NCBI RefSeq assembly: GCF_019008365.1
Contig: NZ_JAHHUL010000004.1
Location: 124,001-188,000 of the forward strand
Direction: 5' to 3'
Length of the DNA: 64,000 bases
From: Phosphitispora fastidiosa
Lineage (GTDB): Bacteria > Bacillota > Thermincolia > Thermincolales > UBA2595
Shown here: positions 1 to 64,000 of the stretch, piece after piece
Numbering within the stretch: position 1 is the first letter of the stretch
Layout of the letters: each line of letters opens with the position of its first letter
Program-made: the position numbers and the translations under genes
The notes under the pieces: model-generated
Databases searched by the model: none
The model's input: only the letters and a program-made list of their open reading frames with translations
Told to the model about the DNA's origin: nothing

Positions 1-13
1 CAACCGGCCCTGT

Positions 14-2857
14 TCACGCCCCATTGACTACCAAGGCCTTTTCCCGCTCCAAAAGCTGTTTCAGATACTGTCCTGTATAGGATTCGGACACTGCAGCGAC
101 TTCTTCGGGAGTTCCCGAAGCTAACACCCTTCCTCCCCGGTCACCACCCTCAGGTCCCAGGTCAATCAGATAGTCCGCAGTTTTAATGACATCAAGATTA
201 TGCTCAATCACCAGAACCGTGTCCCCTGCCTCCACCAGGCGGTCGAGGACACCCAGGAGCTTGTGAATATCCGCTATGTGCAGCCCTGTGGTGGGCTCAT
301 CAAGGATATAGAGGGTTTTCCCATTGCTCCTGCGGCTCAGTTCGGTTGCCAGCTTGACCCGCTGGGCCTCCCCCCCTGACAGGGTGGTCGCCGGCTGGCC
401 CAGCCTGATATAACCCAGCCCCACATCCTGAATGGTCTTCAGTTTGCGGTGTATCTTGGGAATGTTCTTAAAGAAATCGGCAGCCTCATCAACTATCATG
501 TCCAGGACATCTGAAATTGTTTTACCCTTATATTTTACCTCCAGGGTCTCCCGGTTATATCGTTTGCTCTTACATACTTCACACGGGACATAGACATCAG
601 GAAGGAAATGCATCTCTATTTTAATAATCCCGTCACCGCGACAGGCCTCACAGCGCCCGCCCCGAACATTAAAACTGAACCGCCCCGGCTTATACCCGCG
701 CATCTTGGCTTCCGGGGTCTGGGAAAATATCTCCCGGATACCGTCAAAAAGCCCGGTATAAGTAGCCGGGTTGGACCGCGGGGTCCGTCCTATCGGTGAC
801 TGGTCAATATTGATAACCTTGTCCAGGAGGTGCAGTCCCCTGATTTCCCCGTGTTCCCCCGGTTTGGCCTTAGCCCGGTGCAGGTCATGGGCCAGTTTCT
901 TGTACAATATTTCATTAACCAAAGTACTCTTCCCACTCCCGGAGACACCGGTGACACAAACAAATACCCCCATGGGAATGTGTACATTAATATTTTTCAG
1001 ATTGTTCTCACTGGCATTAATAACCTCCAGCCAGTTGCCATTAGGCTTACTCCTGAAGGCAGGTACAGGTATCCTCTTGTTGCCGCTGAGGTACTGCCCG
1101 GTAATGGATTTTTTCTCAGCAATAATATCTTTCAGGGTTCCTTCAGCCACCACATGTCCCCCATGCTCACCGGCGCCGGGCCCGATATCAATGATATGGT
1201 CGGCAGCCAGCATGGTATCTTCATCATGCTCCACCACAATAAGGGTATTTCCCAGGTCACGCAAATGTTCCAGGGTCTGAATCAGTCTCCTGTTATCTCT
1301 CTGGTGCAGGCCGATACTAGGCTCGTCAAGGATGTAGAGTACCCCAACCAGGCTGGAACCAATCTGGGTTGCCAGCCTGATACGCTGTGATTCCCCGCCT
1401 GACAATGTGCCGGCGGCTCTGTCCAGGGTCAGGTAGTCCAGTCCCACATTGACCAGAAAACCGAGCCGCTCCCTGATTTCTTTCATCACCTGGCGGCTGA
1501 TGGTATTTTCACGTTCGGAAAGTACCAATCTCTCAAAAAACTTCAGGGATTTCTGTACCGTCAGTCTGGTGACCTCATAAATAGACTTGTCTCCAACTTT
1601 TACCGCAAGGGTTTCCGGTTTCAGCCTGGCCCCATTACATTTGGGGCAGGGATGTGTACTCATATATGACTCAATTTCCTCTCTCATCCACTCGGAGTTG
1701 GTCTCCTTGTGCCTACGGGAGAGGTTGTTGACAACTCCCTCAAAGGGCGCATCAAAAATATGGCTTCGGCCCTCTTTCTCGAAACGGTAATTTATCTTGG
1801 TATTTCCCGTGCCATACAGAATGGCTTTTAACTGCTTATCAGTCAACTGCCCGACAGGTGTATGGACATCAAATCCGTATGCCTTCCCCAGGCTCTCCAG
1901 GGACTGGAAGTACCAGGCAGCATTGGAACTCCAGGGTACCAGAGCCCCCTGGGCAATGGATTTACTCTTGTCAGGAATAACCAGATCAGGGTCGATTTCC
2001 ATTTTGTTCCCCAGTCCGCTGCACTCGGGACAGGCTCCGTAAGGATTGTTAAAGGAAAACATCCTGGGGGATATCTCCTCCATACTGATGCCGCATTCGG
2101 CACAGGCAAAGTTCTGGCTGAAGACCAGTTCTTCGCTGTCGATAACATCTACCAGGACCGTGCCTCCCGAGAGATTCAAAGCCAGTTCCAGCGAATCAGC
2201 CAAACGGCCCCCGCCGTCAGGACGGATTACAATCCGGTCCACAACCGCCTCAATGGAGTGCTTTTTATTCTTGTCCAGCATAATCTCATCAGTAACCTCT
2301 AACATTTCCCCATTTACGCGCACCCGTACATAACCGTTTTTGCGGATATCTTCAAAGACCTTGGCATGCTCACCCTTACGTCCTTTGACCAATGGCGCCA
2401 GGACTTGGATTTTGGTCCCCTCAGGCAGACCCAGAAGGTTATCAACAATCTGTTCCACCGTCTGCTGTGATACCGGCCTGCCGCACTCCGGACAGTGAGG
2501 ATGGCCAATCCTGGCAAAGAGCAGCCTCAGGTAATCATAAACCTCGGTCACCGTACCCACCGTGGAGCGGGGGTTGCGGCTGGTAGTCTTCTGGTCAATG
2601 GAAATTGCCGGGGACAGTCCTTCAATGTATTCCACATCAGGTTTGTCCATCTGGCCCAGGAACTGCCTGGCATAGGCCGAGAGAGACTCCACATACCTTC
2701 TCTGTCCTTCTGCATATATGGTATCAAAAGCCAGGGAGGATTTCCCGGAACCGCTGAGACCGGTAATGACCACAAACTTGTCCCTGGGAATAGCTACATC
2801 AATATTCTTCAGGTTGTGTACCCTGGCGCCCTTTACAATTATTTTGTCCTTTGCCAT
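14..2857 (-). CDS. uvrA: UvrA, excinuclease ABC subunit A
   Basis: The 947-residue protein is the damage-recognition ATPase of nucleotide excision repair; UvrA dimers load UvrB at lesions. Two ABC modules are visible: Walker [10 protein letters not shown] near residue 33 and signature LSGGESQR near 487, then Walker [10 protein letters not shown] near 638 and signature LSGGEAQR near 828. Cysteine pairs of the UvrA zinc modules (CPEC, CAEC, CPKC, CEAC) are present. The length is normal for the family and the gene is complete, with its stop just inside the window. It starts two bases after the uvrB stop, so the two genes are co-transcribed. Confidence 0.98.
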
Positions 2858-2859
2858 AT

Positions 2860-4848
2860 TTACTGTTTCCCCCTTGCTTGGGCTCTTAATTCAATAAGCA
2901 GGTCCCTCAGCTGTGCCGCTTTCTCAAATTCGAGATGCTTGGCCGCTTCCCGCATGTCTTTCTCCAGCCCGGCGATAAACTTATTCATATCGCGGCGTGA
3001 CATTTTCTCTGTCCTGGGACCGGCTGTCCGGTAAACCGCTTCCGCCTCAGCCACCCTGGTAGCTTCTATGACATCCCGTACCGCCTTCTTAATGGTCTGT
3101 GGCGTGATATGGTGTTTTTTGTTATGCTCCATCTGTATCTGGCGGCGGCGGTTGGTCTCATTGAGGGCCTTGGCCATGGAATCTGTGATTTTATCACCAT
3201 ACATGATCACCTGGCCTCCGGCATTCCTCGCCGCCCGGCCGATGGTCTGGATCAGGGAGCGCTCTGACCTCAGGAACCCCTCCTTGTCGGCATCAAGAAT
3301 AGTTACCAGAGATACCTCCGGAATATCCAAGCCCTCCCGGAGCAGGTTAATTCCCACCAAGACATCAAAAATACCCAGGCGCAGTTCCCTGATGATTTCC
3401 ATCCGCTCCAGTGTTTTGATATCTGAATGCAGGTATCTTACCTTGATTCCAGTTTCCTTGAGATAATCTGTCAGGTCTTCTGCCATTTTCTTGGTCAGGG
3501 TTGTTACCAGTACCCGCTCACCCTTTTCCACCCGAATCCTGACCTCATCGAGAAGGTCATCAATCTGGCCTTTGACCGGCCTGACATGAATCTCGGGGTC
3601 CAGAAGCCCGGTAGGTCTGATAATCTGTTCGACAACCTGCCGGCTGTGCTCCTGCTCATATGCCCCCGGAGTTGCCGAAGTATAGATAATCTGACTCATA
3701 TGTTCCTCAAACTCCCCAAACCTCAGGGGTCTGTTGTCCAGGGCTGATGGCAGCCGGAACCCGTGCTCAATGAGAGCGCTCTTTCGCGAACGGTCACCTT
3801 CATACATGCCCCGGACCTGAGGCAGGGTCACATGTGATTCATCAACAATAATCAGGTAATCCTCAGGGAAATAGTCCATCAGGGTATAGGGGGGTTCCCC
3901 CTGGTTCCTCCCGGTGATGTGCCGCGAATAGTTTTCTATTCCGGAACAGTAACCCATTTCCCGCATCATTTCGATATCAAAATTTGTCCTCTGTTCCAGG
4001 CGCTGCGCTTCCAGGAGTTTTCCCTGCTCCCTAAGTTCAGCCAGCCGCCATTCCAGCTCTTGCTCTATATTGGCGACAGCCCGGTCCAGCTTTTCCTTTG
4101 AAGTGGCGAAGTGGCTGGCAGGGAAAACAGAAACATGGCTCCTTTCTCCCAGTACCTCTCCCGTGAGGGTGTCAATTTCCATTATCCGCTCAACCTCATC
4201 GCCAAAGAAATCCACCCTGATGGCCTGTTCACCATGGGAAGCCGGAAATATTTCCACAACATCCCCTCTTACCCTGAAAGTCCCCCGGATAAAATTCATA
4301 TCATTCCTGCTGTACTGAATATCCACCAATTTCCGCAGCATGGCATCCCTGCCGATTTCCGCGCCCTTACGCAAAGAAAGGACCAAGTCACGGTATTCTG
4401 TGGGGTCACCCAGGCCGTAAATACAGGATACACTGGCCACAATGATAACATCACGGCGCTCAAACAGGGCAGCTGTGGCCGAGTGCCTCAGCTTGTCTAT
4501 CTCCTCATTAATGGAAGCATCTTTTTCGATATACGTATCAGTCTGCGGGATATAAGCCTCCGGCTGGTAATAGTCATAATAGCTCACAAAGTATTCCACC
4601 GCATTGTCAGGGAAAAACTCCTTGAACTCCCCGCACAACTGGGCAGCCAGTGTCTTGTTATGGGCTATGACAAGGGTGGGCTTCTTTACCTGTGCAATCA
4701 CATTAGCCATGGTAAAGGTCTTGCCGGAACCGGTAACTCCCAGCAGAGTCTGGTGTTTCAGACCTTCTCCCAATCCCCTGACCAGCTTTTCTATAGCCAG
4801 CGGCTGATCCCCGGCAGGTCCGTATTCTGATTGCAGTTTAAAGTCCAT
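2860..4848 (-). CDS. uvrB: UvrB, excinuclease ABC subunit B
   Basis: This 662-residue protein is the DNA-loading helicase subunit that verifies damage and recruits UvrC. Walker A GVTGSGKT lies near residue 40, the damage-probing hairpin motif [12 protein letters not shown] follows near 95, and a UVR domain ([20 protein letters not shown]) near residue 620 should contact UvrC. The frame is open for 35 more codons upstream, but the ATG at 4848 is preceded by GGAGGAG at good spacing and gives the usual UvrB N-terminus [16 protein letters not shown]. It is the first gene of a uvrB-uvrA operon. Confidence 0.97.
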
Positions 4849-4941
4849 ATTGCTCCTCCACCATTGGCGCGGAAAAATTTTCCATCCCCGGCCATTTCCG
4901 AGCCAACGAACAAAAGTAATATTTAAATTTTGTAACATTAT

Positions 4942-4969
4942 ATTATAACACATTTACGCCTAATGAAAA
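4942..4969 (-). promoter_or_regulatory. Predicted sigma-A promoter of uvrBA
   Basis: On the minus strand a TTTTCA box (4964-4969) is followed after 16 bases by a perfect TATAAT (4942-4947), about 95 bases before the uvrB start. A weak GAAC-N4-GTAA sequence at 4907-4920 only half-matches the Gram-positive LexA box, so SOS control is not supported. Confidence 0.6.
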
Positions 4970-4971
4970 AC

Positions 4972-5012
4972 AGCCGGGACTGCCTGAAAAATACTCCAGG
5001 ACAGCCCCGGCT
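4972..5012 (-). terminator. Rho-independent terminator after corA
   Basis: The outer arms AGCCGGGG and CCCGGCT close a long hairpin which, on the minus strand, is followed by GTTTTTC. It sits 28 bases after the corA stop and just upstream of the uvrB promoter, separating the two units. Confidence 0.7.
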
Positions 5013-5040
5013 TTAATCCATGCAATCAGCTCTCTGCTGA

Positions 5041-5988
5041 TCAAAACATTCTCCGCTTAGCCAGCAGCAGAGTGGCAAAAAATGATCCGCCCAGGGAAAT
5101 GAGAATAATCAGCGGGAAAGCGTAAGGGTTCGCCGTGTCAAAGCCAAAGGGCAGCCTGACATTCATCCCGAAAAAGCTGGCTACCATAGTCGGTATAGAG
5201 AGGACAATAGTGATTGAAGTAAGGAATTTCATCACAATGTTCAGGTTGTTAGAAATAACTGAAGCAAAGGCATTCATCATACCACTGAGGATGTTGCTGT
5301 ATATATGGGCCATTTCGATGGCCTGTTTGTTTTCGATAATGGCATCCTCCATAATATCCTCATCCTCCGGATACATTTTCAGCCATCTGGATTTCAGGAG
5401 TTTCTCCATTACAGCTTCATTTGACCTCAGGGAAGTGGTAAAGTACACCAAACTCTTTTCCATGCTCAGCAGGGAAAAGAGTTCCTGGTTTTTCATTGAC
5501 TTGTGCAGCCTTCTCTCAATCTGGTCAGTCTTCCTGTCAATCTGTTTCAGATATCTCAGGTAGTAAACAGCTATCCGATAGAGAAGCTGCAGAATAAACC
5601 GGGTCTTCTTAAAAGTAAAGAAACCCTTTACCCTTTTACTGGCGAAATCATTTATAATAGGATTTTCTTTAAGGCAGACCGTGACAAAGTAGTTGTCTTC
5701 TACAACAATCATACCAAGAGGAATGGTGTCAAAAGTGGAGGTCTCCTCATCAGTGCTGAAAATCGGAATGTCTATAATTATTAAAAGGGTCCCATCTTCC
5801 CTCTCAATCCTGGATTTTTCCTCCTCATCAAGGGGGTCCCTGATATAGTCGGATTCAATACCCAATTTCTCGGAAATAAGCTGTATTTCTGATTCGGTGG
5901 GGTCTACCAGGTTTACCCAGCATCCCCGTGTAATTGTATCTGTCTCAAAAAATTTTCCGGAAAAATCCGAATTATATATCTTGATCAC
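5041..5988 (-). CDS. corA: CorA-family divalent metal transporter
   Basis: This is a 315-residue inner-membrane Mg2+/Co2+ channel of the CorA/2-TM-GxN family. A large charged cytoplasmic N-terminal domain is followed by two hydrophobic segments at the C-terminus, with the diagnostic GMN filter motif (FFGMNV) near residue 274 between them. The frame stays open to an ATG at 6042, but AAAGGAG sits just before tandem GTG codons at 5991 and 5988, so a GTG start near 5988 is preferred. It is divergent from mgtE, another Mg2+ transporter, with about 150 bp between the starts. Confidence 0.92.
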   Translation of the reverse strand: MIKIYNSDFSGKFFETDTITRGCWVNLVDPTESEIQLISEKLGIESDYIRDPLDEEEKSRIEREDGTLLIIIDIPIFSTDEETSTFDTIPLGMIVVEDNYFVTVCLKENPIINDFASKRVKGFFTFKKTRFILQLLYRIAVYYLRYLKQIDRKTDQIERRLHKSMKNQELFSLLSMEKSLVYFTTSLRSNEAVMEKLLKSRWLKMYPEDEDIMEDAIIENKQAIEMAHIYSNILSGMMNAFASVISNNLNIVMKFLTSITIVLSIPTMVASFFGMNVRLPFGFDTANPYAFPLIILISLGGSFFATLLLAKRRMF

Positions 5989-6137
5989 CACTCTCACTCC
6001 TTTCTGTTTCTGCTTACTAAGGCTTACTTTCCTATCTGTCAAAAAAAGGTTATGACTGCAAAGTAGTAAAATAATAATTTTTAGGGGTACACTAATCTTG
6101 GTAATTCCAAAATACTCTTGCGAACGGTGATAATACT

Positions 6138-7496
6138 ATGCAGCATGAAACATCGGAAACCCGGATCCGGAATAACCTGTTCAAGTGCATCACCGGTAAC
6201 AACCGCCAGGGGTTCCGGGATATTATAAAGGAACTGCAGCCCTACGATGTGGCGGAAGCTTACCAAAATACACCGGAAAATTTACGGAATGAATTTCTTT
6301 CCTACCTGGACCTGAAGGAGACCGCAATTCTAATTCAGGAACTGGAAATCCCGGTACAGCTGGACATTCTTAACCGTCTGGGAACCGGGGTATCATCCAT
6401 GGTCATGAACCTGATGGAAAATGACGACCTGGCAGATCTGCTTAATGAACTGTCCCTTAATAAAAGCCAGGAATTCCTCGCTTCCATGGGTCTTGAGGAG
6501 TCACAAAACGTCAAGACTCTGATGCAGTACCCTCCTGAAACCGCAGGCGGTATTATGACCAACCGTTATGTCTGGATTCGCAGTGCCTATACAGTAAGAC
6601 AGGCAGTTGATAAGCTAAAAGACTTTGCGGAATTAGCAGAAAACCTATACTACCTTTACGTACTTGATGAAGGCAGCAGGTTAACCGGTGTTGTCTCATA
6701 CCGCGACCTGCTTCTGGCTAACCTTAATGATAAAATTGGTGATATTATGTTCAGCCGGGTTATTTCTGTTACCGCTGATACCGATCAGGAAGAAGTCGCC
6801 CGCTTATTTGAAAAATATGACTTCGTTGCCCTTCCTGTCACTAATGGGCAGGACCAGCTCCTAGGAATAGTTACTGTTGATGATGTGCTTGATGTGCTCA
6901 TCCAGGAAGCCAATGAGGATATCGGCAAACTCTCTGCTTCAGGCAACGCAATAGATTTTGATACCCGGGCAGTGAGAGCATCCTTGCTAAGGCTGCCATG
7001 GCTGATAATGCTCCTGTTTATCGGGCTAATCTCAGGAAGTATTATCAGCAAATTTGAAGCCACCCTGCAAAAGGTTGTTTCTCTTGCGTTTTTTATGCCT
7101 ATGATTGCCGGAATGACAGGAAACACCGGAACTCAGTCACTGGCCGTGGTGGTCCGTGGACTTGCAGCCAGTGATATTAACCGCAAAGCAGTGATCAGAC
7201 TGGTGACACGTGAGCTGGGAGTAGGGATTACAATCGGAGCCATCTGTGGGCTGCTGATTGCAGCATTGGCATATACCTGGCAGAGAAATCTCATGCTTGG
7301 TTTTGTAGTTGGAATATCCCTGTTCCTGACCCTGATTATCGGAACACTTGCCGGGACGGTGATCCCCCTGCTGCTTTATTACTTCAGGGTAGACCCGGCT
7401 ATAGCTTCAGGTCCCCTGATCACAACCCTCAATGATATTTTTTCCCTAAGTGTTTATTTCGGTACAGCCTCTGCATTTATCCTATACTTAGAGTAG
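6138..7496 (+). CDS. mgtE: MgtE magnesium transporter
   Basis: This is a 452-residue magnesium channel. The order is typical: a helical MgtE N domain (residues 1-120, repeated L-N-R-L-G and A-D-L-L-N-E-L elements), paired CBS domains (about 135-255), then five membrane segments from about 285 to the C-terminus, including the PMIAGMTGNTGTQSLAV signature. The CBS/N domains sense cytosolic Mg2+ and close the pore. The leader is under 100 bp to the nearest neighbour coding frame, and no M-box riboswitch is recognisable. Confidence 0.96.
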   Translation: MQHETSETRIRNNLFKCITGNNRQGFRDIIKELQPYDVAEAYQNTPENLRNEFLSYLDLKETAILIQELEIPVQLDILNRLGTGVSSMVMNLMENDDLADLLNELSLNKSQEFLASMGLEESQNVKTLMQYPPETAGGIMTNRYVWIRSAYTVRQAVDKLKDFAELAENLYYLYVLDEGSRLTGVVSYRDLLLANLNDKIGDIMFSRVISVTADTDQEEVARLFEKYDFVALPVTNGQDQLLGIVTVDDVLDVLIQEANEDIGKLSASGNAIDFDTRAVRASLLRLPWLIMLLFIGLISGSIISKFEATLQKVVSLAFFMPMIAGMTGNTGTQSLAVVVRGLAASDINRKAVIRLVTRELGVGITIGAICGLLIAALAYTWQRNLMLGFVVGISLFLTLIIGTLAGTVIPLLLYYFRVDPAIASGPLITTLNDIFSLSVYFGTASAFILYLE

Positions 7497-8021
7497 CAGA
7501 AAGTAAAAATCCTCCCCTGAAAAATCACCCGGGAGGACCCTAATATTAACCGCTGATATTCACGTTAATACAAAATGAATATAAACAGGAATACCCGTCT
7601 CAATTAAAAAGACATAAAGACCCCCTGGCAGGATTTCCTTGCATTAAATTTTGGATGCCGGTTTTTAATTGGTTCTTTGAGCCGCAACTAGGCGCAGCAT
7701 CCATAAAAATCACCCCAGATGAAAAAATTTTGACCAAAACTACAATAAAAAGTAAAAGTTTTTTATTTGACCTCCTTTATTTTACACCTTTCAATAACAA
7801 AAAACAAGTAAGAAGTACTGTGAACCAGATAATATAGATATGAATGACTAGATAAAAAACAATTGTCCATTTTGGTCATTTTAGGCTGAATATGCTTCAA
7901 TTCGGGATGTCAATACTCAAGCAAGGTAGTCGGAGGAGGGTGACTTCCTGCTGTTGGAGGTTAAAATTTCAGAATATGTAAACAATATTGTGGTAAAATA
8001 TATCTCACGGAGGGGCACGTA
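7497..8021. other. Intergenic region between mgtE and the cyclase gene
   Basis: This is 525 bp of AT-rich sequence without a convincing gene. A short inverted repeat (CCTCCC/GGGAGG, 7508-7536) follows mgtE but lacks a T tract, so it is at best a weak terminator. A 60-codon open frame at 7655-7837 has no ribosome site. Before the next gene there is GGTAAAATATA (about 7992) and a good ribosome site CGGAGGGGC. No known riboswitch was recognised. Confidence 0.5.
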
Positions 8022-8711
8022 ATGAAGATTCCACAATCGGTCAGTACGGAAGCCAAAGAAAAAATAATTGCCCACCTGTCTAGGATTGTTGAAGCCGCAA
8101 AGGCTACTGAAAAGCTGCTGGACAAGAAGGCATCATGTGAAGAAATTTTCCGCAGCTTTACTAACCTCAAAGAAACCACCGATGAGGTAGAAAGCCTGCT
8201 TCTTACTTATCAGTTAGAGAACTGTCTCCTTCCCAGCCTGGGGCACTTTGAGGGAGTTGTGGAAGCGCTTAACAGGCTTGTTAAGCGAAAATATGGGGCT
8301 CTTTTAGTAATCGAGCGGATTAGTGACCTGTCTCCTTATATACGTACCGGCACACCTATTGATGCACTTATTACAGCCCCATTAATCGAAAGCATCTTTT
8401 ACCCGGGAAACCCGCTTCACGACGGGGCTGTAATAATCAGAGAAAACCGGCTTGCCGCAGCAGGGTGTGTACTCCCGCTTTCCCAGAAGACCTTATTTGA
8501 ACATGGTCAGCCAATGGGCATGCGGCACAGGTCTGCATTGGGACTGACAGAACTCACAGATGCTCTGATTATCGTGGTTTCTGAAGAGACCCAAAGAATT
8601 TCCCTGGCCCTGGGAAGCCATCTCTACCGCCTGAAGAAAACTGCAAACCTTTGGGCTAACATCCACGGGGCCACCCAGGGAAAACCCCCGGCATCCCCTC
8701 TGTTGGTCTAG
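8022..8711 (+). CDS. Diadenylate cyclase (DAC/DisA_N domain), CdaS-like
   Basis: The 229-residue protein should make the second messenger c-di-AMP from two ATP. The catalytic signatures of DAC domains are present: HDGAVII near residue 139 and MRHRSALG near 168. The N-terminal 85 residues form charged helices (the YojJ-like regulatory region) and there is no membrane segment, so it resembles the soluble, sporulation-linked CdaS rather than membrane-bound CdaA or DNA-scanning DisA. The start follows CGGAGGGGC. It is a monocistronic plus-strand gene, convergent with the glycosylase gene that follows. Confidence 0.88.
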   Translation: MKIPQSVSTEAKEKIIAHLSRIVEAAKATEKLLDKKASCEEIFRSFTNLKETTDEVESLLLTYQLENCLLPSLGHFEGVVEALNRLVKRKYGALLVIERISDLSPYIRTGTPIDALITAPLIESIFYPGNPLHDGAVIIRENRLAAAGCVLPLSQKTLFEHGQPMGMRHRSALGLTELTDALIIVVSEETQRISLALGSHLYRLKKTANLWANIHGATQGKPPASPLLV

Positions 8712-8735
8712 TCCGGCGCCGGAATTCCAGGCAGT

Positions 8736-9329
8736 TCAGCTCTGTCCGCCAAACAACCGCCGGTAGCGGTCCCTGACCTGTTTAATGTCTTCCCAGACAG
8801 GCCTCTTTTTGGTGGCATCTCGAAGCAGTGCGGCCGGGTGATAAGTGGCCATACAGTAAATACCCTGCTTTAATATCCATTTGCCGCGCTCCCGGGTTAT
8901 CCGTGCCTGTGGGTTAATCATGTTCTGCAAGGCCACTGACCCCAAAAGGACAATTATGGCCGGATTAATCAGCTCTATCTGCTTTAACAGCCAGGGCCGG
9001 CAGGCGGCGGCTTCCTCAGGGGAAGGGTTTCTGTTGCCGGGCGGCCGGCACTTCACTATATTGGCAATGTAAACCTCGTTCATGGTAAACCCGGCTGCAG
9101 CTATTATCTTATCCAGAAGCTGCCCCGCAGCGCCAACAAAAGGCAGGCCCTGCCGGTCCTCATCAGCGCCTGGGCCTTCTCCGATAAACATCAGCTTTGC
9201 TTTCGGGCTGCCTTTCCCAAATACAACACCGCGGCATCCTTCCCGCAGCCCACAGCTACGACAGTCACGGGCCAGAACAGCCAGGTCTGCTATAGAACTA
9301 CATCCGTCGAGCCCTTCCTTAGGCGACAT
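8736..9329 (-). CDS. Uracil-DNA glycosylase, family 4 (Fe-S)
   Basis: This 197-residue enzyme excises uracil from DNA to begin base-excision repair. Family 4 marks are clear: GEGPGADED (motif 1), LPFVGAAGQLLD, the YIANIVKCRPPGNRNPSPEE segment, and TYHPAALLRD (motif 2). Four cysteines (CRSCGLREGC near the N-terminus, plus C in KCRPP and AAAC) fit the 4Fe-4S ligands. A GTG three codons upstream is possible, but GAGGTGG at correct spacing favours the ATG at 9329. Confidence 0.93.
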   Translation of the reverse strand: MSPKEGLDGCSSIADLAVLARDCRSCGLREGCRGVVFGKGSPKAKLMFIGEGPGADEDRQGLPFVGAAGQLLDKIIAAAGFTMNEVYIANIVKCRPPGNRNPSPEEAAACRPWLLKQIELINPAIIVLLGSVALQNMINPQARITRERGKWILKQGIYCMATYHPAALLRDATKKRPVWEDIKQVRDRYRRLFGGQS

Positions 9330-9370
9330 CCAAACCACCTCAACGTTTTAGTTAATCTGCTTATTAATGA

Positions 9371-9414
9371 GTCATATTTAACCCCGCCACCAAAGTGACG
9401 GGGTTAAATATGAC
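9371..9414. repeat. Long near-perfect hairpin
   Basis: GTCATATTTAACCCCG and its exact complement flank a CCAC-CAAA-GTGA centre; the arms are about 20 bp with one mismatch. It lies between two minus-strand genes. No uridine run follows on either strand, though the stem ends in AU-rich pairs, so it may act as a terminator or RNA end-stabiliser for the small gene at 9435-9623. Confidence 0.6.
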
Positions 9415-9434
9415 GAAAAGACTGGTTATTTGGT

Positions 9435-9623
9435 TTAACTTATCTGCAGCAGTCTTCCATTGGCCAAAACCCTGTATACCCCTGAAATTCTGCCATTACG
9501 CAGCACGAATTCTATATAACAGTTTTTACAGAAATACGTTTCCAAAGTACAGTCTTTTCTGTGGATAGTATGAAGCACACCAATCCACCTGTCACTTTGG
9601 CATCTAGGACATTTCACCGGCAT
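9435..9623 (-). CDS. Small zinc-ribbon protein, function unknown
   Basis: A 62-residue protein with two cysteine pairs, CPRC near residue 4 and CKNC near 32, spaced as in a zinc ribbon and followed by a basic/hydrophobic C-terminus. It starts with MPVKCPRCQSDRW. The compact Cys pairs and an isolated transcription unit between two hairpins support a real gene. No named function can be assigned. Confidence 0.75.
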   Translation of the reverse strand: MPVKCPRCQSDRWIGVLHTIHRKDCTLETYFCKNCYIEFVLRNGRISGVYRVLANGRLLQIS

Positions 9624-9748
9624 CGTCTCCCATTGATTTTTTCGGGGACATTTCTTAAAAGCATTTTATAAAACCCCTGATTAACATTATATAGGCTAAA
9701 TGTGAACAAAATGTGGCAGAAAAGTTAACATTCTATAACATTGCAGTT

Positions 9749-10987
9749 TCAGCTTTTTTTGGTTCCCAGGAATTTCCCCGCGATACGGGAAATAATACTC
9801 TGGCTGGCAAACTCGGTATATGTATATTCATCACCTTCCGGAACAGCAATTATCCCCGTTGGCTGGTGTCGTTTCAGTTCCAGGATGACTCTCTGCCACT
9901 TCTTTTTGCGATGGGTAATATACTCTATTTCCAGCAGGCGCGTCCCGCTGACCAGCACCGTCTCAATATCACGCTTACTGTTAACCGGCTGTCCGTTTAT
10001 GGTATAGATAATATCTCCTGAACGAATACCAGCTGCCTGTACTGCCGTGTTGGGCACAGCTTCCAGCACCCGGACCCCTCTCAGGGGAGGTACAAAAACG
10101 GGTCTGCCCTTGAACTCAATGTGCTGCCCAATATAGATTACTATCTCGTGCCCCAGGGGAGCAAAAAGCGCAGCCAGGTACTCAAAGACCTGAAAACGTG
10201 ACGCTAATAGGGCCAGGCCCAGTAAAACAAAGCTGTATATCCCCAGATTACGTGCCGACAGCTTGCTTTTCTCAACAGGAGTATGGGCTAAAGCCAGGTC
10301 GCCATATCCCAGGCCGGCCACAAAAGGAAAGAGTACTCCCGACATGCCCAGGATAAAGCCGTTTCCAGACTGGATCAAAGGCCACCAGTCAGGCATTTGC
10401 GGCAGTATGGTAAGTCCCGAGGCCTCAGGCAAAAAGGCAACCGCCACTATCGGTAGAGGCCAAAATTTCTGCAGGGTGAACCCTCCGACCATGTGCCCGG
10501 ACGGTTTTTTCAGGTACATCGGCGAAGCGCCTGCATGACCACTGAAATATATGAGCACACTTTCGACCAAGTGCAGGATGGCCACCAACCCCATCAACTG
10601 GGGCACATCCACCGCCGGAACTCCCAGCAGGAGATTGCTTAAAGCAACTATGCCCCCGGCATACGAAAAACAGAGGAACCGTGGATTTATCAGCATCAGA
10701 AACAAGGCCAGAGGCCAGATGTAGTTTATAGCCAGACCTGTCAGGTTGATTCCTGTCAAAACCAGGAGGATGCTTCCCAGGATTCCACCGATGAAACCAT
10801 ACCACGTAGCAGTCAGCGTATCCCGGAGTACGGTATTGCCCCTGATACCAAAAAGGCTTTCCCTGGCTTTGGCAATCCTGCGATATTGAAAAGCCACCAG
10901 GACCATGACTACCCAAAATAGCAGGTTCTGCAGCACCCCGATTAATTCTCCGGCTATCAGTTTGGCAAAATAAAGTATTTCACTCAT
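9749..10987 (-). CDS. PDZ-domain polytopic membrane protein, MinJ-like
   Basis: A 412-residue protein with about seven to eight hydrophobic segments over residues 5-275 and a C-terminal PDZ domain (about 300-370: GVRVLEAVPNTAVQAAGIRS, then DIIYTINGQPV). Proteins of this layout next to ctpA and uvrBA are common in Firmicutes; Bacillus MinJ, with the same architecture, bridges DivIVA and MinD in division-site placement. A division or secretion role here is inference. The ATG at 10987 (MSEILYF) is preferred over one ten codons upstream because AAGGGGC precedes it. Confidence 0.8.
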   Translation of the reverse strand: MSEILYFAKLIAGELIGVLQNLLFWVVMVLVAFQYRRIAKARESLFGIRGNTVLRDTLTATWYGFIGGILGSILLVLTGINLTGLAINYIWPLALFLMLINPRFLCFSYAGGIVALSNLLLGVPAVDVPQLMGLVAILHLVESVLIYFSGHAGASPMYLKKPSGHMVGGFTLQKFWPLPIVAVAFLPEASGLTILPQMPDWWPLIQSGNGFILGMSGVLFPFVAGLGYGDLALAHTPVEKSKLSARNLGIYSFVLLGLALLASRFQVFEYLAALFAPLGHEIVIYIGQHIEFKGRPVFVPPLRGVRVLEAVPNTAVQAAGIRSGDIIYTINGQPVNSKRDIETVLVSGTRLLEIEYITHRKKKWQRVILELKRHQPTGIIAVPEGDEYTYTEFASQSIISRIAGKFLGTKKS

Positions 10988-11025
10988 AAATCTGCCCCTT
11001 ACCTGAATTTGCGGCAATATTAATC

Positions 11026-11054
11026 AAAAAGCCACGAAGTCTCCATCGTGGCCT
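11026..11054 (-). terminator. Terminator after ctpA-type gene
   Basis: GGCCACGA and TCGTGGC form a stem with an 8-base loop, followed on the minus strand by TTTTTGATT. It begins just after the protease stop codon and separates the protease from the PDZ membrane protein. Confidence 0.75.
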
Positions 11055-11060
11055 TAAAGT

Positions 11061-12233
11061 CTACTTTATCTTCTGCTCAAGAATTTCAATTGCCTTTTCA
11101 AGTTGGACATCCGTTTCAGCATCTTCAGCCAGTTCAATTTTCACATTTGGTTCAATACCCTTTTTATTTATATCATTTCGTTTGGGGGTGAGATACTTAC
11201 CTGTAGTCAGTTTAAGACCTGCGTCGTTCTGCAGTTCATAAAGTGACTGGACAACACCCTTCCCAAATGTCTTAGTGCCAACCAAAGTACCGGCCTGGGT
11301 ATCTTTAATGGCGCCGGCCACAATTTCGGAAGCGCTGGCGCTGTTTCCGTCCACCAGGACGACAAGGGGTAAATTGAGATACCGGCTGTCAGCCTTATAC
11401 ATTTCTTCGTCAGCCGAGCGATAAGTAATGAAAACTATTGGTCCTTCAGGGACAAACATATCGGCGACATTAACTGCAGCCTCCAATTCACCGCCAGGGT
11501 TTCCTCTCATATCGAGAATTATCCCTTTTACTTTTCCGGCATCTTGATTTTCTATAGAAACCTCCAGGTCAGCCAAGGTTTTCTGAAGCTCAGCCGCAGT
11601 ATTCAAGGTGAACTGCATTATGCTGACATAGGCGATATCCGTCTCTGGGAGTATCTCTCCTTCAACAGTGGGAACCCTGATAATTTCCCGCGCAATTGTA
11701 AAATCATGCATCTTGTTATCTGACTTCCGAAATACAGTCACCTTAACCTCAGTGCCCACCGGACCCCGCATCATGTTAACAGCCGAATCCATATCCATAT
11801 CCTTGGTATCTTTCCCATCAATCTTAAAAATAACATCTCCTGCCTTAATACCCTCCTTGTAAGCAGGAGTATCCTTAATAGGCTTTACTACCACCAGGTG
11901 TTCTGCCTGCTGGCCTACCAGGATGCCGATTCCGCCAAAACTTCCCCTCACCTGATCGGTCAGTTCCTTGTACATTTTGGGCGGCATGTAAACCGAGTAT
12001 GGGTCACCCAATGAATCAACAACCCCTTTAATTGCCCCATCAACCATCTCAGCAGATTCTGCCGTTTCCAGGTAGTGCTCCCGGACCAAAGAAATAACCC
12101 GGGTTAGTGTGCCCAGGTTATCGTAATCTGTTATCAAGGCACCGGTCACAAATCCGCCCGAAAGAACCGCAAGCACAAGCAATACCCCTACAACACCAAC
12201 CAGTACCCTGCGCCGTTCTGACAACAATACCAC
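11061..12233 (-). CDS. S41 C-terminal processing protease (CtpA type)
   Basis: This exported serine protease has about 390 residues: an N-terminal signal anchor (hydrophobic residues about 10-33), a PDZ domain (about 95-175, with FGGIGILVG and AGDVIFKIDGKD), and the S41 catalytic domain with GNPGGELEAAV and the Ser/Lys pair in NSASASEIVAGAIKD and GTKTFGKGVVQ. The family trims cell-envelope substrates such as wall hydrolases. The exact start is uncertain: a GTG at 12233 or a TTG near 12224 after GGTGG. It is the last chromosomal gene before the prophage; in related genomes ftsEX and a murein hydrolase often lie next, so the prophage has probably separated it from them. Confidence 0.94.
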   Translation of the reverse strand: MVLLSERRRVLVGVVGVLLVLAVLSGGFVTGALITDYDNLGTLTRVISLVREHYLETAESAEMVDGAIKGVVDSLGDPYSVYMPPKMYKELTDQVRGSFGGIGILVGQQAEHLVVVKPIKDTPAYKEGIKAGDVIFKIDGKDTKDMDMDSAVNMMRGPVGTEVKVTVFRKSDNKMHDFTIAREIIRVPTVEGEILPETDIAYVSIMQFTLNTAAELQKTLADLEVSIENQDAGKVKGIILDMRGNPGGELEAAVNVADMFVPEGPIVFITYRSADEEMYKADSRYLNLPLVVLVDGNSASASEIVAGAIKDTQAGTLVGTKTFGKGVVQSLYELQNDAGLKLTTGKYLTPKRNDINKKGIEPNVKIELAEDAETDVQLEKAIEILEQKIK

Positions 12234-12565
12234 CTACCCAACTACATTTTATACACACTTAAATATATGTACTATACTACAATAAATTTACCGTAAAGGA
12301 TTACATACGTTTCTGTTTGTTCCATATATTTGTTAAAACATATGCCTGCTTTTTAACTATTATAACCGGAGGGGTCCGGTTTTGCAACATGAAGCCCGCC
12401 CTTCTCCCCCTGCTTCCCGGACCCATCATCTCCCTCAACCCCTCTTATTCAAGCAAAAATTTCAGCTATATCAGGCGCTGGACAAGGATAACTCATTCAT
12501 CAAAAGCAACCACCACGTATTAAAACACGAACGAGTTTCAACTCCGTGACGTATGGGGGAACGTC
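12234..12565. other. Chromosome/prophage junction region
   Basis: This 330-bp stretch has no convincing gene. It contains a perfect hairpin AACCGGA-GGGG-TCCGGTT (12364-12381) followed by TTTGC, and AT-rich ctpA upstream sequence near 12,250-12,290. The left attachment site should lie here, because the gene on one side is a conserved chromosomal protease and the genes on the other form a continuous phage block. The right copy is outside the window, so the core cannot be identified. Confidence 0.5.
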
Positions 12566-12886
12566 TTAGACGCCCAAAAAGTTACCGATAGCTGCCAGGG
12601 CGCCCCAAATTTGAGCCATGGCAATACTTAAGCAGGAAAACGCAGCCACTATCTTGATCAGCTTTGAAATGTTCCCGCCGCCTAACACGTTAGATATCTG
12701 CATGGCAATGTAGGCAACTGTGGCAATCAACATTAATTGCAAAATAGCTTCCCCGGGGCCCCCGACAAAAGTTTTTTGCATTACCATTCGCAGCCCTTTA
12801 TCCTTGACGGCTGCACAAGCATAATCAGGTTGGCACAATAACAAAAAAATAGGTAAAGGTAATGAAGCATACTTAAGAAACCTCAT
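12566..12886 (-). CDS. Small membrane protein, VirB2/TrbC pilin-like topology
   Basis: A 106-residue protein with a signal-peptide-like N-terminus (hydrophobic residues about 6-22, ending ACAAV) and two further hydrophobic segments (about 47-65 and 78-103) separated by a short GGGN-containing loop. That arrangement resembles VirB2/TrbC-type pilins, but sequence identity is not certain; a phage or integrative-element membrane subunit is equally possible. The ATG overlaps the upstream stop as ATGA and follows GGAGGTG, so it is translationally coupled to the replication-relaxation-like gene. Confidence 0.65.
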   Translation of the reverse strand: MRFLKYASLPLPIFLLLCQPDYACAAVKDKGLRMVMQKTFVGGPGEAILQLMLIATVAYIAMQISNVLGGGNISKLIKIVAAFSCLSIAMAQIWGALAAIGNFLGV

Positions 12887-13539
12887 TTTAAACACCTCCG
12901 CAATTCTTCAAGGAGTTTGACGCTGAACCTTAACCCGTTCGCATTGTCCTCCTGAATTTTGCGGAGGATTTTTTCTTTTCGGTTCTCTGTCTGACATACT
13001 ATTAATACCGGAGGGAACTTATCTGTAAGCGTAACCCACCACCTCTTGTAACCACGGTTTATCTGTTCAAACAGCTTGTTGTATAATCTGACCTTGTTGA
13101 AATCATTTCTATCACTATGATTTTCCCCCTCAATAAACATGAATCGAAACCTCTCAGTAACAGTGTTTTTTATGGCGCAGAACCCGTCGGGCCGGAGGAA
13201 AGAGTAATCCGGTTCATACTTAAAACAGTGGGTTTTTTCCCAACACGCTTTTTGAAGTTCGATATAAACACGAACCCAATTCAATAATATCCGGTGCTGC
13301 CAGTGTGCGGTTTTTTCACCATATACATATCCTTCGTTGCTGGCCCATCGCTCTACCATGCCTTTACGGTGGAGCTTCAACATGCGTTCCTGGGCCTTGC
13401 GTTTGGCAACCTCATAAGTTTTAAACTCGGTTAACGTAAAGTGCAAGAAAATGATCTGCTGTATATTAAGTGTTTTGTAATCCTCAAGAGTAGCTAATAT
13501 GGAATTATCCCGGCAGTAGCCTCTTTGCACAAGGTTCAA
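12883..13539 (-). CDS. Replication-relaxation family-like protein
   Basis: A 218-residue protein with an N-terminal winged-helix-like half (residues about 10-75, charged helices) and a C-terminal alpha/beta half containing YSFLRPDGFCAIKN and MFIEGENHSDRNDFNKV, the layout of the Replic_Relax family found on Gram-positive plasmids, integrative elements and phages. The start is TTG, 5 bases after AGGAGGTGG. It overlaps the FtsK-like gene by 35 bp. A role in plasmid-like replication or transfer is inference from the family name and from its FtsK partner. Confidence 0.65.
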   Translation of the reverse strand: MNLVQRGYCRDNSILATLEDYKTLNIQQIIFLHFTLTEFKTYEVAKRKAQERMLKLHRKGMVERWASNEGYVYGEKTAHWQHRILLNWVRVYIELQKACWEKTHCFKYEPDYSFLRPDGFCAIKNTVTERFRFMFIEGENHSDRNDFNKVRLYNKLFEQINRGYKRWWVTLTDKFPPVLIVCQTENRKEKILRKIQEDNANGLRFSVKLLEELRRCLK

Positions 13540-14629
13540 TGTCCCACCTCCTAGCCTCCATATTATTTACTATTTTCTTTGCTTTTTCTATGGGAAGGTA
13601 CATGGTTTGAACCTCACTCAGCTTCATTCCAAACTTGAAAATTCCGCGGCCCTTTATTGCCGGCAACCAGGCAGCCATACTGTTCTCTTCACCCAGGACC
13701 ATCCTCGAATCTATCTCTGACGGCACAAGATAACAGAGCCTTGCTGAATAAAGCATCCTGGCATCACCAGCGGCCTCACCAAAAGCCTTTACGGAAGGTC
13801 TTTGAGTGCCAGTCACGATGTGCAATCCAACAGCCCTTGACATTCTAAGTAAACGGTGGAGCATGACATGAGTATCTTTATCGCGGATCTCTGCTAATTC
13901 ATCAATCACAATAATAATAAGCGGCATGTCACCTCCCTCATACTGCTGAATCTTAACGCAGCCCGCCTTTTTGAGAATCTTAACCCGCCTATCATGTTCT
14001 TTGTTCAATCCCTCGAGTAAATTGTAAATTTGTTCATCTTCTTCGGCCAGCACAACATGTTTGGACAAGTATCCAAAATCTAATTGTTTCGGGTCAATGA
14101 TAAATATCCGAGCGAAAGGCAATAGTGACAATATTGCCTGGTGCAGGAAGTTTGATTTTCCGAAACCGCTCTCCCCGGCAACTAACATGTGTGGCGCATC
14201 GGCTAAGTCTAACCATTCAACCCCTTTGGGGGTATAACCTATTGGTATCGGCAATAACATTTTGGGCGGTTCCAAGGCTTTATAGGGTATCTTAGAGGGC
14301 AAGTTGTTAACTTGAATATCCATCTGTAAAACACCATCAAATGTCATAACTATAAACGAATTTACCGCATCAGAGAAATAGTTTTTCTTCCTGAGCACTG
14401 ACTGAAAACTAATCCCAGGCGGGAGCCTTACTACCAAATGCCAGCCATATTCTGTTTTCTTTCGGTTAATTATTACCGGCTTCCGGTGATCCTTTGTAAT
14501 AAAACCAAGATTATCAAATGTTTCAAGAACCTTAATTGGAATATCATGGTCCTTAAACGTGGGAACATATCTCCACCAATGATATTTCAGCATTTTTAGA
14601 TCAAGGACAGGTTCCTGCTTTTTGGGCAA
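13505..14629 (-). CDS. FtsK/SpoIIIE-type DNA translocase ATPase
   Basis: A 374-residue P-loop ATPase. After a 125-residue N-terminal region comes GESGFGKSNFLHQA (Walker A, near residue 155) and MPLIIIVIDELAEI (Walker B, near 235), then GTQRPSVKAFGEAAGDAR, as in FtsK/SpoIIIE and the TcpA-type coupling ATPases of Gram-positive conjugative elements. It has no membrane segments, so it would work as a soluble motor or with a partner. The start is TTG at 14629, seven bases after AAAGGAGG; the open frame further upstream crosses a strong terminator and is not coding. Confidence 0.85.
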   Translation of the reverse strand: MPKKQEPVLDLKMLKYHWWRYVPTFKDHDIPIKVLETFDNLGFITKDHRKPVIINRKKTEYGWHLVVRLPPGISFQSVLRKKNYFSDAVNSFIVMTFDGVLQMDIQVNNLPSKIPYKALEPPKMLLPIPIGYTPKGVEWLDLADAPHMLVAGESGFGKSNFLHQAILSLLPFARIFIIDPKQLDFGYLSKHVVLAEEDEQIYNLLEGLNKEHDRRVKILKKAGCVKIQQYEGGDMPLIIIVIDELAEIRDKDTHVMLHRLLRMSRAVGLHIVTGTQRPSVKAFGEAAGDARMLYSARLCYLVPSEIDSRMVLGEENSMAAWLPAIKGRGIFKFGMKLSEVQTMYLPIEKAKKIVNNMEARRWDIEPCAKRLLPG

Positions 14630-14692
14630 ACAACCACCTCCTTTCCATGCTTGCTTATTTTTTGTGAGTATGTTGGTTACTAAAAATATATA

Positions 14693-14706
14693 TTGCGAAC
14701 GTTCGC
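14693..14706. promoter_or_regulatory. Perfect 14-bp palindrome, candidate operator
   Basis: TGCGAACGTTCGCA is fully self-complementary and is followed on the minus strand by the AT-rich TATATATTTTT, 64 bases before the FtsK-like start. It is not a LexA box, since that needs four bases between GAAC and GTTC. Confidence 0.5.
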
Positions 14707-14730
14707 AGGATAGACCGTGAAAATTTTGAC

Positions 14731-14760
14731 AAAAAAAGACCCTGGAACAGTTCCAGGGTC
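14731..14760 (-). terminator. Strong terminator upstream of the FtsK-like gene
   Basis: An 11-bp stem (GACCCTGGAAC with its exact complement) is followed on the minus strand by seven T residues. It sits about 100 bases before the FtsK-like start and may end the short RNA described at 14731-14822. Confidence 0.85.
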
Positions 14761-14822
14761 TTAACAAAACCACCAAAACTCTGTGACGGTGGCCAGATGC
14801 CTGCGCATCAAGCGAAACACAC
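14731..14822 (-). ncRNA. Possible short RNA or attenuated leader
   Basis: On the minus strand TTGTAA (14852-14857), a 17-base spacer and TATACC (14829-14834) form a plausible promoter, and the transcript would end about 90 bases later at the terminator 14731-14760. It holds a 15-codon reading frame (MRRHLATVTEFWWFC) that stops at the terminator, but with no ribosome site. Either an independent small RNA or an attenuated leader of the FtsK-like gene is possible. Confidence 0.3.
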
Positions 14823-14870
14823 CAGACAGGTATAAACACCTTCGGAGAAAATTACAAGGCCCTTACAGGG

Positions 14871-14902
14871 CAAATAAAAAGCCCCTTCAAAACGAAGGGG
14901 CT
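14871..14902 (-). terminator. Terminator at the end of the lysis cassette
   Basis: AGCCCCTTC and GAAGGGGCT flank a 5-base loop, followed on the minus strand by TTTTTATTT. It lies 17 bases after the holin-like stop. Confidence 0.85.
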
Positions 14903-14918
14903 AAAAATAAGGAAACCC

Positions 14919-15206
14919 TTATTGGGGATTATTTTTCTCGGACTTCTCGAACATTTTCTGTCCGATGCTCACTATACCAAATGCACTAACAACTGCAACC
15001 ATGGCCCCCCGGATACCGAATAAGGCCAAAGGCGGCAGCCATACCGGAAGGTATACGTTAAGCAGCCCAAGAGGTATTGCTAAAAAAATTGCAATAAGTG
15101 GGTACACTGGGCCAGGAACCTTCCATTTCAACTTAACCACCTGGATTATGGTCACTATCAGACCGATCACCGCTGCCCACTCCATCATCATTTGAAATTC
15201 TGCCAT
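14919..15206 (-). CDS. Holin-like membrane protein
   Basis: A 95-residue protein with three hydrophobic segments (about 8-25, 33-54, 60-80) and a charged C-terminal tail (KMFEKSEKNNPQ). Size, topology and position directly after the endolysin gene fit a holin, which would permeabilise the membrane so the endolysin reaches the wall. The start is ATG at 15206 after AGAGGGTG; a GTG three codons upstream overlaps the ribosome site. The specific holin family was not identified. Confidence 0.75.
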   Translation of the reverse strand: MAEFQMMMEWAAVIGLIVTIIQVVKLKWKVPGPVYPLIAIFLAIPLGLLNVYLPVWLPPLALFGIRGAMVAVVSAFGIVSIGQKMFEKSEKNNPQ

Positions 15207-15324
15207 CTTTTTCACCCTCTTTCAAATAATCTCTTAATTCCGGATAATTCCGGACACAGCTATCGCACTTAGTGAGTAAATTAGGCCAAAACGGACACTT
15301 TTTAAAATCCTTGCATGACAGCAT
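15133..15324 (-). CDS. Small cysteine-rich phage protein
   Basis: A 63-residue protein with four cysteines in the first 22 residues (CKDFKKC, CDSC) and a polar, acidic C-terminus. The ATG overlaps the amidase stop (TGATG) and GAGGATAGG precedes it. The 3' end overlaps the holin-like gene by 74 bp in another frame. It lies inside the lysis cassette and may be a lysis accessory protein, but nothing in the sequence proves that. Confidence 0.5.
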   Translation of the reverse strand: MLSCKDFKKCPFWPNLLTKCDSCVRNYPELRDYLKEGEKDGRISNDDGVGSGDRSDSDHNPGG

Positions 15325-16613
15325 CAACCTATCCTCTTATCAATAACATTGGAACACTTGTCCAACACCCTTGCAACGACTATGGCAAATTCCCGCCATG
15401 TCACTTTATCATCAAAATCGTGGTCGTTTAGCACGATCCCCGCATCCATGAGCTTCTTCATGGCCCGTTCTTCTTCTGTTATGGGCTGCGGCAGTTTGGG
15501 AGCCGGTGTTTCCTTAAGCGGCTCCAGATATCCTTCGACAATGGACTTGCCGTAATCCGGATTAGGAGCCCACTTACCGCCTAACGCTTCAACGGTTGCG
15601 GCCCTGCCCCGGATAAATGAAAAGTGCCGGGGATCCGGAGTATCTGCTTTGGGGTATCCTGGGGCCCCTGCATAAAGGGCTAAATGGTCAATATGGGCCT
15701 GCACCCCTTCTTCTGGAGTGGCAAACTTTTTATGGGCATTCGGGTCTTTGTCGCTGCCACCTTGGGGTATCTTGAGCCCGCAGGGATTGTTCCACCGTTC
15801 GTCTATTTTTGCATTGCTCATTCCGTGACGATACCCGCCGTCAGTCTCTTTAAAGCTTTGGGCATATGGCACTGCCGGGTCCATCCCAACCTTGGGGGCT
15901 AATCTCCAATAGATAGGGGCCAGACTAATAAACCATGGCGTAGCATCCTTGGCCCTTGCCCATGCAATGGCCTGTTCAAATGTAGCAGACGGAGGCCCGA
16001 TAATTGGAACACCTACACTGACATTCGGGGGAATATAGGGTATCCCGAGATATTTACAGGTTCCTTCTGCCGCCTGCTCTGCCTGTTCTATCTGGAACTC
16101 AGGATTAAGCATTAATTTTGCTTCTTCGCTGACGTCCATAAAACCGTTTTCAATTAATGCGGCAGGCATATCAGGTTCGCGTAACACATAGAAGTTAGAT
16201 GCCTTGACCCCCCTATTAACCTGGGGAGTGCCTTTGATTATTTCCTGTTGTATGCACTGAGCAAGTTTTTCCCCCTCAGCACTGTTAGGGTGATGATGTG
16301 TTTCGCTGCCGCCTTTTGTCTGATCCCATATGCCCCTGAATGCGTTAAAGTGCCAACTCACGAAAAGAGTTGCTTTGGCATCATTGGCCCTATCAACCCG
16401 GACACCTAAGGGGGCATCAGTATCCTCCGGGGCCACAAACATTATTCTTGCGCCGCACCTTTGCATGGCGGCGGCATAGGCTTCTGAAGCGGGCTTATTG
16501 AACTGGTTTTCCTTTATCCTTGTCCCGTCCGGAAATGCAGGAGTCTGTTTCCCTGGTGTTTCCATCCCATGGCCGTCATCAATAGCAATCAGGATATCTT
16601 TAGGATTAGACAT
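15324..16613 (-). CDS. Bifunctional endolysin: amidase plus glucosaminidase
   Basis: This 429-residue enzyme degrades host peptidoglycan for lysis. Residues 1-195 are an Amidase_3 N-acetylmuramoyl-L-alanine amidase, with zinc-ligand motifs DDGHG, KENQFN, SWHFNA and IENGFMD. Residues about 215-385 resemble the glucosaminidase (LYZ2-like) domain: SLAPIYWRLAPKVGMDPAV, then NPCGLK and FATPEEGVQAHIDHL. The last 45 residues are charged. There is no signal peptide, so release depends on the holin. It lies between the XhlA-like and holin-like genes. Confidence 0.9.
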   Translation of the reverse strand: MSNPKDILIAIDDGHGMETPGKQTPAFPDGTRIKENQFNKPASEAYAAAMQRCGARIMFVAPEDTDAPLGVRVDRANDAKATLFVSWHFNAFRGIWDQTKGGSETHHHPNSAEGEKLAQCIQQEIIKGTPQVNRGVKASNFYVLREPDMPAALIENGFMDVSEEAKLMLNPEFQIEQAEQAAEGTCKYLGIPYIPPNVSVGVPIIGPPSATFEQAIAWARAKDATPWFISLAPIYWRLAPKVGMDPAVPYAQSFKETDGGYRHGMSNAKIDERWNNPCGLKIPQGGSDKDPNAHKKFATPEEGVQAHIDHLALYAGAPGYPKADTPDPRHFSFIRGRAATVEALGGKWAPNPDYGKSIVEGYLEPLKETPAPKLPQPITEEERAMKKLMDAGIVLNDHDFDDKVTWREFAIVVARVLDKCSNVIDKRIG

Positions 16614-16631
16614 AAGGTTTCATCTCCCATG

Positions 16632-16859
16632 TTAAAAAAATTTGCTCAACAAAAATCCAATAACGGTTAGTGTTGAACCCAGAAGAAAAGTCAATAAGCT
16701 AATTATCGCCGTTGCCCCCACTGGCCACCGTTTTGACAACATGTCATAAAGTTCGGTAAACTTTGCCCACATCTTATTGTGCTGGCAGTCATTGTCCATT
16801 TTCAGGTCCTTAATATCGTCCTCTACGGCTTTAAACCTGGTTGCCACAACTTCATCCAA
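16632..16859 (-). CDS. XhlA-like haemolysin/holin accessory protein
   Basis: A roughly 75-residue protein with a charged coiled-coil N-terminal half (RFKAVEDDIKDLKMDNDCQH) and one strong C-terminal membrane segment (ATAIISLLTFLLGSTLTVIG). This is the XhlA plan; in Bacillus PBSX, XhlA works with XhlB and the amidase in lysis. The ribosome site AAAGGAGG lies inside the longer open frame, so a TTG start at 16862 or 16859 is preferred over the ATG at 16901. Confidence 0.75.
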   Translation of the reverse strand: MDEVVATRFKAVEDDIKDLKMDNDCQHNKMWAKFTELYDMLSKRWPVGATAIISLLTFLLGSTLTVIGFLLSKFF

Positions 16860-16916
16860 CAAAACCGCCTCCTTTGTGTTAAAAGTAGAATGCCAAGACA
16901 TGATATTTTTACATTG

Positions 16917-16945
16917 TTGTCAAAACATGTTAACACTGGTAATAT
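16917..16945 (+). promoter_or_regulatory. Predicted sigma-A promoter of the small plus-strand gene
   Basis: TTGTCA (16917-16922), a 17-base spacer and TAATAT (16940-16945) read into the plus-strand gene at 16981. The spacer begins with the palindrome AACATGTT, a possible operator half. Confidence 0.6.
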
Positions 16946-16980
16946 AATAGGTAAAACTGAATAACCGGAGGTGAATAGAA

Positions 16981-17244
16981 TTGATACCTTTTTTAATCGC
17001 CATCATTCTTGGTTGGTTCGTTTTTGGCAAGAATATTGAAAAAGAACAAAGGTTTACGCCAACTATTGCTATCGCTTTTATATCGTTATTTGTTTTTAAA
17101 CTGCTTTCCCGCACAGTTGTTGGTTCAGGAGGAACATCTACAGATGCACTGTTAGCTGGCTCGATGTTTGGAGCAATTGCCATACTGGTTTGCTGGGGAG
17201 CAAGATGGCTGTTCTTGTACGGCAAAAGAAACGCTTCACAGTAA
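16981..17244 (+). CDS. Small membrane protein, moron-like
   Basis: An 87-residue protein with about three hydrophobic segments (2-18, 27-43, 55-80). It starts with TTG seven bases after GGAGGTG. It is the only plus-strand gene between the lysis cassette and the giant virion gene, with its own promoter 36 bases upstream and a strong terminator after it, the arrangement of genes expressed in the lysogen. Superinfection exclusion is a common role of such phage membrane proteins, but that is a guess here. Confidence 0.7.
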   Translation: MIPFLIAIILGWFVFGKNIEKEQRFTPTIAIAFISLFVFKLLSRTVVGSGGTSTDALLAGSMFGAIAILVCWGARWLFLYGKRNASQ

Positions 17245-17251
17245 AAGATGT

Positions 17252-17291
17252 AGAACAGTCCAGAACTTAATCCTGGACTGTTCTTTTTTTA
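17252..17291 (+). terminator. Terminator of the small plus-strand gene
   Basis: AGAACAGTCCAG and its exact complement form a 12-bp stem with a 9-base loop, followed by seven T residues. The T tract overlaps the stop codon of the convergent giant gene. Confidence 0.9.
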
Positions 17292-20200
17292 TAATGGTCC
17301 ACCTTTAGTCCTTAGGGCATTGGTTATTGCCTTCTGAACCTTGTAATCATAGTACTTTAACATGTCCTGCACCTGCACATCACTTAATTGTGCTTCAAAA
17401 GGAACATCAGGTATTGGGCTCTGATAAATATATCCCGCTGCCAATTTTTGCAAATAACTCATCCTAAGGTTGAATATCTTTTTCTGTTCCGGTGAAATGT
17501 CAGCGCGTTTTGCAATATCCCTTTGGGCGGCTCGCATATCCGACATTTCCCTGGCAAACATATTGCGAACCGGAATAGAGAGAATTAACCGGACATCTGA
17601 TTCTTTCAGCTTTTTACGAAGGTTTTCATTAACATATGTTGCGGTATCTTCTGCAGATAAGCCTCTTGCCCGGGCCTGCTCTTCCCATTGCTTTTGCCAT
17701 AACCCAGACGATTTATAGATCTGTTCTGCTCTTGCCTTGTCTTCGTAGAACTTATCAACTATCCGGCTACCACCCTCACCGGGACCGTAAATCAATGAAC
17801 CAATAACCGGCCAGTATTCAACCCCTGGCCTATCGTCACCCTTCAGCCACTTAAGCGGGTTTAACGGATTGCTCAAAATGTTGGTCACGGTCTTACCAAT
17901 GCCGCCGAATGAGTTTTTCATAAAGTAGTCAATCATTCTTGGGCTTGGTCCTTTATCAGTAAACACCGCAACAGCCTTCGCCATATTAATGGCAAATTTG
18001 GATGTGCCGGTACTAAACCTGTCCTGTGGCAGCAAGTTTTGTTCCCGTTCCGGTTCAATCGGATTCCCGAAGGAGTCTTTGCCTGAATAAAGGCTAATTA
18101 TTGTATCTATCAACATAGATGTCATGGGAACCCCAAAAGATGTTTTAACAGCTGATTTAAAATCGGTCAACGGTTTCCTTTTGTTGGGTTCATCAGTCAT
18201 GGCCCAATCCAGGAACCTTTCCAGCATATTTGCCGGCAGCGCATATTCGTACGGCTTCGCCAGCGCAATCCGGTAATCTTTGGTCCCCGGTATCGGGAAC
18301 CACCAGTACCGGTCCCGTGACTCCGAAGGCATGTCCTTGTACTTATCATCATCACTTGACAGTGCCCACGCCAGCAGGGTCAATGGCACCATATATATTG
18401 CCATTCTCATTAAAGTAGTATATGGTTTATCCTTGACTTGGCGGCTGAACCGGTAAATACCTTGAATACTGCCCTGCATAAACTGAACCGTCCTGGCATA
18501 CTTCCTAAAACCTTCATGGATACCGTGAAGCCCAAAGTTAACCAGGATTTCACGCGAAGCATAAGCGGCTTCAAGGAGAGCCTTTTCCACATCCGGGGCA
18601 AGTTCATCCGAAACTTCTCCTGCCATAAACTCTTCATAGGACACTCCCAATGGTTTAAGCTCTCTTTTGAGTACAGCTTCAAACTCAGCCAGCCTTGGCA
18701 TTTCTTCAAGAATTCGGAGAGCTTCCAAAGGCGAAGTAACCACCCGAACCAGTGCCCCGGTTGCTGTCCGTTTCCACCCCGGTACTGGAGTTGCCATCAG
18801 ACCATCAGTTACCGATGCCCTCAATGCCCCGTTAATAACTTCCTGTGGTGCAGAACCATAGCCACCGGATTGAACATACATATCCATGACTTCTTGGTTC
18901 ATCCCAATAGCCGTACCAACGCCTTTGATAAAATCAGCTATTAAGGACCGTTCGCCCATGCCGGCCTTAGACTGTACTTTAGACACAATAACATCACGCA
19001 TGATAGCGTTTGTTACATACCGGACGTTGGCCAGGGCACCAAACCGGCCTATCTGGGTCAGGTAAGCAAGAGTTTTGGCAACAATATCAACGGTTATCGG
19101 TTTCATGGAAAGAGCCGCCCGGTAAATGTCCGGAGCCACCCTCATATAAACATGCCGCCCGCCGTGACGTGCCATAAGGATGGTTTCCCGCTGACCAATG
19201 TCGCGCAGACCGCCAGGCATGAACATCCTGATAACCCGTTCTTCATCCTCAATATTTATTTCTCCATCAAAATGTCTGGCCATATCCTCTACGGACACAG
19301 AAACACTTTTAATGGGTGCCTGGATGAAGTCACCGAACAAACCCATGTTAGGCTGCCTAATGGACCCTTCTATGGCCTGCATAATCTTTTCGATTTCTAC
19401 CGCCAGGACTGTATCGTTGAGCCTGGTAATGGAGGCCTCAATAAAATTCATTGTCTGCCCTTCATGGCCCTTAAACCGGCGCACACCCTCACCGGCTGCC
19501 CGCCTATTATTTCCCGAACCATGATACTCCTGCTCACCGACATGATACAAGGGCAGGTAAATATTTGAACCGGCCCGGATATGTTCCGCATCTTCTTCGC
19601 TTATCACTTCACCACGGACCAGCAGGCGCAGGTTAATCTCGCTGAGGATCTCAGCATATTCTTCAATGAGTTCAACCATTTCCGGATACCTTTCGCGGGC
19701 CAAATCAACCACCGTATCAAAATAAGCCTTTGTTTTTGGCAGCTCAAATTGCTTGGCGCCCTCCGATTCTTCCATCACATTGTACCGTTCCTGGTATCTC
19801 ATGGCATGGTATATCCAGTCCATCAATTGAACACCGTGAGGGATTTGCGCCGCCTCTTCGACTATCTCCTGGAGTGAACGTTTCCCAGGAAGAAGAAATC
19901 TCCCGGCTTCATCCCTGGCAGAGCCCGAGAACAGATTAGCAGCTTTTTCCCTGGCTGAACCTGAAACTGCCGCCAACTTAGCTGGGTCAAGTCCTTCATA
20001 TCCCTGCTCGACAGCTGCCCGGTACAGGTCTTTTAGGGGTATAGTAAAGTCTGCTAACTGGAACTGTAGTTTCTTAAACCATGGGATACGGTATTCCTCG
20101 CCCACATTAACCTTAACACGTTCGCCCGGTTTAGCTATAAGATTGGCCATTTGAGCCAGGGGATCTCCTTCAAGGTCAAGCTCTGCAATAGCAAGGATAG

Positions 20201-23200
20201 CATCAAACTGTCCACCAATTTCAGGGTTATTGTCCAGAAATTCATCAAACATTTCAGAAGTAACCGGCGCCATTTCGCGGGCCGTTTTGTTATCAGAGAA
20301 CCACAGCATCAGATATTCGGCAAGCCCCTCCTGAGTTTTCTTGCCTTCCGGAATATCGCCAGGGTACATCTCTTCAGCAATGTCCCACATCTCAGACTTT
20401 TTGGGTTTAAAATTGGCTGCATCCAGAAGGATAAAAGCAATACCGTGACCATGTTCATGGCCCATAACTCGCCAGTTTTCAGTTTTCTGTTTTTTGATTT
20501 TACCGGTTTTGCTATATTTACTGAACGAACCTTCGGTCCCTCTGATATGCCTGCCGGAACGAAGTACCGTATTAAGGAGTTGAGATAGTTTTTCGCCCAT
20601 TTCACGGGCCGCTTTAGGCGAAATATTCTCTGCCCTGGCCGTTAATTCGCTGGGATCAGTAAGCTCTTTTTCGATGGTAGGTGCAGGTTTTTTAGCCTTT
20701 TTCTTCTTTTTAACTTTATGTTTCTTGGCGAAGGCAAATTCTTCATCCTGTAGGTCTTCTTCAATAATCTCTGGTGATTTAGTAGACATTTGGGCCTTTG
20801 TTACGACATACATTCCTGCCTTCTTCTCAATTGTCGCGTCTTCCGGAAACGCTTCCCGGATTTCGTTTTCATAGTCAGCAAAATTCCTGTTTTCCTGCCA
20901 TGTAGATGTACCATCAGCAAATTCTAATTGTGCACCCTTGCCAGACCCATTCCCTTTGTAAACCGTTATTATGGCTTTGCTTCCTGGTTTTAACAGAGAA
21001 TACAGGAAGTCAATTACACTCTTACGTTCTTCAGCAGTAGGAATAACATTTAATACATTATTAAGAGCTACACCGTCAGCACCTTTGTTTTTTTCAATTC
21101 TGGCAAGAACTGATTCATTGTGCTCCGTATCCATGGCATAAGGATCATAAACAAGGTTTTCAATTCCATGTTGAGCCATGAATTGAGTTCCTTTTTCATA
21201 TTTTCCTCCGCCGACATCTGCCACAAGCATTCCCTTTGTAAATATTTTCATTGCAACTGCCTTTTTTAATCCTGCAGCCACCTGGTTTAAAGAAGTTTTT
21301 TGTGGAGAATGAACAAGAGAATATTCATTGGAGGAAGAATTAATGTTTTTGAGTACAGAGTCCGCTTTTTTTCGCACAGATTTGCTTGGCAGCGAAAACT
21401 CTTCATTCACACCTGGCGAAACCATGTCTACCACGGGCCTGTACTTAATTACCTTCTCAATAACCTGGGCTGACATTGCCCCCGTAGGAACGAAAAACCT
21501 AGTTTCCCAATCAATCCGTTCAATAAAAATCCCTTCATTTTTAAGCTGTCCCATATGGGGATAAAGATCCCTGCCAATTAACTCAATTCGGTTTTCTCCT
21601 GAAACCCTGCGCCGTACCATTCTCCACTCGTTAGACAGGTAAATAGTGTAATTCTCTTTAAGTATCTTGTCAGACAACTCAGTCGGGCTTAAGGTTTGTT
21701 TGGTCCTGTCAGCGCCGAGTTTTTTTAGTGTCAGGTCAATAGCCTTTTCAGGAACGATACGTCCCAGTAGCATCCGGCCATCTTCTGTTTTGACACGAAT
21801 TACCCTAACGTGACCTGTCGGCAGCCTATCCCAGATAGGAAGCAGTGCGCCGCTTATCAGGTTAACTTTTTCAACACGAAACTCCGAAACCTTTCCCAGG
21901 GCTTCGTTCCATGCTGTTTCGGCTTCTGATTCAGGGATTTCTCCCCAGTTGCCTTTTTCAAAATCAGCCTTAGATATGTTGTGGCTGCTTGATTTAACCT
22001 GACCTTGAACCTGATAGATTTCTACCACGCTTCCATTTGACAGTGTTCTGTGACCATATCGCTTAACCGCATAAACCCGCTCACTTTTGGTGTTCCTGTA
22101 AAAACCCTTCAGCTTTGGTAATCGTGAAGCATTTTCAAAAGAAACCTTTTTGTTTTTGTGATGTGCCTCCAGTGCAAAATATTTAGTTTCAGCTCCGGAC
22201 GATTCATCAATAAACACGGACTTCTCTTCAGATACAACAACCTTGTCTGCCCGGTAATTCTCTAAACCAACATCAAGGGTCCCATCTGCAATGGCTTTTT
22301 CTACTTTAGCATCAAGTCTTTTTATGAATTCTTCAAAGATTTTGTTTTGCAGTGTAGATTCAAGAGCCAGAATGCGGTTAAGGAATTTGGTAATGTCTCT
22401 CAAATCAGGGTTTTCGTTACTGACGTTTCTATTTTCGTCAAGCATGTTACTAAGGCCCATCTTCGACAGCAACTCTTTAGCGGTAATCCCTTCTATTTGT
22501 CCACCGGCCAAATTCTCATAGAACTGCTGCAGAGCATCCCTGGCTAAATCACTTTCAAGGTTATCCTTGGCACTAAAAAGCCCCTGGCTGCCGGTTTGCC
22601 TCTGTCCCTTTGTCAATGCCCCCAACTGGTCTAATCGCCTGGCAATAGATGAAATAAAACGTTTCTGCCCTTTAAGATTAGTTGTAACCAATACATAATG
22701 AGGGGCATTGGCTTGGTTGGTCCGGTGAGTCCTTCCAAACCCCTGGACAGCGTTATCCGCTCTCCAGCCAGCCTGAATCAAATAGTGAACCCTGCGCCGC
22801 TGATTTTTCTCTTTAAGGGAAGCATGGTAACTGCGCCCAGTTCCACCGGCATCAGAGAACACCAGTATCTTTTTCTTATCGTCAAGAAAAGCCTGAGCGT
22901 CAGCGGAAGCATGTTTTGGTGTTCTTGATTCAAGTTTTGCCTTCATGCGCCCATCATCCGACTCACGAACAACCCTGCGGGTACGTCCGGTAATTTCGGC
23001 AACCATTTCAGTCCCAAACTCATTCAAAATAATCTCCAGCGGGCCTTCCGGCACTTTTAACGCACCCAGTTTTGACAGAAGTTCTTCCTTCATTTCCATT
23101 GCTTCCTGGTTTACAACCGGATTCCCATGACTATCAACCACCGGCCTAGAACGAATATTGCCGTTATCATCTTCATACTCTTCATATTGTTGAATAGGAA

Positions 23201-26200
23201 AACTCTTGTCAAGATACTGCATCAACATATCACGGGGAGTGAGATCTAAATCTTCCAAACTGTCTTCTTCGTTCATTTTGGCAATGGCACGATTCTGAGC
23301 TGCCTCATTAGTGTTAACCAATTGCATTACAACAGCGTTTCCGTTTGCCAAGTCTTTTTTTACCTGCTCTACCACTGAAGGCATCTGGACGGAAGTTAGT
23401 ACCTGATTAAAGAATCTCTGCTGAGCCACCCAAAACTGACCTATGGCCCTGCCCTTGGAGTAACCGTCTTTGCCCTGACCGGTTTCCTCTAATGCTTTAT
23501 TAACGTTCTGCAGGACAATCTGCCATGCTTTAGCCATTTCATCATATATTTCCGTCTGTTCAGGGGTAAGATTATGTTCAAGCGTACCATAGGTTACTCC
23601 GTCATAGCTCAGGTTACGGGCAATATAAGCGCCCATGGCCTTCATATCGCGGGCAACCAGCTCCATTGCCGCTAACCCACCGGCCTGAACCTTGTCGATG
23701 AAATCAAGCTTGTTGGCAAACGGAGTGCCTTCCCCCCAGAGACCCAACCGGTCAGCATAAGCTAAATTAGAAACCTCAGTGGCGCCGGTTGCTGAAGCAT
23801 ATACAATCCTGGCATCAGGTAAGCGTTTTTGCAATTCTATGCCGGCAAGTGCCCTGGTAGAAGGTTTTTTTGCCCCACGTTTTCTTTTTTGGGTTATGCT
23901 GTTCTGCATTTGATGAGCTTCGTCGAAAACAATAACCCCATCGAAATCCTTACCCAACCAGTTTATTACCTGGTCAATCCTTGCAGATTTACCTTCCTTA
24001 ACAATCAGTTCACCGGTTTTAGAAGAACTTAGGCCTTGACCAAGAGTATCATAAGTTGTAAATAAAACCCCGTCCTTTTGTTTGACTGGGGTGCCCATTT
24101 TAACATTGCCTAGCTCAAACAACAGTTTCTTGTCGCCGCCAGTAGCCTCAAAGTGTTCAAGAGAATCATTAAAAAGTGGAGCGTTCTTACTTATCCAGAC
24201 AGCTTTCTTGCGTCCCTGTCTGATATTATCCAAGATAATACCGGAAATTTCCCGGCCCTTACCAACTCCCGTACCGTCCCCAATAAAGAAACCCCTCCTT
24301 GTTCCGTCTGGAAGGGTTTGTTGATGAGCTTGCCCGGCATACACAACAGATTCTAACTGTGCTATTGACAACTTACCTTCACTAACTGTTTCCTTGGGTA
24401 AGTTAGGTGTATATGTAGGTGTTGGAGGTTCTACGGCAGCCATAGCTGCGCTTTGGGCAAGTGCGCCGGGGTGTTGTTTTGCGCCCGGAATCTTTAGTTT
24501 TTGAGGCATATAATCAGTAAAAACAGCATCAGACAATTCCTGATCGGTTTGTTGTACTGCCTCTGACTCTGACTCAACCTTAATCTCCGTTTTTGCGGTT
24601 TTGGCAGGTTTTACTGTTCCGCTTCCCGGCTCCTTGGCTGTTTCTCCTGGAGTGCGTACATCAGTCTTTCCGTCAGGTACTCCGCTGCTTCCAGTGGTGT
24701 CTTCCTGGCCAGTTTCTTTGGATTGACCCACGTTCCCTGCTGGTTCCCCTGGTCCGGGCCCTCCCTGGTCAGAAGGTTCATTGCCTGTTCCGGGTTCCCG
24801 TGGTACAGGAGTTTTTCCACTTGTTGTCTCAGGTCGTGGTGTTCGTTCCTGTTTTCCGGGTTGTTGGGTATTATCTTCCCGCTCTGCAGCCCCCAACTTA
24901 TCAGTTGGTACAGGTACAGTAGGCTCGGGTCCGGTTTCTGGCCCGCCCTGTTCAGTAGGTTTTTCGCTAGCAGGTTTACCGGCTGCCTGTTGAGTCGGTC
25001 TATTCTCTGATGTAATCCGGTCATTCTTAATCGCCTCCAATAAAGGAAGTGCATCTTCCAACGTATCTACACTATTAACAACTGTGCTGTTAATTCCTTT
25101 AGGCAATGGACCTGTTTTGTCAATAACCACCAATTGAACGCCGAAATTAGTGCCATACTTGCTATAATTCTTCCCATTTATGCCTATGTTTGCACGGATA
25201 TTGTAAGTTTCCCGTAGTTTATTCCACCAGCCCTTGAAGTTTGCGGCATTGTCAGACATCCCCTGTCCAACAATCGCCACCAGTCTGCCTCCTGGAGCCA
25301 GCTTCTTTAATGCCTGTTCCATGTGCATGATTGCATTTTTAGTATCATTCTTACTTCTTATTCTTGCGGTCGATGAAAACGGTGGATTCATTATAATAAC
25401 GGTAGGTTTGATATCCTTTGGTAAGACATTGTTTAATTGTTCGGCATTCTCAGTGAATACCTGATCAAATCCCATTTCTTTTAGCACTTCAGCGCGTCTG
25501 GGAGAAAACTCGTTAACGATGACCTCTCTTGCTCCGGCCGATTTTGCAAATACCGCTAACCCACCAATTCCGGCACTGGGCTCCAACACAATATCGTTAT
25601 GGGAAATGTTTGCTACCCATGCGGCAATATACGCTATATTGGGTGGAGTAGAAAATTGCTGCAACCTGTCCTGTTCTTCTGTCCTCTTGGTTTGAGTGGG
25701 GATTGCCTCCAATATTTCCTGCCTGATAGATTCTAAGATGCGTTTAGCCTGCTCAGCACTAACCATCGGGCCAACACTCTTTTTATGTTCCAACAGGTAG
25801 AGGTTAACTCCCAACTCCAAAGCGTCATAAGCATCTTTGGAAGTGTATTTCTTTTCTGCCTGAGTACCCTCAAAGAACCGATCGGCAATCTTAAATAGCT
25901 CAGCGGAAGTGAATTTTTGGCCTTGTACCAGCATATCCTTAACAGCAACAGCCACTTTTCTGCTTGGAGTAGCCCGTTCTTCTGGCTTTGGTTCCTCAGT
26001 AACAGGTTCTTCTTGCTTTGATTGTACCTCATTTTCCCCAGTTTTGGCAACTTCTTCTTGTCTGTCAATTTTTCCCTCTTCTTTTTGTGGCTGCACCTTC
26101 GCATCTGCCTTGCCAGCCTGATAAAACAATTGTGTTAGAAAATGTGGAAATTGTGAATCTATTTCCTGGTCAAAAGGAACATCAATTGTCCTGATGCCCT

Positions 26201-28289
26201 CTTTGCCAGCCTGATACCATTTTTCAAAAAACTGCCTATATGCCTGCACATATGGGTCTTCTGGCTTGTTTAAGTCAGCCATAACATGTTCGTTATTGGC
26301 CCATTTTTTAAAGACATTGTTACCGGTTCTGCCGTAAACAAGAAGTTTTTTGGGTTCCAGTTGTTTTGGTTTTTCTCCGTCAACAGGCTCCTTTGCAGGT
26401 TCTACTGTAGACTCCTTGCCAGATTCCGTTGAAGCCTCTGTTAAAGATTCTTTTGCAGGTTCTGTTGAAATCTCCGCTAATGATTCCGGTTCGGTCTTTG
26501 CCTGTTCCTCTGCGGAGCTAATAGATGGCTGTTGCATAGGTTCAACAGGCTGCTCTACCGGCTGTACAGGAGGCTCTGCTGGCGGTTCTACTGGTTGATC
26601 TGTTGGTTGTTCTACCGGCTGTGGTACAGGCTGCTGTGGTTCAATAGGTTGCTGTACCGGAGTTTCCCCTGGTTGCTGTATGGACTGCCCCGCAGGTTGC
26701 ACCGGCTGAATAGGCTCCGGTTGCTCAGCCGGTTGAGCCTGTTCGCTCTTTTGTTTTTCGACCGCCTCTTTTTCCACATCTGCAACGTCCTGGATTACTT
26801 CTTGCATTGAGTCGCCGACAACCTTATCGCCTTCCTCGGTCCCGGCAAACTCATCGAACACCTGTTTAACTGCTTCTTCTACAGGTGTGCCGGCATCAAC
26901 TTTTTCCTGAACAGCAGTTTCCAGAGACTTTCTGGCTTCTTTTGAAGCCTTATTGTATGCTCTGGTCTGCATTTCATGCTGCAAGGCACCAATAATACCG
27001 GGGCCACCGCCAAGGACCAACCCCTGTGCAATAGATTCCTGCATAGCCGGGTCAAAATTAACTTCGTCACCCAAGGAACTGCGCTGGATTACTTCCTGTG
27101 CGCCTTCTTCCAGTCCTTCAGATGCTCCTGCCATACCAACCCTGCCCGCACCTACAGCTGCTCTTCCCAACTTAGAATCTGCTGCCGCACCAAGCATTCC
27201 CCCTAACCACTTAGGGGCCGGACTAAACATGGCAGCCAATTCCGGCACGTTGGTAACGGATAACAGGGCAGCGTTTTTCAGAAAAGCATCATCAGCAGCC
27301 TGCATTGCCTCTTCTTCCGATAGGCCCCTGTTTTTTGCCTCGGTGTAAACTCCCCCGGCCTCCAGTGCAGCTTCTAACGGTACACCGCTCGAGAGCCCTC
27401 CCAATGTCTTTAATAATTTTGTTCCCCAGTTCCCCAGTGAACCCAGTTTGCCCCATCCGGCAGCTCCGGCTACAACCCCCCCGGCCTCGGCACCCAAAAT
27501 TGTTGGGATAAGGAGGGATGCCATTAGGGGAACGTTTCTCATGACGTTTCTGGTATAAAAACGCGGGTCAGCAAGAGTTTTCCATCCCTCAAACTTAATA
27601 GGCGGCGACCAATCTGGACTAGTATATAAATCTGCGGTATATTCGCCAAACTCACGCATTCCTTTACCGGTTTCACTCAAGCCCTCGATGCCAAACTTGT
27701 CACCAGCCCATTCCATACCGCCACCATAAGACATGGGAATGTTTGAATACATCCCTGCAACAAGTGACTTAAAGGCATCGGTATTGCCAATTGTCACAAG
27801 AGGTTTTTCAATAAAATCTGGCACTGTTTCACCTTGCAGGGACTTATGCAATGCTGTCGGGTTCTCCAGTGTTGGAATCAAAGGGTCTTGGGCATGAACA
27901 ACATCAGAAACCGTTGGAACAGTATTCCCCAGGAAGTCAGGCATAACAGGAGAAGATGGCTTAAATGGCACCGTGCCCTGTGGGACAGAACCTTCTCCGG
28001 GCAATGCCTCAGGTGGAAGGGCAGGCGTTACTGCTTTCTTTTTGAAATAATCAAACCCTCCTGCCGGAACCAAAACAGGGTTGCCGTTTGCGTCCTGAGT
28101 CCACCCGCCTATTTCTTCACTGGGTATGCTGCCAGGGATATTGCCCGGTACGCCCCCTGGAACACCACCGGAAACACCAAAAGCGCTCCCACTTGGAGTA
28201 GGAACGCTTCCACTGTTCTTTTTAAAATAATCAAAACCACCTTCCGGCACCAATATGTCTCTTCCGTATTCATCCTTGATCCAGGGCAT
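17289..28289 (-). CDS. Giant polyvalent virion protein: methylases, helicase, zincin
   Basis: This 3,666-residue protein occupies 11 kb. In order: a duplicated 24-residue motif ending GGFDYFKK (residues about 3-26 and 62-86); Gly/Ala-rich hydrophobic stretches (about 255-430); a Pro/Gln/Val-rich linker (about 520-600); a class I DNA methylase with EPSAGIGG and NPPF near 968; a second low-complexity linker (about 1110-1230); a Strawberry-notch-like SF2 helicase with GTGVGKGREIS near 1340, FDEAHQMQN near 1456 and GFGRTHRTNQA near 1851; a second methyltransferase with VADVGGGKYEKG near 2358; a Lys-rich linker; a zincin with HEHGH near 2611 and EGLAEY near 2655; helical polyvalent-associated regions; and one membrane segment near 3297. 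This matches the phage polyvalent-protein theme (P1 DarB is a known methylase-helicase example) in which an ejected protein shields incoming DNA. Ejection is inferred from its place after the virion genes. Confidence 0.85.
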   Translation of the reverse strand: MPWIKDEYGRDILVPEGGFDYFKKNSGSVPTPSGSAFGVSGGVPGGVPGNIPGSIPSEEIGGWTQDANGNPVLVPAGGFDYFKKKAVTPALPPEALPGEGSVPQGTVPFKPSSPVMPDFLGNTVPTVSDVVHAQDPLIPTLENPTALHKSLQGETVPDFIEKPLVTIGNTDAFKSLVAGMYSNIPMSYGGGMEWAGDKFGIEGLSETGKGMREFGEYTADLYTSPDWSPPIKFEGWKTLADPRFYTRNVMRNVPLMASLLIPTILGAEAGGVVAGAAGWGKLGSLGNWGTKLLKTLGGLSSGVPLEAALEAGGVYTEAKNRGLSEEEAMQAADDAFLKNAALLSVTNVPELAAMFSPAPKWLGGMLGAAADSKLGRAAVGAGRVGMAGASEGLEEGAQEVIQRSSLGDEVNFDPAMQESIAQGLVLGGGPGIIGALQHEMQTRAYNKASKEARKSLETAVQEKVDAGTPVEEAVKQVFDEFAGTEEGDKVVGDSMQEVIQDVADVEKEAVEKQKSEQAQPAEQPEPIQPVQPAGQSIQQPGETPVQQPIEPQQPVPQPVEQPTDQPVEPPAEPPVQPVEQPVEPMQQPSISSAEEQAKTEPESLAEISTEPAKESLTEASTESGKESTVEPAKEPVDGEKPKQLEPKKLLVYGRTGNNVFKKWANNEHVMADLNKPEDPYVQAYRQFFEKWYQAGKEGIRTIDVPFDQEIDSQFPHFLTQLFYQAGKADAKVQPQKEEGKIDRQEEVAKTGENEVQSKQEEPVTEEPKPEERATPSRKVAVAVKDMLVQGQKFTSAELFKIADRFFEGTQAEKKYTSKDAYDALELGVNLYLLEHKKSVGPMVSAEQAKRILESIRQEILEAIPTQTKRTEEQDRLQQFSTPPNIAYIAAWVANISHNDIVLEPSAGIGGLAVFAKSAGAREVIVNEFSPRRAEVLKEMGFDQVFTENAEQLNNVLPKDIKPTVIIMNPPFSSTARIRSKNDTKNAIMHMEQALKKLAPGGRLVAIVGQGMSDNAANFKGWWNKLRETYNIRANIGINGKNYSKYGTNFGVQLVVIDKTGPLPKGINSTVVNSVDTLEDALPLLEAIKNDRITSENRPTQQAAGKPASEKPTEQGGPETGPEPTVPVPTDKLGAAEREDNTQQPGKQERTPRPETTSGKTPVPREPGTGNEPSDQGGPGPGEPAGNVGQSKETGQEDTTGSSGVPDGKTDVRTPGETAKEPGSGTVKPAKTAKTEIKVESESEAVQQTDQELSDAVFTDYMPQKLKIPGAKQHPGALAQSAAMAAVEPPTPTYTPNLPKETVSEGKLSIAQLESVVYAGQAHQQTLPDGTRRGFFIGDGTGVGKGREISGIILDNIRQGRKKAVWISKNAPLFNDSLEHFEATGGDKKLLFELGNVKMGTPVKQKDGVLFTTYDTLGQGLSSSKTGELIVKEGKSARIDQVINWLGKDFDGVIVFDEAHQMQNSITQKRKRGAKKPSTRALAGIELQKRLPDARIVYASATGATEVSNLAYADRLGLWGEGTPFANKLDFIDKVQAGGLAAMELVARDMKAMGAYIARNLSYDGVTYGTLEHNLTPEQTEIYDEMAKAWQIVLQNVNKALEETGQGKDGYSKGRAIGQFWVAQQRFFNQVLTSVQMPSVVEQVKKDLANGNAVVMQLVNTNEAAQNRAIAKMNEEDSLEDLDLTPRDMLMQYLDKSFPIQQYEEYEDDNGNIRSRPVVDSHGNPVVNQEAMEMKEELLSKLGALKVPEGPLEIILNEFGTEMVAEITGRTRRVVRESDDGRMKAKLESRTPKHASADAQAFLDDKKKILVFSDAGGTGRSYHASLKEKNQRRRVHYLIQAGWRADNAVQGFGRTHRTNQANAPHYVLVTTNLKGQKRFISSIARRLDQLGALTKGQRQTGSQGLFSAKDNLESDLARDALQQFYENLAGGQIEGITAKELLSKMGLSNMLDENRNVSNENPDLRDITKFLNRILALESTLQNKIFEEFIKRLDAKVEKAIADGTLDVGLENYRADKVVVSEEKSVFIDESSGAETKYFALEAHHKNKKVSFENASRLPKLKGFYRNTKSERVYAVKRYGHRTLSNGSVVEIYQVQGQVKSSSHNISKADFEKGNWGEIPESEAETAWNEALGKVSEFRVEKVNLISGALLPIWDRLPTGHVRVIRVKTEDGRMLLGRIVPEKAIDLTLKKLGADRTKQTLSPTELSDKILKENYTIYLSNEWRMVRRRVSGENRIELIGRDLYPHMGQLKNEGIFIERIDWETRFFVPTGAMSAQVIEKVIKYRPVVDMVSPGVNEEFSLPSKSVRKKADSVLKNINSSSNEYSLVHSPQKTSLNQVAAGLKKAVAMKIFTKGMLVADVGGGKYEKGTQFMAQHGIENLVYDPYAMDTEHNESVLARIEKNKGADGVALNNVLNVIPTAEERKSVIDFLYSLLKPGSKAIITVYKGNGSGKGAQLEFADGTSTWQENRNFADYENEIREAFPEDATIEKKAGMYVVTKAQMSTKSPEIIEEDLQDEEFAFAKKHKVKKKKKAKKPAPTIEKELTDPSELTARAENISPKAAREMGEKLSQLLNTVLRSGRHIRGTEGSFSKYSKTGKIKKQKTENWRVMGHEHGHGIAFILLDAANFKPKKSEMWDIAEEMYPGDIPEGKKTQEGLAEYLMLWFSDNKTAREMAPVTSEMFDEFLDNNPEIGGQFDAILAIAELDLEGDPLAQMANLIAKPGERVKVNVGEEYRIPWFKKLQFQLADFTIPLKDLYRAAVEQGYEGLDPAKLAAVSGSAREKAANLFSGSARDEAGRFLLPGKRSLQEIVEEAAQIPHGVQLMDWIYHAMRYQERYNVMEESEGAKQFELPKTKAYFDTVVDLARERYPEMVELIEEYAEILSEINLRLLVRGEVISEEDAEHIRAGSNIYLPLYHVGEQEYHGSGNNRRAAGEGVRRFKGHEGQTMNFIEASITRLNDTVLAVEIEKIMQAIEGSIRQPNMGLFGDFIQAPIKSVSVSVEDMARHFDGEINIEDEERVIRMFMPGGLRDIGQRETILMARHGGRHVYMRVAPDIYRAALSMKPITVDIVAKTLAYLTQIGRFGALANVRYVTNAIMRDVIVSKVQSKAGMGERSLIADFIKGVGTAIGMNQEVMDMYVQSGGYGSAPQEVINGALRASVTDGLMATPVPGWKRTATGALVRVVTSPLEALRILEEMPRLAEFEAVLKRELKPLGVSYEEFMAGEVSDELAPDVEKALLEAAYASREILVNFGLHGIHEGFRKYARTVQFMQGSIQGIYRFSRQVKDKPYTTLMRMAIYMVPLTLLAWALSSDDDKYKDMPSESRDRYWWFPIPGTKDYRIALAKPYEYALPANMLERFLDWAMTDEPNKRKPLTDFKSAVKTSFGVPMTSMLIDTIISLYSGKDSFGNPIEPEREQNLLPQDRFSTGTSKFAINMAKAVAVFTDKGPSPRMIDYFMKNSFGGIGKTVTNILSNPLNPLKWLKGDDRPGVEYWPVIGSLIYGPGEGGSRIVDKFYEDKARAEQIYKSSGLWQKQWEEQARARGLSAEDTATYVNENLRKKLKESDVRLILSIPVRNMFAREMSDMRAAQRDIAKRADISPEQKKIFNLRMSYLQKLAAGYIYQSPIPDVPFEAQLSDVQVQDMLKYYDYKVQKAITNALRTKGGPL

Positions 28290-28307
28290 TTTTAAACCCC
28301 CTCTTGG

Positions 28308-28664
28308 TTAATACCACCCGTTTTGCTGGTGAAATGCCACAGCTTTTTGAGGCGTACCATACCTTTTTTTGATATAATCTATACCCGCCACAACCTGCTT
28401 TACCGGGTCAGACGTTTTCTGATAACCATAATTCCCCCATGTGCTGTCAAGAAACTGCATCAATCCGTAGGCAGTGGATTTCGGGTTTTGTGCTGTTGGA
28501 TTTCCGCTTGATTCTTCACCAATAATCCAAGCTAATGGTTCGGCCCAATCAGCCCCTACACCGGCAATTTTTATTGCATCATTTATCCATGAAGTAACGT
28601 TTCCACCCTTGGTGTTTCCGTTGCCAGTGCTATTTCCCTTCGGTGTAGGGGTTACGGCTCCCCC
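28308..28664 (-). CDS. Lytic transglycosylase domain lacking a start codon; -1 frame of upstream gene
   Basis: This frame encodes an SLT-like domain: IIGEESSGNPTAQN (catalytic Glu), STAYGLMQFLDSTWG, and KAVAFHQQNGWY at the C-terminus. It would cleave peptidoglycan glycan strands. The frame is open from a TAG at 28725-28727 but holds no ATG, GTG or TTG before the catalytic core. The only conventional start follows the catalytic Glu. It is in the -1 frame of the 264-codon gene at 28652-29446, overlapping its 3' end where CAG GGG GAG gives a run of five G (28660-28664). A -1 frameshift there would give a 379-residue fusion. A true indel or a sequencing error are the alternatives. Confidence 0.75.
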   Translation of the reverse strand, partial: GGAVTPTPKGNSTGNGNTKGGNVTSWINDAIKIAGVGADWAEPLAWIIGEESSGNPTAQNPKSTAYGLMQFLDSTWGNYGYQKTSDPVKQVVAGIDYIKKRYGTPQKAVAFHQQNGWY

Positions 28665-29446
28665 TGGGGAGGGTACATGTTCATGTAAGGGTTTGGTACG
28701 CCACCGGAAGAGTCCAGGCTGCCGCTATATTTAGCAAAGTATTCAGGCCACTTCATTGCCATAGCTTTAAGAATAGATGCTACGTCTGCACCCTGGCCAG
28801 CAATTTGCGAACCAAACTTACTCAAATAATCAAAAGCGGCTTCCGGACCATCGGCACCAAGCACCTGGTTGATGTAAGTGTTGGTTGCTATGTAATTTTT
28901 GTTTTGAAGCTGATTCTGATCATCCATCATATTGTGATATCTTGACTGTTCATTAATTCCAGCCATGCTTGTACTGTATTGGTTTTGAAGCCCCTGACGT
29001 TCCAGGTTTAACCCTTCATTTTGTACATGTGCCGGCCATGTTAACCCACCCTCAAACATTCCCGTTACACCGGCCCTCTGTGCCTTTTGTCCCATGCTCC
29101 AGTTATCACCGGCATACCCCGGCGCAAACTGCCCTGCTCCGGTCTGGAAGCCTTTATTCGGGTCAGATCCCCACAACTCCTGCGGCATGTCAATTGGGCT
29201 GCCACCGGAAGCAAGATAATCGCCCCTTACTTTGCTGGCCTGCATATTGATATCGTTTTGCTGTTCCGGATTTGCAGTTGCCCATTGGTCACCCAATGTT
29301 TTCAGGGCTTCCATGAACGGAGTTGCCCGCTGCTCTTTTTGGTATCCGGTGATAGCATTTGCCAGCAAAGGAGCAGCCTGATAAGGGTCCAATCTCTGCT
29401 GTCCACCGTTTGGAGATAATTGTGCCAGTATTTCAGCTAAATCCAT
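28652..29446 (-). CDS. Virion-internal protein, putative
   Basis: A 264-residue, Gln/Asn/Gly-rich protein without recognised domains. It starts MDLAEILAQLSPNGGQQ, and its later half is helical and polar. It sits between two other unrecognised structural proteins and the giant virion gene, the place of internal or ejection proteins in short-tailed phages. Its C-terminus (MNMYPPQGEP) overlaps a transglycosylase-domain frame in -1, so it may be made in a short form and a long enzymatic form. Confidence 0.7.
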   Translation of the reverse strand: MDLAEILAQLSPNGGQQRLDPYQAAPLLANAITGYQKEQRATPFMEALKTLGDQWATANPEQQNDINMQASKVRGDYLASGGSPIDMPQELWGSDPNKGFQTGAGQFAPGYAGDNWSMGQKAQRAGVTGMFEGGLTWPAHVQNEGLNLERQGLQNQYSTSMAGINEQSRYHNMMDDQNQLQNKNYIATNTYINQVLGADGPEAAFDYLSKFGSQIAGQGADVASILKAMAMKWPEYFAKYSGSLDSSGGVPNPYMNMYPPQGEP

Positions 29447-29460
29447 TCAAGACCCCTCCT

Positions 29461-30552
29461 TTAACCGTACATAAACTGACTTAGAAGCTGAGTTAACATG
29501 GTCTGGTCGATAGACTTGTCCTGCAGGGCCATGTTTGCTATTCCCATTGCCTGTTGCCACTTCTGCTGCTGTGCTTGCTGTTCCATGGCCCGTGACATCT
29601 GTTCCAGCTCCGAAAGCCGCTGAGATTCCAATGTACCGCGCCTGGCCTCTGTGTCGGTCATCATTCTGTTTGCAGATGCTTCAGCTGCAGCCAATTCTTC
29701 TGCCAATCCGGCCAATTTCGCAGCCTTCTCCCCCTCTTTTTCCTGAGACCACTGGATAACAGGGGTTGTTCGCTTCTCTGTTTCCCAGTTCACAACACCA
29801 CTCCTGCCCATGCCGCGGGCAATAGCGTTTTCCAGGGCATAATTCCTAGCTTCTCCAAGCATGGCCTGAGTACGCTCCGGGACACCGGAATAAGCGGCTT
29901 CTGTTTCTGTCTTTGCTTTGCCGTAACCAGTAGTCGCCTTTTGAATCATGTCAGTGATTGAAGACAGGACAGGATCAACCTGTAAGGTTGCATACTCACT
30001 GGCTTGGGATTTCATCTCATTAGCAGACGGCGGCGTATACGCGGAAGGCTGGTTAAGTATGCCCAACAAGAGTTGTTCATAATATGGCCAGTTATTGGCA
30101 TTTGTTTGTTGTGGCTGTTGCTGTTGAACTGGCTGCTGCTGGGTTTGTTGACTAGGTTGATTGGTTTGATTTGAAAAGTACTGCGGATATGCCTTCATAA
30201 ACGCTGCAGCCTGGTCAGGGTGCGAAAGATTCCCCTGTCCCTTGCTGGTTATTTCGTTTGCATATGATTGAGGATCTCCCTTGAAATAGTTATTCAAAAT
30301 CTCTGTATATGATGGAACATAGGATGACCCGGAAGAACCCGAACTGCTCTTAGAACTACTGGAGCCAGACGAACTCCCAGATGACCCCGAACCTGAACTG
30401 GACGAACCGCCACTTGGAGCCTTTTCACTTTTATAACTGCCATCAGCGTTAACGCTTGTTATTCTGTAGTTGCCGCCGGCAGTTTTTACAATGTCACCAG
30501 ACTTCAGTCCTTTTGGAGCCTTGCCATCAGGGTTTACTTGTACTATTGCCAC
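29461..30552 (-). CDS. Virion-associated protein with Ser/Gly linker and coiled coil
   Basis: A 363-residue protein. Residues 1-45 look like a small beta domain (KSGDIVKTAGGNYRITSVNA); residues about 46-80 are almost only Ser and Gly; a Gln/Pro-rich stretch follows (about 130-150); residues about 270-345 form an Ala/Glu/Gln-rich coiled coil. No enzyme motif is visible. Low-complexity linkers and helical tails suit proteins packed inside a virion. Function is unknown. Confidence 0.7.
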   Translation of the reverse strand: MAIVQVNPDGKAPKGLKSGDIVKTAGGNYRITSVNADGSYKSEKAPSGGSSSSGSGSSGSSSGSSSSKSSSGSSGSSYVPSYTEILNNYFKGDPQSYANEITSKGQGNLSHPDQAAAFMKAYPQYFSNQTNQPSQQTQQQPVQQQQPQQTNANNWPYYEQLLLGILNQPSAYTPPSANEMKSQASEYATLQVDPVLSSITDMIQKATTGYGKAKTETEAAYSGVPERTQAMLGEARNYALENAIARGMGRSGVVNWETEKRTTPVIQWSQEKEGEKAAKLAGLAEELAAAEASANRMMTDTEARRGTLESQRLSELEQMSRAMEQQAQQQKWQQAMGIANMALQDKSIDQTMLTQLLSQFMYG

Positions 30553-30903
30553 TTAGAACCCTCCCCTCAAACGATACTGTGCCAACAACTGCAGTAACTG
30601 TTCAAGGCCCATGTTGCCAGATTTACTTCGCCAGCGGTCTTGCATTTGCCTACGTGGGTCTTGCTGATTCGGCATCTCGTTAAAATTAGGGTTACCACCG
30701 GTGTGAAGCGGCCTCTGTTGTGGGGCTTCCGGCCCATGACCCGGTAAATACTGCCCGGTCTGCTCATTAAAAAACGGCGTACCACCGGTGTACATCATCC
30801 CCGGCTGCGGTCCCTGTGGTCTTGTTACAGGTTCTGGCCTTTTCTGCCTCATCAGCCGCTCAGTTGAAAGCTTTGCGAATCGCTCTGCAATAGGATTAAT
30901 CAC
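30553..30903 (-). CDS. Small phage structural-region protein, unknown
   Basis: A 116-residue Pro/Gln/Arg-rich protein with an internal repeat: YTGGTPFFNE and HTGGNPNFNE, about 32 residues apart. A GTG start at 30903 is preferred because GGGAGGG precedes it and the upstream stop is two bases away. No known domain was recognised. Confidence 0.6.
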   Translation of the reverse strand: MINPIAERFAKLSTERLMRQKRPEPVTRPQGPQPGMMYTGGTPFFNEQTGQYLPGHGPEAPQQRPLHTGGNPNFNEMPNQQDPRRQMQDRWRSKSGNMGLEQLLQLLAQYRLRGGF

Positions 30904-30904
30904 T

Positions 30905-31366
30905 TTACAACCCTCCCTTATTGATTCTTTTCTCAATGACCGAGAACTTACTTTCTAACGCGTTTAGCCGTATGTCTTTTTCGGCTAATTTAGCCTCTGC
31001 TTCGGCAAGCTGCTTTTTCAACCGGGGAATTATCTCCGATTCCGGTTCAGCATTTTCCGCAAGGTGTTTTATTGCCTCTGTACGGCTGGCATATTTAATA
31101 CCGCTTGCCTTTGATTTATATACTTCATAATCCAAGGGTTCAATCTGGTATAAAACATCCATTTCCTGCAGCATTGCTTCTGCAAACGGCACATCACCAG
31201 CAGAATATACTACTATGCCGTCATTCTCCAATTGGAAAGGAGTCAGTTTTTGCCTGACTCCTTTGTCTTTTGTATCAAGTTTTTTCGGTGTAACCTGTCC
31301 TGGGAAACTTGTTCTAATAAAATGAGTAGCGAACACAACTACTCCGTCATTTACTTGAACATACAA
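30905..31366 (-). CDS. Phage protein with C-terminal coiled coil, unknown
   Basis: A 153-residue protein. The first 85 residues look like beta strands (MYVQVNDGVVVFATHF, DGIVVYSAGDVPFAEA); residues 108-150 form a clear heptad coiled coil (RLKKQLAEAEAKLAEKDIRL). It lies two bases from the next gene in the same operon. A structural or chaperone role would fit its place, but no family was recognised. Confidence 0.6.
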   Translation of the reverse strand: MYVQVNDGVVVFATHFIRTSFPGQVTPKKLDTKDKGVRQKLTPFQLENDGIVVYSAGDVPFAEAMLQEMDVLYQIEPLDYEVYKSKASGIKYASRTEAIKHLAENAEPESEIIPRLKKQLAEAEAKLAEKDIRLNALESKFSVIEKRINKGGL

Positions 31367-31384
31367 TTTTTACCCCCCTTTCTC

Positions 31385-32233
31385 TTATTGGAGAGGCAGG
31401 CCCATGGCACCCCTTATTTGGTCAGCCCAAACATGAGCCGCTTTTGCACCGTCAATATCTTTGTGCTTACTCTTTTCATCCCAGACCTTTTTGCATCTGT
31501 TTATTTCTTTAACCCCTTCTTCTTTATCTATCTTGTACCATTCAAGCCTTTCTGTGCATGTCAATGGATATTCTTTTATTAATTCGGTTTTTGTTAGTAT
31601 CCAAACCTTTTCCTCAGGTCCTGGCCGTGAATAACATGGTTTAAATACAACCCTTCTTGCTAACTCTGACCCAAAAACACTTCTAAAGTCTTCAGCAAAT
31701 AATTCTTCCGGATTATTATAATATTCATCATATCCGTCACGGTGTTCCTTTTTGTCTGGTTGGCGAATTTTATTAACATAATCGCGTAAATCCTTATCAG
31801 ATAAATACCTAAACCTAACTAGATGCCCTATGCCATGAGAAACAAAGTAACGATTCAGGGAAGCATTATAAGGGATTTCGATGCCGTTCACGGTGATTCT
31901 TACATTAGGTCTTTGAAAAGCAAAAAGATACAAAATACCGTCTCGGGTAGCAAAATCACCAAGGGAGCCGTACTTTTTATGGGTGAATCTTTTGTGGACC
32001 ACATTAATTGGTATTTGTGTTTCTTTTAAGAGTGGAAAGCTATTTTCAAGAAAAGACAGTTCATATACCACATCAGCAACAGAGAACATTTCTTCATCAC
32101 TTTTTATGGGATGTGTACTGCCATAACCCAAAGAAATGTCTCGAAATTCTGTTATGGTTACTTCGGCTAAAGCGGTAGAAGAATTTAGCAACATAACAAG
32201 TACTAGCAATATAGAAATTAAATATTTACGCAT
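31385..32233 (-). CDS. Secreted zincin-like protein with degenerate active site
   Basis: A 282-residue exported protein. A clear signal peptide (KYLISILLVLVMLLNSSTALA) is followed by a domain with VSHGIGHLVRF near residue 135 and NPEELFAEDFRSVFG about 45 residues later. That spacing and the EELFAEDF helix are those of anthrax-lethal-factor/Pro-Pro endopeptidase-type metalloproteases (HExxH plus downstream Glu), but the catalytic Glu is replaced by Gly (HGIGH). It may bind a metal or peptide without cutting. The ATG at 32233 follows GAGGTG. It lies downstream of a spike gene and could be a lysogenic-conversion factor. Confidence 0.7.
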   Translation of the reverse strand: MRKYLISILLVLVMLLNSSTALAEVTITEFRDISLGYGSTHPIKSDEEMFSVADVVYELSFLENSFPLLKETQIPINVVHKRFTHKKYGSLGDFATRDGILYLFAFQRPNVRITVNGIEIPYNASLNRYFVSHGIGHLVRFRYLSDKDLRDYVNKIRQPDKKEHRDGYDEYYNNPEELFAEDFRSVFGSELARRVVFKPCYSRPGPEEKVWILTKTELIKEYPLTCTERLEWYKIDKEEGVKEINRCKKVWDEKSKHKDIDGAKAAHVWADQIRGAMGLPLQ

Positions 32234-32285
32234 TATTAAACACCTCACGCTCTAATTTAACCACTTATTGCCTTTGTTGTCAACA

Positions 32286-34073
32286 TTACACTCTGTTTCC
32301 AGCCACAGTTATGGTGCCAGTACCCGAATCTGAAAGGCTGCCAGTTACCCCGCTTGTTAAAAGGTCGTTATTTGTCACAACATTATCTTCGCAATCTATA
32401 TTGGCAATACTAATCCCGTATCGCGGTTGATTGGCAAGAGAGCCTTTTCTGCAGAGATTCAATTGCATGTTGTTTCTACTGGACCCTGAGTAAACGCAAA
32501 TATTATCATAGGTATTATTGGTCTTCTGGCTGTTTTCTGAGCATGTATTACTTGTTATACTGTTATCAGAAGAACCGTATGCTACATAAATACCTTGTTC
32601 TCTGTTTAACCTGCACGTATTACCGACAACATCATTGTTGGTGCCACCACTCAGGTAAATTCCTTTAGTACTCTCAAAACAGGTGTTGCCATTTATTGTA
32701 TTGTGATGAGAAAGAACATATATCCCAAAAATTGCTCCTCGGCACGAATTTCCCATGACTGTATTATTGTCTGCAGATATACTAATTGTTGCACTGTCAA
32801 TACCTCCGACAGATTCTAATACGTTCCCATTAATAATGTTCCCTTCAGAATTAACATATAAACGAATTCCATGTGCGGTTCCGGTCGTGATACCAATGTC
32901 TCTTATCGTGTTTTGAGAAACAATATTGTTAGTGGACTCGTTTAAATAAACACCGTAAGTCCGAAAGTTTTTCACCTGACAATCTGTTATGTTACAATTT
33001 ACCGCCTTTGCAAAATATATTCCAGTTGCCCCGCCTTTTAATTGGGCAATATTTTTGTTGCCATCAACTAAAATGTCCTTTACGCATATATTAATATTCC
33101 CATTTACCGTATCTGAGTTTGTAATTGCGATGGGCACACTTTGGGTATATATTGCCTTGATTACAGTTGAGTTGCCCTGCCCTTGTAATGTTACGTTTGA
33201 AGGCAAAACTATACTTCCGCTTACCATAAAAGTACCATCTAGCAATTCAATTTTCCCGCCAACAGCACCCAAAGCATTTATTGCTTGGTTTATCGTATCC
33301 TGGGCACTAGTAGACCCTGTAGGCACAACATAATCAGCGCGTTTTATATTTGTCGATGTATCCGTATCACCTACGATAAACGTTGCCCCAACCTTGGAAA
33401 TTTGATCCCCTGGAACACCGGCAACCGTTCCGGTAACATCACCTGCAAAGGCCACGCTGGCAGAAGGCAGGTAAGAGTTTTCTTCTGCGATAGATGGCTG
33501 TATAATAGCCGACTTCAATATCCCATCAGCATTTATATCCTGATCGACCATCCGGTAGGCCTGCACCCCAAAGGTATAATATTTGTTTGCGGGTTTCCCC
33601 TGGAAAATGATAGCCCTTTTTTCTGCACCTACATAGTGATCTGTTTCCTCTGCGGGATTAGTGCCAAAAGCATAAGCACCTGAGGTATCCCCGGACCGCA
33701 CCCACACAACAAACCCGTCAACATTGTAAGCGTCTCCCAAACCATCAAAGCTCCATTCAACACTTATATCTGCCGAACCATTAGTGTTAATGGTATGGTC
33801 AATTGCCGAGCCATCAGCAGCAATAACCGGGTCTGCCGGAACAGTGCTTATCCGGTCATTCCTGGTATCAAAATTCGTTGCTACCGCAGACCAGGAGTCC
33901 TTGTTTACCTCAACCAGTTCATTTGTCGGCACTCCGATACCGTTCTCATAAACCTGCAATTGGTTCACATAAAAGGTTAAACCTTCCATTATTGCATTAA
34001 TTTTGCGCGCCAGGGTAGATAAATCTTCGTCACCTGTTATTCTGTAAGGCATTTGAAAAGGTTGGTAAGCCAA
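32286..34073 (-). CDS. Beta-helix tail spike/fibre protein
   Basis: A 595-residue protein. Residues about 1-75 look like a virion-attachment helix region (TLARKINAIMEGLTFYVNQL), then a fibronectin/Ig-like part to about 210. From about 255 there is a right-handed parallel beta-helix of the NosD/pectate-lyase type, seen as repeated N-x-I-x-x-N-T turns (NNDVVGNTCRL, DNSITSNTCSE, NTINGNTCFE). Such spikes bind and often cleave surface polysaccharide. No catalytic residues can be assigned. Confidence 0.8.
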   Translation of the reverse strand: MAYQPFQMPYRITGDEDLSTLARKINAIMEGLTFYVNQLQVYENGIGVPTNELVEVNKDSWSAVATNFDTRNDRISTVPADPVIAADGSAIDHTINTNGSADISVEWSFDGLGDAYNVDGFVVWVRSGDTSGAYAFGTNPAEETDHYVGAEKRAIIFQGKPANKYYTFGVQAYRMVDQDINADGILKSAIIQPSIAEENSYLPSASVAFAGDVTGTVAGVPGDQISKVGATFIVGDTDTSTNIKRADYVVPTGSTSAQDTINQAINALGAVGGKIELLDGTFMVSGSIVLPSNVTLQGQGNSTVIKAIYTQSVPIAITNSDTVNGNINICVKDILVDGNKNIAQLKGGATGIYFAKAVNCNITDCQVKNFRTYGVYLNESTNNIVSQNTIRDIGITTGTAHGIRLYVNSEGNIINGNVLESVGGIDSATISISADNNTVMGNSCRGAIFGIYVLSHHNTINGNTCFESTKGIYLSGGTNNDVVGNTCRLNREQGIYVAYGSSDNSITSNTCSENSQKTNNTYDNICVYSGSSRNNMQLNLCRKGSLANQPRYGISIANIDCEDNVVTNNDLLTSGVTGSLSDSGTGTITVAGNRV

Positions 34074-34086
34074 AGATCATCACCCC

Positions 34087-35484
34087 TTACTTAACAAGTC
34101 CCTTGTCGTAGTATGATTTTAGCCCGGACAAACAAAAATCTTTGTCAATCGTGCCATGTTCGAACCTGGGCTGATACTGCCGGCCCTTGGCACCTATCAA
34201 CCGATACCGGCGAACAGCATCAATATCGGTCTTTACTGTGGGGGTTATCCATGAACCAAGGTTAAGCCGGTATTTGAACACGGCTGTATTTAGTCCGGAC
34301 ACATCTGTAGCAAACACATCCATGAAATTCTTAACCCGTACAGGGTCTTTATCGTCAAAATTGGGACCTACCCAGTATGCTTCAATGGCTGAACCGATAT
34401 CGTTATAACCGGTGTTCTGCTTAACAATAAATCCTGAAGCATTGTGCCCGGTATAAAGCTCTTCTCCGGTCCCACTGTCAAATTCGATCGCGCAGCTAGG
34501 AGTAATTCCCCGGAATATCCACCAGCCTTGAAGTTTTACGTCATAAGCCAAAACCAGGTTTGGTACAGTACTAGCCCCTTCCGGCACTGCGAAACAAAGA
34601 ATGTTGTAGTAAGGATTATAATAAGCAACTGATTTTTCAAGATATTGCTGATTCACGTTGGCCCACGTGCGGGGAAGCTTGGTTTCTATGATATTTCTTG
34701 ACTGTAATGTATCGAAAAACATCGGGCCCTGATAAGAGATATAATAAAAATAGGGCTCCATTACGAACCCTGCCCTTGGTCCCACCACTCCGTAATTCTG
34801 TTCAGGGCAACTGCTCCTGAAATCATCAAGGCTGGTGCCCATGAGGTTGAATATGCGCCGTTTTTTACAACATAAAACCTGCTGCCCATACCTGGCCAAC
34901 ATTGTCAGGCTATCACCGTCACCCTGGTCAAATTTTTTCTCATTTACACCGGGCCAAGTCTCCGGAGCAAATGAATCAGACCACCGGATTGTGTCCGGGT
35001 CAGTAATCACGAACAATTTTTCATGCTGCAGGACCGGGCATTGACCCACCGGCGCATTTGCAAGCGCTGAAACCGGATTTGTCCCATCATACTTAAACGG
35101 GGCATTTGCACCGTCAAAACCGACCATGTAATTTACGCATGTTTCAAACATGATCGGATTGGTTGTAGATAATCCGGTTTTTATCTGCACAAAAGCACTG
35201 GTACCGGAATCCCAGTAATAAACCTTGCCGTTTGCTGCGGCAATCAGTTTCCGGTTAATCGGACCGCCATAATAAAAAGCATGAAGGCCTTGTATGGCGG
35301 CAGCCAGTGCAGAAGAATTAAGTTTGGTTTGTCCTTTGCGTTTCTGAAGCCGCCCAGGGGTGATACAAATGCAGTTCTGCACATCAGTACATTCGTTGGC
35401 GGCCACAAGCCCATCTTCCACAAAGTCATTCATGCCACCGGAAAAATCTATGACCGGCCATGCCGGAGTATTGGAAGTAATCAT
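34087..35484 (-). CDS. Tail nozzle/stabilisation protein-like
   Basis: A 465-residue beta-rich protein with repeated blade-like segments (GKVYYWDSGTSAFVQIKTGL, ERKLIAAANGKVYYW-type strands, NILCFAVPEGA), resembling P22 gp10/T7 gp12-type proteins that form the distal short-tail tube. The start is ATG at 35484, overlapping the upstream stop as TAATG with AGGGAG before it. With the adaptor-like gene upstream it points to a podovirus-type tail. Family assignment is by pattern and context. Confidence 0.65.
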   Translation of the reverse strand: MITSNTPAWPVIDFSGGMNDFVEDGLVAANECTDVQNCICITPGRLQKRKGQTKLNSSALAAAIQGLHAFYYGGPINRKLIAAANGKVYYWDSGTSAFVQIKTGLSTTNPIMFETCVNYMVGFDGANAPFKYDGTNPVSALANAPVGQCPVLQHEKLFVITDPDTIRWSDSFAPETWPGVNEKKFDQGDGDSLTMLARYGQQVLCCKKRRIFNLMGTSLDDFRSSCPEQNYGVVGPRAGFVMEPYFYYISYQGPMFFDTLQSRNIIETKLPRTWANVNQQYLEKSVAYYNPYYNILCFAVPEGASTVPNLVLAYDVKLQGWWIFRGITPSCAIEFDSGTGEELYTGHNASGFIVKQNTGYNDIGSAIEAYWVGPNFDDKDPVRVKNFMDVFATDVSGLNTAVFKYRLNLGSWITPTVKTDIDAVRRYRLIGAKGRQYQPRFEHGTIDKDFCLSGLKSYYDKGLVK

Positions 35485-36053
35485 TATGACCAACTCCCTG
35501 CTTTAACCCGGTGTGACTGCCGGTTTTGCTTCTTATCTAGGTCTAACCAGTCTTCAGCTTCGCTGAGCCATTCATCTGACCAATACTTAGCCTGGGCAAT
35601 ATCCTCATTGTCTTTGTATCGTTTGTGAATAGCAAAAGCGATAAGAGCCTCTTCACAACCGGAAAACTCAGGCGTGTCAGTATCTAAGGACATTGTTGCA
35701 GGTTTCGGTACATAAATAATAGTCCCTGAACCGGTATACTTGGTTTCAAGGACTATCGTGCCGTTACTGATCTGATATTCTTCCGGGGTGGTATTAGATT
35801 CATACTTGGGAAAAACAAATTCACTTTCCGGCGCCAGATTACAGGGATACCCGCTAAAAGCCAGCTTCTTTAATATCAAACATGTTGCCGGAATGGTTGC
35901 TTCCCCGGAAACAAAGGCCAAGGTTGCCCTGGCCCTCCGTTTTGACATTTGAGCCAGCTTTTCCTGTCCTTTGTTTAGCAGGACATCGTTATCGTCACTG
36001 GTTCCAACTCTGTTTGCTACTCTGGTTCGCATCTGCAAAAGTGTTAGTGCCAA
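35484..36053 (-). CDS. Head-tail adaptor-like protein
   Basis: A protein of about 189 residues with a helical N-terminal half (QMRTRVANRVGTSDDNDVLL) and helical C-terminus (KRYKDNEDIAQAKYWSDEWL) around a central beta-insert (residues about 60-120). This is the arrangement of T7 gp11/P22 gp4-type adaptors that sit under the portal. A TTG start near 36053 follows GGGGGTG. It is translationally coupled to the nozzle-like gene. Confidence 0.65.
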   Translation of the reverse strand: MALTLLQMRTRVANRVGTSDDNDVLLNKGQEKLAQMSKRRARATLAFVSGEATIPATCLILKKLAFSGYPCNLAPESEFVFPKYESNTTPEEYQISNGTIVLETKYTGSGTIIYVPKPATMSLDTDTPEFSGCEEALIAFAIHKRYKDNEDIAQAKYWSDEWLSEAEDWLDLDKKQNRQSHRVKAGSWS

Positions 36054-36071
36054 TAAGTCCACCCCCTTGGA

Positions 36072-36476
36072 TTAGATTCCTTCCCATGCAAGCCTGGAAA
36101 AATAGGGCTTCATTTCTTCTCCTACGCCTCGCAGTTCATTTCTCCTATCCTTTTCGGCAATCCGTTCAATCTTTTCGTTATGTTCATCTATTTCCCGAAG
36201 CAGGTTTTTACGATATCGGAGATCACTTGCCCTGGTGATATACAGTGTCCGGTAATCAAGCTCATCATAATAAATGGTAATCCCATAGGTGTTTCCTTTG
36301 TGGGCTAGGTTATGGACCTCATATTTCTGTGTTTTGGTGTTTAGCACCAGGAAGTAATTTGGGTCCATTTCCCGGAGCCGTTCCGGGATGCCTAAAGCTG
36401 ACGTAAAGATAGGCTGCAGGTGTTGTTTGCCCTGCAGCCTATCATGGATCTGAGTTTCATATGAAGCTTTGCTCAT
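36072..36476 (-). CDS. Phage structural-region protein, unknown
   Basis: A 134-residue protein. The ATG at 36476 (MSKASYETQIHDRL) follows GAGGTGA and is preferred over an open frame reaching 36587. The N-terminal half has several aromatic strands (NTYGITIYYDELDYRTLYIT); the C-terminal half is a charged helix (RKNLLREIDEHNEKIERIAE). Small proteins with such helical tails in this position include adaptors, but no family is assigned. Confidence 0.6.
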   Translation of the reverse strand: MSKASYETQIHDRLQGKQHLQPIFTSALGIPERLREMDPNYFLVLNTKTQKYEVHNLAHKGNTYGITIYYDELDYRTLYITRASDLRYRKNLLREIDEHNEKIERIAEKDRRNELRGVGEEMKPYFSRLAWEGI

Positions 36477-36541
36477 TCGTGTTTTCACCTCTATTAGAAA
36501 TATGGTTATCGTGCTAACGCTCTTCGTTAGTTGAATAGATA

Positions 36542-36573
36542 TTTTCACCCAAACTGTGAAAAAATGGTATAAT
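36542..36573 (+). promoter_or_regulatory. Extended -10 promoter of the acyltransferase gene with inverted repeat
   Basis: TGGTATAAT (TATAAT at 36568-36573) is a consensus extended -10 element reading into the gene at 36608. Just upstream TTTTCAC (36542-36548) and GTGAAAA (36556-36562) form an inverted repeat overlapping the -35 region, a candidate operator. Confidence 0.65.
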
Positions 36574-36607
36574 GTTCTCACAAACAATTTAAAAGGTAGG
36601 CGAAAAT

Positions 36608-37186
36608 ATGAAACGCATATTAAGTTTTCTGTATAAAAAAATCGTCTTGTTTTGGTTAAAATTCAGAAACCGTAATTTGAAAATACTAGGTTCTGTTCAT
36701 ATCAGTGGATATCCTGAAATATCGATTGGCAAAGACTCTAAATTAATCATTGGCGATAATGTTACATTAAATTCTAGCAACCATGATTATCACGTCAACA
36801 TGTTTGCCCCCGTTAAATTACTCGCAAAGCGTAAAGGTGCTACAATAATTGTCGGGGCAAACACAAGGATTCACGGCAGTTGCATCCACGCCTTTGAAAA
36901 AATCTCAATCGGTAAAAATTGCTTGATAGCCGCGAACTGCCAGATATTTGATGAAAGCGGACACAGTATTTCATTTGATGATACCACCAACAGACTTAAA
37001 ACCAGAGGAAAAACCAAACCAATAGTGATAAGGGATAATGTTTGGATTGGAACCGGATGTATAATCCTTCCCGGAGTAACCATTAAAGAAGGTAGCGTAA
37101 TAGCCGCTGGAAGTGTGGTTACAAAAGATGTGCCAGCCTACTGTTTAGCCGGGGGAAATCCCGCCAAGATTATACGGCAACAATAA
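36608..37186 (+). CDS. Hexapeptide-repeat O-acyltransferase, lysogenic-conversion candidate
   Basis: A 192-residue left-handed beta-helix acyltransferase. Imperfect hexapeptides run through residues 45-180 ([49 protein letters not shown]), and the end carries [16 protein letters not shown], as in CoA-dependent sugar acetyltransferases. It is plus-strand inside a minus-strand virion operon, with its own extended -10 promoter and ribosome site AAAGGTAGG. It abuts the convergent spike gene with no gap. It probably modifies the host's surface polysaccharide in the lysogen, blocking adsorption by related phages (inference). Confidence 0.85.
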
Positions 37187-38562
37187 CTATAAACTTAGTG
37201 TGGTTATCTCGTTATCTGTTTCAATAAGTCCTTCACAAGCTATTGAGTAATCAGGATTAACTCCAGCTATCTTGTTGTATCCGCAAAAAGCATTATCCGC
37301 ACTAATAGATACTCTAAAACTAAGCTGGTGTTCAACGTAAATGTCATTGCCTTCAAAAATCATTTCAGGCATAAGCACGTATGGAAATTCTATCACCCTG
37401 TAAATCGTATTTATTTCTGCTCCCATCATAATCACGGCTTTATTTATATACTCTTTACTGACATACGCCTTGTTGTTTTTTATCACCCTAACACTGTCTG
37501 GAACAATGCCTTTTACCTTGAATATAATATTATCGCAGGACAATGGGTCAGTTGAGTCAATTGCCAGTTTTACATTGTTACGGTAGACATTATTTTCGCA
37601 ATATACCTTCTGTCCTGTCAAATACGCAGAATAAACCATTGCATGCTCATGGTTAGTTTTAATTCCTTCCACCCAATTATAGGTGTAATGGATTTCTTTT
37701 GCTTCGGACAACACCATGCAATTGTAAACGGCTCCATCTCCATCAAGATACCAGTCATCATCATTAACCATTATATTGCCCGAAACCATAAGCATTTCTT
37801 TGTTATTTGTTCTCTCGCTTGTTAAGCCATCATACAAAAAACAACTTGAATTTTTAATTATGTTGTCTTGAATCGTGCATAAACCATAACTGTAATTCTC
37901 TATATTGATAAACTGAGCGGCATATATGACGGCATAGTCAAGGGCAGTCGGATTAATTATTTTGTTATCTGTGATGTTGATACTTCTGAAAACTGAATCA
38001 GATTCTACGGGGCAGGTGGCTCTAAATCCAACCATGTAGCCACTTGTTTTGTTGTTTTTAAATGTAAATTCTTCGATATCAAAAACATTTTGTTCGGTAT
38101 CTGTGTACCCGGCCATAATTCTTGGCTGAAACAATGTACTTTCATTTATGAATTGAATATTTTTAATTAAAACTGTTTTCGTGTCCTGTGTCAGTCTGAA
38201 CAAAACAGGGCGAACATCAGTAATAACAGTATTACAGTAAAATATCAAGGAACCATTATCGCCACAAAGCAATAAATCACCGACTGCATTGTCTTCCGTC
38301 ATATTAATAGGGTCAATATAATAAGTATCATCAATATACACTTCTTGTCCCGTCTTTGTTGCTAAAATCAATGCGTCACAATTTACTGCGGCTTTAGTGC
38401 TATCATTGGGAACAGCGCCAAATTCCTTGATATCTATAACTACTTTTTTTTGGAAATGGTAATTACTGCTCCATTCGTCAGCGTTTTTTGCTCGACCACT
38501 TCCATATCGACATTACCTTCTTCATATGTATCACCAACATTTAAAACAGAAACATCAGTCAT
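37187..38562 (-). CDS. Beta-helix tail spike made by predicted -1 frameshift
   Basis: A 40-codon frame opens at the ATG 38562 (after GAGGAAGGTG, overlapping the upstream stop) and stops at 38440-38442 after TCC AAA AAA AAG TAG. The A-AAA-AAG heptamer there is the classic bacterial -1 slippery sequence. Moving back one base gives AAA AAA GTA and continues without a stop to 37187, a 458-residue product. The -1 part begins VVIDIKEFGAVPNDSTKAA, the usual entry strand of pectate-lyase/spike beta-helices, which would be lost if translation began at the internal TTG at 38371. The rest is an Asn-rich beta-helix. Alternatives are a phase-variable A8 tract or a sequencing error. Confidence 0.7.
38440..38562 (-). 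CDS. Short zero-frame product of the spike gene
   Basis: The unshifted product is 40 residues (MTDVSVLNVGDTYEEGN start, TISKKK end). Its sequence looks like the short N-terminal virion-binding or linker peptide of a spike rather than a free protein. It would be produced by ribosomes that do not shift at the A8 tract. Confidence 0.5.
   Translation of the reverse strand: MTDVSVLNVGDTYEEGNVDMEVVEQKTLTNGAVITISKKK
38443..38451 (-). promoter_or_regulatory. A-AAA-AAG slippery frameshift site (A8 tract)
   Basis: Eight A residues followed by G on the minus strand, read AAA AAA AAG in the zero frame and directly followed by TAG. This is the same heptamer used in E. coli dnaX. A TGGAG element lies about 19 bases upstream, further than a typical stimulator. 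Confidence 0.65.
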
Positions 38563-39845
38563 TATACCACACCTTCTTCCTCAACAAGTAGCACTATTTT
38601 ACGCTTATTGGTTTGGGTAACATCTGAGGAGTTTTTGTAATAAATTTTTAGCGGAGTGTCATTGTCGAACGAGACTGCAAATAATTTTGTTAAAAAGTCG
38701 GCTAAATCAGACGGACTTGAAGTTACTCCGGTCCCTGCCTGATTAGAAAATATCAAATTACTGCTGTATGTAGTTGTAATTATTCCGATGCTAACATCTA
38801 GTGTAGTATGTGGTATAAACATAGCAATATAATGTGTGCCGGTAGTGCCGCCAGGAGCAGTGACGCTTGCAGAAAAACCTATTATTTTATATTTTTTCCC
38901 CGTTGGTGGAGTGACAGTTATTGTTTCACTCGAACCTGCTGCTATCGCAGCATCTGACGAAGCGTCGATAACTGATACTGCAATATTTCTTCCCGTTACT
39001 TCGACAGGCTGGGAGCCGGTCACCGTTGTCGTCACGTTCTTTTCCGCCACCGCTATTTCATACTGAGTCCCGGCTACAACAGATATTCCATCTGCTCCAA
39101 GCGTAAACGGTATGGCGGCCCCACCTATGGGTATGTTTCCTGCAACAAAAACAGCATCGACAATAAACTTATCTGACACACCAACAGTATTAGCAATTAA
39201 ATTTTGCATATCACCTGCTGCCAAGAGCCGCGGGTCACCCAAGCCGTCCAAGTTGACAGTGATGGTCAGCACTGTACCTTCCAGAGAGGCAATTGTATCC
39301 CCAGTTGTATCTACACCCTGCACAATCTCAACCGAGTAGGCATTACCTGCTTCACCATCAAGGTCTCCCTGGCAGCGGATGGTAACCTGGCCTTCCGCGT
39401 CCTGGCCGGAACCAATCACAGCCGATGCCGCTACCGGGTCAAGAATAGCTGGGAAGATAAAGGAATTTGCCACGCTTCCAGTAATTCTTCGGAAATAGTC
39501 TACCCCATCGATGGTGATTTTGACTACCTTGCCGATAAGTACATCAGCTTCGAAGTCTTTTGTAGAGTCGATTACCATTGTTTCTGTTCCGTCCGTAGCG
39601 GTTCCCCGAATAGTACTTACTTCCGCCGGAAGCGAACCTGCGCCGCCACCCTGAAGCTGTTTAATAATACCTTTAAGCAATGCTGTAACGCTTGCACTTG
39701 CTGTCGGATCAGTTACAGCTGCAGCATTTAATGCTCCTGTTAAGGTTTCCAGATCAGGGCAATCTGCCGCAAATCCATAACTGCCATCACCCAAGTCAAC
39801 CAGCTTGATTTTGTTTCCACCTATATTGAGATAATCATCAGCCAA
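38562..39845 (-). CDS. Phage structural protein with beta-rich C-terminus, unknown
   Basis: A 427-residue protein rich in Thr, Val, Ala and Gly. It starts at TTG after GGGAGG. Residues 1-70 are mixed helical; the rest alternates short strands (TIRGTATDGTETMVIDSTKD, GQVTIRCQGDLDGEAGN, KKYKIIGFSASVTAPGGTTG). It lies between the capsid-region genes and the spike, so a decoration, head or base-of-spike protein is likely. No specific family was recognised. Confidence 0.65.
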   Translation of the reverse strand: MADDYLNIGGNKIKLVDLGDGSYGFAADCPDLETLTGALNAAAVTDPTASASVTALLKGIIKQLQGGGAGSLPAEVSTIRGTATDGTETMVIDSTKDFEADVLIGKVVKITIDGVDYFRRITGSVANSFIFPAILDPVAASAVIGSGQDAEGQVTIRCQGDLDGEAGNAYSVEIVQGVDTTGDTIASLEGTVLTITVNLDGLGDPRLLAAGDMQNLIANTVGVSDKFIVDAVFVAGNIPIGGAAIPFTLGADGISVVAGTQYEIAVAEKNVTTTVTGSQPVEVTGRNIAVSVIDASSDAAIAAGSSETITVTPPTGKKYKIIGFSASVTAPGGTTGTHYIAMFIPHTTLDVSIGIITTTYSSNLIFSNQAGTGVTSSPSDLADFLTKLFAVSFDNDTPLKIYYKNSSDVTQTNKRKIVLLVEEEGVV

Positions 39846-39971
39846 TTCATTTTCCTCCCTTCATCGAAAATCCGGTACTTGCGCATTGCACCGGATTTCA
39901 CAGAGAAAATTTCAAATCAAAAACAGAACAGGGAGGGGAGAACCCCTCTCCCGTCTGCTCTTAATGGTTTA

Positions 39972-40024
39972 TACACTAATTATCCCGTTTCGTATACTAG
40001 TTATCCTGTTTCGTATACCAGTTC
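39972..40024. repeat. Two and a half copies of a 21-bp direct repeat
   Basis: Units at 39972-39992 and 39993-40013 differ by four bases (shared core TATCCYGTTTCG), and a partial third copy ends at 40024. They lie in the non-coding gap between two virion genes. Confidence 0.75.
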
Positions 40025-40025
40025 C

Positions 40026-40054
40026 AATATATTAATCAACCCGATTAATATATT
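40026..40054. repeat. Perfect 12-bp inverted repeat
   Basis: AATATATTAATC and its exact complement surround a 5-base loop, six bases downstream of the stop of the gene at 40061-41065. It is AT-only in most pairs and has no T tract; with the GC-rich hairpin near 39931-39956 it may form a two-step terminator or RNA stabiliser. Confidence 0.6.
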
Positions 40055-40060
40055 AGAACA

Positions 40061-41065
40061 CTAATAACCGATTGCCAAAACCCTGGCAGTTACGGCAGAA
40101 AGGTTAGATTCATTTACAACCTCTGCGGCAGCATCAGCTGATATAGCCCCACCCGTTACATTGCTGATTGCAACCCCGGTCAACGCGGCTACACCTTCAT
40201 AAACAATCTCAAAATCATCGTTATCGGCCAAAGCCCCAAGATTAACCGTCATATTAGTGACATCAACGGTCCCGGCGACAGCCAAGTCAGCAGCATTTTT
40301 GGTTATCTTAACCACATCTGCTTCAGACGGAGTCTTTAAGTCAGTCGGTAAACCAATCTTAGAGCCGATACCAACAGCAATTTTAATGGCGTTATCACAA
40401 ATATTGTCTACGGTTACATCGGTCACGGTGTCAAACTGCTTAACACCGTACTTATACCGGTATTTAGCAGTTGCCATGGCTTTGTTCCCAGCATCCGATG
40501 TAAAAGTAATATCCTCAGTTTGTGCAGCTCCCCTATAAGTACCGGTCACGGTAAAGGTCATAACTCCTTCAAACAGGTTTAAGGGACCGCCTGAATCGTT
40601 GTGGAATACGATACATACGTTTCTGCCCATATCGGGATTAGCCGTAGCAGGAAATGCATAAGCAGCATCAGCAACGGCAGTTTCAGCACCAACGAGAGCC
40701 CCATTTGTGGGCAATGCATCGGCGTCAGCGTTTTCAGAATCGGTATTAGCCGAACCCTTAATATCCGCTCCGGCATGTACCAATCGCAGTGTCTTGGCAG
40801 TGGGGGTAAGAGTATTTACATGACTATGCGCGGCCTGAGCTTTTACGGGTGTAAAAGCCTTTAATTTGCTGTTGTCATGGTCAAATTCAAAAATATATCC
40901 GGCAGCGGGTGAAGGAAGAATAAAATTGAGCACCGCCAATCCAAACTGTTTTGCTGTCAAAGCTTCTCCACCGGTCGGGTAACTGTCATCCAGAGTAACA
41001 TCAGCGGTAACAGCATAACCGTTACCAAACTTATTCCTCTTTTTTACAACTACACTTGCAGCCAT
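40061..41065 (-). CDS. Phage virion protein, head-associated, unknown
   Basis: A 334-residue Ala/Val/Thr-rich protein. The ATG at 41065 (MAASVVVKKRNKFGNGYAVT) follows AAAGGAG. Strand-rich segments recur through the protein (GVMTFTVTGTYRGAAQTEDI, GTVDVTNMTVNLGALADNDD). It directly follows the capsid gene with its terminator, which suits an abundant decoration or head protein. No family is assigned. Confidence 0.65.
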   Translation of the reverse strand: MAASVVVKKRNKFGNGYAVTADVTLDDSYPTGGEALTAKQFGLAVLNFILPSPAAGYIFEFDHDNSKLKAFTPVKAQAAHSHVNTLTPTAKTLRLVHAGADIKGSANTDSENADADALPTNGALVGAETAVADAAYAFPATANPDMGRNVCIVFHNDSGGPLNLFEGVMTFTVTGTYRGAAQTEDITFTSDAGNKAMATAKYRYKYGVKQFDTVTDVTVDNICDNAIKIAVGIGSKIGLPTDLKTPSEADVVKITKNAADLAVAGTVDVTNMTVNLGALADNDDFEIVYEGVAALTGVAISNVTGGAISADAAAEVVNESNLSAVTARVLAIGY

Positions 41066-41102
41066 AACAATCAAACTCCTTTCTGACTAAGGTTAGATTA
41101 AT

Positions 41103-41132
41103 AAAAAGAGAGGGAGAACCCTCCCTCTCTTT
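41103..41132 (-). terminator. Terminator after the capsid gene
   Basis: A 12-bp perfect stem (AAAGAGAGGGAG with its complement) and a 4-base loop, followed on the minus strand by TTTTTATT. It starts 20 bases after the capsid stop and may limit read-through into later genes. Confidence 0.85.
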
Positions 41133-41152
41133 CCTGCGAATATTGCTTCAAA

Positions 41153-42328
41153 TTAGTGTTCGGTGATCCCGGACATTTTGACTTGGCCCTTAGGCTTCTG
41201 GCAGCCGAGGTCACAATATTTGGCCATGGTTGCTTCCCAAACCGGCTTATTGGCCACACGGTTTAAGACTGCACCGTCTTCATTAAGCCACTCATAGTCG
41301 CTCATTTCATAAACCTTCCAGTCGGACAGGTCAAGGAAATAGAGTTCCCCTGGGGCAATGAATTTATCGGCTACAAAGGGCAGTCCATTGAAACTGATAG
41401 CCTTGAAACCGCCCTTCAGTTCCATGGTGTTGACAAGCTGCTTCTGAGCGTTGAGCAGGTTCAGGTATCCCCGGCGAACACCGTGAGAACCAAGCATGAA
41501 ATTAATCTCAGACCCGGCCTCAATATCAGCATCGTCAATACCTTGCTGCATTTTAATCTCAGAGATTTCACCAACAGTGGCAATTTTGGTTGCGTTGAAC
41601 CATGTTTCGGTTGACCGGATAACATCATAAAGAGTGGTGTTTTCAAAAACACCCTTAAGGCCGGTTATTTCCAAGTCCTTGTTGCCATTGACATATAATA
41701 CGTCACCATTGCCAATTGAAGCATCGAGGGCAGACAGAACTGCCGTTTTGTTAGCACGGTCAACAGCAGTAACTTCGACACCGGCATTGTCAATTGTCTC
41801 GGCATCAACATCGTACACATCAACCAGCATACCAACAGCAAGGTACTGTACTCCAATGTCATTGTTACAGGTAATGGTCTTGGTCCCGGCATTGATACTG
41901 GTAATAGTACAAAGAACACCAGTACCGTCACCAACTGCCTGCCTGGACAGGTCACGTTTGCAGTCAATCTCACAATCACTGATTTCGGTTTCCAGCATCC
42001 TGGCAAAAGCCCCAACGCTGGACCGGCTGGCCTTGATGGTCTTATCACTGAGCTGAATACGGGCAAACAGGTTCTTGGTTTCCCATTCAGCCTGCTTGGT
42101 TTTACGGCTGTTAGAAGTCGGCAAGGTTCCATTGTCTGCCCTATTCCCGATTCCACCCTGCACCCCGTAACGCAGGGCCATAATGATTTTCTTACCTTCA
42201 ACATGCTCACTAGTGCGCTCGATCTGAGTCAGGAACGCACTCGCTTTTTCGTTCATCTGATAGCGGAGCCCTTCGAGATACCAGAGCTTCAGAGCTTCAG
42301 CAATGGCGCTCATGGTGAGTTCAGCCAT
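41153..42328 (-). CDS. Major capsid protein
   Basis: A 391-residue protein in the portal-scaffold-capsid order typical of P22-like and other short-tailed phages. The N-terminal helix (MSAIAEALKLWYLEGLRYQM) and the following ALRYGVQGGIGNRADNGTLP segment resemble HK97-fold phage capsids, and an inserted beta-domain lies at about 135-215. It has its own terminator. The call rests on gene order and fold-like pattern, not a catalytic motif. Confidence 0.85.
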   Translation of the reverse strand: MAELTMSAIAEALKLWYLEGLRYQMNEKASAFLTQIERTSEHVEGKKIIMALRYGVQGGIGNRADNGTLPTSNSRKTKQAEWETKNLFARIQLSDKTIKASRSSVGAFARMLETEISDCEIDCKRDLSRQAVGDGTGVLCTITSINAGTKTITCNNDIGVQYLAVGMLVDVYDVDAETIDNAGVEVTAVDRANKTAVLSALDASIGNGDVLYVNGNKDLEITGLKGVFENTTLYDVIRSTETWFNATKIATVGEISEIKMQQGIDDADIEAGSEINFMLGSHGVRRGYLNLLNAQKQLVNTMELKGGFKAISFNGLPFVADKFIAPGELYFLDLSDWKVYEMSDYEWLNEDGAVLNRVANKPVWEATMAKYCDLGCQKPKGQVKMSGITEH

Positions 42329-42357
42329 TATAAATCACTCTCCTTAGGATAAAAAAA

Positions 42358-43620
42358 TTAAGACCCCCCTCCAATAAACCTGGAGAAGAATCCTGCAGCT
42401 GCTTTTGTGGCTTCTTTTGCGTTTGTAATCGGGGTAGACGGTGCGGCGGGCGGTGTTCCTCCCGGCTGAGAAGCCATAACAACCGGAGGGGCGCCATTTT
42501 GTATTTGTGCTGCCGTCTGCGACAGAATCATTTGTTGAACCTGTGGATTTTGGACAATTTTTTCAATATTGTCCGGATTAGCCAGCATTTCTTCAAGAGT
42601 AGGCGGCGGCTGTGGCGTGAAATTCTGCGCCTTACGGCCTTTGGCCATGTCATACGCTGCCTGCAGCGGGTCAGGCATGGTTGCCAGATACGGACCCATT
42701 TCGTTGATTATCTGGGTCATATCTGCCTCTAAGTCCGCAAAATCAGACGTATTTGCCTTAAACGCATCCACCTTTTGATTCCACTCAGCAAGCCTGTCCT
42801 GGTACTGAATCTTTTCCTGTACCGGGGCAACCATGGGCGTAACCACGTCCTTGATAATCTGAGACAGCGCCTGAACCGGGTTCTTTTCCGGGTCAAGAAG
42901 GCTCTCAACAAATTTCTCGTTGATTTCCTTAACCTGTTCCGGGGTGATTTGCGGCTCTGACGGTTGCTGTGGCTGTTGTTGCCATGGTTGTTGTCCCGGC
43001 ATCTGCTGCGGGTCCTGACCGGGCTGAAACTGTTGTGGTTGCTGGCTGAACGATTGAACCTTATTGGTTAATTCACTGATTGTCCGGCCCTGTTCGGTTA
43101 GTTTTGGTTCAAGGTGAGTATAGCTCTTAACAAGGGCCTCGACATTCACGCTCCCATCCGGGTTTTTGAACTTGTCCGGGACTTGGCTTGTCCAGTCCTG
43201 GGGTCCAGGTGTTGCCGGTGAGGAAGGTGGTACTGCAGGCGGTTCAGTTTGCACTGGCTGCGCCGGTTGCGCCGGTTGTGCAGGCTGCACCACTGGTGCC
43301 TGCGGCTGAACTGATGCTGCCGGATTTGCTCCGGGTATCTTTGATGGGTCATATTGGCTGGCCCCTCCGCTTTTAAAGTAGTCAAGAAGCGGGTTACCGC
43401 TCCCGGACGGTTGACCTGGTTGGCTTGACGGTTCGCCGGTTGTAGGTTGACTGGTTACTACTCCTTCCGTGCTCGCTACGGGTGCAGGAGCAGGCGCAGG
43501 ATCAGAGGAAGGTGAAGCAGGAGCAGCGGAACCAGGGTCACCTGCCGGTCCATCGCCAAACAGGGTCAGGTTAATCCTGAAGTCGCGCAAGGGGTTATCA
43601 GCTTTATTCTGTTTTTTCAT
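42358..43620 (-). CDS. Scaffolding protein
   Basis: A 420-residue protein with a long Pro/Ala/Gln/Ser-rich first half (residues about 20-160, with tandem QPAQPAQPAQPVQ), then a helical, acidic second half (EQVKEINEKFVESLLDPEKN) and a short C-terminal region. Low-complexity plus helical composition directly before the capsid gene is typical of head scaffolds. The ATG follows AAGGAGG. Confidence 0.8.
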   Translation of the reverse strand: MKKQNKADNPLRDFRINLTLFGDGPAGDPGSAAPASPSSDPAPAPAPVASTEGVVTSQPTTGEPSSQPGQPSGSGNPLLDYFKSGGASQYDPSKIPGANPAASVQPQAPVVQPAQPAQPAQPVQTEPPAVPPSSPATPGPQDWTSQVPDKFKNPDGSVNVEALVKSYTHLEPKLTEQGRTISELTNKVQSFSQQPQQFQPGQDPQQMPGQQPWQQQPQQPSEPQITPEQVKEINEKFVESLLDPEKNPVQALSQIIKDVVTPMVAPVQEKIQYQDRLAEWNQKVDAFKANTSDFADLEADMTQIINEMGPYLATMPDPLQAAYDMAKGRKAQNFTPQPPPTLEEMLANPDNIEKIVQNPQVQQMILSQTAAQIQNGAPPVVMASQPGGTPPAAPSTPITNAKEATKAAAGFFSRFIGGGS

Positions 43621-43707
43621 AAAAAGTAATCCTCCTTAAATATAAAAGCCTTATGCGGCGCATGGTTCGCGTTATCGCATCAAGCCTTTTCGCTGTGTGA
43701 ATAATCC

Positions 43708-45810
43708 TTAAACCATTCCTCCGGCAGCAGGCGGCAATAAACCAGGTGCCCCGGGTGGAGGCATTATCTGAGATACTAACTGCTGGGCATGGAGGCCGAT
43801 ATAAGCCATATGTACCTGCACATGCTGCTGGAACAGAACTTCTAACATCGGATTCTGGGCCTTCATAGCCTCATAATCAACGGTTAAGCGGTAATTATTA
43901 TGCCTGGACATGTGCAGTACATGATCATCGTAAGTAACTGGCATTGGGAACATGCCTTGAACAATATCACGGTTTTCGCGTTCTGCCTTGTTGATATGAA
44001 CCTCGTTATCATCATCCGTTGCCTCCCAATGGCCCAACTCTATCATTTCAAGCAGCTTTGACTGCATTTCTTTGGTCATTTTCCCTGTTTCCGGGTCCAA
44101 GACAAGCGGAGTGCCCATCAGGTCAAACACCATCTGTCTGCGCTGTGCCGGTGATTCTGCCAGTGCAGAGAACGATTCTACAACAACATCATCAGAACGC
44201 AAGTCCCCGGCTGTCCAGTCCATAACCTCAACAACATTGTTCCTGCCAATACTACGGAGGGTCCGTGGCAGTTTGACAAAGGCCTTGTGGAGCCGCAGCC
44301 ATTGTTTCCCCGACTGTACTATAAATTGTTCAATATTTCCCGCTGTGGTAGACAGCCTGGTATCATCCTGTTCCAGTGCAATTGCCAAGCTAACACCTGA
44401 GCCTGAAGTGCCGGAAGGTGCCTGGCTTTGACGGCTGAGCTCACTAACCCCAGACAATATACTAATTTCGTTAAGCAGTGTGCGCTCTTCGGTGTCAAAC
44501 GCTGCCGGCAGCTGGTCATTTTGCACATGTTCAGGCCTGTTAAAACCTTTTTTAAATGGAATAATGGCCCCTGGTGCCCCAGCATTGTCTTCCAGATATT
44601 CTTCATCAACGGAATTTTCCTCATATGTCCACTGGCCAATACTGCAGCGGTTGAGGTATTCCGCTTTGCGGTTACGCAGTGCGTTATATCGGCGCTGCGG
44701 AGGAATAAGCCGCTCACTGACTGTCTTGCCCCAGAAAATTCCTGGCCTGCGGATACAATCAACCTTGGTGAACGGAAGAGCTAACTGTCCATCTTCACCT
44801 ACAGGGAACGGCAACGGGCCTTTATAAAGCACTCTGCCGCTGGCCACAATCAACAGCCTGCCTTGGGAAAACTTCTTGGTCGGGATCTCCCAGTATTCCA
44901 TGACCACGGCATGGTTTTCAAGTTTGGTAGTGACAATATTGAAACCACCAAGACCATAACCAAGGCCACCAATACCGGTCATACTGCGCTGTAGTTGCAT
45001 GGCTGTTGTCTGTTCTGCCGGTACACGGGTACCCCATATCTCTTCAATTTCGTCGAGATGGTACGTTTTGGCATGGATAATGGACCGGCAGTTAGTGACT
45101 TCTTGGTGATAACAGCTGTCAGGATATATTTCCGGCGTAGGTACAGCAACAACATCTAAATTCCCTTCCCGGATTTCTTCCGCTATCTCTTGCATCGTGT
45201 TCGGGTCTTGGGATATCATCTTGGCGAATATCTTGCCGGAGTTCCTGTTCCATGTGTTTTTAAAGAAACCGGTGCCGCAGGCTTCCATCCAGCAGATGAC
45301 ATCACCCAGTTTTAGCTGAATGCCTTCATCGTAATAGTTATTTTTCAATAGCTGGGTACCAACCTTAGCGCTGCGAACGTCCTGCTGCTCACCAGTACCG
45401 GGACGGCATTTCAGGATAGGCCGCATCCGACCAAGCTTTGCTGACCGCATTTCGATATTCGGAGCCACTATGTTAAACACTTCCCGTTCCTGCCACCAGA
45501 ACATCTTTGGTATTTCGTCCAGGGCCATGGACACCGGGTTAATGTCAACATACTGGTTACCTTCCAGGAAAGCCTGGTTCAATCGCCACTGCAGTTCAAA
45601 GGGCCTGCGTTCATCCTGGCGGCGCTTAAACTCCTTCTGAATCATGGCAACAACAGCATCATCCTGAAATTCCATCTGTGCCTGCGGATCAAGAGAAGAT
45701 ATATACTTGTCCTGCTGTGACATTTGCGGTTGTTGTGCTTGCATCTGCGGCGGCTGCATAGGTGCATCGCGGCTATTACCGCCAAAAATGTTCAGGTTAA
45801 GTAAGCTCAA
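43708..45810 (-). CDS. Portal protein, P22-like
   Basis: A 700-residue portal: the dodecameric channel for DNA entry and exit. Size and segments (KRRQDERRPFELQWRLNQAF; GDVICWMEACGTGFFKNTWN; CIRRPGIFWGKTVSERLIPP; ILSGVSELSRQSQAPSGTSG) match portals of P22-like podoviruses. A Gln/Pro/Met-rich patch lies at residues 15-45. It overlaps the upstream small membrane-protein gene by four bases. Confidence 0.88.
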   Translation of the reverse strand: MSLLNLNIFGGNSRDAPMQPPQMQAQQPQMSQQDKYISSLDPQAQMEFQDDAVVAMIQKEFKRRQDERRPFELQWRLNQAFLEGNQYVDINPVSMALDEIPKMFWWQEREVFNIVAPNIEMRSAKLGRMRPILKCRPGTGEQQDVRSAKVGTQLLKNNYYDEGIQLKLGDVICWMEACGTGFFKNTWNRNSGKIFAKMISQDPNTMQEIAEEIREGNLDVVAVPTPEIYPDSCYHQEVTNCRSIIHAKTYHLDEIEEIWGTRVPAEQTTAMQLQRSMTGIGGLGYGLGGFNIVTTKLENHAVVMEYWEIPTKKFSQGRLLIVASGRVLYKGPLPFPVGEDGQLALPFTKVDCIRRPGIFWGKTVSERLIPPQRRYNALRNRKAEYLNRCSIGQWTYEENSVDEEYLEDNAGAPGAIIPFKKGFNRPEHVQNDQLPAAFDTEERTLLNEISILSGVSELSRQSQAPSGTSGSGVSLAIALEQDDTRLSTTAGNIEQFIVQSGKQWLRLHKAFVKLPRTLRSIGRNNVVEVMDWTAGDLRSDDVVVESFSALAESPAQRRQMVFDLMGTPLVLDPETGKMTKEMQSKLLEMIELGHWEATDDDNEVHINKAERENRDIVQGMFPMPVTYDDHVLHMSRHNNYRLTVDYEAMKAQNPMLEVLFQQHVQVHMAYIGLHAQQLVSQIMPPPGAPGLLPPAAGGMV

Positions 45811-46043
45811 TCATAATCAGCCTCCCCTCTTGGGTTCCCCAGTGCCTGGTACCCTTTTTTAATTCCCTTCTTAACAAAATTGCGCCCCCTGGGAGGCGCG
45901 GTTCCGTTCGCTGCATAATCATGCAAGTTCCCTGCCATGATCCGGTTGTATAAGTCCTTACGTTCAAGGTCAAACTGGTGTTCACGCCAAATAAGAACGG
46001 CAACCAGAACCATGCAGACAAGAGCCAGGGCCCACTCAGCCAT
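45807..46043 (-). CDS. Small membrane-anchored phage protein
   Basis: A 78-residue protein with one N-terminal membrane segment (MAEWALALVCMVLVAVLIW) and a basic cytosolic tail ending GNPRGEADYD. The start follows AAGGAGTGA and the stop overlaps the portal start as ATGA, so it is translated with the portal. Function unknown. Confidence 0.7.
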   Translation of the reverse strand: MAEWALALVCMVLVAVLIWREHQFDLERKDLYNRIMAGNLHDYAANGTAPPRGRNFVKKGIKKGYQALGNPRGEADYD

Positions 46044-46049
46044 CTATCA

Positions 46050-46583
46050 TCACTCCTTGGGCTTAGGATGTTCCTTCTTGACATGTGCCGCCAGCTTTTG
46101 CGGCGTGTCAAACGGCTCAGCATCACAATGGGCACATTGATACTTCTTTGGTTCGGGTATGGGCTGTTTGGGTAGTTCAATCTCCAGGAGTTTACATATC
46201 CCTGTCTTAACTGCTTCGTCAATCTCAACTACATTGAGAAGCTCTACCACCGACTGTATCTTAGTCTTCATCTTAGCCTGCTGTTCTTTTTTCTCGGCCT
46301 CCCGGATGCTGCCAACAAGCTCCTGATAATCCTGGTCTGCCATGACAAGTTCCTTTATCCGGCCCATGTGCCTTTCGATAAGCTCAGGCGTAGCCAGGAT
46401 TGATTCCACCAGCTTATCAGCACAATCGGAACAGAGGTTCCGCATCACTGACAATGGACCATCCGGCCTGCCGATGTGGTACTCTGACTGGGTGAGGCAG
46501 TTATATGTCTCGCACGGTATTTGATATGTGTGGGGGAATATCTGGCATTGATTAATCGGTAATGGGGTTTTGGGGTCTGCCAT
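46050..46583 (-). CDS. Phage protein with C-terminal C2H2 zinc finger
   Basis: A 177-residue protein. Cysteines near the N-terminus (CETYNC, LCSDC) suggest a first zinc site; the middle (about 65-125) is a charged helix; the C-terminus (YQCAHCDAEPFDTPQKLAAH then VKKEH) is a textbook C-x2-C-x12-H-x4-H finger. This is rarely so clear in bacteria. It lies in the packaging-to-portal segment, overlapping the upstream stop by one base. It may bind DNA or another virion protein. Confidence 0.7.
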   Translation of the reverse strand: MADPKTPLPINQCQIFPHTYQIPCETYNCLTQSEYHIGRPDGPLSVMRNLCSDCADKLVESILATPELIERHMGRIKELVMADQDYQELVGSIREAEKKEQQAKMKTKIQSVVELLNVVEIDEAVKTGICKLLEIELPKQPIPEPKKYQCAHCDAEPFDTPQKLAAHVKKEHPKPKE

Positions 46584-47020
46584 TATTCAACCACCATCCA
46601 ATCTTCCATAAGCATGTCAGTCTGAGACGGAAACCAGGGAACACGTGAGCCGTTCGGATATGCCGGATGTCCCACCGGATACTCTATATACAGATAAGGT
46701 AAAGTCATTTTGCTGTGTTCATCCGGTGACTGCATCAGAATCCACATGTTTTTGCCATTCCAACCCTTACGGGCAAGTTTACAGCCTTTTTTCAGTGCTT
46801 CAATAGCCAGTCCAAAAGTTAATCGATCAGCCTTACGGTACGCTGCCTCAAACTGCGCCTTCGGTGACCAACTTATATACCCATCAGGATATCTCACCAG
46901 ATAACCGTTGCCTTGTTCGTCTGCATTTGAGGTGTCGATGGGCCGTTGTAATGTGCGGCTAGCTTCCTCCGCTGTCATGCGTTTTGCCATAATGATTTTG
47001 GTTCCAATATGTTTTTTCAT
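46583..47020 (-). CDS. DUF2829 protein, Tad2-like anti-defence protein
   Basis: A 145-residue protein. Residues about 66-145 carry the DUF2829/Tad2 pattern: LTFGLAIEALKKGCKLARKG, WNGKNMWILMQ, then PWFPSQTDMLMEDWMVVE. Tad2 proteins bind and sequester signalling nucleotides such as 1''-3' gcADPR made by Thoeris defence, and some bind CBASS cyclic nucleotides. The first 65 residues (KHIGTKIIMAKRMTAEEASR, then GYLVRYPDGYISWSPKAQFE) are a second small phage domain. The start follows AAGGAGGT. Activity against a specific system is inference from the family. Confidence 0.8.
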   Translation of the reverse strand: MKKHIGTKIIMAKRMTAEEASRTLQRPIDTSNADEQGNGYLVRYPDGYISWSPKAQFEAAYRKADRLTFGLAIEALKKGCKLARKGWNGKNMWILMQSPDEHSKMTLPYLYIEYPVGHPAYPNGSRVPWFPSQTDMLMEDWMVVE

Positions 47021-47033
47021 TATTTACCTCCTT

Positions 47034-47098
47034 AAAATAAAAAAGGGGTATGCAGGCTACAAAGCAGACAAATTCTGCTCTATAGTCTACATACCCCT
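47034..47098 (-). terminator. Long structured terminator before the Tad2-like gene
   Basis: AGGGGTATG and CATACCCCT close a hairpin of about 55 bases with an inner AGCAGA/TCTGCT stem, followed on the minus strand by TTTTTTATTTT. It would terminate, or partly attenuate, transcription arriving from the terminase genes. Confidence 0.8.
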
Positions 47099-47118
47099 AT
47101 CTTCTTAGATTCGGGTTG

Positions 47119-47244
47119 TTATTTAGTTGTCGAATACTTGCTTACATGGACCCGCTTACCGCGGGGGGGGGTGCGTTTCCGCTGCTTGGGTCCATTTTTC
47201 TTCTTTTTGCCGGTGAAGTGTCTGCAGTTATTTGGTTGAGCCAT
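47119..47244 (-). CDS. Very basic 41-residue protein
   Basis: This short frame reads MAQPNNCRHFTGKKKKNGPK, then an Arg/Pro-rich middle and a Thr/Ser tail; about a third of residues are Lys or Arg. Support comes from its start context, GGTGAAGCCAATGG, which is repeated exactly at the start of the next gene upstream (47440), and from the tight operon spacing. Its middle contains a run of nine C (nine G on the plus strand, 47163-47171). No function can be assigned. Confidence 0.5.
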   Translation of the reverse strand: MAQPNNCRHFTGKKKKNGPKQRKRTPPRGKRVHVSKYSTTK

Positions 47245-47440
47245 TGGCTTCACCACACCTCTTGCTATCGGACATTATTTTAATCTCAAAATCACTCACT
47301 GGAATTTCCTCTGTATTGCATCCCGGACAGTAGGTATAATGTTTCCCGTTTACTTTTTTTGTGAGTCTGCTCTGTTGTATCTGTAACTCAGACTGTATGT
47401 AACCGCAATCAGGACACGCGTAAACAAAAACATCATCCAT
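47228..47440 (-). CDS. Small zinc-ribbon phage protein
   Basis: A 70-residue protein with CPDC near residue 10 and CPGC near 40, the spacing of a two-knuckle zinc ribbon, and a polar C-terminus. The start MDDVFVYACPDC uses the ATG at 47440, overlapping the upstream gene by a few bases; a longer frame upstream duplicates coding sequence of its neighbour. Confidence 0.65.
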   Translation of the reverse strand: MDDVFVYACPDCGYIQSELQIQQSRLTKKVNGKHYTYCPGCNTEEIPVSDFEIKIMSDSKRCGEANGSTK

Positions 47441-47795
47441 TGGCTTCACCCAACCTTGCCAACTTCTGCCGGATTCTCCGGGCCTCTTCCAGTAAATCAT
47501 TCACTGGCTGATATTTGCCACCACTCTTCATGCTGTCCTTCCGGCGCGTTACCTCGGCCTTAACCCATTCCAGCCGCTGCCTTAGCCTGGCAACTTCTGC
47601 CTCCTGCCTAATCCGGCACCGCTGCATATATGCCTCGTGCCTGTCCAGGGCAGGGTTATGCAGTCTTTTAACAAGCCCCGCCTGGCGGGTCACATCGTGA
47701 TAGGGTATATCGTTTACCTTGGCGAAGTCAGATACCACATTAGCCGGGTTATTACGACACTTCTTTGGTTTTGGAATCATCCCTATCCCACTCAT
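47433..47795 (-). CDS. Phage protein, Arg-rich helical, unknown
   Basis: A 120-residue basic protein, helical from residue 50 onward (HEAYMQRCRIRQEAEVARLR and KYQPVNDLLEEARRIRQKLA). It sits in the tightly packed block of small genes between terminase and portal. No domain recognised. Confidence 0.6.
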   Translation of the reverse strand: MSGIGMIPKPKKCRNNPANVVSDFAKVNDIPYHDVTRQAGLVKRLHNPALDRHEAYMQRCRIRQEAEVARLRQRLEWVKAEVTRRKDSMKSGGKYQPVNDLLEEARRIRQKLARLGEANG

Positions 47796-47797
47796 TC

Positions 47798-48175
47798 TTA
47801 TTCCCTCCGTCTTCGGTTTGGCCTGTCCTCCCGGATAAGTTTAATGTCCTTCTGCGGCTGCTTAATCATGGCCGGCAGTCCATATTTCACTTCGATAGTC
47901 AGATGCCCCCACTGCAGACCACGGATAAACCTGATTAGATCCTCTTCCTCTGGCTTGAGTGGCACGATGCTTGGCAGATTATTGGTGTTGGTACTGTTTG
48001 GGTTACTCATTTTGGCGGTTCCTCCTGGGACAGATATAGTCTTAAAAGCTTCTTTTATGTCCTGTCTATAAAAAACGCTAATATCAGTAAAGCCAAAACC
48101 TTCTTGTTTTTCAATGCTTTCAATACAGTTGTCAAAAATCTGTAAGACCGCATCTTTTAGTTTGTCTAGTTTCAT
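47798..48175 (-). CDS. Phage protein, unknown
   Basis: A 125-residue protein. The second half, from an internal Met (MSNPNSTNTNNLPSIVPLKP), contains DLIRFIRGLQWGHLTIEVKY and ends in RRRRE; this part looks like a small conserved phage domain and might be translated separately. No enzyme motif is seen. Confidence 0.6.
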   Translation of the reverse strand: MKLDKLKDAVLQIFDNCIESIEKQEGFGFTDISVFYRQDIKEAFKTISVPGGTAKMSNPNSTNTNNLPSIVPLKPEEEDLIRFIRGLQWGHLTIEVKYGLPAMIKQPQKDIKLIREDRPNRRRRE

Positions 48176-48184
48176 GACTACACC

Positions 48185-48478
48185 TTACAGCCGGTCAGAG
48201 ATGTTGATAAGAGCCTTTTCAATCAATTCCAAATTAGCGTTTGTTTCATCTACCACATACTCGACACAAGGATCCGGTGAATTGCATTGTTCGTCACACG
48301 CCGGAGATGAACCAAACAGTTTGCCGTTGATTGACCCAACAACATTCATTATTCGCTTACTTGTGTCCCTGGCGTTAATAACCCTGTCAAACATGACAGC
48401 TGCCTTTTGAATGGACATTCCTCCATTGGTAGGCATTGGAACACTTCCTTGACATAATTCTCTGTATTCTCTGTACAT
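48185..48478 (-). CDS. Phage protein with cysteine cluster, unknown
   Basis: A 97-residue protein with CDEQC and PDPC near residues 60-72, flanked by helices (IQKAAVMFDRVINARDTSKR; NANLELIEKALINISDRL). A metal-binding loop is possible. Its place in the small-gene block is the only other clue. Confidence 0.55.
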   Translation of the reverse strand: MYREYRELCQGSVPMPTNGGMSIQKAAVMFDRVINARDTSKRIMNVVGSINGKLFGSSPACDEQCNSPDPCVEYVVDETNANLELIEKALINISDRL

Positions 48479-48592
48479 ACAAAATCATCCTTTTTTGGTT
48501 TATTTTGGTCTAATTAATCATTACTGGCCCACCGTCAAGGCCCCTGCGGGCCACACGGGAGCCACGTCCCGCAGTCGCGGCGGGCCAAAGGG

Positions 48593-48817
48593 TTAACTGT
48601 GCCGTGCTAAACCTATAAGGTACAACCTGTCTATAGTAAAATATCTGTCGCCCTTCCGCACATAGCAAGGCGAACTCTTACCTTCCAACCTGTCACAGGA
48701 TACAAAAACGAAGGTTTGTACATCATTCGTGTCTTCTAGATCAACAAGGTCAAGTAACGCTTTTCTGGCCTCTCCATCTATCTCGACCCTTTTCATTGGT
48801 GTGTACCGTTGTTTCAC
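48593..48817 (-). CDS. Small phage protein, unknown
   Basis: A 74-residue protein starting at GTG (MKQRYTPMKRVEIDGEARKA). The start context GGAGGCGAAGACGC recurs before the next gene at 49005. No domain is recognised. About 110 bp of GC-rich, gene-free sequence with a GGCCC-rich imperfect repeat follows it (48479-48592). Confidence 0.55.
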   Translation of the reverse strand: MKQRYTPMKRVEIDGEARKALLDLVDLEDTNDVQTFVFVSCDRLEGKSSPCYVRKGDRYFTIDRLYLIGLARHS

Positions 48818-48831
48818 GGCGTCTTCGCCTC

Positions 48832-49005
48832 CTACTTGCCACTTTTAACCATTCCATTATAAACCCTGACCAGTTCATCTTTTAAAGAAAAATAATCCTT
48901 CTTTACCAGCAAAACTCCGGCGACTAAATTATCTGCTTCCTCTGTGCCCATTTTTTTAGCAAGCTTTTGAACAATTCCTACAAGTGTAATATTGCCGTTG
49001 CCCAT
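48832..49005 (-). CDS. Small phage protein, unknown
   Basis: A 57-residue protein (MGNGNITLVGIVQKLAKKMG), helical and amphipathic, ending in VRVYNGMVKSGK. The ATG at 49005 follows AGGAGGCGAAGACGC; an upstream extension to 49092 has no ribosome site. The 170 bp between it and the terminase stop holds no gene I can support. Confidence 0.55.
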   Translation of the reverse strand: MGNGNITLVGIVQKLAKKMGTEEADNLVAGVLLVKKDYFSLKDELVRVYNGMVKSGK

Positions 49006-49179
49006 TTCGCGTCTTCGCCTCCTTTGTCCCTTCTGCCCATTACCAGGGGTATGCCAGTCCCCTGGTTCTATGTAAAAAAGAAAGGAGGTCAAGGAGCCGG
49101 TCCCCAGCAGCCCCTTGGTAATAGGCAGAAAAGTATTTTTTATATTAAGTTTTGGATTGCTAACCCAAACATAGACAAA

Positions 49180-50625
49180 CTAACTCATCCTGCGAGTGGT
49201 ATGCCTGCGCCGCTTCGCCAGCTGGTTTTTGTGCCGTGCGATAGGCGGCTCCTCCTCTTTAGGGGGCTTGGTATATTGAACATGGTAAGCTATGAGCCCG
49301 TATCCGGCCCCATCATACCAGTGGTCAATGCTTGTCTCGGCAACCTTCTCAGAGTCTTTTTCATCCTCAATCTGCATCGGCAGGTATTCTACAAGAAACT
49401 TACAGGTATCGAATATCTGGACCTTGGCGGTCATCTTCTTGGTAACCTCATCATAATAAGGCTTCAGGTATTCGTGCCAAACAGCCTTCCTGAATTTCCG
49501 GTCAGTTATTGGCCGGATAAACCCGAACACTCCACCATCCTGGTAATAGTCAATCAGGGTTTTCCCTGACTCATCCCGGACGTGAGTTTGCCAGGCATCG
49601 TGACCGGCTACAGTGAAATCAATCTTTTCAGGTACCCATATCTCCTGACCAATATCATCAATATCAAGGCGTTTGGACAGGTCAACAACCTTCCGGGCCT
49701 GATCCGAATAAATAACCTTGGGGGCATTGTAATCCCTGGTGTATTCCCTGTAGATATAGACAATACCATCCTCACTAACAGCAAACCAGTACCACGCAAA
49801 CGGGTCAGCATATCCATTATCCAGGCTGCGCCAACGCCGCCAGTGTGCCGGTATCGGAAACGGCTTGCATACATGGATATCATGGGAGAACTCTTCAAAG
49901 GCCATGCCTTCATAGATGTCCCAGTCACCAAATAAATAAGCCTTCCTTTTGTCTTTAGGAAGGTTCTCTAACCTCTTGACATAGTTGGGGTCATTCTTCA
50001 TCAATACTTCGTTGTCATAAACCTTAGCAGGAATAAAAGCTATCCTGTTTTTGGTTACTGGGTCCCGGGCAAGGTCTTTACCGTAGTTTGTGGCTGAGAT
50101 ATATCTTTTCTTTACCCACATATGCCCGATATTGCCAGGGTTACATGTTCCCCGGAACCGGGCCGGGAAACCTTTGGGGCTCCGCAGACACGAGAGAAGT
50201 ATCTGAATTGATTCTTCCTCATGCTTGGTTAGCTCATCAACACCAACCCAGTCCATGGACCGGCCATCATACCGGGCCGCATCTGATTTGTTTCGGATAA
50301 ACCGGAATTTTATCTTAGTACCATTGTAAACAGTAACAACGTGCTTGCCTTCGTTGTATGAGTAAAGTTCTTTAGGAACCTTCTCTTTCCACTCTTTAAT
50401 GATGTTGGCTTCCAGATCATCGTATGTCTCCCGGAACAGGTACATTTCTGCCCCAGGATATTCAAGAGCATATGCCAGGGCCTCCATGACCAGACCGCAG
50501 CTCTTACCGCCGCCTTTTGCCCCGCCATACACCGCCTCTTCTGCCGGGCAAGAATGGAATACTTCCTGTCTCTTATTGGCTTTATAAGGGACCGATACCC
50601 TAACTTCACTTTGTGGAAGGGCCAT
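49180..50625 (-). CDS. Terminase large subunit
   Basis: This 481-residue protein is the packaging motor: an N-terminal ATPase with GGAKGGGKS (Walker A, residues about 34-42) and DWVGVDEL (Walker B, near 125), then a C-terminal RNaseH-like nuclease with the acidic motif in VGVSEDGIVYIYREY-type segments and DAWQTHVRDE. The start overlaps the small-subunit stop (TAATG). It leads the late operon towards portal and capsid. Confidence 0.95.
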   Translation of the reverse strand: MALPQSEVRVSVPYKANKRQEVFHSCPAEEAVYGGAKGGGKSCGLVMEALAYALEYPGAEMYLFRETYDDLEANIIKEWKEKVPKELYSYNEGKHVVTVYNGTKIKFRFIRNKSDAARYDGRSMDWVGVDELTKHEEESIQILLSCLRSPKGFPARFRGTCNPGNIGHMWVKKRYISATNYGKDLARDPVTKNRIAFIPAKVYDNEVLMKNDPNYVKRLENLPKDKRKAYLFGDWDIYEGMAFEEFSHDIHVCKPFPIPAHWRRWRSLDNGYADPFAWYWFAVSEDGIVYIYREYTRDYNAPKVIYSDQARKVVDLSKRLDIDDIGQEIWVPEKIDFTVAGHDAWQTHVRDESGKTLIDYYQDGGVFGFIRPITDRKFRKAVWHEYLKPYYDEVTKKMTAKVQIFDTCKFLVEYLPMQIEDEKDSEKVAETSIDHWYDGAGYGLIAYHVQYTKPPKEEEPPIARHKNQLAKRRRHTTRRMS

Positions 50626-51278
50626 TACTTCTCACCTTCATGTGATTCAGTTTCATGGAGAGTAGTTTCGTTGACTTCTACTTTGTCCTTATCTTCCCAG
50701 AGCTCATCTTTTGAGGGTCTCGGTATACCAAACTCAACTATGATCCGGCCATTTATATCAATCTCTGACTTTTCAATAAACATTCCAAGATGTTTGGCCA
50801 GAGCATCAAGAGCCTTTTCCTTGCTGCCCAGCTTAAATCTAAACGTCCCATCCCTGCTGATACTTACCTCATTGATAATACTGCCGTCAACCTGGTCACT
50901 AGGTTTAACCTCTACTACGTTTTTATATCCATATATTGGGTTGCCATCATCATCTTGATCAAGTAGTGTTTTGACCGTCTTAAACTCCAGGAAGTCTTTG
51001 ATGTCAGCAAAGGCAATTTTGGAATACTCTGCCAGGACTCTGTCCACGGTCACGGCATTGCGCTGGCGTAGTTCCTCTAATCCAGCGTCAATAGCGGCCT
51101 TTATTTCAGGTTTTTTAAGGTTTTCTTCGCCGATAGACCCAGCCGTCCTTTTCGAATACCCGGCGCGTATGGCAGCCTGAGTCGCATTGTGGTCAATCAA
51201 ATATTCATCGACAAATCGCTGCTGCTTGGTGTTCAGTTTTTTTAGCTTCTCCTGCTCCTGTTTAATTTGCTCTGCCAC
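50625..51278 (-). CDS. Terminase small subunit
   Basis: A 217-residue DNA-binding protein that selects phage DNA for packaging. Residues about 17-80 carry the Terminase_2 helix-turn-helix signature: LNTKQQRFVDEYLIDHNATQ, then AAIRAGYSKRTAGSIGEENL. The C-terminal part is acidic and probably oligomerises or meets the large subunit. A GTG at 51278 after AGGTGG is preferred. Confidence 0.92.
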   Translation of the reverse strand: MAEQIKQEQEKLKKLNTKQQRFVDEYLIDHNATQAAIRAGYSKRTAGSIGEENLKKPEIKAAIDAGLEELRQRNAVTVDRVLAEYSKIAFADIKDFLEFKTVKTLLDQDDDGNPIYGYKNVVEVKPSDQVDGSIINEVSISRDGTFRFKLGSKEKALDALAKHLGMFIEKSEIDINGRIIVEFGIPRPSKDELWEDKDKVEVNETTLHETESHEGEK

Positions 51279-51310
51279 ACTAACCACCTGCCAATACTAC
51301 TGTCTGTTTG

Positions 51311-51372
51311 CTCATAAATACTTGACATACACATGTGTATGTGTATAATTAGAATTGAAATACTCATAAATA
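51311..51372 (+). promoter_or_regulatory. Consensus promoter with palindromic operator and flanking 10-mers
   Basis: TTGACA (51322-51327), a 16-base spacer and TATAAT (51344-51349) match the sigma-A consensus perfectly and read into the small plus-strand operon. The spacer is almost filled by the perfect palindrome ATACACATGTGTAT (51327-51340). The 10-mer CTCATAAATA flanks the promoter at 51311-51320 and 51363-51372. Strong basal strength plus a covering operator suggests tight repressor control. Confidence 0.85.
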
Positions 51373-51415
51373 AAAAGCAGCAAGAACAAAAAATAAGATA
51401 AAGGAGGATAAACAA

Positions 51416-51682
51416 ATGTTCTATGTTTATACGGACGGGCCGGACGGTACCCACCTTTTAGCCCGCAGGAAAACCTTAGAAAATGCTCAAAAATTCATGC
51501 ACAAATGGGCCGGAGAACACAGTACTAAACTCAATGAAAAAGAAGTTATATCAATGCACGGACAACGGGTTTACATTAACACCTACACTAAAAAACAAAT
51601 GGAATTACTTGACCGCAGGGAATGGGATGAAACCTTAACGGAAGAAAAGTTTCAAAAACTGTGGAACCATCTTAAAAAATAA
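51416..51682 (+). CDS. Small phage protein, first gene of plus-strand operon
   Basis: An 88-residue, charged protein (MFYVYTDGPDGTHLLARRKT; later MHGQRVYINTYTKK). The ATG follows AAAGGAGGATAAACAA. It is the first gene after the consensus promoter and probably strongly expressed. No family recognised; early takeover proteins of phages often look like this, which is inference. Confidence 0.7.
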   Translation: MFYVYTDGPDGTHLLARRKTLENAQKFMHKWAGEHSTKLNEKEVISMHGQRVYINTYTKKQMELLDRREWDETLTEEKFQKLWNHLKK

Positions 51683-51738
51683 TGCCTATATGCTCATAAA
51701 TAATGAGCAATAAGACCAAAAAAAAGGGAGGTAATACC

Positions 51739-52176
51739 ATGTATCGAATCCCCGTGTACCGCGTCCAGTTAGTACGCGAAAAGAGTCAACCGGCAGAATC
51801 TAAACACATTAATAGCCCGTTTGACGCCTTCAAAGTTTTAGGAGCCATGCTTGAAAATGAGGACCGTGAAAACTTTGTAGTAATGATGGTTGATACCAAA
51901 CACAAAATAATTGGCATTAACACTGTATCGGTCGGTACGCTCAACAGTAGCCCGGTTCATCCCCGCGAAGTTTTTAAGCCCGCCATGCTTGCCAACGCCG
52001 CAGCCGTCATACTGGGTCACAATCATCCAAGTGGAGAGGTTAAGGCCAGCCCGGAAGATATTGAAGTTACCCGCCGTCTGGAAGATGCCGGGGCTATTTT
52101 AGGAATTGAAGTTCTTGACCATGTAATTGTCGGCCATGGTACATATTACAGCTTAAAGGAAGCGGGGTGTTTTTAA
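51739..52176 (+). CDS. RadC-like JAB/MPN-domain protein
   Basis: A 145-residue protein with the JAMM zinc motif: HPREVFKPAMLANAAAVILG followed by HNHPSGEVKASPEDIEVT, as in RadC-family proteins common on phages and plasmids. Their biochemical role is uncertain; a link to DNA processing or anti-defence has been proposed. The ATG at 51739 after AGGGAGGT is preferred over one twelve codons upstream. One base separates it from the next gene. Confidence 0.88.
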   Translation: MYRIPVYRVQLVREKSQPAESKHINSPFDAFKVLGAMLENEDRENFVVMMVDTKHKIIGINTVSVGTLNSSPVHPREVFKPAMLANAAAVILGHNHPSGEVKASPEDIEVTRRLEDAGAILGIEVLDHVIVGHGTYYSLKEAGCF

Positions 52177-52177
52177 G

Positions 52178-52471
52178 ATGAATCAAAACAGGTTTTTAAA
52201 TCTTTTACGCAGCGGAGAAGATATCGACTGCGACCTCATTATCGGGGGATGCGACATGCCAGCGTCCTTTGTCTGGGATGAGGATTGTAAAATCACTGAT
52301 TACGGTATTGAAAAGTACAAGGCTATCATGGAAGCCGAATACACCCGACTGCAAAACGGAAATATAGAAATCCACTGTGACGATGAAAACCTTGGCGAAC
52401 ACTTTTGTATGGCAGCAGCCGGATATATTGGTACAACCGAATACGAAAAAATTTTTGGTACAGACGAATAA
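52178..52471 (+). CDS. Acidic phage protein, unknown
   Basis: A 97-residue acidic protein (MNQNRFLNLLRSGEDIDCDL; later NIEIHCDDENLGEHFCMAAA). It starts one base after the RadC-like stop and is probably translationally coupled. Its high negative charge would suit a nucleic-acid mimic or inhibitor, but that is only a suggestion. Confidence 0.6.
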   Translation: MNQNRFLNLLRSGEDIDCDLIIGGCDMPASFVWDEDCKITDYGIEKYKAIMEAEYTRLQNGNIEIHCDDENLGEHFCMAAAGYIGTTEYEKIFGTDE

Positions 52472-52560
52472 CTACGGGGCTAAGGGCTAGGCCGAGAATC
52501 CCGGCAGGGGGAGTTGCAGCTCCCCTCCAGTTTAACCCAAATATAGGAAGGAGGTATCTT

Positions 52561-52716
52561 ATGACCACATACTGGGAATGCGAAAACTGCTTACAGCTTA
52601 ACCAAGAAGAAGTGCCGGACGGCACCATGTTTGTCGATGACCATGAAGCCACCTGTATCCACTGCAGTACAGCTCAAATCACCGGCGGGGTACTTGATGT
52701 ACCTATGCCGGAATAA
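52561..52716 (+). CDS. 51-residue zinc-ribbon protein
   Basis: A short acidic protein with CENC near residue 8 and CIHC near 37, followed by GGVLDVPMPE. The ATG at 52561 is preceded by AGGAAGGAGGT; a longer open frame upstream has no ribosome site. Function unknown. Confidence 0.65.
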   Translation: MTTYWECENCLQLNQEEVPDGTMFVDDHEATCIHCSTAQITGGVLDVPMPE

Positions 52717-52737
52717 AAGGGAGGATGATTATTAATA

Positions 52738-52914
52738 ATGATTAAACATACTTGGTCAGAATTTTACGGCGGACCAATTAATTTAATTATGGTAGACAAT
52801 GTTAAACAAATACCGGATGGCGCCCGGTATAAATACACGGAAGAAGATACAGATATATCTATATATGTATACCATGAAGAACACGAAGAATTTTTTTACG
52901 GAGTTAAGCTGTAA
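52738..52914 (+). CDS. 58-residue acidic phage protein
   Basis: This frame reads MIKHTWSEFYGGPINLIMVD, then an acidic stretch (KYTEEDTDISIYVYHEEHEE) to GVKL. GGGAGG lies 13 bases upstream, longer than ideal. Strong aromatic/acidic composition and operon placement support it; no function assigned. Confidence 0.55.
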   Translation: MIKHTWSEFYGGPINLIMVDNVKQIPDGARYKYTEEDTDISIYVYHEEHEEFFYGVKL

Positions 52915-52918
52915 AACA

Positions 52919-52962
52919 TTTGCCGGTGACAGGCATTACCTGTAATACTCCATCACCGGCAC
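52919..52962 (+). repeat. Two-part hairpin in the plus-strand operon
   Basis: TGCCGGTG and CACCGGCA close a stem of about 40 bases with an inner ACAGG/CCTGT helix. It follows the 58-residue gene by five bases and lacks a T tract, so an RNA processing or stability role is more likely than termination. Confidence 0.5.
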
Positions 52963-53024
52963 AACACAAAGTATATATGATAAGGGGAGGTTACTGACAT
53001 ATTAATAAAAGGAGTTGATACACT

Positions 53025-53186
53025 ATGCCGCGAAAAGATATCTGGCAGACTGCCGCTGACGCAGCACTCATTGTCAGAGCTAAACAGCTTTGCGGTCCGT
53101 TCTCAGATTCGGAGATCTACCGCAGGGGTCTGGAAATACTAGTCAAAGCAGAGGAAAAGAAACAAAAAAAGAAGCCGCTCGGTTGA
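53025..53186 (+). CDS. 53-residue basic protein, ribbon-helix-helix-like
   Basis: The protein begins MPRKDIWQTAADAALIVRAK and continues FSDSEIYRRGLEILVKAEEK with a Lys-rich end. The SDSEIYRRGLEILV helix pattern resembles the C-terminal part of small ribbon-helix-helix or antitoxin-type DNA-binding proteins; confidence in that is low. The ATG follows AAGGAGTT, and the 3' end forms the operon terminator. Confidence 0.6.
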   Translation: MPRKDIWQTAADAALIVRAKQLCGPFSDSEIYRRGLEILVKAEEKKQKKKPLG

Positions 53187-53200
53187 GCGGTTTTCTTTGT
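53164..53200. terminator. Bidirectional terminator
   Basis: CCGCTC-GGTT-GAGCGG is followed on the plus strand by TTTTCTTTG and on the minus strand, after CTTC, by seven T residues. It ends the plus-strand operon and would also stop a transcript from the minus-strand promoter at 53241-53270. Confidence 0.75.
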
Positions 53201-53234
53201 GTTTTATTGTTAGGCGTTTTAGGGCGTACGCTAC
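53164..53234 (-). ncRNA. Predicted small RNA of about 70 nt
   Basis: A strong minus-strand promoter lies just upstream (53241-53270) and a terminator hairpin with a seven-T tract lies about 60-70 bases downstream, with no coding frame between. The 5' part can form a GCGTA-GCG-TACGC hairpin. It is antisense to the 3' end of the 53-residue gene. The RNA is predicted from signals only. Confidence 0.45.
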
Positions 53235-53240
53235 GCGTCC

Positions 53241-53270
53241 AGTATAGCATAAAAAAATATCAAAAGTCAA
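53241..53270 (-). promoter_or_regulatory. Extended -10 promoter on the minus strand
   Basis: TTGACT (53265-53270), an 18-base spacer and TATACT (53241-53246) preceded by TGC give a near-consensus extended -10 promoter. No minus-strand gene lies within 1.9 kb downstream before the terminase. Confidence 0.65.
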
Positions 53271-53357
53271 TAGGTTAAGCTGTTTCTGGCACCCTGCCAG
53301 TTATTGACGTAATTGGGCTAACAGGCTTTTTTTATGCAAATTTTTACCGGCCCCTTT

Positions 53358-53696
53358 TTAATCCCATTCCCAAGGCTTTTTCTTCTTGGCCGGCTTTTTT
53401 CGTTTCCTCCCGGACTTGCTGCTGCCCTTGCCCTTTCCCCGACCACCGCCCCCAGCCTGCGGTTCCGACACCCAAGGCCGCCTACCTAGCACCATGGTAA
53501 CCGCTTTTTGCTCCCTGGCACGAAGAATCTTTTCATTCGGGGCCCACCGGCCACACCCGTTCGGACAGATATAATACAGTACATTATCAATATGTTTCTT
53601 TGCGAGGGGTTCATTACATTCAAGGCAACGCCTGGTTTTATCTTCTATTTTGACCCGGCCCCCGGGGACCGTTTTGGGCTTATTTCCTTCGGCCAA
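53358..53696 (-). CDS. Zinc-ribbon protein with very basic tail
   Basis: A 112-residue protein with RRCLECNEPL near residue 23 and YYICPNGCGRW near 43 (four Cys, zinc ribbon), then an Arg/Lys/Gly-rich tail from residue 80 (RKRKKPAKKKKPWEWD). It starts at TTG after GGGAGGGG. The basic tail suggests nucleic-acid binding. About 170 bp after it (53187-53357) hold a promoter and hairpins only. Confidence 0.65.
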   Translation of the reverse strand: MAEGNKPKTVPGGRVKIEDKTRRCLECNEPLAKKHIDNVLYYICPNGCGRWAPNEKILRAREQKAVTMVLGRRPWVSEPQAGGGGRGKGKGSSKSGRKRKKPAKKKKPWEWD

Positions 53697-53716
53697 CAGT
53701 TACCCCTCCCCCTTAT

Positions 53717-54592
53717 TTAACCTTTATAATCTTGCCATGAAACCGTTTTAAATATTGCTTTGTGGTTGACCCATCTGGCGAACCTGCGCTGATAAGGATC
53801 ACGCTTATTGTACGGCATCACAAACGGGTCAACCTTCAGGCTTCGTAATAATTCAACCCGGTACAAATCTTCTTCCGGTGTACTGTCAAAACCGATCAAC
53901 ACATAAAACATGAGTTTTCGGTGAGACACACCGTTTTGGACCAGGACCTTTATTCCCCTTCTAACAGCCTGCTCTGTTTTAATGTTATCAAAGGCGAAAT
54001 GTAATTGTTTTGCCAACCTTACCATGGATAACAACCGCGCCATATCAGATGTAATCAACCGTATATCCAATCCCTGGCTAAAATTAACCCTAATCTTTTC
54101 GTTAATCAATTGTTTGCAAACCAGTTCGAAGTGATCCGGCAGACAGGTAAGATTATTATCCAACAGCATTAACTCTGTACCCCCCCCATGCCATATATTG
54201 TAAATATCCGCTACGGCCCGGGGCTTACCTTCTTTGTGGGGTACAACACAAAATTTACAGTTTCGGATACAACCTCGCGAAGCAAAACCAATCGTATAGT
54301 CACACGGGAAAATTTCGTTGTCAGGCTGAATCGTTTCTATTTTTGGAGGCAGTTTTATGTCCAGGGAATAGCCTGTCCCGCCCTTAATGACTGGTAAATT
54401 TGGTTCATAGGGGAAGTATTGATAGTCAGGAGTAAAGTCAAACACCTTGCAGGCGAAAATAACATCGGGCTTATCATAAAGAGGGTCATATTCCTTAACA
54501 CTGTCTCCATTAGCCTTGTGGAAGGCGGCTATCTTTTTCAGGGTAAGCGGTGGAATATTTTTACTATCAACATTCACCAGACCCACCTTCAT
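53717..54592 (-). CDS. Radical SAM enzyme, phage-encoded
   Basis: A 291-residue protein with the radical SAM cluster motif in FASRGCIRNCKFCVVPHKEG (C-x3-C-x2-C, near residue 108) after a roughly 100-residue N-terminal domain. Downstream, ELMLLDNNLTCLPDHFELVC and VNFSQGLDIRLITSDMARLL follow the TIM-barrel strands seen in MiaB/Elp3-like and B12-type radical SAM proteins. The substrate is unknown. It lies in a cluster with nuclease and regulatory genes, so a nucleic-acid modification is plausible but unproven. Confidence 0.85.
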   Translation of the reverse strand: MKVGLVNVDSKNIPPLTLKKIAAFHKANGDSVKEYDPLYDKPDVIFACKVFDFTPDYQYFPYEPNLPVIKGGTGYSLDIKLPPKIETIQPDNEIFPCDYTIGFASRGCIRNCKFCVVPHKEGKPRAVADIYNIWHGGGTELMLLDNNLTCLPDHFELVCKQLINEKIRVNFSQGLDIRLITSDMARLLSMVRLAKQLHFAFDNIKTEQAVRRGIKVLVQNGVSHRKLMFYVLIGFDSTPEEDLYRVELLRSLKVDPFVMPYNKRDPYQRRFARWVNHKAIFKTVSWQDYKG

Positions 54593-54610
54593 CTACTTAT
54601 ACCACCCTCT

Positions 54611-54970
54611 CTAATAAATAATATCTACCGGTTTTTCCATCATGCGCCGGTACGCGCTGTTCTTTTTTGATTCCCTGAGCTCGTTCTGCTCGAAGTGCAG
54701 CAGGTAATATTTTTCAAAACCATCCTGAACATCTACCATCTTTTTGCCACAATTACAAGAACCGGACATTGTTCTAAGCGATATGGAAAAGTTTTTCAGG
54801 CCGCAAAAGGGGCACGTTACTTGCATATTTACACCGGAGATTTCAATTGCATGGACCTGGTTAAGTTTCCTAAATAAACCAAGTAAATCAGCCATAGCAG
54901 TTAAATAGTGGTTGGTGTCCGGTTTTTTAGCTTTTGCTATTTTCGTCGGTTTTGCTTTTGTCACTTTCAT
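54611..54970 (-). CDS. Zinc-ribbon phage protein
   Basis: A 119-residue protein with a Lys-rich N-terminus and a four-Cys site in VTCPFCGLKNFSISLRTMSG and SCNCGKK (residues about 52-76), like primase or transcription-factor zinc ribbons. The C-terminal part is a charged helix. It overlaps the nuclease gene by 44 bp in another frame. Confidence 0.65.
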   Translation of the reverse strand: MKVTKAKPTKIAKAKKPDTNHYLTAMADLLGLFRKLNQVHAIEISGVNMQVTCPFCGLKNFSISLRTMSGSCNCGKKMVDVQDGFEKYYLLHFEQNELRESKKNSAYRRMMEKPVDIIY

Positions 54971-55319
54971 CAGGAATCAATTCCTCCATCTTCATCCCCG
55001 AATAATATTCTCTGTACAGGTGAAACCAGTCCTCGATGTCCATAACAACAACCCATCTGCAGTTGTTTCGCCTGTGTGCCACTATCGGTAAAACTCCTTC
55101 ACCGGCATCCCTTTTTGCCTGGTCCAGGGCATCATACAGAGAAAACTTCTCAACCCGCTTCACTTCTATGTGTAACCCAGGAAGACCAACAACATCCTCA
55201 CCATCAATGCCGTTATATTGCTGCCCCCTTCTGGCAGAGGGGAAACCATTATCCCTGCAAACCCTGGCAAATTCACGTTCCCCTTTTTTGCCTTTTTCTT
55301 TGCTCATCCTACCACTCAC
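54927..55319 (-). CDS. PDDEXK-type nuclease, resolvase-like
   Basis: About 130 residues. The core reads GEREFARVCRDNGFPSARRG, then GEDVVGLPGLHIEVKR (acidic D-x14-ExK nuclease triad near residues 40-57) and LDQAKRDAG, as in phage-encoded Holliday-junction-resolvase-like PDDEXK enzymes. A GTG at 55319 overlaps the upstream stop as GTGA; an ATG four codons later is also possible. It probably acts in phage recombination or DNA processing. Confidence 0.8.
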   Translation of the reverse strand: MSGRMSKEKGKKGEREFARVCRDNGFPSARRGQQYNGIDGEDVVGLPGLHIEVKRVEKFSLYDALDQAKRDAGEGVLPIVAHRRNNCRWVVVMDIEDWFHLYREYYSGMKMEELIPDESDKSKTDENSKS

Positions 55320-55534
55320 AGCCTCACCCCTTTTCTTGGTAGCGCCCTTTCCAACGGACACACCGGTTCGTTGGATCCACAATACCCGATATCCAGCATT
55401 GAGCAGGGTTTAATACTGAACCTGCAGTGTAGTATTTTTGTAACTGTTACCGGCCCGTTTCGGTTTCCGCTGCCGGTGCCGGATGTAAAATTATTCCGTT
55501 TCTTTTTGGGTTTCGGATTTGCCCATCTCATCAT
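55316..55534 (-). CDS. Cysteine-containing small phage protein
   Basis: A 72-residue protein with a basic N-terminus (PKPKKKRNNF) and a later CRFSIKPC, GYCGSNEPVC pattern, a likely metal or disulfide knot. GGAGGAATCTA places the ribosome site inside the AbrB gene, and its stop overlaps the nuclease start (GTGA), strong evidence for a real coupled gene. Function unknown. Confidence 0.65.
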   Translation of the reverse strand: MMRWANPKPKKKRNNFTSGTGSGNRNGPVTVTKILHCRFSIKPCSMLDIGYCGSNEPVCPLERALPRKGVRL

Positions 55535-55802
55535 TAGATTCCTCCGATTCTAATTCATCTGCCATCTGCCCCTGAATCCTGGCGCAGATTTTACAAACCC
55601 TCTTCCCACGGAACACAATAATGTCCTCAGTCTTACTGCAGAAAACGCAAGCCGGTTCATATTTCCTGAGAATAATCTTCTCACCATCAACAAAGAATTC
55701 CAGTGAATCCTTTTCATCAATTTCCAGTGTTCGTCTTAACTCAATCGGGATAACAACCCGGCCCAGTTCGTCAACTTTTCTTACGACACCAGTAGCTTTC
55801 AT
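55491..55802 (-). CDS. AbrB-family transition-state regulator
   Basis: A 103-residue regulator. Residues 1-50 form the AbrB swapped-hairpin DNA-binding domain (MKATGVVRKVDELGRVVIPI, then ELRRTLEI), followed by a C-terminal CVFC and CKIC zinc site and an acidic tail. It resembles host AbrB/SpoVT-type proteins, so it may be a captured host regulator used to tune phage or sporulation genes. The ATG at 55802 follows GGGGAGGT. Confidence 0.9.
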   Translation of the reverse strand: MKATGVVRKVDELGRVVIPIELRRTLEIDEKDSLEFFVDGEKIILRKYEPACVFCSKTEDIIVFRGKRVCKICARIQGQMADELESEESNDEMGKSETQKETE

Positions 55803-55806
55803 TTGT

Positions 55807-56097
55807 TTATACCTCCCCATTATCTTTTGTGTTATTTACTACCAACTTAAATGGATTTGATTTCTTATAAGGAAACTGCAGCACATCAGCAGTCTGGCCC
55901 AGCTCCTTTTTATTTGTCATTTCATCTATCGTCTTGAACAGCCACTTAGAATGATCTTCAAAAAGGAACCCTATAACATCTACCAGGTTATTAAAATCTC
56001 CACCGTCAAGCGTTTCCCGGGCTACATTAGGCTCTTCCTGCAGCCACATCAAAAATGTTTCCGGGTCAATCAGTATCCTTGTTTTCGGTGTCTCCAT
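55807..56097 (-). CDS. Phage protein, unknown
   Basis: A 96-residue protein (METPKTRILIDPETFLMWLQ; later VDVIGFLFEDHSKWLFKTID). It lies tightly between the 3D-domain and AbrB genes. No domain recognised; composition is typical of a soluble helical protein. Confidence 0.6.
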   Translation of the reverse strand: METPKTRILIDPETFLMWLQEEPNVARETLDGGDFNNLVDVIGFLFEDHSKWLFKTIDEMTNKKELGQTADVLQFPYKKSNPFKLVVNNTKDNGEV

Positions 56098-56099
56098 AA

Positions 56100-56594
56100 T
56101 TACCTACCCCCGTATATATAGACCTTAACCGTTTTCACGCCCCACTTTTTAGCCAGCCCCCTCTCCGGGGGAAACCATACATCTATCCTGTTTCCCTTGA
56201 TTAGCCTGCCGGTGTCCAGGGCAATTGCTGGGCCGTAACCCTCAACGTACAGCCTAGTGCCCAACGGAATAACTTCCGGGTCCACAGCCACCGTGCCAGG
56301 GCAAACCTTTGTACCTGAAGCCGTCAAGTTTTTGGTCAAATTATAGGCCGTTGCCTTCATTGTCAGCACTTTTGCTGGCTGCCCTCTTGATGCGGGTTCT
56401 TTTCGTGTTTTTTGCGGCATTATCAGCCTTGGCTTTTGCTGTCCGATGCCATTTCTGTTAAGGCTAATAACAGGCCCATTATCGCGCTGAAGCCTATCAT
56501 AGCGCACATACAAATCAACAGATTGATCAAGAACATATCCAAACCACACCCCCAACAATATACAGGCCAAGACCTGCAGAATTAGTTTTTTCAT
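56100..56594 (-). CDS. 3D-domain protein, putative wall lytic enzyme
   Basis: A 164-residue protein: an N-terminal membrane anchor (LILQVLACILLGVWFGYVLD), a linker, then a C-terminal 3D domain (TAYNLTKNLTASGTKVCPGT; AVDPEVIPLGTRLYV; ALDTGRLIKGNRIDVWFP) with the three aspartates of the double-psi barrel family shared with MltA and RpfB-type enzymes. It may remodel peptidoglycan, for example at entry or for sporulating hosts. The ATG at 56594 follows GGAAGGTG. Confidence 0.85.
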   Translation of the reverse strand: MKKLILQVLACILLGVWFGYVLDQSVDLYVRYDRLQRDNGPVISLNRNGIGQQKPRLIMPQKTRKEPASRGQPAKVLTMKATAYNLTKNLTASGTKVCPGTVAVDPEVIPLGTRLYVEGYGPAIALDTGRLIKGNRIDVWFPPERGLAKKWGVKTVKVYIYGGR

Positions 56595-56598
56595 GGTA

Positions 56599-57045
56599 TC
56601 ACCTTCCCTTTGTCCAGGCATCCCGCAGTGAGGTCTGCTCTGCAAATACCCCTCGAGGCAGCTCACCTTCCACTCTGCCCATAGCAGATACCTGAAGGAG
56701 TTTAATCAGTTGTTCCCGGATAGGGTCCAGCCAACGGGTTTTGGTATCCTGCCACTCTTCCGGTGTGTTTTCGCCTGGCAGCAGTTTAAGTCCACCGGTC
56801 TTATTTTGTGCCAACCCTGCCCCGCTGCACCTGATCCCGTGGAGAGTGCTAAACACGTTAGGAGTTTCCGGGAACAATTGCTTACTATTTATGAGCATGT
56901 TTTCCCAAAAAAGATGATCATTTTTTAAATCGCTGCGGGGGTCTATTGTGTTTTTTTCTTCTGTAACATTAGATGTTACAGAATTTTCGCCTGTTTTTAT
57001 GCCTGCTTTTTTCTTTTCTAATAACCGTGAATACCTGTCAGACAT
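56599..57045 (-). CDS. Phage protein next to the iteron array, unknown
   Basis: A 148-residue protein (MSDRYSRLLEKKKAGIKTGE; later TPEEWQDTKTRWLDPIREQL). It lies directly downstream of the repeat array, and its own 5' coding region holds a palindromic pair of the same TGTAACA element (56962-56980), so repeat-bound protein might autoregulate it. It could itself be the repeat-binding protein; this is only positional. Confidence 0.6.
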   Translation of the reverse strand: MSDRYSRLLEKKKAGIKTGENSVTSNVTEEKNTIDPRSDLKNDHLFWENMLINSKQLFPETPNVFSTLHGIRCSGAGLAQNKTGGLKLLPGENTPEEWQDTKTRWLDPIREQLIKLLQVSAMGRVEGELPRGVFAEQTSLRDAWTKGR

Positions 57046-57484
57046 AGGTTTTCACCCCCTTTCATATACCCCCTGCATAATTATTAATAATCTCTATCGT
57101 GTAACATGTGTCTGTTACACATGTTACGCAGTGTTTTCAAGGTGTTTAACCGGTGTATTTTTATCCATGTTACAAATGTTACACAAATGTTACACCCTGT
57201 TGATATGATTTGCCTTTTACATATAACTGAGTTTTGTATACCCAGCCAGGGTATCTGTAACATTTGTAACAGTTTTTTGGGGGGTATATATTTATTTTTT
57301 ATAATCATGCAAAGTGGACAAGTTTATTTTTGTTTTGGACATGCCCTATAAGTTACCAAGAAATTTTTGCCCTTTAAAATATGTTACAAATGTTACACCC
57401 CCTGCGAACCCCTTGTTTTATGCGGTTTCCGGCTGTAACATCCTTGTAACAAACTTGTAACATTTGTAACATTCCCATGTTACA
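56962..57484. repeat. Iteron-like array of TGTTACA/TGTAACA
   Basis: I count about 17 copies of the heptamer TGTTACA or its complement (one, at 57122, is TGTTACG). Plus orientation: 56974, 57113, 57122, 57168, 57177, 57188, 57382, 57391, 57478. Complement: 56962, 57100, 57256, 57265, 57434, 57445, 57456, 57465. Neighbours are mostly 9 or 11 bases apart (TGTTACAAATGTTACA type), and blocks alternate in orientation. An AT-rich stretch with ATATATTTATTTTTTATAAT lies at 57284-57303 between blocks. Beside the primase operon this looks like a replication origin or a cooperative operator. No gene lies in 57046-57487. Confidence 0.8.
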
Positions 57485-57487
57485 AAT

Positions 57488-58162
57488 CTATCTGTTTGCC
57501 TTGAAAAACGCTTTTGCGAATCCCGGCGGGGTAATCGCTCTTATCTCGGCCCGTGTTAATTTTAAGTGCTTGTATTCCGGTGGACATATCGGGGATACCA
57601 TTCTTCTACCGTTTCTACTGCCTCTTGGATATCGCACTGATAGGTTTTCGGGTTTTTCTTTAATTATCGGTTTTGGAGGATTAAAATATCCCCATAAATC
57701 CGTAGGCTTAATTCCTTCATCTCCGAATTGCCATTGCTCAAAAGTAAAAGCAGGTTTCCCTAAAAACTGTCTCAGTAATCCAACAGGGTTTTCCATGGCC
57801 CAAAACTTTAACTTACTGTGATTATAGAATCTACAGTGCCATATAATTTTAAGGCAAGCCTCCACCAATTTCATTGCGCTTTTTAAATCCCTTGGCTTAT
57901 TTCCTTTGGCTAAGGAAAATTCTGTACAAGGTGGAGCGGCTAAGATTCCATAAACATCATCATACAACACACAAAGTGTGTCTCGATAGTGCACGTCCTG
58001 CCGTATGAATTTCATGCCATAGGCATCGAATTCAACTTCAGTAACATCCCATTCCGGCAGCGTAACCACCCTCACATCATACCCTGCTTCCGCATATGGC
58101 CGGCTCCAACTGCCCGTACCGCCACACAGATCTAAAACAATTTTCTTTTCAATCTTGTTCAC
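57488..58162 (-). CDS. C5-cytosine-methyltransferase-like protein
   Basis: A 224-residue protein with a motif I-like VLDLCGGTGSWSRPYAEAGY, a PPC motif (GILAAPPCTEFSLAKG, near residue 77) and an ENP motif (FWAMENPVGLL), the order of Dcm-type enzymes (ENV is usual). The target-recognition region is short. It may methylate phage DNA against restriction. It starts 3 bases after the primase gene stop, so it is co-expressed. Confidence 0.8.
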   Translation of the reverse strand: MNKIEKKIVLDLCGGTGSWSRPYAEAGYDVRVVTLPEWDVTEVEFDAYGMKFIRQDVHYRDTLCVLYDDVYGILAAPPCTEFSLAKGNKPRDLKSAMKLVEACLKIIWHCRFYNHSKLKFWAMENPVGLLRQFLGKPAFTFEQWQFGDEGIKPTDLWGYFNPPKPIIKEKPENLSVRYPRGSRNGRRMVSPICPPEYKHLKLTRAEIRAITPPGFAKAFFKANR

Positions 58163-58165
58163 CCC

Positions 58166-61045
58166 CTACACATCCATCGTTGGCGGGTATTTTGCCCGGA
58201 CCTTCTCTGCCAGCTCCTGAATTGTCTCCGTAGCACTATTTATATCCACACCTATAACCCGACACGGCCCCTGCCCCATCCTGATGGTTTTGGCCACCGG
58301 CAAATAATACTGCTCGTCCTTCAGGTACTGTATGATAGAAGTGTAGTCAAAAGGTTCCCTGCCGGTCTTTCTTCGGTAATGGATAGTCCATGCTTCATAT
58401 AGTCCCTTCAACCAGATATACAGCTTGTCCCCTGACACCTTGATAAAGTTTTCGCCGAACTGCCCTTCTACAAACATGTAATGGACATCATCCCAAAATT
58501 GGTTTAACATGTGCTCCTGCTCACCGGTCTGCCTAATTTCCTGGCAGGAAATCTCAACCCATTCGATAAACGTATCATCTTCAAACACTGCTGCCTCGAA
58601 CGCCCCCGCACATATGGCCCAGTTTTCTGCGGTTCTGTCGGACACATCAAGGGCTGTAAGAAACTTTTTAATTCCAGATATTCTATCAAGGACGGTGGGG
58701 AGTAGTCTCTCGTAATTGGTGATAAGGTATCTAACAAAACCGCTGAATTTACGGCAATGTCTATTGATCCATTCAAATTGATTGTCAGCGTCAATACTCT
58801 TACGTTTGTTTGTGCTAATTTGGAGAGGAACAAGCCGTGTAAACAATCCATTGTCGCGCGGTAACTCTTCGCCTGAAATAGCAATTGTAGAATTGACAGT
58901 AAAACCTCGTGTTTGAAATGCTGTTGCTGTACCTTTTCCAGACAGCTGCCGGTTATATGCACTACGAAAGAACCCATCTTTTTGCGTAACCTTCGTTTCA
59001 TTGCGGTACTCATCAAACCAAACACCGAGACTGCTGTAATATGATAATACCCGCGCGATATAGTTCGCCGTGGTCGTGTCGCCAATGGTAATGCCCTCCG
59101 TTTCGGTCCCGAAAAACGCCTGAATCCAGCGCATAAACGTAGACTTGCCTGATTCCCGTTTACCGTGAGGGAACAATATCGGGTATAGCTTGTACCGGGC
59201 AAAGACATCCTTTGAGAATATAGTACCCACTACCCACCCGATAGCCATATATGCCTCATACCCGCCAATCGTGTCATATAGCTTCCTGGCTATGTCCTTG
59301 ATGTTAACCTCACCTTCGTAAAGGCTTGGTATAGCATCCTCCACCGGCTCACCCCTGGGGCCAATCTGAAGGCTCTGGGGCTTATATCCTTTGCCGTTCA
59401 GCCAGATAATACCGTCATTGTCCGGGTACTTCACTTCACCGTCTTTAATGGCCATGTTTCCGAACAGCCAAAGCCCGTTATCTAAATACCCAATTTTCTC
59501 TGGCATATAGATAATTTCGCCTGTGTCCCTCATAAACTCATACTCCCATATTAAAATCAAATCTTCCGCCCGGCCCTTGAACAGGTAGTTACCTTTGCCC
59601 AGGCAGAACTTTTTAAACGAATCTAACCCTGCCATGTCCCCAGGATCCATAGTAAGTGTTTCTGACCGTTCACTGTGCTTATTCACAAACTCAACGTTTC
59701 TGATAACTCCGGAAGGAGTGTGAAAGCTGGAACGGATATTGATGACAAAGTTGGAGATAATCTGCTCATATTGCTCCCCGCCGTTCCGTGTCTGCCTGGT
59801 TACGACATACTGATTAAACTCCCGCTTAATGGGCAGCGTACCGGCGAAAAAACGCTCCTTTTTTCTTTTAATAATCCGCAGGGCTTCATCGGGCAACTGC
59901 CCCAGGTAATCCTCCGGAGGCACGGCTGCATTAATAACTGCTAATATTTCATCCCTGGTATGTCCCTGGGCCATGGCCATATCAAAATCAATCTTACCAT
60001 CAACCCGCCATTCGTCCAGCAGCGTCCCCACCTGTGATATGATTCCTGCGTTATTCAGATTATATGCCGTGATATAGGCCCAGAATTGAGTATCGTACCT
60101 CTTGTCTGCCCGGGGTTTATAGTTTGAATGGGCCGGATTATCCTTGACTTCGTTGTCAAAGATAACCGTGGCTTCTTCCACTCCCAGCCTGCGTAAAACT
60201 TGCACCATGCGATCAAAATGCTTCCGGCCAAACGATGATATCCCCGGTTCGGCCAGGGCGGGTATGCCCCACTGTTGAAGGGCACCGGCCTTGAACTCAC
60301 CCTCCGTAAGAACAATATGCTTTGGGTCTTTGCCGTGAAGAAGGTACGGGCAATACAGATGTGCCGGGAAGTTCTCGAATCCTATTTTGTGTGGCCGGAT
60401 GTGGTAGATAATATTTTTCTCGCTTATGTATGGGATCAGCGGGATATCTTGAAGTAATTGCTCTTCAATAATAACTGAATTATTAACCTCTTTGAGTATT
60501 CCAGAGCTAACCAAGTCTGTCTTGGAAAAATCCTTCCGCAGCTTTTCAACAATAGCTGTGACATGCTCCCCACCAGACCTATAACGGAGCAGGTTTATGG
60601 TTTCGTCCGTAAAACCCCGTTTGACTTTAAACTCTTCCCGGTGCTTATCTGTTAGCGGCAGCAGGGAGAAGAATTTCTCATAGATCTGTTTCGTAATATC
60701 CGGGAGGTCAACCGGTTTCTGTTCTTCCGGAGACTTCTTCTTGCGCGGTTTCCTTGTCCTTGGTTCATCCTCAATCCCGAGCATCTTTTTCATTTCTTTG
60801 ACCGCAGCCTTATTATCCGTATTCTTTATTTTTGCGTAAAAAGTTATGGCATTGCCTGATTCATCGCACTTCCAGCACTTCCAAAGGCCTGTTTGCGGAT
60901 TCAGCGAAAAATGCTTCGGGTCATGGCAAAACGGGCACACACAGGACCAGGACTTACCTTTGCGCTTAACAATTGTAACCCCGTTCTGCTCAAACCATTG
61001 TGGTATATCTAATTGTGAAATAATGCTGTCTAAATCATTTGCCAA
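58166..61045 (-). CDS. Primase-helicase fusion
   Basis: This 959-residue replication protein has a CHC2-like zinc ribbon at residues about 33-65 (CVCPFCHDPKHFSLN, LWKCWKC), a primase part, a TOPRIM domain near 240-310 (HIVLTEGEFKAGALQQWGIP, then VIFDNE), a middle region, and a C-terminal helicase with HGKRESGKSTFMRW (Walker A, near residue 636) and GVWFDEYRNE. It should prime and unwind DNA at the phage origin, possibly the array at 57.0-57.5 kb. It starts at TTG after AAGGGGTGA. Confidence 0.88.
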   Translation of the reverse strand: MANDLDSIISQLDIPQWFEQNGVTIVKRKGKSWSCVCPFCHDPKHFSLNPQTGLWKCWKCDESGNAITFYAKIKNTDNKAAVKEMKKMLGIEDEPRTRKPRKKKSPEEQKPVDLPDITKQIYEKFFSLLPLTDKHREEFKVKRGFTDETINLLRYRSGGEHVTAIVEKLRKDFSKTDLVSSGILKEVNNSVIIEEQLLQDIPLIPYISEKNIIYHIRPHKIGFENFPAHLYCPYLLHGKDPKHIVLTEGEFKAGALQQWGIPALAEPGISSFGRKHFDRMVQVLRRLGVEEATVIFDNEVKDNPAHSNYKPRADKRYDTQFWAYITAYNLNNAGIISQVGTLLDEWRVDGKIDFDMAMAQGHTRDEILAVINAAVPPEDYLGQLPDEALRIIKRKKERFFAGTLPIKREFNQYVVTRQTRNGGEQYEQIISNFVINIRSSFHTPSGVIRNVEFVNKHSERSETLTMDPGDMAGLDSFKKFCLGKGNYLFKGRAEDLILIWEYEFMRDTGEIIYMPEKIGYLDNGLWLFGNMAIKDGEVKYPDNDGIIWLNGKGYKPQSLQIGPRGEPVEDAIPSLYEGEVNIKDIARKLYDTIGGYEAYMAIGWVVGTIFSKDVFARYKLYPILFPHGKRESGKSTFMRWIQAFFGTETEGITIGDTTTANYIARVLSYYSSLGVWFDEYRNETKVTQKDGFFRSAYNRQLSGKGTATAFQTRGFTVNSTIAISGEELPRDNGLFTRLVPLQISTNKRKSIDADNQFEWINRHCRKFSGFVRYLITNYERLLPTVLDRISGIKKFLTALDVSDRTAENWAICAGAFEAAVFEDDTFIEWVEISCQEIRQTGEQEHMLNQFWDDVHYMFVEGQFGENFIKVSGDKLYIWLKGLYEAWTIHYRRKTGREPFDYTSIIQYLKDEQYYLPVAKTIRMGQGPCRVIGVDINSATETIQELAEKVRAKYPPTMDV

Positions 61046-61103
61046 ATTTATTCACCCCTTAGATTAGGGCTAAAAGCCGGGTTATGCACCCGGCTTGACT
61101 GTC

Positions 61104-61988
61104 TTAAAATTTGCTGGTAAGGATAAGGTAATCGGGCAGCAGACTTTTTAGTATTCTGATTTCTGCCTCAACCGCTTGCCGATGTACCTTGTTATAGTTG
61201 CTGCAGGCCAGGGTGAAATATGGTTTCTCGTTTTCCTCTTTTGGCTTAAACAGTTCAAGGTCAAACTTCAGATAGTATCTGTTATCAGAATTTTTAAGGA
61301 CCGGTATGTTCACATCAATTTCCCTTGGCAGCCTAATGGCGGTTTCCTTGTCCTTGATCTTCAGCATAACGGAAACATTGTTGTTATCATCATAATTAAA
61401 ATCTCCGACAATCTCAGTAGCAACCTTGAGGTTTTGGATTTTGGTAAGTAACTCATCACTGTTTGAGACTTCAAACATTTCCCGCTTGCGGAGGAAATCA
61501 ACAAACTCCTTCTGGCTGATGCGGTTATTTCGTGCAAACTGAAACCATTCATCAACTTCGTCTGAGGTTTCAAATGAAAACCTGGCTGTGTCCTGTGGCC
61601 GGTACTGGATTGTATCATCCAGGATGATTTTAATGCCGCCCTCACTGAAAAGAATAACCGTCTTTTCTTTGCTGCCCTTGGACAGAACCAATTGAGCAAT
61701 AGCATCAATAGAGGTTAACGTGTACTGCTGCCCTCCAAAAACAAACGGTGTTGGCAGGGACTGTTTCCGAATAGTAATATCCTTGGTAATTGGCTGCCCC
61801 TGCCGGGCAACATTGTAGATTTCACACAACATCTGAGCGATCTCCTTATGCCTCCTGAACTCTTTCGCTTCGGCCTCGGCCTCCGGGTTTTCCTGTTCGA
61901 TATCTGCCCCCGTCTCTTCCACAAAGGCCTGTTCCTCTGCAGTCATTTCATCCTCAAAAACATTACCTAACCCGTTTTCTTCGGTCAT
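61104..61988 (-). CDS. DUF2303-like phage protein
   Basis: A 294-residue protein: an acidic N-terminus (residues 1-45), then a body with FVFGGQQYTLTSIDAIAQLV, FARNNRISQKEFVDFLRKRE and KDKETAIRLPREIDVNIPVL. The ISQKEFVDFL element and overall length resemble DUF2303 proteins of phage early regions. Function unknown. It follows the small-protein gene with a one-base overlap. Confidence 0.65.
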   Translation of the reverse strand: MTEENGLGNVFEDEMTAEEQAFVEETGADIEQENPEAEAEAKEFRRHKEIAQMLCEIYNVARQGQPITKDITIRKQSLPTPFVFGGQQYTLTSIDAIAQLVLSKGSKEKTVILFSEGGIKIILDDTIQYRPQDTARFSFETSDEVDEWFQFARNNRISQKEFVDFLRKREMFEVSNSDELLTKIQNLKVATEIVGDFNYDDNNNVSVMLKIKDKETAIRLPREIDVNIPVLKNSDNRYYLKFDLELFKPKEENEKPYFTLACSNYNKVHRQAVEAEIRILKSLLPDYLILTSKF

Positions 61989-62311
61989 TATTCAACGTCG
62001 CCCCCTTCTGCAATCTTAAGCTGCCGGACCTTGTCAACCGGTTCCGGTGCCGCTTCCACCCGGCAGTTATAGTCACTGTCAAAGTAACAAATATCACCCT
62101 TCGCCTTATCCGGGGTTTTGTACCTCAACTTATAGCTCACAACTGCCGCAGTGCTTGTCCCTTTGCTCCGCTGTACATCGATTGTGATAGTAATGGTTCC
62201 CTTCTCCCCATCACCCAGCTTTGGCAGCACATTTCTCAGTGCTTCCTGAAAATCAACTTCCAGAGCCCCTCCGCTCATGGTGTCAAGCTTTAATTCAACC
62301 TGCTTTTCCAA
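61988..62311 (-). CDS. Small early-region phage protein, unknown
   Basis: A protein of about 107 residues with a beta-rich core (KGTITITIDVQRSKGTSTAA, VVSYKLRYKTPDKAKGDICY) and an acidic end. A TTG near 62311 or 62320 follows AGGGGGA. It overlaps the DUF2303-like gene start. Annealing or single-strand-binding function would suit its place, but no family is seen. Confidence 0.55.
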   Translation of the reverse strand: MEKQVELKLDTMSGGALEVDFQEALRNVLPKLGDGEKGTITITIDVQRSKGTSTAAVVSYKLRYKTPDKAKGDICYFDSDYNCRVEAAPEPVDKVRQLKIAEGGDVE

Positions 62312-62327
62312 TATAAACAATCCCCCT

Positions 62328-62573
62328 CTACGTTTCTATTACCTTCCCAAAGAAAACCTTCACGTCAATCATTGCCTGCCGCCTGTACTGCGGCGAAATA
62401 TACCACCTCCTTAAATCAGGTTCCCACCGCCGATGCTCCTTTGGTATATGGTCCTTTAGTACCTGTAAAAACTCCATGTTGTAGCTCGGTTCTATGTACA
62501 GACCGCCATCCTTGGCTTCTGAGGTATAACAGTAATTAACTTTTTGGCTGCAATATTCTCTTGTATTCGGCAA
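62328..62573 (-). CDS. Small protein with HARP-like segment
   Basis: A protein of about 81 residues. The segment YIEPSYNMEFLQVLKDHIPK followed by RRWEPDLRRWYIS resembles the HARP-type motif of annealing helicases (SMARCAL1), which binds fork DNA; the match is short and by eye. A TTG near 62573 uses the AAGGAG upstream. It is an early-operon gene. Confidence 0.5.
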   Translation of the reverse strand: MPNTREYCSQKVNYCYTSEAKDGGLYIEPSYNMEFLQVLKDHIPKEHRRWEPDLRRWYISPQYRRQAMIDVKVFFGKVIET

Positions 62574-62582
62574 AACACTCAA

Positions 62583-62755
62583 CTCCTTCTAAGGAGGGGG
62601 TCTGTTGCTGTTCAAAACATCACCCCGCTTCGTTTTTGGTTATTATTTATGAGTGGATAGGGTAAAAAAAATAATTAAAAAAGTAATTACTTTTGTAATT
62701 TAAATTTGCATAGAATTGAACAGGTTTGGATAAGAATAGAATAGGTAAGTGTTTG
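62583..62755. other. Intergenic region with palindrome, early-operon leader
   Basis: This 170-bp AT-rich gap contains the palindrome AAAAGTAATTACTTTT (62679-62694) and another copy of the 10-mer CTCATAAATA (minus strand, 62644-62653). No promoter with good boxes was found on the minus strand. It separates the methyltransferase gene from the small early genes. Confidence 0.5.
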
Positions 62756-63709
62756 TTATTGTGTGGAATGGGTAAAAAAATTAAGGTTCATCTGAATGTT
62801 TTTGAGTCTATTTTCGGCAATTTTTATGTATTCAGGATTAAGTTCTATGCCAATGTAATTTCTGCTCAACTCTATTGCAACTAAAGCCGTTGTCCCTGCT
62901 CCCATGAATGGGTCCAGCACTATTCCACCCTCCGGACACCCGGCAAGGATGCAGGGTTCAATCAATTTTGGTGGGAATGTGGCAAAATGCGCTCCAGAGA
63001 AGGGTTTGGTAGGCACGGTCCAAACTGTACGCTTGTTTCGTGTTTCAGAACCTTCCCACTTAGCCCCATTGCCATAAAACGACCGCAACTTGCCTGTTGT
63101 GTCATCATCATAACACTTGGAACGCGCCCAGCTTCCTCCCGGCCAATTTGCTTTTTCTTTTATTGCTTCATAGTCGTAATAATACCTGCGTGCCTTGCTT
63201 AACAGAAACAAATATTCGTGTGCCTTGGTGGGCCGGTCTTTTACCGCTTCCGGCATACAACTCGGTTTGTGCCATATGATGTCTGAGCGCAGGTACCACC
63301 CATTTGCCTGAAGCGCAAAGGCCAATCTCCATGGAATCCCAACAAGGTCTTTCGGTTTTAATCCTTCCGGAATTTGCGGCCTCATAATTTTCCTGGCTCT
63401 TTTGGTTGCTTCTTTAGTCCCCTCAATATGAATATTATCACCCATAGTACCCGGTGCGCTGGGAGCGTAGCAATCGCCAATGTTTAACCATAAGGTTCCA
63501 TCGTCCCGCAAAACCCGTTTAACCTCCCGGAACACTTCAACCATGTTAGACACATATTCTTCCGGAGTAGGTTCAAGTCCCAACTGGCCAGCAACACCAT
63601 AATCTCGCAGGTTCCAATATGGGGGAGAGGTTACACAGCAATTAACGGATTTGTCAGGCAGGGTTTTTAATATATCGAGAGCATTGCCAAGAATGATTTG
63701 GTTGACCAT
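62756..63709 (-). CDS. DNA methyltransferase, SPPY class (N4-cytosine or N6-adenine)
   Basis: A 317-residue enzyme with the circularly permuted beta-class order: catalytic TSPPYWNLRDYG near residue 28, then the SAM-binding VLDPFMGAGTTALVAIELSR near 274. The middle insert (about 105-250) probably sets target specificity. It should protect phage DNA from restriction; no partner restriction gene is seen. It starts two bases after the helicase stop. Confidence 0.9.
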   Translation of the reverse strand: MVNQIILGNALDILKTLPDKSVNCCVTSPPYWNLRDYGVAGQLGLEPTPEEYVSNMVEVFREVKRVLRDDGTLWLNIGDCYAPSAPGTMGDNIHIEGTKEATKRARKIMRPQIPEGLKPKDLVGIPWRLAFALQANGWYLRSDIIWHKPSCMPEAVKDRPTKAHEYLFLLSKARRYYYDYEAIKEKANWPGGSWARSKCYDDDTTGKLRSFYGNGAKWEGSETRNKRTVWTVPTKPFSGAHFATFPPKLIEPCILAGCPEGGIVLDPFMGAGTTALVAIELSRNYIGIELNPEYIKIAENRLKNIQMNLNFFTHSTQ

Positions 63710-63710
63710 T

Positions 63711-64000
63711 TCATTCTCCCTTCAACCTCTCTTTCAGCCTGCTGTGCCGCTCTGCTATCCGGTCATTCTGGATAGCCCTGCTAACCGATTGTTCCTGACA
63801 CACCAGCACCAGCTTATTCTTTGCTCTTGTAATGCCGGTATAAATCAGATTCCGCTGTAACATTATATAGTGCTGGTTCACAATCGGCATGATTACCAGC
63901 GGGAACTCTGAACCCTGGCTCTTATGAATTGTGCTGGCATATGCCAATACAACTTCATCCAGATCATCATACGGGAAAAAGATGTCAGTCCCATTACCAA
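63711..64000 (-). CDS. RecD/UvrD-type helicase, C-terminal part (cut by window edge)
   Basis: Only the last 95 or so codons are in the window. LAYASTIHKSQGSEFPLVIM and RNLIYTGITRAKNKLVLVCQ are the terminal SF1 helicase motifs (UvrD_C_2), as in RecD2-type enzymes. The frame is open to the right edge, so the start lies beyond 64000. It is the first early gene visible and probably serves phage recombination or replication. Confidence 0.85.
   Translation of the reverse strand, partial: GNGTDIFFPYDDLDEVVLAYASTIHKSQGSEFPLVIMPIVNQHYIMLQRNLIYTGITRAKNKLVLVCQEQSVSRAIQNDRIAERHSRLKERLKGE

Follow-up and report, generated by a model that had tools for sequence, protein, structure and literature searches.

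Introduction

Iyer et al. (2017; PMC5512222) describe polyvalent proteins that share unrelated enzyme domains within one chain, a dyad of a methyltransferase (MTase) and an SF2 ATPase, a zincin, an LPD domain and virion genes as neighbors. In DarB of phage P1, a DNA MTase with an NVPF motif is paired with an SNF2 ATPase, and the first 30 residues direct the protein to the virion (PMC9024508). The protein gp69 of the Bcep22-like Burkholderia phage JC1, annotated as DarB-like, is 4,515 aa long, takes up 22.1% of its genome, is encoded after the virion genes and before the lysis genes, and was detected in virions by mass spectrometry (PMC9144972). A smaller protein, gp20 (1,679 aa) of Bacillus phage Page (Pagevirus), bears an LPD38 domain.

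Here we compare these systems with a giant gene in a prophage of Phosphitispora fastidiosa, using a 64,000-nucleotide stretch of contig NZ_JAHHUL010000004.1 (the window). Our starting point was a sequence-only reading of this DNA, which had proposed that the gene encodes two MTases, a Strawberry-notch helicase, a zincin and a C-terminal membrane segment.

Results and Discussion

The proposed 3,666-residue frame is real and lies on the minus strand, which the sequence-only reading had not given. It opens with an ATG preceded by a purine-rich ribosome-binding site, AAGAGGGGG, and contains 0 internal stops; at 46% GC, 3,666 consecutive codons would lack a stop by chance with a computed probability of ~1e-88. 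The gene sits beside virion and packaging genes, with terminase, portal, capsid, head closure and tail-type genes on its 5' side and holin, endolysin, FtsK and replication-relaxation genes on its 3' side. The host element is a podovirus-like temperate phage, present as a prophage of ~63.3 kb in a Thermincola-type bacterium, and its terminase, portal, capsid and serine recombinase are all intact. The gene had been said to fill over 20% of the visible prophage, which is correct within the window (11.0 of ~51.7 kb), but because the whole prophage reaches ~63.3 kb, beyond the window, the true share is ~17%. As JC1 gp69 illustrates, neither the size nor the genome share is exceptional.

The product is a polyvalent protein, a class already known (Iyer et al. 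2017, PMC5512222). It joins disparate activities in one polypeptide (a DNA MTase, an SF2 ATPase, a second MTase and a zincin), and its LPD38 domain scores 93.6 bits against a Pfam cut-off of 27. Pfam and PHROG searches identified the first MTase (MT1), the Strawberry-notch ATPase (SNH) and LPD38, and the second MTase (MT2) weakly; the predicted domain order was right and the catalytic motifs are intact (Table 1). Among the proteins compared here, we found the order MT1-SNH-MT2-zincin-LPD38 in no other.

Table 1. Features of the polyvalent protein gene in window coordinates.
Feature	Position	Strand	Basis
Polyvalent protein gene	17289..28289	-	Open frame, ATG and ribosome-binding site, Pfam/PHROG domains
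Duplicated motif, residues 3-22 WIKDEYGRDILVPEGGFDYF and 63-82 WTQDANGNPVLVPAGGFDYF	28032..28289	-	Self-similarity p 0.007; candidate virion-targeting signal
Conserved N-terminal region, residues ~120-450	26940..27932	-	Stretches of 26-35% identity to P0004, L030, L052, L088; hydropathy
P/Q/E-rich linker, residues 500-650	26340..26792	-	Composition; 40% identity where the remainder is ~90%
MT1, gamma-class N6-adenine-type DNA MTase, residues 775-1080	25050..25967	-	PHROG profiles, motifs, dN/dS 0.043
Relaxed linker, residues 1080-1255	24525..25052	-	dN/dS 0.74 vs P0002
SNH, Strawberry-notch SF2 ATPase, residues 1261-2030	22200..24509	-	AAA_34 and Helicase_C_4, motifs, dN/dS
Post-helicase region, residues 2030-2295	21405..22202	-	Conserved along with SNH in P0003
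MT2, second class-I MTase, residues 2326-2497	20799..21314	-	Methyltransf_23, class-I fold, relatives
Basic/proline linker before zincin, contains KKHKVKKKKKAKKPAP	20685..20750	-	Candidate self-cleavage linker (from position)
Zincin, residues 2540-2736	20082..20672	-	HEHGH 2611-2615, EGLAE 2654-2658; invariance, model, dN/dS 0.085
C-terminal module, residues 2740-3658, including LPD38 (3314-3473)	17316..20072	-	Family profile; LPD38 Pfam E 2e-26

Two relatives separate the fixed parts of the protein (the chassis) from its replaceable payload. P0002 (L005; IMGVR_UViG_3300007351_000366; 3,726 aa) is 90% identical over MT1-SNH and 87% over the zincin and C-terminal module and keeps the N-terminal repeats, yet it lacks MT2, has HELAH in place of HEHGH and carries an additional ADP-ribosyltransferase (ART)-like segment (~817-1031) before MT1. 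That segment has no Pfam match and an H-Y-D-like pattern by eye only; our ART profile includes the P0002 sequence and so matches it by construction. P0004 (L007/L009; 2,826 aa), from a Thermincola metagenome-assembled genome, has a different SF2/SNF2-type helicase as its payload, with no MT1, MT2 or full SNH, and its N-terminal region is 26% identical to that of the window protein; its zincin and C-terminal module are still 53% identical. Other relatives exchange the whole dyad; the domain order is not fixed.

MT1 matches PHROG DNA-methyltransferase profiles at residues ~875-1060 (E 2.5e-15) and has the intact motifs of a gamma-class N6-adenine MTase, STPP (880-883), EPSAGIGG (903-910) and NPPF (968-971). 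The ATPase that follows is assigned to the Strawberry-notch family by Pfam matches to AAA_34 (1272-1584, E 2e-116) and to the Strawberry notch C-terminal domain Helicase_C_4 (1751-2010, E 3e-90), with motifs I (GDGTGVGKG, 1337-1345), II (DEAH, 1456-1459) and VI (GFGRTHRTNQ, 1850-1859) intact. Relative to P0002, the enzyme domains have dN/dS values of 0.03-0.11, as under strong purifying selection, including 0.106 in the N lobe and 0.029 in the C lobe of SNH, compared with 0.74 in the relaxed linker (1080-1255). A further relative, P0003, aligns to residues 795-2287 of the window protein (P0001) at 43%.

With a DNA MTase ahead of an SF2 ATPase (775-1080 and 1261-2030) in a very large, predicted virion protein, this architecture resembles that of DarB. 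The sequence-only reading had set the two proteins apart, and the distinction holds for the enzymatic parts, the MTase-helicase dyad itself being intact: the window protein has NPPF and Strawberry-notch where DarB has NVPF and SNF2, and neither Pfam nor our purpose-built profiles detected SNH, MT2, zincin or LPD38 in DarB. A profile of the DarB-type NVPF-MTase/SNF2 pair matches L048, L050, L030 and L072 but not P0001, which does not support homology of the two dyads. In those four proteins the same chassis bears the DarB-related pair instead, so that L048 and L050 amount to a DarB-like pair mounted on the chassis of the window protein. By sequence comparison, then, the pairing of MTase and helicase recurs on the chassis although the member families differ. 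Because its motifs are intact, its dN/dS values are low and this pairing recurs, a function for the MT1-SNH dyad is supported.

The second MTase is of another kind. MT2 matches Pfam Methyltransf_23 weakly (E 4e-4 when searched as a separate piece, under the curated cut-off), and this region of the AlphaFold model has a class-I MTase fold (Foldseek E 3e-5; VIA-align Z ~11). Its motifs are ADVGGGKY, VYDPYA and LNNVLNVIP; the last stands at the motif IV position, as it does in three relatives, and the NPPY, DPPY or NVPF motif expected of a gamma-class N6-adenine DNA MTase is absent. The earlier suggestion that two MTases might modify DNA therefore finds support for MT1 alone. MT2 is 61-62% identical to its counterparts in L048, L049 and L050, more alike than the flanks (62% vs 38% for the zincin), and missing from P0002 and P0004. 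More distant relatives combine MT2 with the DarB-like pair, whereas the 90%-identical phage lacks it. The idea that MT2 was inserted recently and in this phage only was rejected, since L048, L049 and L050 carry MT2 too. Because it is present or absent among close relatives, we regard MT2 as an optional cassette; its fold matches and missing DNA-MTase motif suggest a class-I MTase whose substrate is probably not a DNA base.

The zincin has no Pfam match and was recognized with a purpose-built family profile. Its HExxH motif occurs once in the protein, against 0.05 occurrences expected by chance, and H2611, E2612, H2615, E2654, G2655 and A2657 are invariant across 23 zincin sequences, most of them 13-22% identical to the window copy. 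In the structural model, the zincin block has pLDDT values mostly of 85-97 and places HEHGH and the downstream glutamate on helices, the glutamate on the second, as in a zincin metallopeptidase. The VIA-align fold list was taken up by the MTase domain of MT2 and is hence silent on the zincin. Of the 50 C-module proteins in which this region is intact, 24 have a zincin immediately ahead of the C-terminal module, and HExxH is kept in all 24; another HExxH or HExxxH lies upstream in 6 more, and the remaining 20 have no zincin-like motif nearby. A basic, variable linker precedes the zincin in P0002, P0004, L048 and L050 as well, but not in L049.

The profile of the C-terminal module matches the C-termini of ~50 distinct proteins. 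Against the PDB, Foldseek gave no match at E <= 0.001 (best E 0.11) and profile searches nothing convincing; these searches lend no support to a known ejection fold, nor does the lack of a match establish a new one. Because no solved fold is recognizable, the case for a packaging role is drawn from position and conservation. Against such a role stands DarB, which reaches the virion through its first 30 residues and shows no LPD38.

At the opposite end, a motif of ~20 residues occurs twice within the first 82 residues; these are the only two copies in the six frames of the window, and both are kept in P0002. Duplicated N-terminal motifs, mutually unrelated, are present in 18 of 45 such proteins compared with 8 of 196 other large ORFs, which makes them candidate virion-targeting tags. 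If the motif is indeed a targeting signal, short loading tags would be predicted for many podovirus-like particles, as for DarB (PMC9024508).

Gene position and precedent make delivery in the virion likely. The late-gene position between virion genes and the holin, endolysin, FtsK and replication-relaxation genes repeats the order around Page gp20, which shares the C-terminal module but lacks HExxH and in which our purpose-built profiles detected no MTase or helicase. JC1 gp69, found in virions, has a comparable position in its genome. The homologs ARM81mr p69 and Epa33 are annotated as virion structural proteins; we found no virion proteomics of LPD38 relatives in the open-access literature.

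On balance we favor, as the somewhat more probable account, a virion-packaged polyvalent protein with an anti-restriction MT1-SNH pair, an optional MT2 cassette and a self-cutting chassis zincin. The duplicated N-terminal motif, the LPD38 module or both would recruit the protein into the particle, which, by precedent, it would leave together with the DNA. Inside the cell, the MT1-SNH pair would travel along the incoming duplex, methylating adenines and shielding phage DNA from host restriction as DarB does. To judge from its position, the zincin most likely cuts its own protein in the preceding linker, and such a cut could separate payload and chassis when the particle assembles or on entry.

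Several alternatives bear on this account. That the gene is domesticated or decaying, with no current function, fits its chromosomal location but is very improbable given an intact 11 kb frame, intact terminase, portal, capsid and serine recombinase genes, and purifying selection in the enzyme domains compared with the 90%-identical phage contig. It is also distinctly improbable that MT1-SNH acts on host DNA, for instance in remodeling or transcription control, and leaves anti-restriction to stand-alone MTases: two window genes (57488-58162 and 62756-63709) do read as DNA MTases by motif, but an MTase paired with an SF2 translocase is the known anti-restriction arrangement and protects in cis in P1, as PMC5512222 reports for DarB.

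The role of the zincin is the more contested point. The sequence-only reading had it cut a host protein after injection, a possibility also named by Iyer et al. (PMC5512222), and the family profile touches PDB zincins of the ATLF/Pro-Pro endopeptidase (M34-like) group; these matches are marginal, however (E 0.009-0.04), and reflect largely the HExxH/ExxAE pattern. Because inheritance ties the zincin to the C-terminal module, and not to the payload, which varies, self-processing or packaging is favored over a host target, and we consider a true effector unlikely. A structural requirement for packaging, with no cutting, seems to us rather doubtful too. It is modeled on phage N4, in which, according to PMC5512222, the metallopeptidase-bearing region is needed for encapsidation and the virion polymerase is packaged uncut, which also counts against self-processing; yet HExxH and EGxA are invariant in 23 sequences, and a general base would be superfluous in a purely structural role. 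Self-cutting, our preferred reading, predicts release of the payload. Proteins with a zincin did not have significantly longer payloads (p 0.12; p 0.05 when other HExxH/HExxxH proteins are counted), and in view of this and of the 20 proteins with no zincin-like motif, release is a putative step.

A tentative generalization, which we hold as possible but on the doubtful side, is a cargo-delivery design in which a lineage-specific duplicated N-terminal docking motif and an LPD38 chassis enclose a payload that the zincin frees, with cassettes (MTase-helicase dyads, MT2, ART, ParB) swapped while the chassis stays constant. The comparison provides a concrete map of replaceable cargo and fixed parts in giant, probably injected proteins, and thereby points to the segments on which tests of packaging, release and anti-restriction should focus.

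Two smaller observations concern the ends of the protein and one of its relatives. The proposed C-terminal membrane segment is borderline, residues 3293-3310 being hydrophobic but under the usual Kyte-Doolittle cut-off of 1.6; the sole window above that value is N-terminal (255-273). L049 has an ART-PolyVal domain above the Pfam cut-off, and its payload and MT2-zincin-C parts occupy two overlapping frames, which we took to result from a frameshift or an indel in the assembly, not from a designed split.

Domains of the polyvalent protein and selection on them

The sequence-only reading had claimed a large polyvalent frame and a Strawberry-notch helicase, and both were borne out. The frame of P0001, the window's polyvalent protein, runs uninterrupted from its ATG, and Pfam matched both halves of the Strawberry-notch SF2 ATPase (SNH), as well as LPD38, with high significance. 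PHROGs profiles identified a DNA methyltransferase. The gamma-class enzyme MT1 carries the motifs STPP, EPSAGIGG and NPPF; SNH carries GDGTGVGKG, DEAH and GFGRTHRTNQ, all of them intact; and the second methyltransferase, MT2, adopts a class-I fold in the AlphaFold model.

The domains compared between P0001 and its relative P0002 are under purifying selection: dN/dS was 0.043 for MT1, 0.106 and 0.029 for the helicase lobes, 0.085 for the zincin and 0.05-0.075 for parts of the C-terminal module, values that are approximate because dS is at least 1 in several segments. The linker 3' of MT1 gave 0.74, with a dS that is itself low (0.175). We infer that P0001 is packaged in the virion and ejected. 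It would methylate the DNA of the incoming genome, and MT2 would act on a non-DNA substrate.

Features of the prophage and of one related locus
Feature	Coordinates	Strand	Remarks
P0001 gene	17289-28289	-	3,666 aa; ATG start; purine-rich ribosome-binding site upstream; 0 internal stops
Duplicated N-terminal motif	28032-28289		residues 3-22 and 63-82; near copies, W..D..G...LVP.GGFDYF
Prophage ends	12275 and L042:11588 (window coordinate ~75588)		11-bp repeat TACTACAATAA at both
Large serine recombinase	L042:10065-11546		right prophage end
FtsK/SpoIIIE-like and replication-relaxation-type genes	13505-14839 and 12883-13539	-	3' of lysis genes; order as in Bacillus phage Page
Protein with signal-peptide-like N-terminus	31385-32248	-	among virion genes
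Acyltransferase-like gene	36608-37186	+	opposite strand to late operon; within tail-type cluster
Stand-alone DNA methyltransferases (by motif)	57488-58162 and 62756-63709	-	C5-type APPC; TSPPYW type
Overlap of payload ORF and MT2-zincin-C-module ORF	L049:7407-7549		different frames; payload/chassis seam

The zincin is linked to the C-terminal module

When the C-terminal ~820 positions (P0001 2740-3658; the C-module) were used as a profile, ~50 distinct proteins from viral contigs, phages and prophages were matched, and in nearly all the match ends no more than ~60 residues from the C-terminus. In 24 of 50 evaluated proteins the module is immediately preceded by a homologous zincin (gap 0-36 aa), and in 6 others a different HExxH or HExxxH motif occurs upstream; within the 700 residues searched, the remaining 20 have no zincin-like motif. 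The predicted HEHGH zincin held up: this is the single HExxH in P0001 (0.05 expected), and H2611, E2612, H2615, E2654, G2655 and A2657 are invariant across a 23-sequence alignment. AlphaFold pLDDT for the block is mostly 85-97. The zincin profile reached PDB zincins of the ATLF-like and Pro-Pro endopeptidase types at E 0.009-0.04, a marginal lead. The zincin probably cleaves P0001 itself; processing by such zincins was already proposed by Iyer et al. (PMC5512222), who cite P1 DdrB as cleaved and N4 virion polymerase as uncleaved.

Relatives exchange cassettes

P0002 (contig IMGVR_UViG_3300007351_000366) is 90% identical to P0001 over MT1-SNH and 87% over zincin-C-module; it is missing MT2 and has an additional ADP-ribosyltransferase (ART)-like segment ahead of MT1. 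P0004, from a Thermincola MAG, keeps the zincin and C-module (53% identity) with a different helicase in place of MT1-SNH, and P0003 (4,919 aa) keeps MT1-SNH at 43% with a different C-terminus. At loci L048 and L050, MT2, zincin and C-module are combined with a DarB-like NVPF-MTase/SNF2 pair. L049 uses two successive frames, of which the first encodes ART-PolyVal, helicase and ParB and the second MT2-zincin-C-module; their overlap is either an assembly indel or a real split. Given these differences, the polyvalent protein is, on sequence comparison, an assembly of exchangeable cassettes. The analysis of P0001 yields a useful separation of chassis from cargo, plus one new testable pattern.

N-terminal duplications

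The duplicated N-terminal motif of P0001 is preserved in P0002; across all six frames of the window there are no further copies. When the N-terminal 80 residues of 45 proteins of this type were scanned, 18 contained internal duplications (p <= 0.02), compared with 8/196 N-termini of other large ORFs from the same loci (Fisher p 2e-9) and 5/180 internal windows (Fisher p 2e-10). Since the proteins share some relatedness through the C-module, these counts fall short of full independence. The short, tandemly duplicated motifs vary by lineage and are unrelated in sequence (KPWEEF, SLFDLYSNPLPGV, WVDVP, DWWKDAP...). In P1 DarB, residues 1-30 are enough to direct a reporter to the capsid (PMC9024508), and on this basis we propose these motifs as candidate virion-targeting tags. 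DarB itself has no such duplication visible by eye at its first residues.

The prophage

The prophage extends from ~12,275 to 11.6 kb past the window end, between an S41 peptidase (CtpA-like) gene and M23/FtsX/FtsE genes, which would be expected to be adjacent if the phage were absent. An inverted pair, AAAGGATTACATACG / CGTATGTAATCCTTT, lies close to the terminal repeats. The gene order is terminase, portal, capsid, head closure, tail-type genes, polyvalent gene, small membrane protein, endolysin, FtsK and replication-relaxation protein; the order around gp20 of Bacillus phage Page is the same as around the polyvalent gene. No tail tape-measure gene was recognised among the prophage genes and the head closure protein is Hc3-type, which suggests a podovirus.

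On visual inspection, the protein encoded at 31385-32248 looks similar to a zincin, having paired histidines and, further on, EELFAE, with no canonical zincin active-site motif seen in it. The acyltransferase-like gene looks like a moron. Given the two stand-alone methyltransferase-like genes, the phage may have a means of modifying its DNA that does not depend on the polyvalent protein.

Follow-up and report, generated by a model that had tools for sequence, protein, structure and literature searches.

A putative programmed -1 frameshift that would append a lytic transglycosylase domain to an ejection-type protein of a podovirus-like prophage

The window analyzed here (the whole stretch of DNA, 64,000 nucleotides) contains a podovirus-like prophage of a Thermincola-like bacterium. 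Its genes are ordered portal, major head protein, head-closure-like protein, beta-helix spike, small genes, gene A, gene B, and polyvalent protein (Table 1). Solely from this gene position, we infer that genes A and B encode ejection-type virion proteins. The giant polyvalent protein is probably injected. Proteins of this class are thought to enter in this way, and some carry lysozyme or transglycosylase domains (PMC5512222). A short repeat with GGFDYFKK at its end occurs twice in the N terminus of the polyvalent protein (window 28040-28289). A protein with a signal-peptide-like start is encoded at window 31388-32251, between the spike and the ejection-type genes; the closest related phage, L004, is shorter here.

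Table 1. Genes and sequence features at the gene B locus (window coordinates)
Feature	Position	Strand	Description
Gene B	28652-29446	-	0-frame product of 264 aa, terminated by TAA (28654-28652); flanked by gene A and the giant polyvalent protein within the virion-gene block
Gene A	29461-30552	-	363 aa; companion gene, synteny conserved
Giant polyvalent protein	17289-28289	-	3666 aa; Strawberry-notch-type helicase, LPD38
SLT-coding open frame	28308-28724	-	-1 frame, stop to stop, without a usual start before the catalytic Glu
Catalytic Glu codon	28512-28514	-	Second E of GEESSGNP; invariant in 7 aligned SLT domains
Likely slip site G_GGG_GAG (G5 run)	28658-28664	-	One codon before the 0-frame stop; placed like the L008 and L011 heptamers
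Alternative slip site A_AAC_CCT	28688-28694	-	Canonical heptamer inside the overlap; L004, which has no SLT domain, has A_AAT_CCT
Stem 5' arm CCCCUACACCG	28641-28651	-	Begins at the base following the stop
Stem 3' arm CGGUGUAGGGG	28553-28563	-	Within the SLT coding sequence, at the codons for Gly-Val-Gly-Ala

Gene B ends in ...MYPPQGEP-stop and has no match to a PHROG or Pfam profile. Its AlphaFold2 model is poor (pLDDT 54), and it has no detectable sequence relation to T7 gp16. Relatives at the equivalent place share 83, 37, 33, 32, 30, and 30% identity. A search of genome contigs located gene B relatives only in two MAGs (a Thermincola MAG and a Firmicutes MAG from the family to which the window's genome belongs), genome contigs searched with the SLT domain gave no match, and a search of phage and plasmid sequences for gene B relatives found none.

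A complete SLT domain (28308-28649) lies at the end of gene B in the -1 frame. The open frame that contains it has 138 codons between stops, ends in ...FHQQNGWY, and shares about 70 nt with the 3' end of gene B. The earliest ATG, GTG, or TTG is 191 nt beyond the 0-frame stop, 3' of the catalytic Glu codon. Gene callers miss the enzyme because there is no start codon. Among minus-strand genes of the window that can be extended in -1 or +1 by 80 codons or more, the absence of a start codon near the junction is unique to gene B and the SLT frame. The preliminary description of this DNA had reported both the startless domain and its -1 overlap with a putative virion gene, and we find both as it described them.

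The domain matches Pfam SLT (PF01464, GH23) with E = 8e-12 and 45.2 bits, above the curated cut-off of 21.3 bits, and SLT-bearing PHROG families (tape-measure and transglycosylase) with E values down to 1e-23. The catalytic Glu-Ser, the GLMQ motif, and the SLT fold are all present. An AlphaFold2 model of the frame has pLDDT above 90 over most of residues 41-138 (block means 85-96), and its best PDB neighbours are the lytic transglycosylases MltF, phiKZ gp144, and MltE (Foldseek E about 0.002, probability 1.0). The nearest SLT sequences in named phages are tape-measure SLT domains of Gordonia and Corynebacterium phages (57-64% identity). The SLT stretch is real and most likely functional. A further SLT frame of 186 codons, 58% identical to the window SLT, occurs in another locus (L005 3555-4112); it contains a signal-peptide-like stretch, also lacks ATG, GTG, or TTG before the domain, and lies in a different setting.

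Two distantly related phages have an equally placed SLT domain: L008, with 62% identity in SLT and about 33% overall in gene B, and L011, with 42% identity in SLT and a fusion of genes A and B. In both, the SLT frame has no start codon ahead of the catalytic Glu region and lies in -1 to the upstream gene, whose end it overlaps. The gene A-B fusion of L011 is a single frame of 582 amino acids (5482-7227).

The window, L008, and L011 have a common layout: a slippery heptamer, one codon, the 0-frame stop, and a stem. The window reads G_GGG_GAG CCG UAA, after which CCCCUACACCG pairs with CGGUGUAGGGG. L008 reads C_CCA_AAG CAG UAG, and GCUCCGGUUCCG then pairs with CGGAGUCGGAGC; L011 reads A_AAC_CCU CAG UA, and GCCUCUGCCCCUG then pairs with CGGGGGUGGGGGC. 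The stems are 11, 12, and 13 bp long, start at most 1 nt from the stop, and are separated from the heptamer by spacers of 6, 6, and 5 nt, respectively. The sequence CCTCCCCA occurs just before or overlapping the slip site in the window (28665-28672), L008, and L011, and also in L004, in three different codon phases. CCUCC in this region is complementary to a Shine-Dalgarno sequence; the recurrence may be chance.

In all three phages, the SLT-domain codons for Gly-Val-Gly-Ala carry the 3' arm. All three of its wobble positions differ between the phages (GGT/GGA/GGG, GTA/GTC/GTG, and GGG/GGA/GGG), and each change is matched by the 5' arm, with A-U, U-A, and C-G at one position and U-A, G-C, and U-G at another. 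Each 5' arm pairs with its own 3' arm at 11 of 11 positions; swapped arms pair at 7-9 of 11 and are worse in all combinations.

We also estimated how often such features arise by chance, with the reservation that the window, L008, and L011 share ancestry and the figures are not fully independent. For each sequence alone, the stem length near the stop was reached by 20, 18, and 14 of 5000 dinucleotide shuffles and by 38-159 of 5000 synonymous re-codings (about 0.8-3%). The window and all loci together gave 671 distinct ORFs with 150 codons or more. An X_XXZ_ZZN heptamer placed exactly one codon ahead of the stop occurs in 11 of them and a stem of 11 bp or longer at the stop in 17; the two occur together only in the ORFs of L008 and L011. 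Minimum free energy z-scores clearly indicate structure in the window (-2.8) and in L011 (-4.4), but not in L008 (-1.2). A window fold ending at 28570, which excludes the 3' arm, gave a z-score of 0.1 and no structure; a longer fold showed the stem. When the 5' position was left free, stems of 10-14 pairs were found in 4 of 16 in-frame SLT genes. A long stem by itself is therefore no evidence; position and co-variation are what count. As sequence evidence, arms that differ and yet pair are better than the chance counts, and the stem, 5-6 nt after the heptamer and co-varying in three of three phages, is a putative frameshift stimulator.

L008 and L011, both distantly related, carry an equally placed slip site, stop, and RNA stem, which makes a real genetic device the most likely reading of the locus, ahead of an error in sequencing or a dead gene. 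Very probably this device is a programmed -1 frameshift at one of the two candidate sites, a prediction for which the comparative basis is the three known cases. We assign a probability of about 0.7 to such a frameshift with the slip at the G5 run. Most ribosomes would stop at the TAA of gene B and release its 264 amino acid product. Some would slip by -1 on G_GGG_GAG, aided by the 11 bp stem, and continue in the -1 frame to give a fusion of 379 residues, in which gene B residues 1-263 are followed by 116 residues with the SLT domain at their end. The predicted junction peptide is PPQGEAVTPTPK. We infer the slip, its frequency, and the "minority" of copies that would carry the SLT domain; likewise, the gene B product and the fusion would be virion (ejection) proteins, and the SLT domain would cut peptidoglycan during DNA entry, as the SLT domains of T7 gp16 and of tape-measure proteins do.

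An alternative is that an in-frame gene B-SLT fusion has lost one base, by decay or by an error in the sequence. A change of one base would open such a fusion, and the window heptamer is non-canonical, as this reading would have it. However, the identical -1 relation occurs in two independent phage contigs, the gene B stop aligns without gaps with the stop of L004, the stem beyond the stop is maintained by co-variation, and the SLT domain retains its catalytic residues and a fold predicted with high confidence. The startless cases are also in -1 in three of three and in +1 in none, which speaks against decay. We rejected error or decay because the layout recurs in L008 and L011, and consider it very unlikely.

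The programmed frameshift could instead take place upstream, at the canonical A_AAC_CCT, with a nearly identical product and the predicted junction peptide VPNPLHEHVPSPGG. This heptamer is in the 0 frame within the overlap and precedes the stop by 33 nt. It opens into the same -1 frame and is identical to the heptamer of L011; L004, without an SLT domain, carries AAATCCT in its place. In E. coli, A_AA.C_CC.U was not among the three failures in a test of heptamers, and C_CC.A_AA.G, the L008 motif, was the top of 64 heptamers, with 54% in the presence of a strong stimulator (PMC4066793). The heptamers of L008 and L011 fit the X_XXZ_ZZN rule. G_GGG_GAG does not: the P-site GGG would re-pair perfectly, and the A-site GAG would shift to GGA with a G-U at the middle position. 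There is little E. coli support for the G_GG.G tetramer, the signal of which was ascribed to initiation driven by a Shine-Dalgarno sequence (PMC4066793). Against the upstream site, A_AAC_CCT is 36 nt from the stem, compared with 5-6 nt in L008 and L011, and is therefore less likely as the main slip site. A heptamer would also arise by chance in a 70 nt overlap in about 1 of 10 cases (our estimate, at 1/256 per codon step). G_GGG_GAG was chosen because its position and stem geometry match those of L008 and L011; we clearly favour it, and a main slip at the upstream heptamer is possible but unlikely. The core of the original proposal, a -1 fusion at the G5 run, is well supported by the equally placed heptamers and co-varying stem in two diverged phages; the G5 run is non-canonical, and the upstream heptamer is a possible site.

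The purine run GGGGGAG resembles a Shine-Dalgarno sequence, and in E. coli reporters such sequences drove low initiation at AUA in the -1 frame (PMC4066793). The SLT domain could therefore be a separate protein made from a rare start (AUU or AUA) or by re-initiation after the stop. However, no AUG, GUG, UUG, AUA, or AUU occurs in the -1 frame 5-12 nt from GGGGGAG, L008 and L011 have no purine run at that place, and a separate start leaves the fixed position of the heptamers and stems unexplained. We regard this as highly improbable.

Not all relatives have the domain. The closest phage, at 83% in gene B and 95% in the major head protein, is L004, in which gene B stops at the aligned position with ...MYPPQGGP and is directly followed by the polyvalent protein; no SLT domain was found in its whole 46.9 kb record. 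L002, L003, L009, L010, L087, and L092 also have no SLT domain after gene B. All seven manage without it, as would be expected if the SLT frame were an unexpressed, neutral remnant of a lost gene. Conservation of the catalytic residues and an equal layout in three diverged phages argue against a remnant, which has, in our view, a very slim chance of being correct. L060 is a distant relative in which a related SLT domain forms, in frame, the C-terminal part of a separate gene of 241 amino acids (1090-1812), with a gene-A-like frame on one side and the next genes on the other. As to whether the domain is fused in frame elsewhere, as the original proposal considered, homologues thus differ: it is in -1 in L008 and L011, and in frame in the separate gene of L060. 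Given its absence from several relatives and its occurrence in a separate gene in L060, the domain is a movable part of the gene block.

T7 gp16 has an N-terminal transglycosylase domain that is needed when peptidoglycan is highly cross-linked (PMC8954989). As in T7, the prophage has an SLT-type domain associated with a putative internal or ejection protein of a podovirus, beside other core proteins. In T7 gp16, the domain is N-terminal, in frame, and present in every copy, whereas here it is C-terminal, in -1, and predicted on a fraction of copies, and the host belongs to Bacillota. The comparison to T7 gp16 in the preliminary description is a fair analogy of task and does not extend to homology. 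In siphophages of Gordonia and Corynebacterium, the SLT domain is in frame inside the tape-measure protein, whereas here it follows a short gene of a podovirus-like prophage.

The proposed mode of expression has precedents. In the T3 major coat protein and the capsid protein of Lactobacillus phage A2, a -1 frameshift near the gene end extends some copies, and lambda G-GT has a slippery site near the gene end, a low-level -1 fusion product, and a conserved layout (PMC5009743). The prophage resembles T3 and A2 in that a -1 shift near the gene end would add a domain, but theirs is Ig-like or structural and here it is an enzyme domain. The G-GT product serves long-tailed phages as an assembly chaperone, unlike the wall enzyme here. 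In this prophage, the polyvalent protein adjoins gene B, and the SLT domain is on the small neighbouring gene by way of the putative frameshift.

To our knowledge, the frameshift extensions of phage virion proteins described so far add binding or structural domains. A literature search of partial coverage found no case of a startless -1 SLT domain. We think it reasonably likely, with less confidence than in the frameshift, that podovirus-like phages conserve a recoding device in which the stem lies within the SLT coding sequence and slippage sets the fraction of ejection protein with the enzyme, and hence the dose of wall-cutting activity per virion. If so, a protein beside an injected-type polyvalent protein would receive a wall-crossing enzyme in a set ratio. 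This suggests how ejection-type proteins in short-tailed phages of Bacillota may gain wall-cutting activity. Startless -1 SLT domains can now be searched for as a class.

A second -1 event, which the preliminary description placed at the spike, was not found. The spike frame (32289-34073) begins past the end of the preceding gene without overlap, has a TTG start behind AGGGGTGATGATC, and contains the beta-helix in one frame. The spike had been named without coordinates, and another gene may have been meant. Elsewhere in the window, the gene at 12886-13566 has TTTAAAA 7 bases before its stop, and the -1 frame is open for 105 codons beyond; this frame has an ordinary start 10 bases before the stop.

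Follow-up and report, generated by a model that had tools for sequence, protein, structure and literature searches.

Does the spike-like gene that lies in two reading frames at this locus carry a programmed frameshift, or was it split by an ordinary single-base slip in a run of A? This question was raised by the first-pass annotation of the window (the whole stretch of 64,000 nucleotides analysed here), and it was addressed by means of codon usage, homologues, a related phage and the behaviour of A runs in the host's other genes.

Two coding frames meeting at an A8 tract

The spike-like gene and both of its frames were located on the minus strand of the window, a point which the annotation had left unstated; the 40-codon frame which it described, with its ribosome site and its ending AAA AAA AAG TAG, was indeed present (Table 1). 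A codon-usage score trained on the other genes of the same prophage and expressed as log-odds per codon reached 0.37 in frame 0 before the A8 tract, then 0.32, 0.18 and 0.16 in successive blocks of the -1 frame after it, while the remaining frames scored around zero or below and contained many stops. The signal thus changes frame exactly at the tract, which means that both parts are coding and that the frame is broken there. The -1 frame reads GTA GTT ATA GAT ATC and so on, and remains open up to its stop at 37187; its first ATG, GTG or TTG is TTG 38371, within the entry motif. That reading one base back gives 418 stop-free codons and restores the expected spike entry was in this way borne out, both by codon usage and by homologues aligned from residue I3 (see below). 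The 0-frame part, for which homologue searches found no relatives, is probably the N-terminal segment of the spike, and it may play a role in virion attachment.

Table 1. Features of the spike locus, with positions in the window
Feature	Position	Strand	Remarks
Upstream ORF, 427 aa	38562..39845	-	Cassette-specific; its TAA stop shares bases with ATG 38562-38560 of the spike gene (TAATG)
Shine-Dalgarno-like purine-rich stretch	~38572..38583	-	GGAAGAAGG-type; 5' of ATG 38562; assigned from the consensus
0-frame part	38443..38562	-	40 codons, MTDVSVLNVGDTYEEGNVDMEVVEQKTLTNGAVITISKKK; ATG 38562-38560; codons 38-40 AAA AAA AAG (38451-38443); TAG 38442-38440; coding-like codon usage in frame 0 only
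A8 tract	38444..38451	-	Exactly 8 A; last six A and G38443 give the 0-frame heptamer A AAA AAG
-1-frame part	37187..38443	-	418 codons and stop; begins VVIDIKEFGAVPNDS; putative beta-helix-like spike body
Hexapeptide-repeat acyl/acetyltransferase gene	36608..37186	+	Pfam Hexapep; convergent, directly abuts the spike stop

Homologues and fold of the spike body

Three distant homologues of the -1 part were found (24-27% identity, E 2e-15 to 4e-19), situated on two MAG contigs, the one in L011 appearing to be the same gene as that in L069. All three align from I3, are free of any frame interruption, and have neither the lysine run at the junction nor the 40-residue leader; the entry strand and helix (I3, G9, N13, N21) are invariant among them. 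Because these homologues read through the entry strand, the downstream part is the coding sequence of a single gene, out of frame with its start, and the alignments confirm VVIDIKEFGAVPNDS as the natural entry of the spike domain. Uninterrupted homologues, named by the annotation as evidence that would speak against recoding, were thus encountered at long distance; no close homologue of the spike was found in IMG/VR, phage records, plasmids, genomes of relatives and of the phylum, or GTDB contigs, the scan of the latter returning distant spike homologues only.

The designation of the gene as a beta-helix spike stood for its spike-like coding sequence and less firmly for its fold. The -1 part had no Pfam match, its fold model was strand-rich at low confidence (mean pLDDT 44), the best PDB matches of this model were pectate lyases, at a weak E of ~0.04, and the L011 homologue matched Beta_helix weakly (E 0.064), so that a beta-helix is plausible, if weakly supported; the matches of the structure search were too faint to build on. 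The spike's only relatives (L068 1302-5723; L069 487-2340) are secreted-looking proteins of Bacillota MAGs, in surroundings that look like exopolysaccharide clusters, with FemAB-like and O-antigen-ligase-like neighbours. This suggests that phage spikes and the loci for cell-surface polysaccharides have exchanged sequences.

A variable cassette in a podovirus-like prophage

The window consists of host chromosome (uvrA, uvrB, mgtE, ctpA) and a prophage that is podovirus-like in its portal, major head, terminase and SU10-adaptor-like genes and that carries a large serine recombinase at its far end (L016 10065-11546). Outside the split gene, this prophage looks intact. Its closest relative, the IMG/VR contig L003, has the head module in common with it (83% DNA identity, 95% for the major head protein) and differs from it completely in the interval that separates this module from the connector genes. 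There, the window carries the 427-aa ORF, for which a search found no relatives, the split spike and the convergent hexapeptide acyltransferase, probably a surface-modifying (conversion) gene, while L003 carries other structural ORFs, a convergent acyltransferase-3 gene (L003 13704-14609, minus strand) and, at the spike locus, a different and uninterrupted 676-codon candidate adhesin of DUF2341/GH43-like type. The spike cassette was also absent from more distant relatives of the prophage. As the two cassettes are wholly different, the locus would represent a swapped host-recognition cassette, with the putative surface-modifying gene travelling along. In each phage, the late operon encloses an acyltransferase gene of convergent orientation beside an adhesin gene, both genes differing between the two phages; it seems that the spike is exchanged together with the surface-modifying enzyme, as one cassette.

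Other features of the prophage were recorded alongside. A Tad2-like (Thoeris anti-defence 2) domain protein (46583-47020, minus strand) is encoded in the late region, adjoining the portal module, and is kept in L003. Downstream of the connector and tail genes lies a giant polyvalent protein of 3666 aa with Strawberry-notch helicase-type domains and LPD38 (17289-28289, minus strand). At 47030-47260 (minus strand), a strong hairpin with T6 after it (z -5.0) is conserved in L003, and Rfam gave no match in the window, this hairpin included; the small basic ORF adjoining it (MAQPNNCRHFTGKKKKNGPKQRKR...) contains a C9 run (47163-47171) which is shorter and interrupted in L003. A second frameshift, suspected at about 47.03 kb from the comparison with L003, was rejected, the difference being an upstream non-coding extension of an L003 ORF.

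The slippery heptamer and the length of A runs

The heptamer A AAA AAG (38449-38443) stands in slippery phase (X XXY YYZ) in the 0 frame with TAG immediately next, and it was rightly recognised in the annotation as a known slippery sequence; it is of the dnaX/IS3 type. Its presence at the break is nevertheless a matter of arithmetic, since an in-frame AAA AAA AAA G that has lost one A must read AAA AAA AAG. In a control set of 483 kb of stretches from the same assembly, the window included, 389 kb were coding sequence, and the heptamer occurred in slippery phase of intact ORFs 42 times, versus 33 expected from synonymous shuffles (range 24-44), which makes it frequent in the host's intact genes, with no sign of avoidance. 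No stimulatory Shine-Dalgarno was found 6-17 nt upstream of it, the range searched in PMC4066793, the nearest SD-like sequence being a GGAG at a distance of 20-23 nt. Downstream, the RNA is unremarkable and, in a model of pseudoknot-free folds, folds no better than its surroundings (best value -0.217 kcal/mol/nt, z -1.05 to 0.4, as good at 13% of gene positions). Two genes for tRNA-Lys(UUU) represent the sole lysine tRNA type among the 47 tRNAs found, with no CUU, although unassembled repeats could hide another; such a set, with UUU as its only lysine anticodon, would permit slipping on AAG. Given that loss of one A would suffice to create it, its frequency in intact genes and the lack of a convincing stimulator, the slippery heptamer at A8 is not special.

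The length of the tract was in turn compared with A and T runs in host coding sequence, again versus synonymous shuffles and with small numbers. Runs of A5 to A7 were enriched and A8 was not depleted (19 observed versus 24.1 +/- 4.3 expected), whereas A9 was depleted (2 versus 8.6 +/- 2.6), A10 and longer runs numbered 0 versus 3.3 expected, and T9 0 versus 4.0. The host therefore avoids coding A runs from nine bases onwards, A8 falling under this length, and nine is the commonest threshold in Baranov et al. (PMC1088944). A8/A9 is thus near the slippage threshold and permissive for slippage. From a mechanistic point of view, a longer in-frame tract would be an unstable state, since A9 is depleted and A8 is not; that A8 is tolerated and the next length avoided fits, within the limits of these small numbers, a tract that loses bases more than an evolved A8 signal.

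Origin of the frame break

The evidence leans, with modest confidence, towards an indel that arose by replication slippage within the spike gene of this podovirus-like prophage, leaving an allele that is off or leaky and possibly reversible. DNA-polymerase slippage in the homopolymer would have changed the length of the A tract by a single base and split the gene; the sequenced allele would be mainly off, yielding the 40-residue N-terminal peptide with, at most, a little full-length spike made where RNA polymerase or the ribosome slips on the tract; the same slippage in DNA could restore the frame. In line with this are the switch of coding signal at the tract, the uninterrupted distant homologues, the ordinary heptamer, the lack of a convincing stimulator, the depletion of A9 and the uninterrupted adhesin of L003. 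GeneTack likewise attributed most frameshifted genes that fall in no homologous cluster to indels or sequencing errors (PMC3711429). Against it stand the intact-looking prophage and the stop-free 418-codon frame, which functional recoding predicts equally well, together with a tRNA set that would permit slippage on AAG and the single allele seen. Such intactness means that the lesion must be recent or tolerated, and we infer that the break is a recent mutation which lowered spike production.

Functional recoding would instead make the tract an evolved signal, full-length spike being produced in a regulated amount by ribosomes shifting -1 at A AAA AAG or by RNA polymerase slipping so as to add a base to the A8 run. 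The canonical heptamer in correct phase, the 0-frame stop immediately 3' of it, the tRNA-Lys(UUU) set and the well-preserved -1 frame all agree with this, A_AA.A_AA.G is among the most efficient motifs in E. coli when stimulators are present (PMC4066793), and poly-A rescue of an interrupted gene was proven for Citrobacter tssM, at about 20% on A11 (PMC4256274). However, neither a Shine-Dalgarno nor a stem-loop stimulator was found, the host does not avoid the heptamer in intact genes, A8 is shorter than the run length it does avoid, the 40-residue product has no evident role, and IMG/VR, phage records and GTDB scans provided no close homologue to show conservation, the distant ones being without the site. 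We consider recoding unlikely, although worth keeping in mind; the specific proposal of the annotation, that programmed frameshifting fixes the ratio of short peptide to spike, found no support in the heptamer's expected origin, frequency and context, and variation of tract length, its other suggestion, fits better. A spike produced only through recoding at A8, metered per virion, or flipped on and off by tract length would be the first recoded or poly-A-switched phage spike, a reading to which we give slightly less credit still. A sequencing or assembly error, with a true tract of another length and an intact spike gene, is more doubtful. Homopolymers are the usual site of such errors, and the assembly is a 239-contig draft with a single copy of the gene; by contrast, all 29 A/T runs of at least 8 inside intact ORFs keep frame over 483 kb of the same assembly, the one further candidate among runs of this length is a T9 on L053 where no clear single gene is split, and the head genes align in frame with the relative phage. 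The assembly is thus not riddled with homopolymer errors, though it may hold a single one at this tract. Very improbable, lastly, is a pair of separate genes, the 40-aa peptide gene being followed by a spike that initiates at TTG 38371 or at a rare start near the junction: a 394-codon ORF does begin at this TTG, but starting there would drop the entry strand and helix invariant in homologues, no SD was seen 5' of it, and no ATG, GTG or TTG lies between the tract and it. An ordinary slip in a hypermutable run is the likeliest cause of the break, and nothing found shows a programmed switch.

Comparison with known systems

In phages of the Shigella phage Sf6 type, which are temperate podoviruses, the tailspike gene has an O-acetyltransferase gene as its neighbour. 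The spike gene studied here similarly lies beside a putative surface-acylating gene in a temperate podovirus-like prophage, although the sequences are unrelated and the present acyltransferase is convergent, of the hexapeptide type, and modifying by prediction only. With -1 frameshifting of the dnaX/IS3 family, the locus has in common the heptamer A AAA AAG, its phase and a 0-frame stop soon after, but neither an SD at 6-17 nt nor a convincing stem-loop nor a conserved family was found here. It also resembles the poly-A transcriptional frameshifting of Citrobacter rodentium tssM1 in its A run, early stop and intact downstream frame; tssM1, however, has A11 and two proven functional products, whereas the A8 gene is known from its sequence, and, unlike in transcriptional slippage genes, A8 is not avoided in host coding DNA.

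No case of programmed frameshifting in a spike was found in the open-access literature, in line with what the annotation had stated, and recoding, if true, would carry frameshifting beyond tail chaperones, capsid proteins and tube proteins to a protein that selects the host. A spike that is programmed or poly-A-switched would indeed be new, while the frame break as such is a further instance of a known phenomenon. The case also cautions against reading programming into a slippery heptamer where the frame break itself sits in an A run. The closest parallel to a slip is lambda stf, where, of 19 sequenced mutants that had lost the fibre in a biofilm-like setting, 15 carried frameshifts, all but one in short homonucleotide runs (PMC2762979). 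As in lambda PaPa and in selected fibre-less mutants (PMC2762979, PMC10695390), an adsorption-protein gene of a temperate phage is out of frame, the break here falling within a homopolymer run in the coding sequence of a single adhesin. Unlike in stf, this break lies near the start, at codon 40, and in a natural prophage, where a loss of function is predicted; if it is a slip, it adds to the adhesins lost through homopolymer indels, in a natural prophage as in lambda under selection.

Follow-up and report, generated by a model that had tools for sequence, protein, structure and literature searches.

An iteron array downstream of a primase-helicase gene as a putative prophage replication origin

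The window, the whole 64-kb stretch of DNA that we analysed, carries an array of TGTTACA heptamers which, judging from sequence comparison, a structural model and analogy with known replicons, is probably a prophage DNA replication origin (probability approximately 0.86). The same reading had been offered in a preliminary description of the window, and it is supported by the predicted fold of the neighbouring initiator, by the position of the array 3' of the initiator gene in a relative, by the dyad of repeats around an AT-rich core and by the co-variation of the repeat with the wing of the initiator. Against it stands the presence in the window of a methyltransferase-like gene between the initiator gene and the array.

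The heptamer array and its neighbouring genes

The array comprises 16 exact TGTTACA/TGTAACA heptamers at positions 56962-57484 (523 bases), with starts at 56962, 56974, 57100, 57113, 57168, 57177, 57188, 57256, 57265, 57382, 57391, 57434, 57445, 57456, 57465 and 57478. Two further copies contain one mismatch (TGTTACG at 57122 and TTTTACA at 57215), giving a total of 17-18. The entire window holds 23 exact heptamers; 100 dinucleotide shuffles of it contained no more than 19 and on average 8.5, an average that corresponds to approximately 0.07 heptamers expected in 523 bases. Thus the earlier statement that about 17 copies could not be due to chance was borne out, as were those of a predominant spacing of 9 and 11 bases between neighbours (9,11 / 9 / 9 / 11,11,9) and of an AT-rich stretch within the array (Table 1). 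The blocks, described earlier as alternating in orientation, are indeed opposed, but the orientation of a single heptamer depends on its central base only, since TGTWACA is a 7-bp odd palindrome. Read in the orientation of the primase, the spacings were 9, 11, 11, 43, 9, (117) and 9, with the distance across the core in brackets; the degenerate TTTTACA follows at a further 41. This array was the only place in the host genome with tandem heptamer pairs.

Table 1. Features of the putative origin and of the adjacent genes in the window
Feature	Position	Strand	Remarks
Putative replication origin	57100-57484		Opposed blocks of 14 exact TGTWACA iterons, together with TGTTACG (57122) and TTTTACA (57215)
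Outer iteron block, initiator side	57434-57484		57434-, 57445-, 57456-, 57465-, 57478+
Inner iteron pair	57382-57397	+	9 bp apart
AT-rich core, probable unwinding element	57272-57381		110 bp between inner pairs; 72% A+T, like the core of L298 (74% A+T)
Inner iteron pair	57256-57271	-	9 bp apart; mirror of 57382-57397
Outer iteron block, far side	57168-57194	+	Three copies, 9 and 11 apart
Two accessory heptamers within 5' part of next gene	56962-56980		Encode VTSNVT
Initiator, 959 aa	58166-61045	-	Zinc-ribbon/DnaG-type primase (residues 1-401) and SaPI-Rep/Cch-like helicase (403-952)
C-terminal winged helix of initiator	58190-58444	-	Residues 868-952; predicted iteron reader
Hypervariable wing	58232-58300	-	Residues 916-938; carries RMGQGPCR
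DNA methyltransferase-like gene (PHROG 757)	57488-58162	-	Between initiator and origin
148-aa small protein	56599-57045	-	No known family

With the minus strand, the order is primase-helicase gene, methyltransferase-like gene, array and the gene for the 148-aa protein; a terminase large subunit gene lies at 49180-50625. Neither Pfam nor PHROG gave a match to the 148-aa product, which as the sole query found no viral relatives either. Twelve distinct relatives of the initiator locus have its gene after the array. This arrangement, together with the heptamers on either side of the gene start, four of which are retained there in the close relative L298 (see below), would also suit an operator for the operon starting with 56599-57045, bound by a phage regulator or by the initiator in the role of a repressor only. 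However, no promoter or terminator above chance was found and, in the mapped relatives with other repeat words, no iterons were seen about the start of the next gene, L298 excepted. Furthermore, the main array lies 3' of the initiator gene as a dyad around an AT-rich core of near-constant length (~100 bp), and its repeat word tracks the initiator wing, all of which makes an operator improbable. On the reading of the array as an origin, the autoregulation of the 56599-57045 gene suggested earlier is possible, in that the initiator might affect its transcription via the heptamers at the start of the gene. No Rfam family was matched. A 13-pair hairpin of inverted heptamers at 57099-57129 appeared terminator-like in a simple scan, in which the count of such hits was no higher than expected by chance.

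Sets of many short iterons, some direct and some inverted, resemble partition sites, and the array had also been considered as a centromere-like site, at which a ParB- or omega-like protein would act to maintain the element like a plasmid. This suggestion found no support: no partition family (Pfam, PHROGs) was detected among the adjacent genes scanned, several of which encode small proteins without a family match, the terminase and other phage genes point to a phage, and the repeat co-varies with the initiator helicase. We regard a centromere as very unlikely beside a prophage origin. The GC skew, proposed as a check on the origin, gave it no support, as the skew showed no switch at the array and could be produced by gene orientation alone.

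The initiator protein and related replicons

The primase-helicase contains a CHC2 zinc ribbon according to Pfam and matches PHROG DNA primases. In an AlphaFold2 model (alignment of 26 sequences, mean pLDDT of 84.9), residues 112-401 matched the RNA-polymerase domain of DnaG (Z of ~21), and residues 403-952 matched SaPIbov1 Rep (PDB 8tch; Z of 23.5 with 451 residues aligned) and SCCmec Cch (PDB 5dgk; Z of 22.6), with Foldseek E-values of 8e-12 and 5.5e-14. Both fold alignments extend to residue 951-952 and thus cover the C-terminal winged helix, which in the model consists of helices 879-894 and 901-909 and a hairpin at 920-929. The fold matches suggest that, in the initiator, a DnaG-type primase is joined to a self-loading helicase resembling Rep and Cch. 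As it has no Pfam DUF927 match by sequence, it would be a remote member of the Rep/Cch (DUF927, MCM-like) class by fold only. The locus thereby combines several attributes of a Rep/Cch-type replicon, namely the predicted initiator helicase fold, the C-terminal winged helix and iteron sets flanking an AT-rich region.

According to PMC7581432, SaPI Rep origins follow rep immediately and carry iterons that the C-terminal domain recognizes, and a putative origin downstream of the Cch2 gene is bound by the C-terminal domain of Cch2. The window is similar to the SaPI rep-ori (SaPIbov1 Rep, 8tch) in having a predicted MCM-like self-loading initiator helicase with a C-terminal DNA-binding domain and a putative iteron origin on the 3' side of the gene, which in SaPIs follows directly. 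It differs in the DnaG-type primase fusion, in belonging to a prophage with its own terminase, in the iteron TGTTACA and in the methyltransferase gene that parts initiator gene and array. SCCmec Cch/Cch2 (5dgk) likewise has a helicase with a winged helix fold and downstream iterons, bound by the C-terminal domain of Cch2, whereas the origin of Cch2 contains three AAGTG repeats, and the available part of PMC7581432 describes no dyad of many heptamers. In PICIs of Gram-negative bacteria the origin also lies downstream of the primase gene pri (PMC10111431), but these are satellites rather than phages with their own terminase. Plasmid pRN1 has its origin 3' of orf904, a primase-helicase with a C-terminal winged helix, but uses a 100-bp stem-loop in place of iterons (PMC4234260). 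In the PLE satellites of Vibrio cholerae, the DNA-binding domain of RepA covaries with the iterons and modules are swapped; unlike the window, the initiator is a RepA_N protein, with no helicase mentioned in the available part of the study, and there are three semi-palindromic iterons of ~30 bp (PMC8263062). An iteron origin directly after a Rep helicase (SaPI, SCC) and initiator-iteron co-variation (PLE, PMC8263062) are already known. In the open-access literature we found neither the fixed geometry nor fast word switching in phages described, nor the reappearance of TGTTACA next to different helicase classes, and a literature search for the heptamer returned unrelated papers only.

By comparison with these systems, we propose that the winged helix of the initiator would bind the TGTTACA iterons, probably via its wing and recognition helix. 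The opposed iteron blocks would place two helicase assemblies, presumably hexamers, face to face across the AT-rich core of ~100 bp, which ATP-driven action may then melt. The attached DnaG-like domain could prime synthesis, leading to replication that would be bidirectional.

Conserved geometry and a changing repeat word

Loss of the array from close relatives that keep the flanking genes, which would have spoken against an origin at this site, was not observed at 89% identity. The initiator of one viral contig, L298 (also retrieved as L327), is 89% identical with that of the window, and its array is that of the window, with the same block order throughout the putative origin and a similar AT-rich core. 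In L298 the array begins over the initiator stop codon and the methyltransferase gene is absent, suggesting that the gene in the window is an insertion between initiator and origin (or, alternatively, that it was deleted in L298). Heptamers lie before the start of the L298 homologue of 56599-57045 and one lies inside it (7897-8028). L298 also has another small ORF (7627-7875, 82 aa) on the opposite strand between the origin and this homologue; the ORF is absent from the window, and the segment from the origin to the next gene thus looks like an insertion spot.

We scored an array as present when it exceeded all of 50 shuffles, and compared the 3' flank, the 5' flank and the interior of the initiator genes. 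In the window family, arrays were found on the 3' side in 22 of 29 cases, on the 5' side in none of 28 and inside the gene in none of 30; the seven relatives without an array at this sensitivity were mostly distant. Iterons directly 3' of the initiator gene, as in Rep/Cch-type replicons, are thus found in L298 and in these 22 relatives, and in the window with one gene between. At 50-60% identity the array was kept in the same place and with the same build, but the TGTTACA word was usually replaced by another. The typical layout was 9, 11, 23, 45, 8, (~101, AT-rich), 8, 45, 23, 11, 9, as in L341 (GTGGACA; 9, 11, 23, 45, 8, (101), 8, 45, 23, 11, 9) and L331 (TGGGACA; 20, 11, 22, 45, 8, (101), 8, 45, 12, 11, 20). 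Other words were CGTTCCA (L332), TGAGCCA (L330), AGGTAAC (L340), GGTTAGA (L351) and TATTACA (L339), whereas L333 retained TGTTACA.

A second family was obtained by scanning with phage initiators of the DUF927 (Rep/Cch) type, the profile of which matches 8tch (3e-55) and 5dgk (1e-32); a mixed alignment of DUF5906 proteins was dropped as a query because it was too diverse. The scan gave 80 loci, 76 of them with enough flank, and arrays were detected on the 3' side in 70/76, on the 5' side in 6/76 and inside the gene in 1/80. The words included GTCCCAC, GTGGAAC, GCGGAAC, GTCGCAC, GGTTACA and TGTAACA, with core distances of 78-124 (peak in the 90s) and linkers that mostly measure 41-47, less often 30-33 or 53-57. 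When the linkers were compared with a 10.5-bp helical phasing, the cluster at 41-47 outweighed the others and no single period stood out as the best fit. Thermoanaerobacterium phage THSA-485A has the same layout with the word CGGTTAC, and Ruminococcus phage phiRg507T2_3 a smaller array of GTAACAA; the annotation tables of both list no origin. No array was found 3' of the primase gene in Listeria phage P40, Lactococcus bIL310, Vibrio D69 or Microcystis Mea-Yong924-1. In two DUF927-type initiator genes (L257, 2-1903, and L277, 1744-3633) heptamers encode N-terminal VTGVT/VTSVT runs, and in L277 the main array lies within that coding part, showing that iterons can sit in coding sequence.

Within the initiator, conservation in the window family is lowest in the wing (residues 916-938), with a mean identity of 22% compared with 52-54% elsewhere. 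L333, which has the TGTTACA word in common with the window, carries RMGGGPRRV in its wing where the window carries RMGQGPCRV; the two are 50% identical in the wing and 69% in the helicase, whereas L340, with AGGTAAC and an equally close helicase, shares only 17% of its wing with the window. We correlated wing identity with iteron similarity while controlling for helicase-core identity (partial correlation), and assessed the result by permutation, which removes helicase similarity and leaves part of the shared ancestry. In the DUF927 family, r was 0.66 (p=0.0005) for the wing, compared with 0.15 (p=0.0065) for the remainder of the winged helix and 0.12 (p=0.08) for an N-terminal region; in the window family it was 0.24 (p=0.009) for the wing and not significant for other regions. 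Moreover, the last wing position in the DUF927 family is R/K in 10 of 11 initiators with GTTAC-type words and in 9 of 50 with others (Fisher p=9e-6, with word classes set post hoc). These sequence comparisons suggest that the repeat word and the tip of its predicted reader change jointly. A similar R-x6-R wing was also observed at the end of several initiators that are linked to TGTTACA and belong to different classes.

TGTTACA arrays beside other helicases

Triple TGTTACA heptamers numbered at least 120 in the viral and genome collections, compared with 42 in all for the reversed-heptamer control. Many of the genome triplets of a single orientation, 11 bp apart, look like transcription-factor boxes, and on account of these and the control triplets only multi-block arrays were used. 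Among the matches listed, such arrays lie 3' of or beside DUF5906, DUF927, DUF3987, VapE and AAA_25 genes in many phyla; these helicase classes replace one another in mobile elements (PMC5862659). The array of L057 (8, 11, 23, 43, 8, 28, 101, 45, 24, 10, 11) has similar linkers and core, and so have those of L090, L110, L036 and L266.

The occurrence of one word beside unrelated helicases could be explained by a widely shared bacterial protein that binds the array. However, homologous initiators have other words in the same position and the word follows a phage-coded wing, with which a host factor would not switch, so that a host protein is very unlikely. Tentatively, and as a joint proposal that may well fail in part, we suggest that one origin blueprint (opposed blocks, ~45-bp linkers and an AT-rich core of ~100 bp, on the 3' side of the initiator) is shared by different classes of initiator helicase in phages and mobile elements (Rep/Cch-type, D5/DUF5906, perhaps DUF3987 and RecA-fold), in which the word would switch fast, a short wing would read it by a decipherable code and TGTTACA would have been reached repeatedly. 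If so, unannotated intergenic arrays would become recognizable origins in many uncultured phages and predict their initiators, and the natural pairs of wing and short word could be used to learn the recognition code. The fast word switching may reflect pressure for replicon incompatibility or for escape from origin-targeting nucleases such as Odn (PMC8263062).

Searching named phages with the array by blastn gave chance-level matches only (Vibrio phages CHOED and D69, and Shewanella phage MSO-5). Fourteen related viral contigs have in common a TGTTACA array with spacings of 9, 11, 13 and 70; the genes beside it encode an exonuclease (PHROG 298), a VRR-NUC-like protein and the small subunit of a terminase, and no initiator helicase was seen next to it. 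Lone triplets at exactly 11 bp, in one orientation and outside long ORFs, were seen at nine loci among others, mainly in Clostridia and Bacteroidota, and are probably PhoB-type transcription-factor boxes rather than origins. Finally, four matches in a genome of the same phylum (G061) belong to arrays of 10-11 heptamers on contigs C14 and C25, the spacings of which are mirror images, as if they were two copies of a related element.
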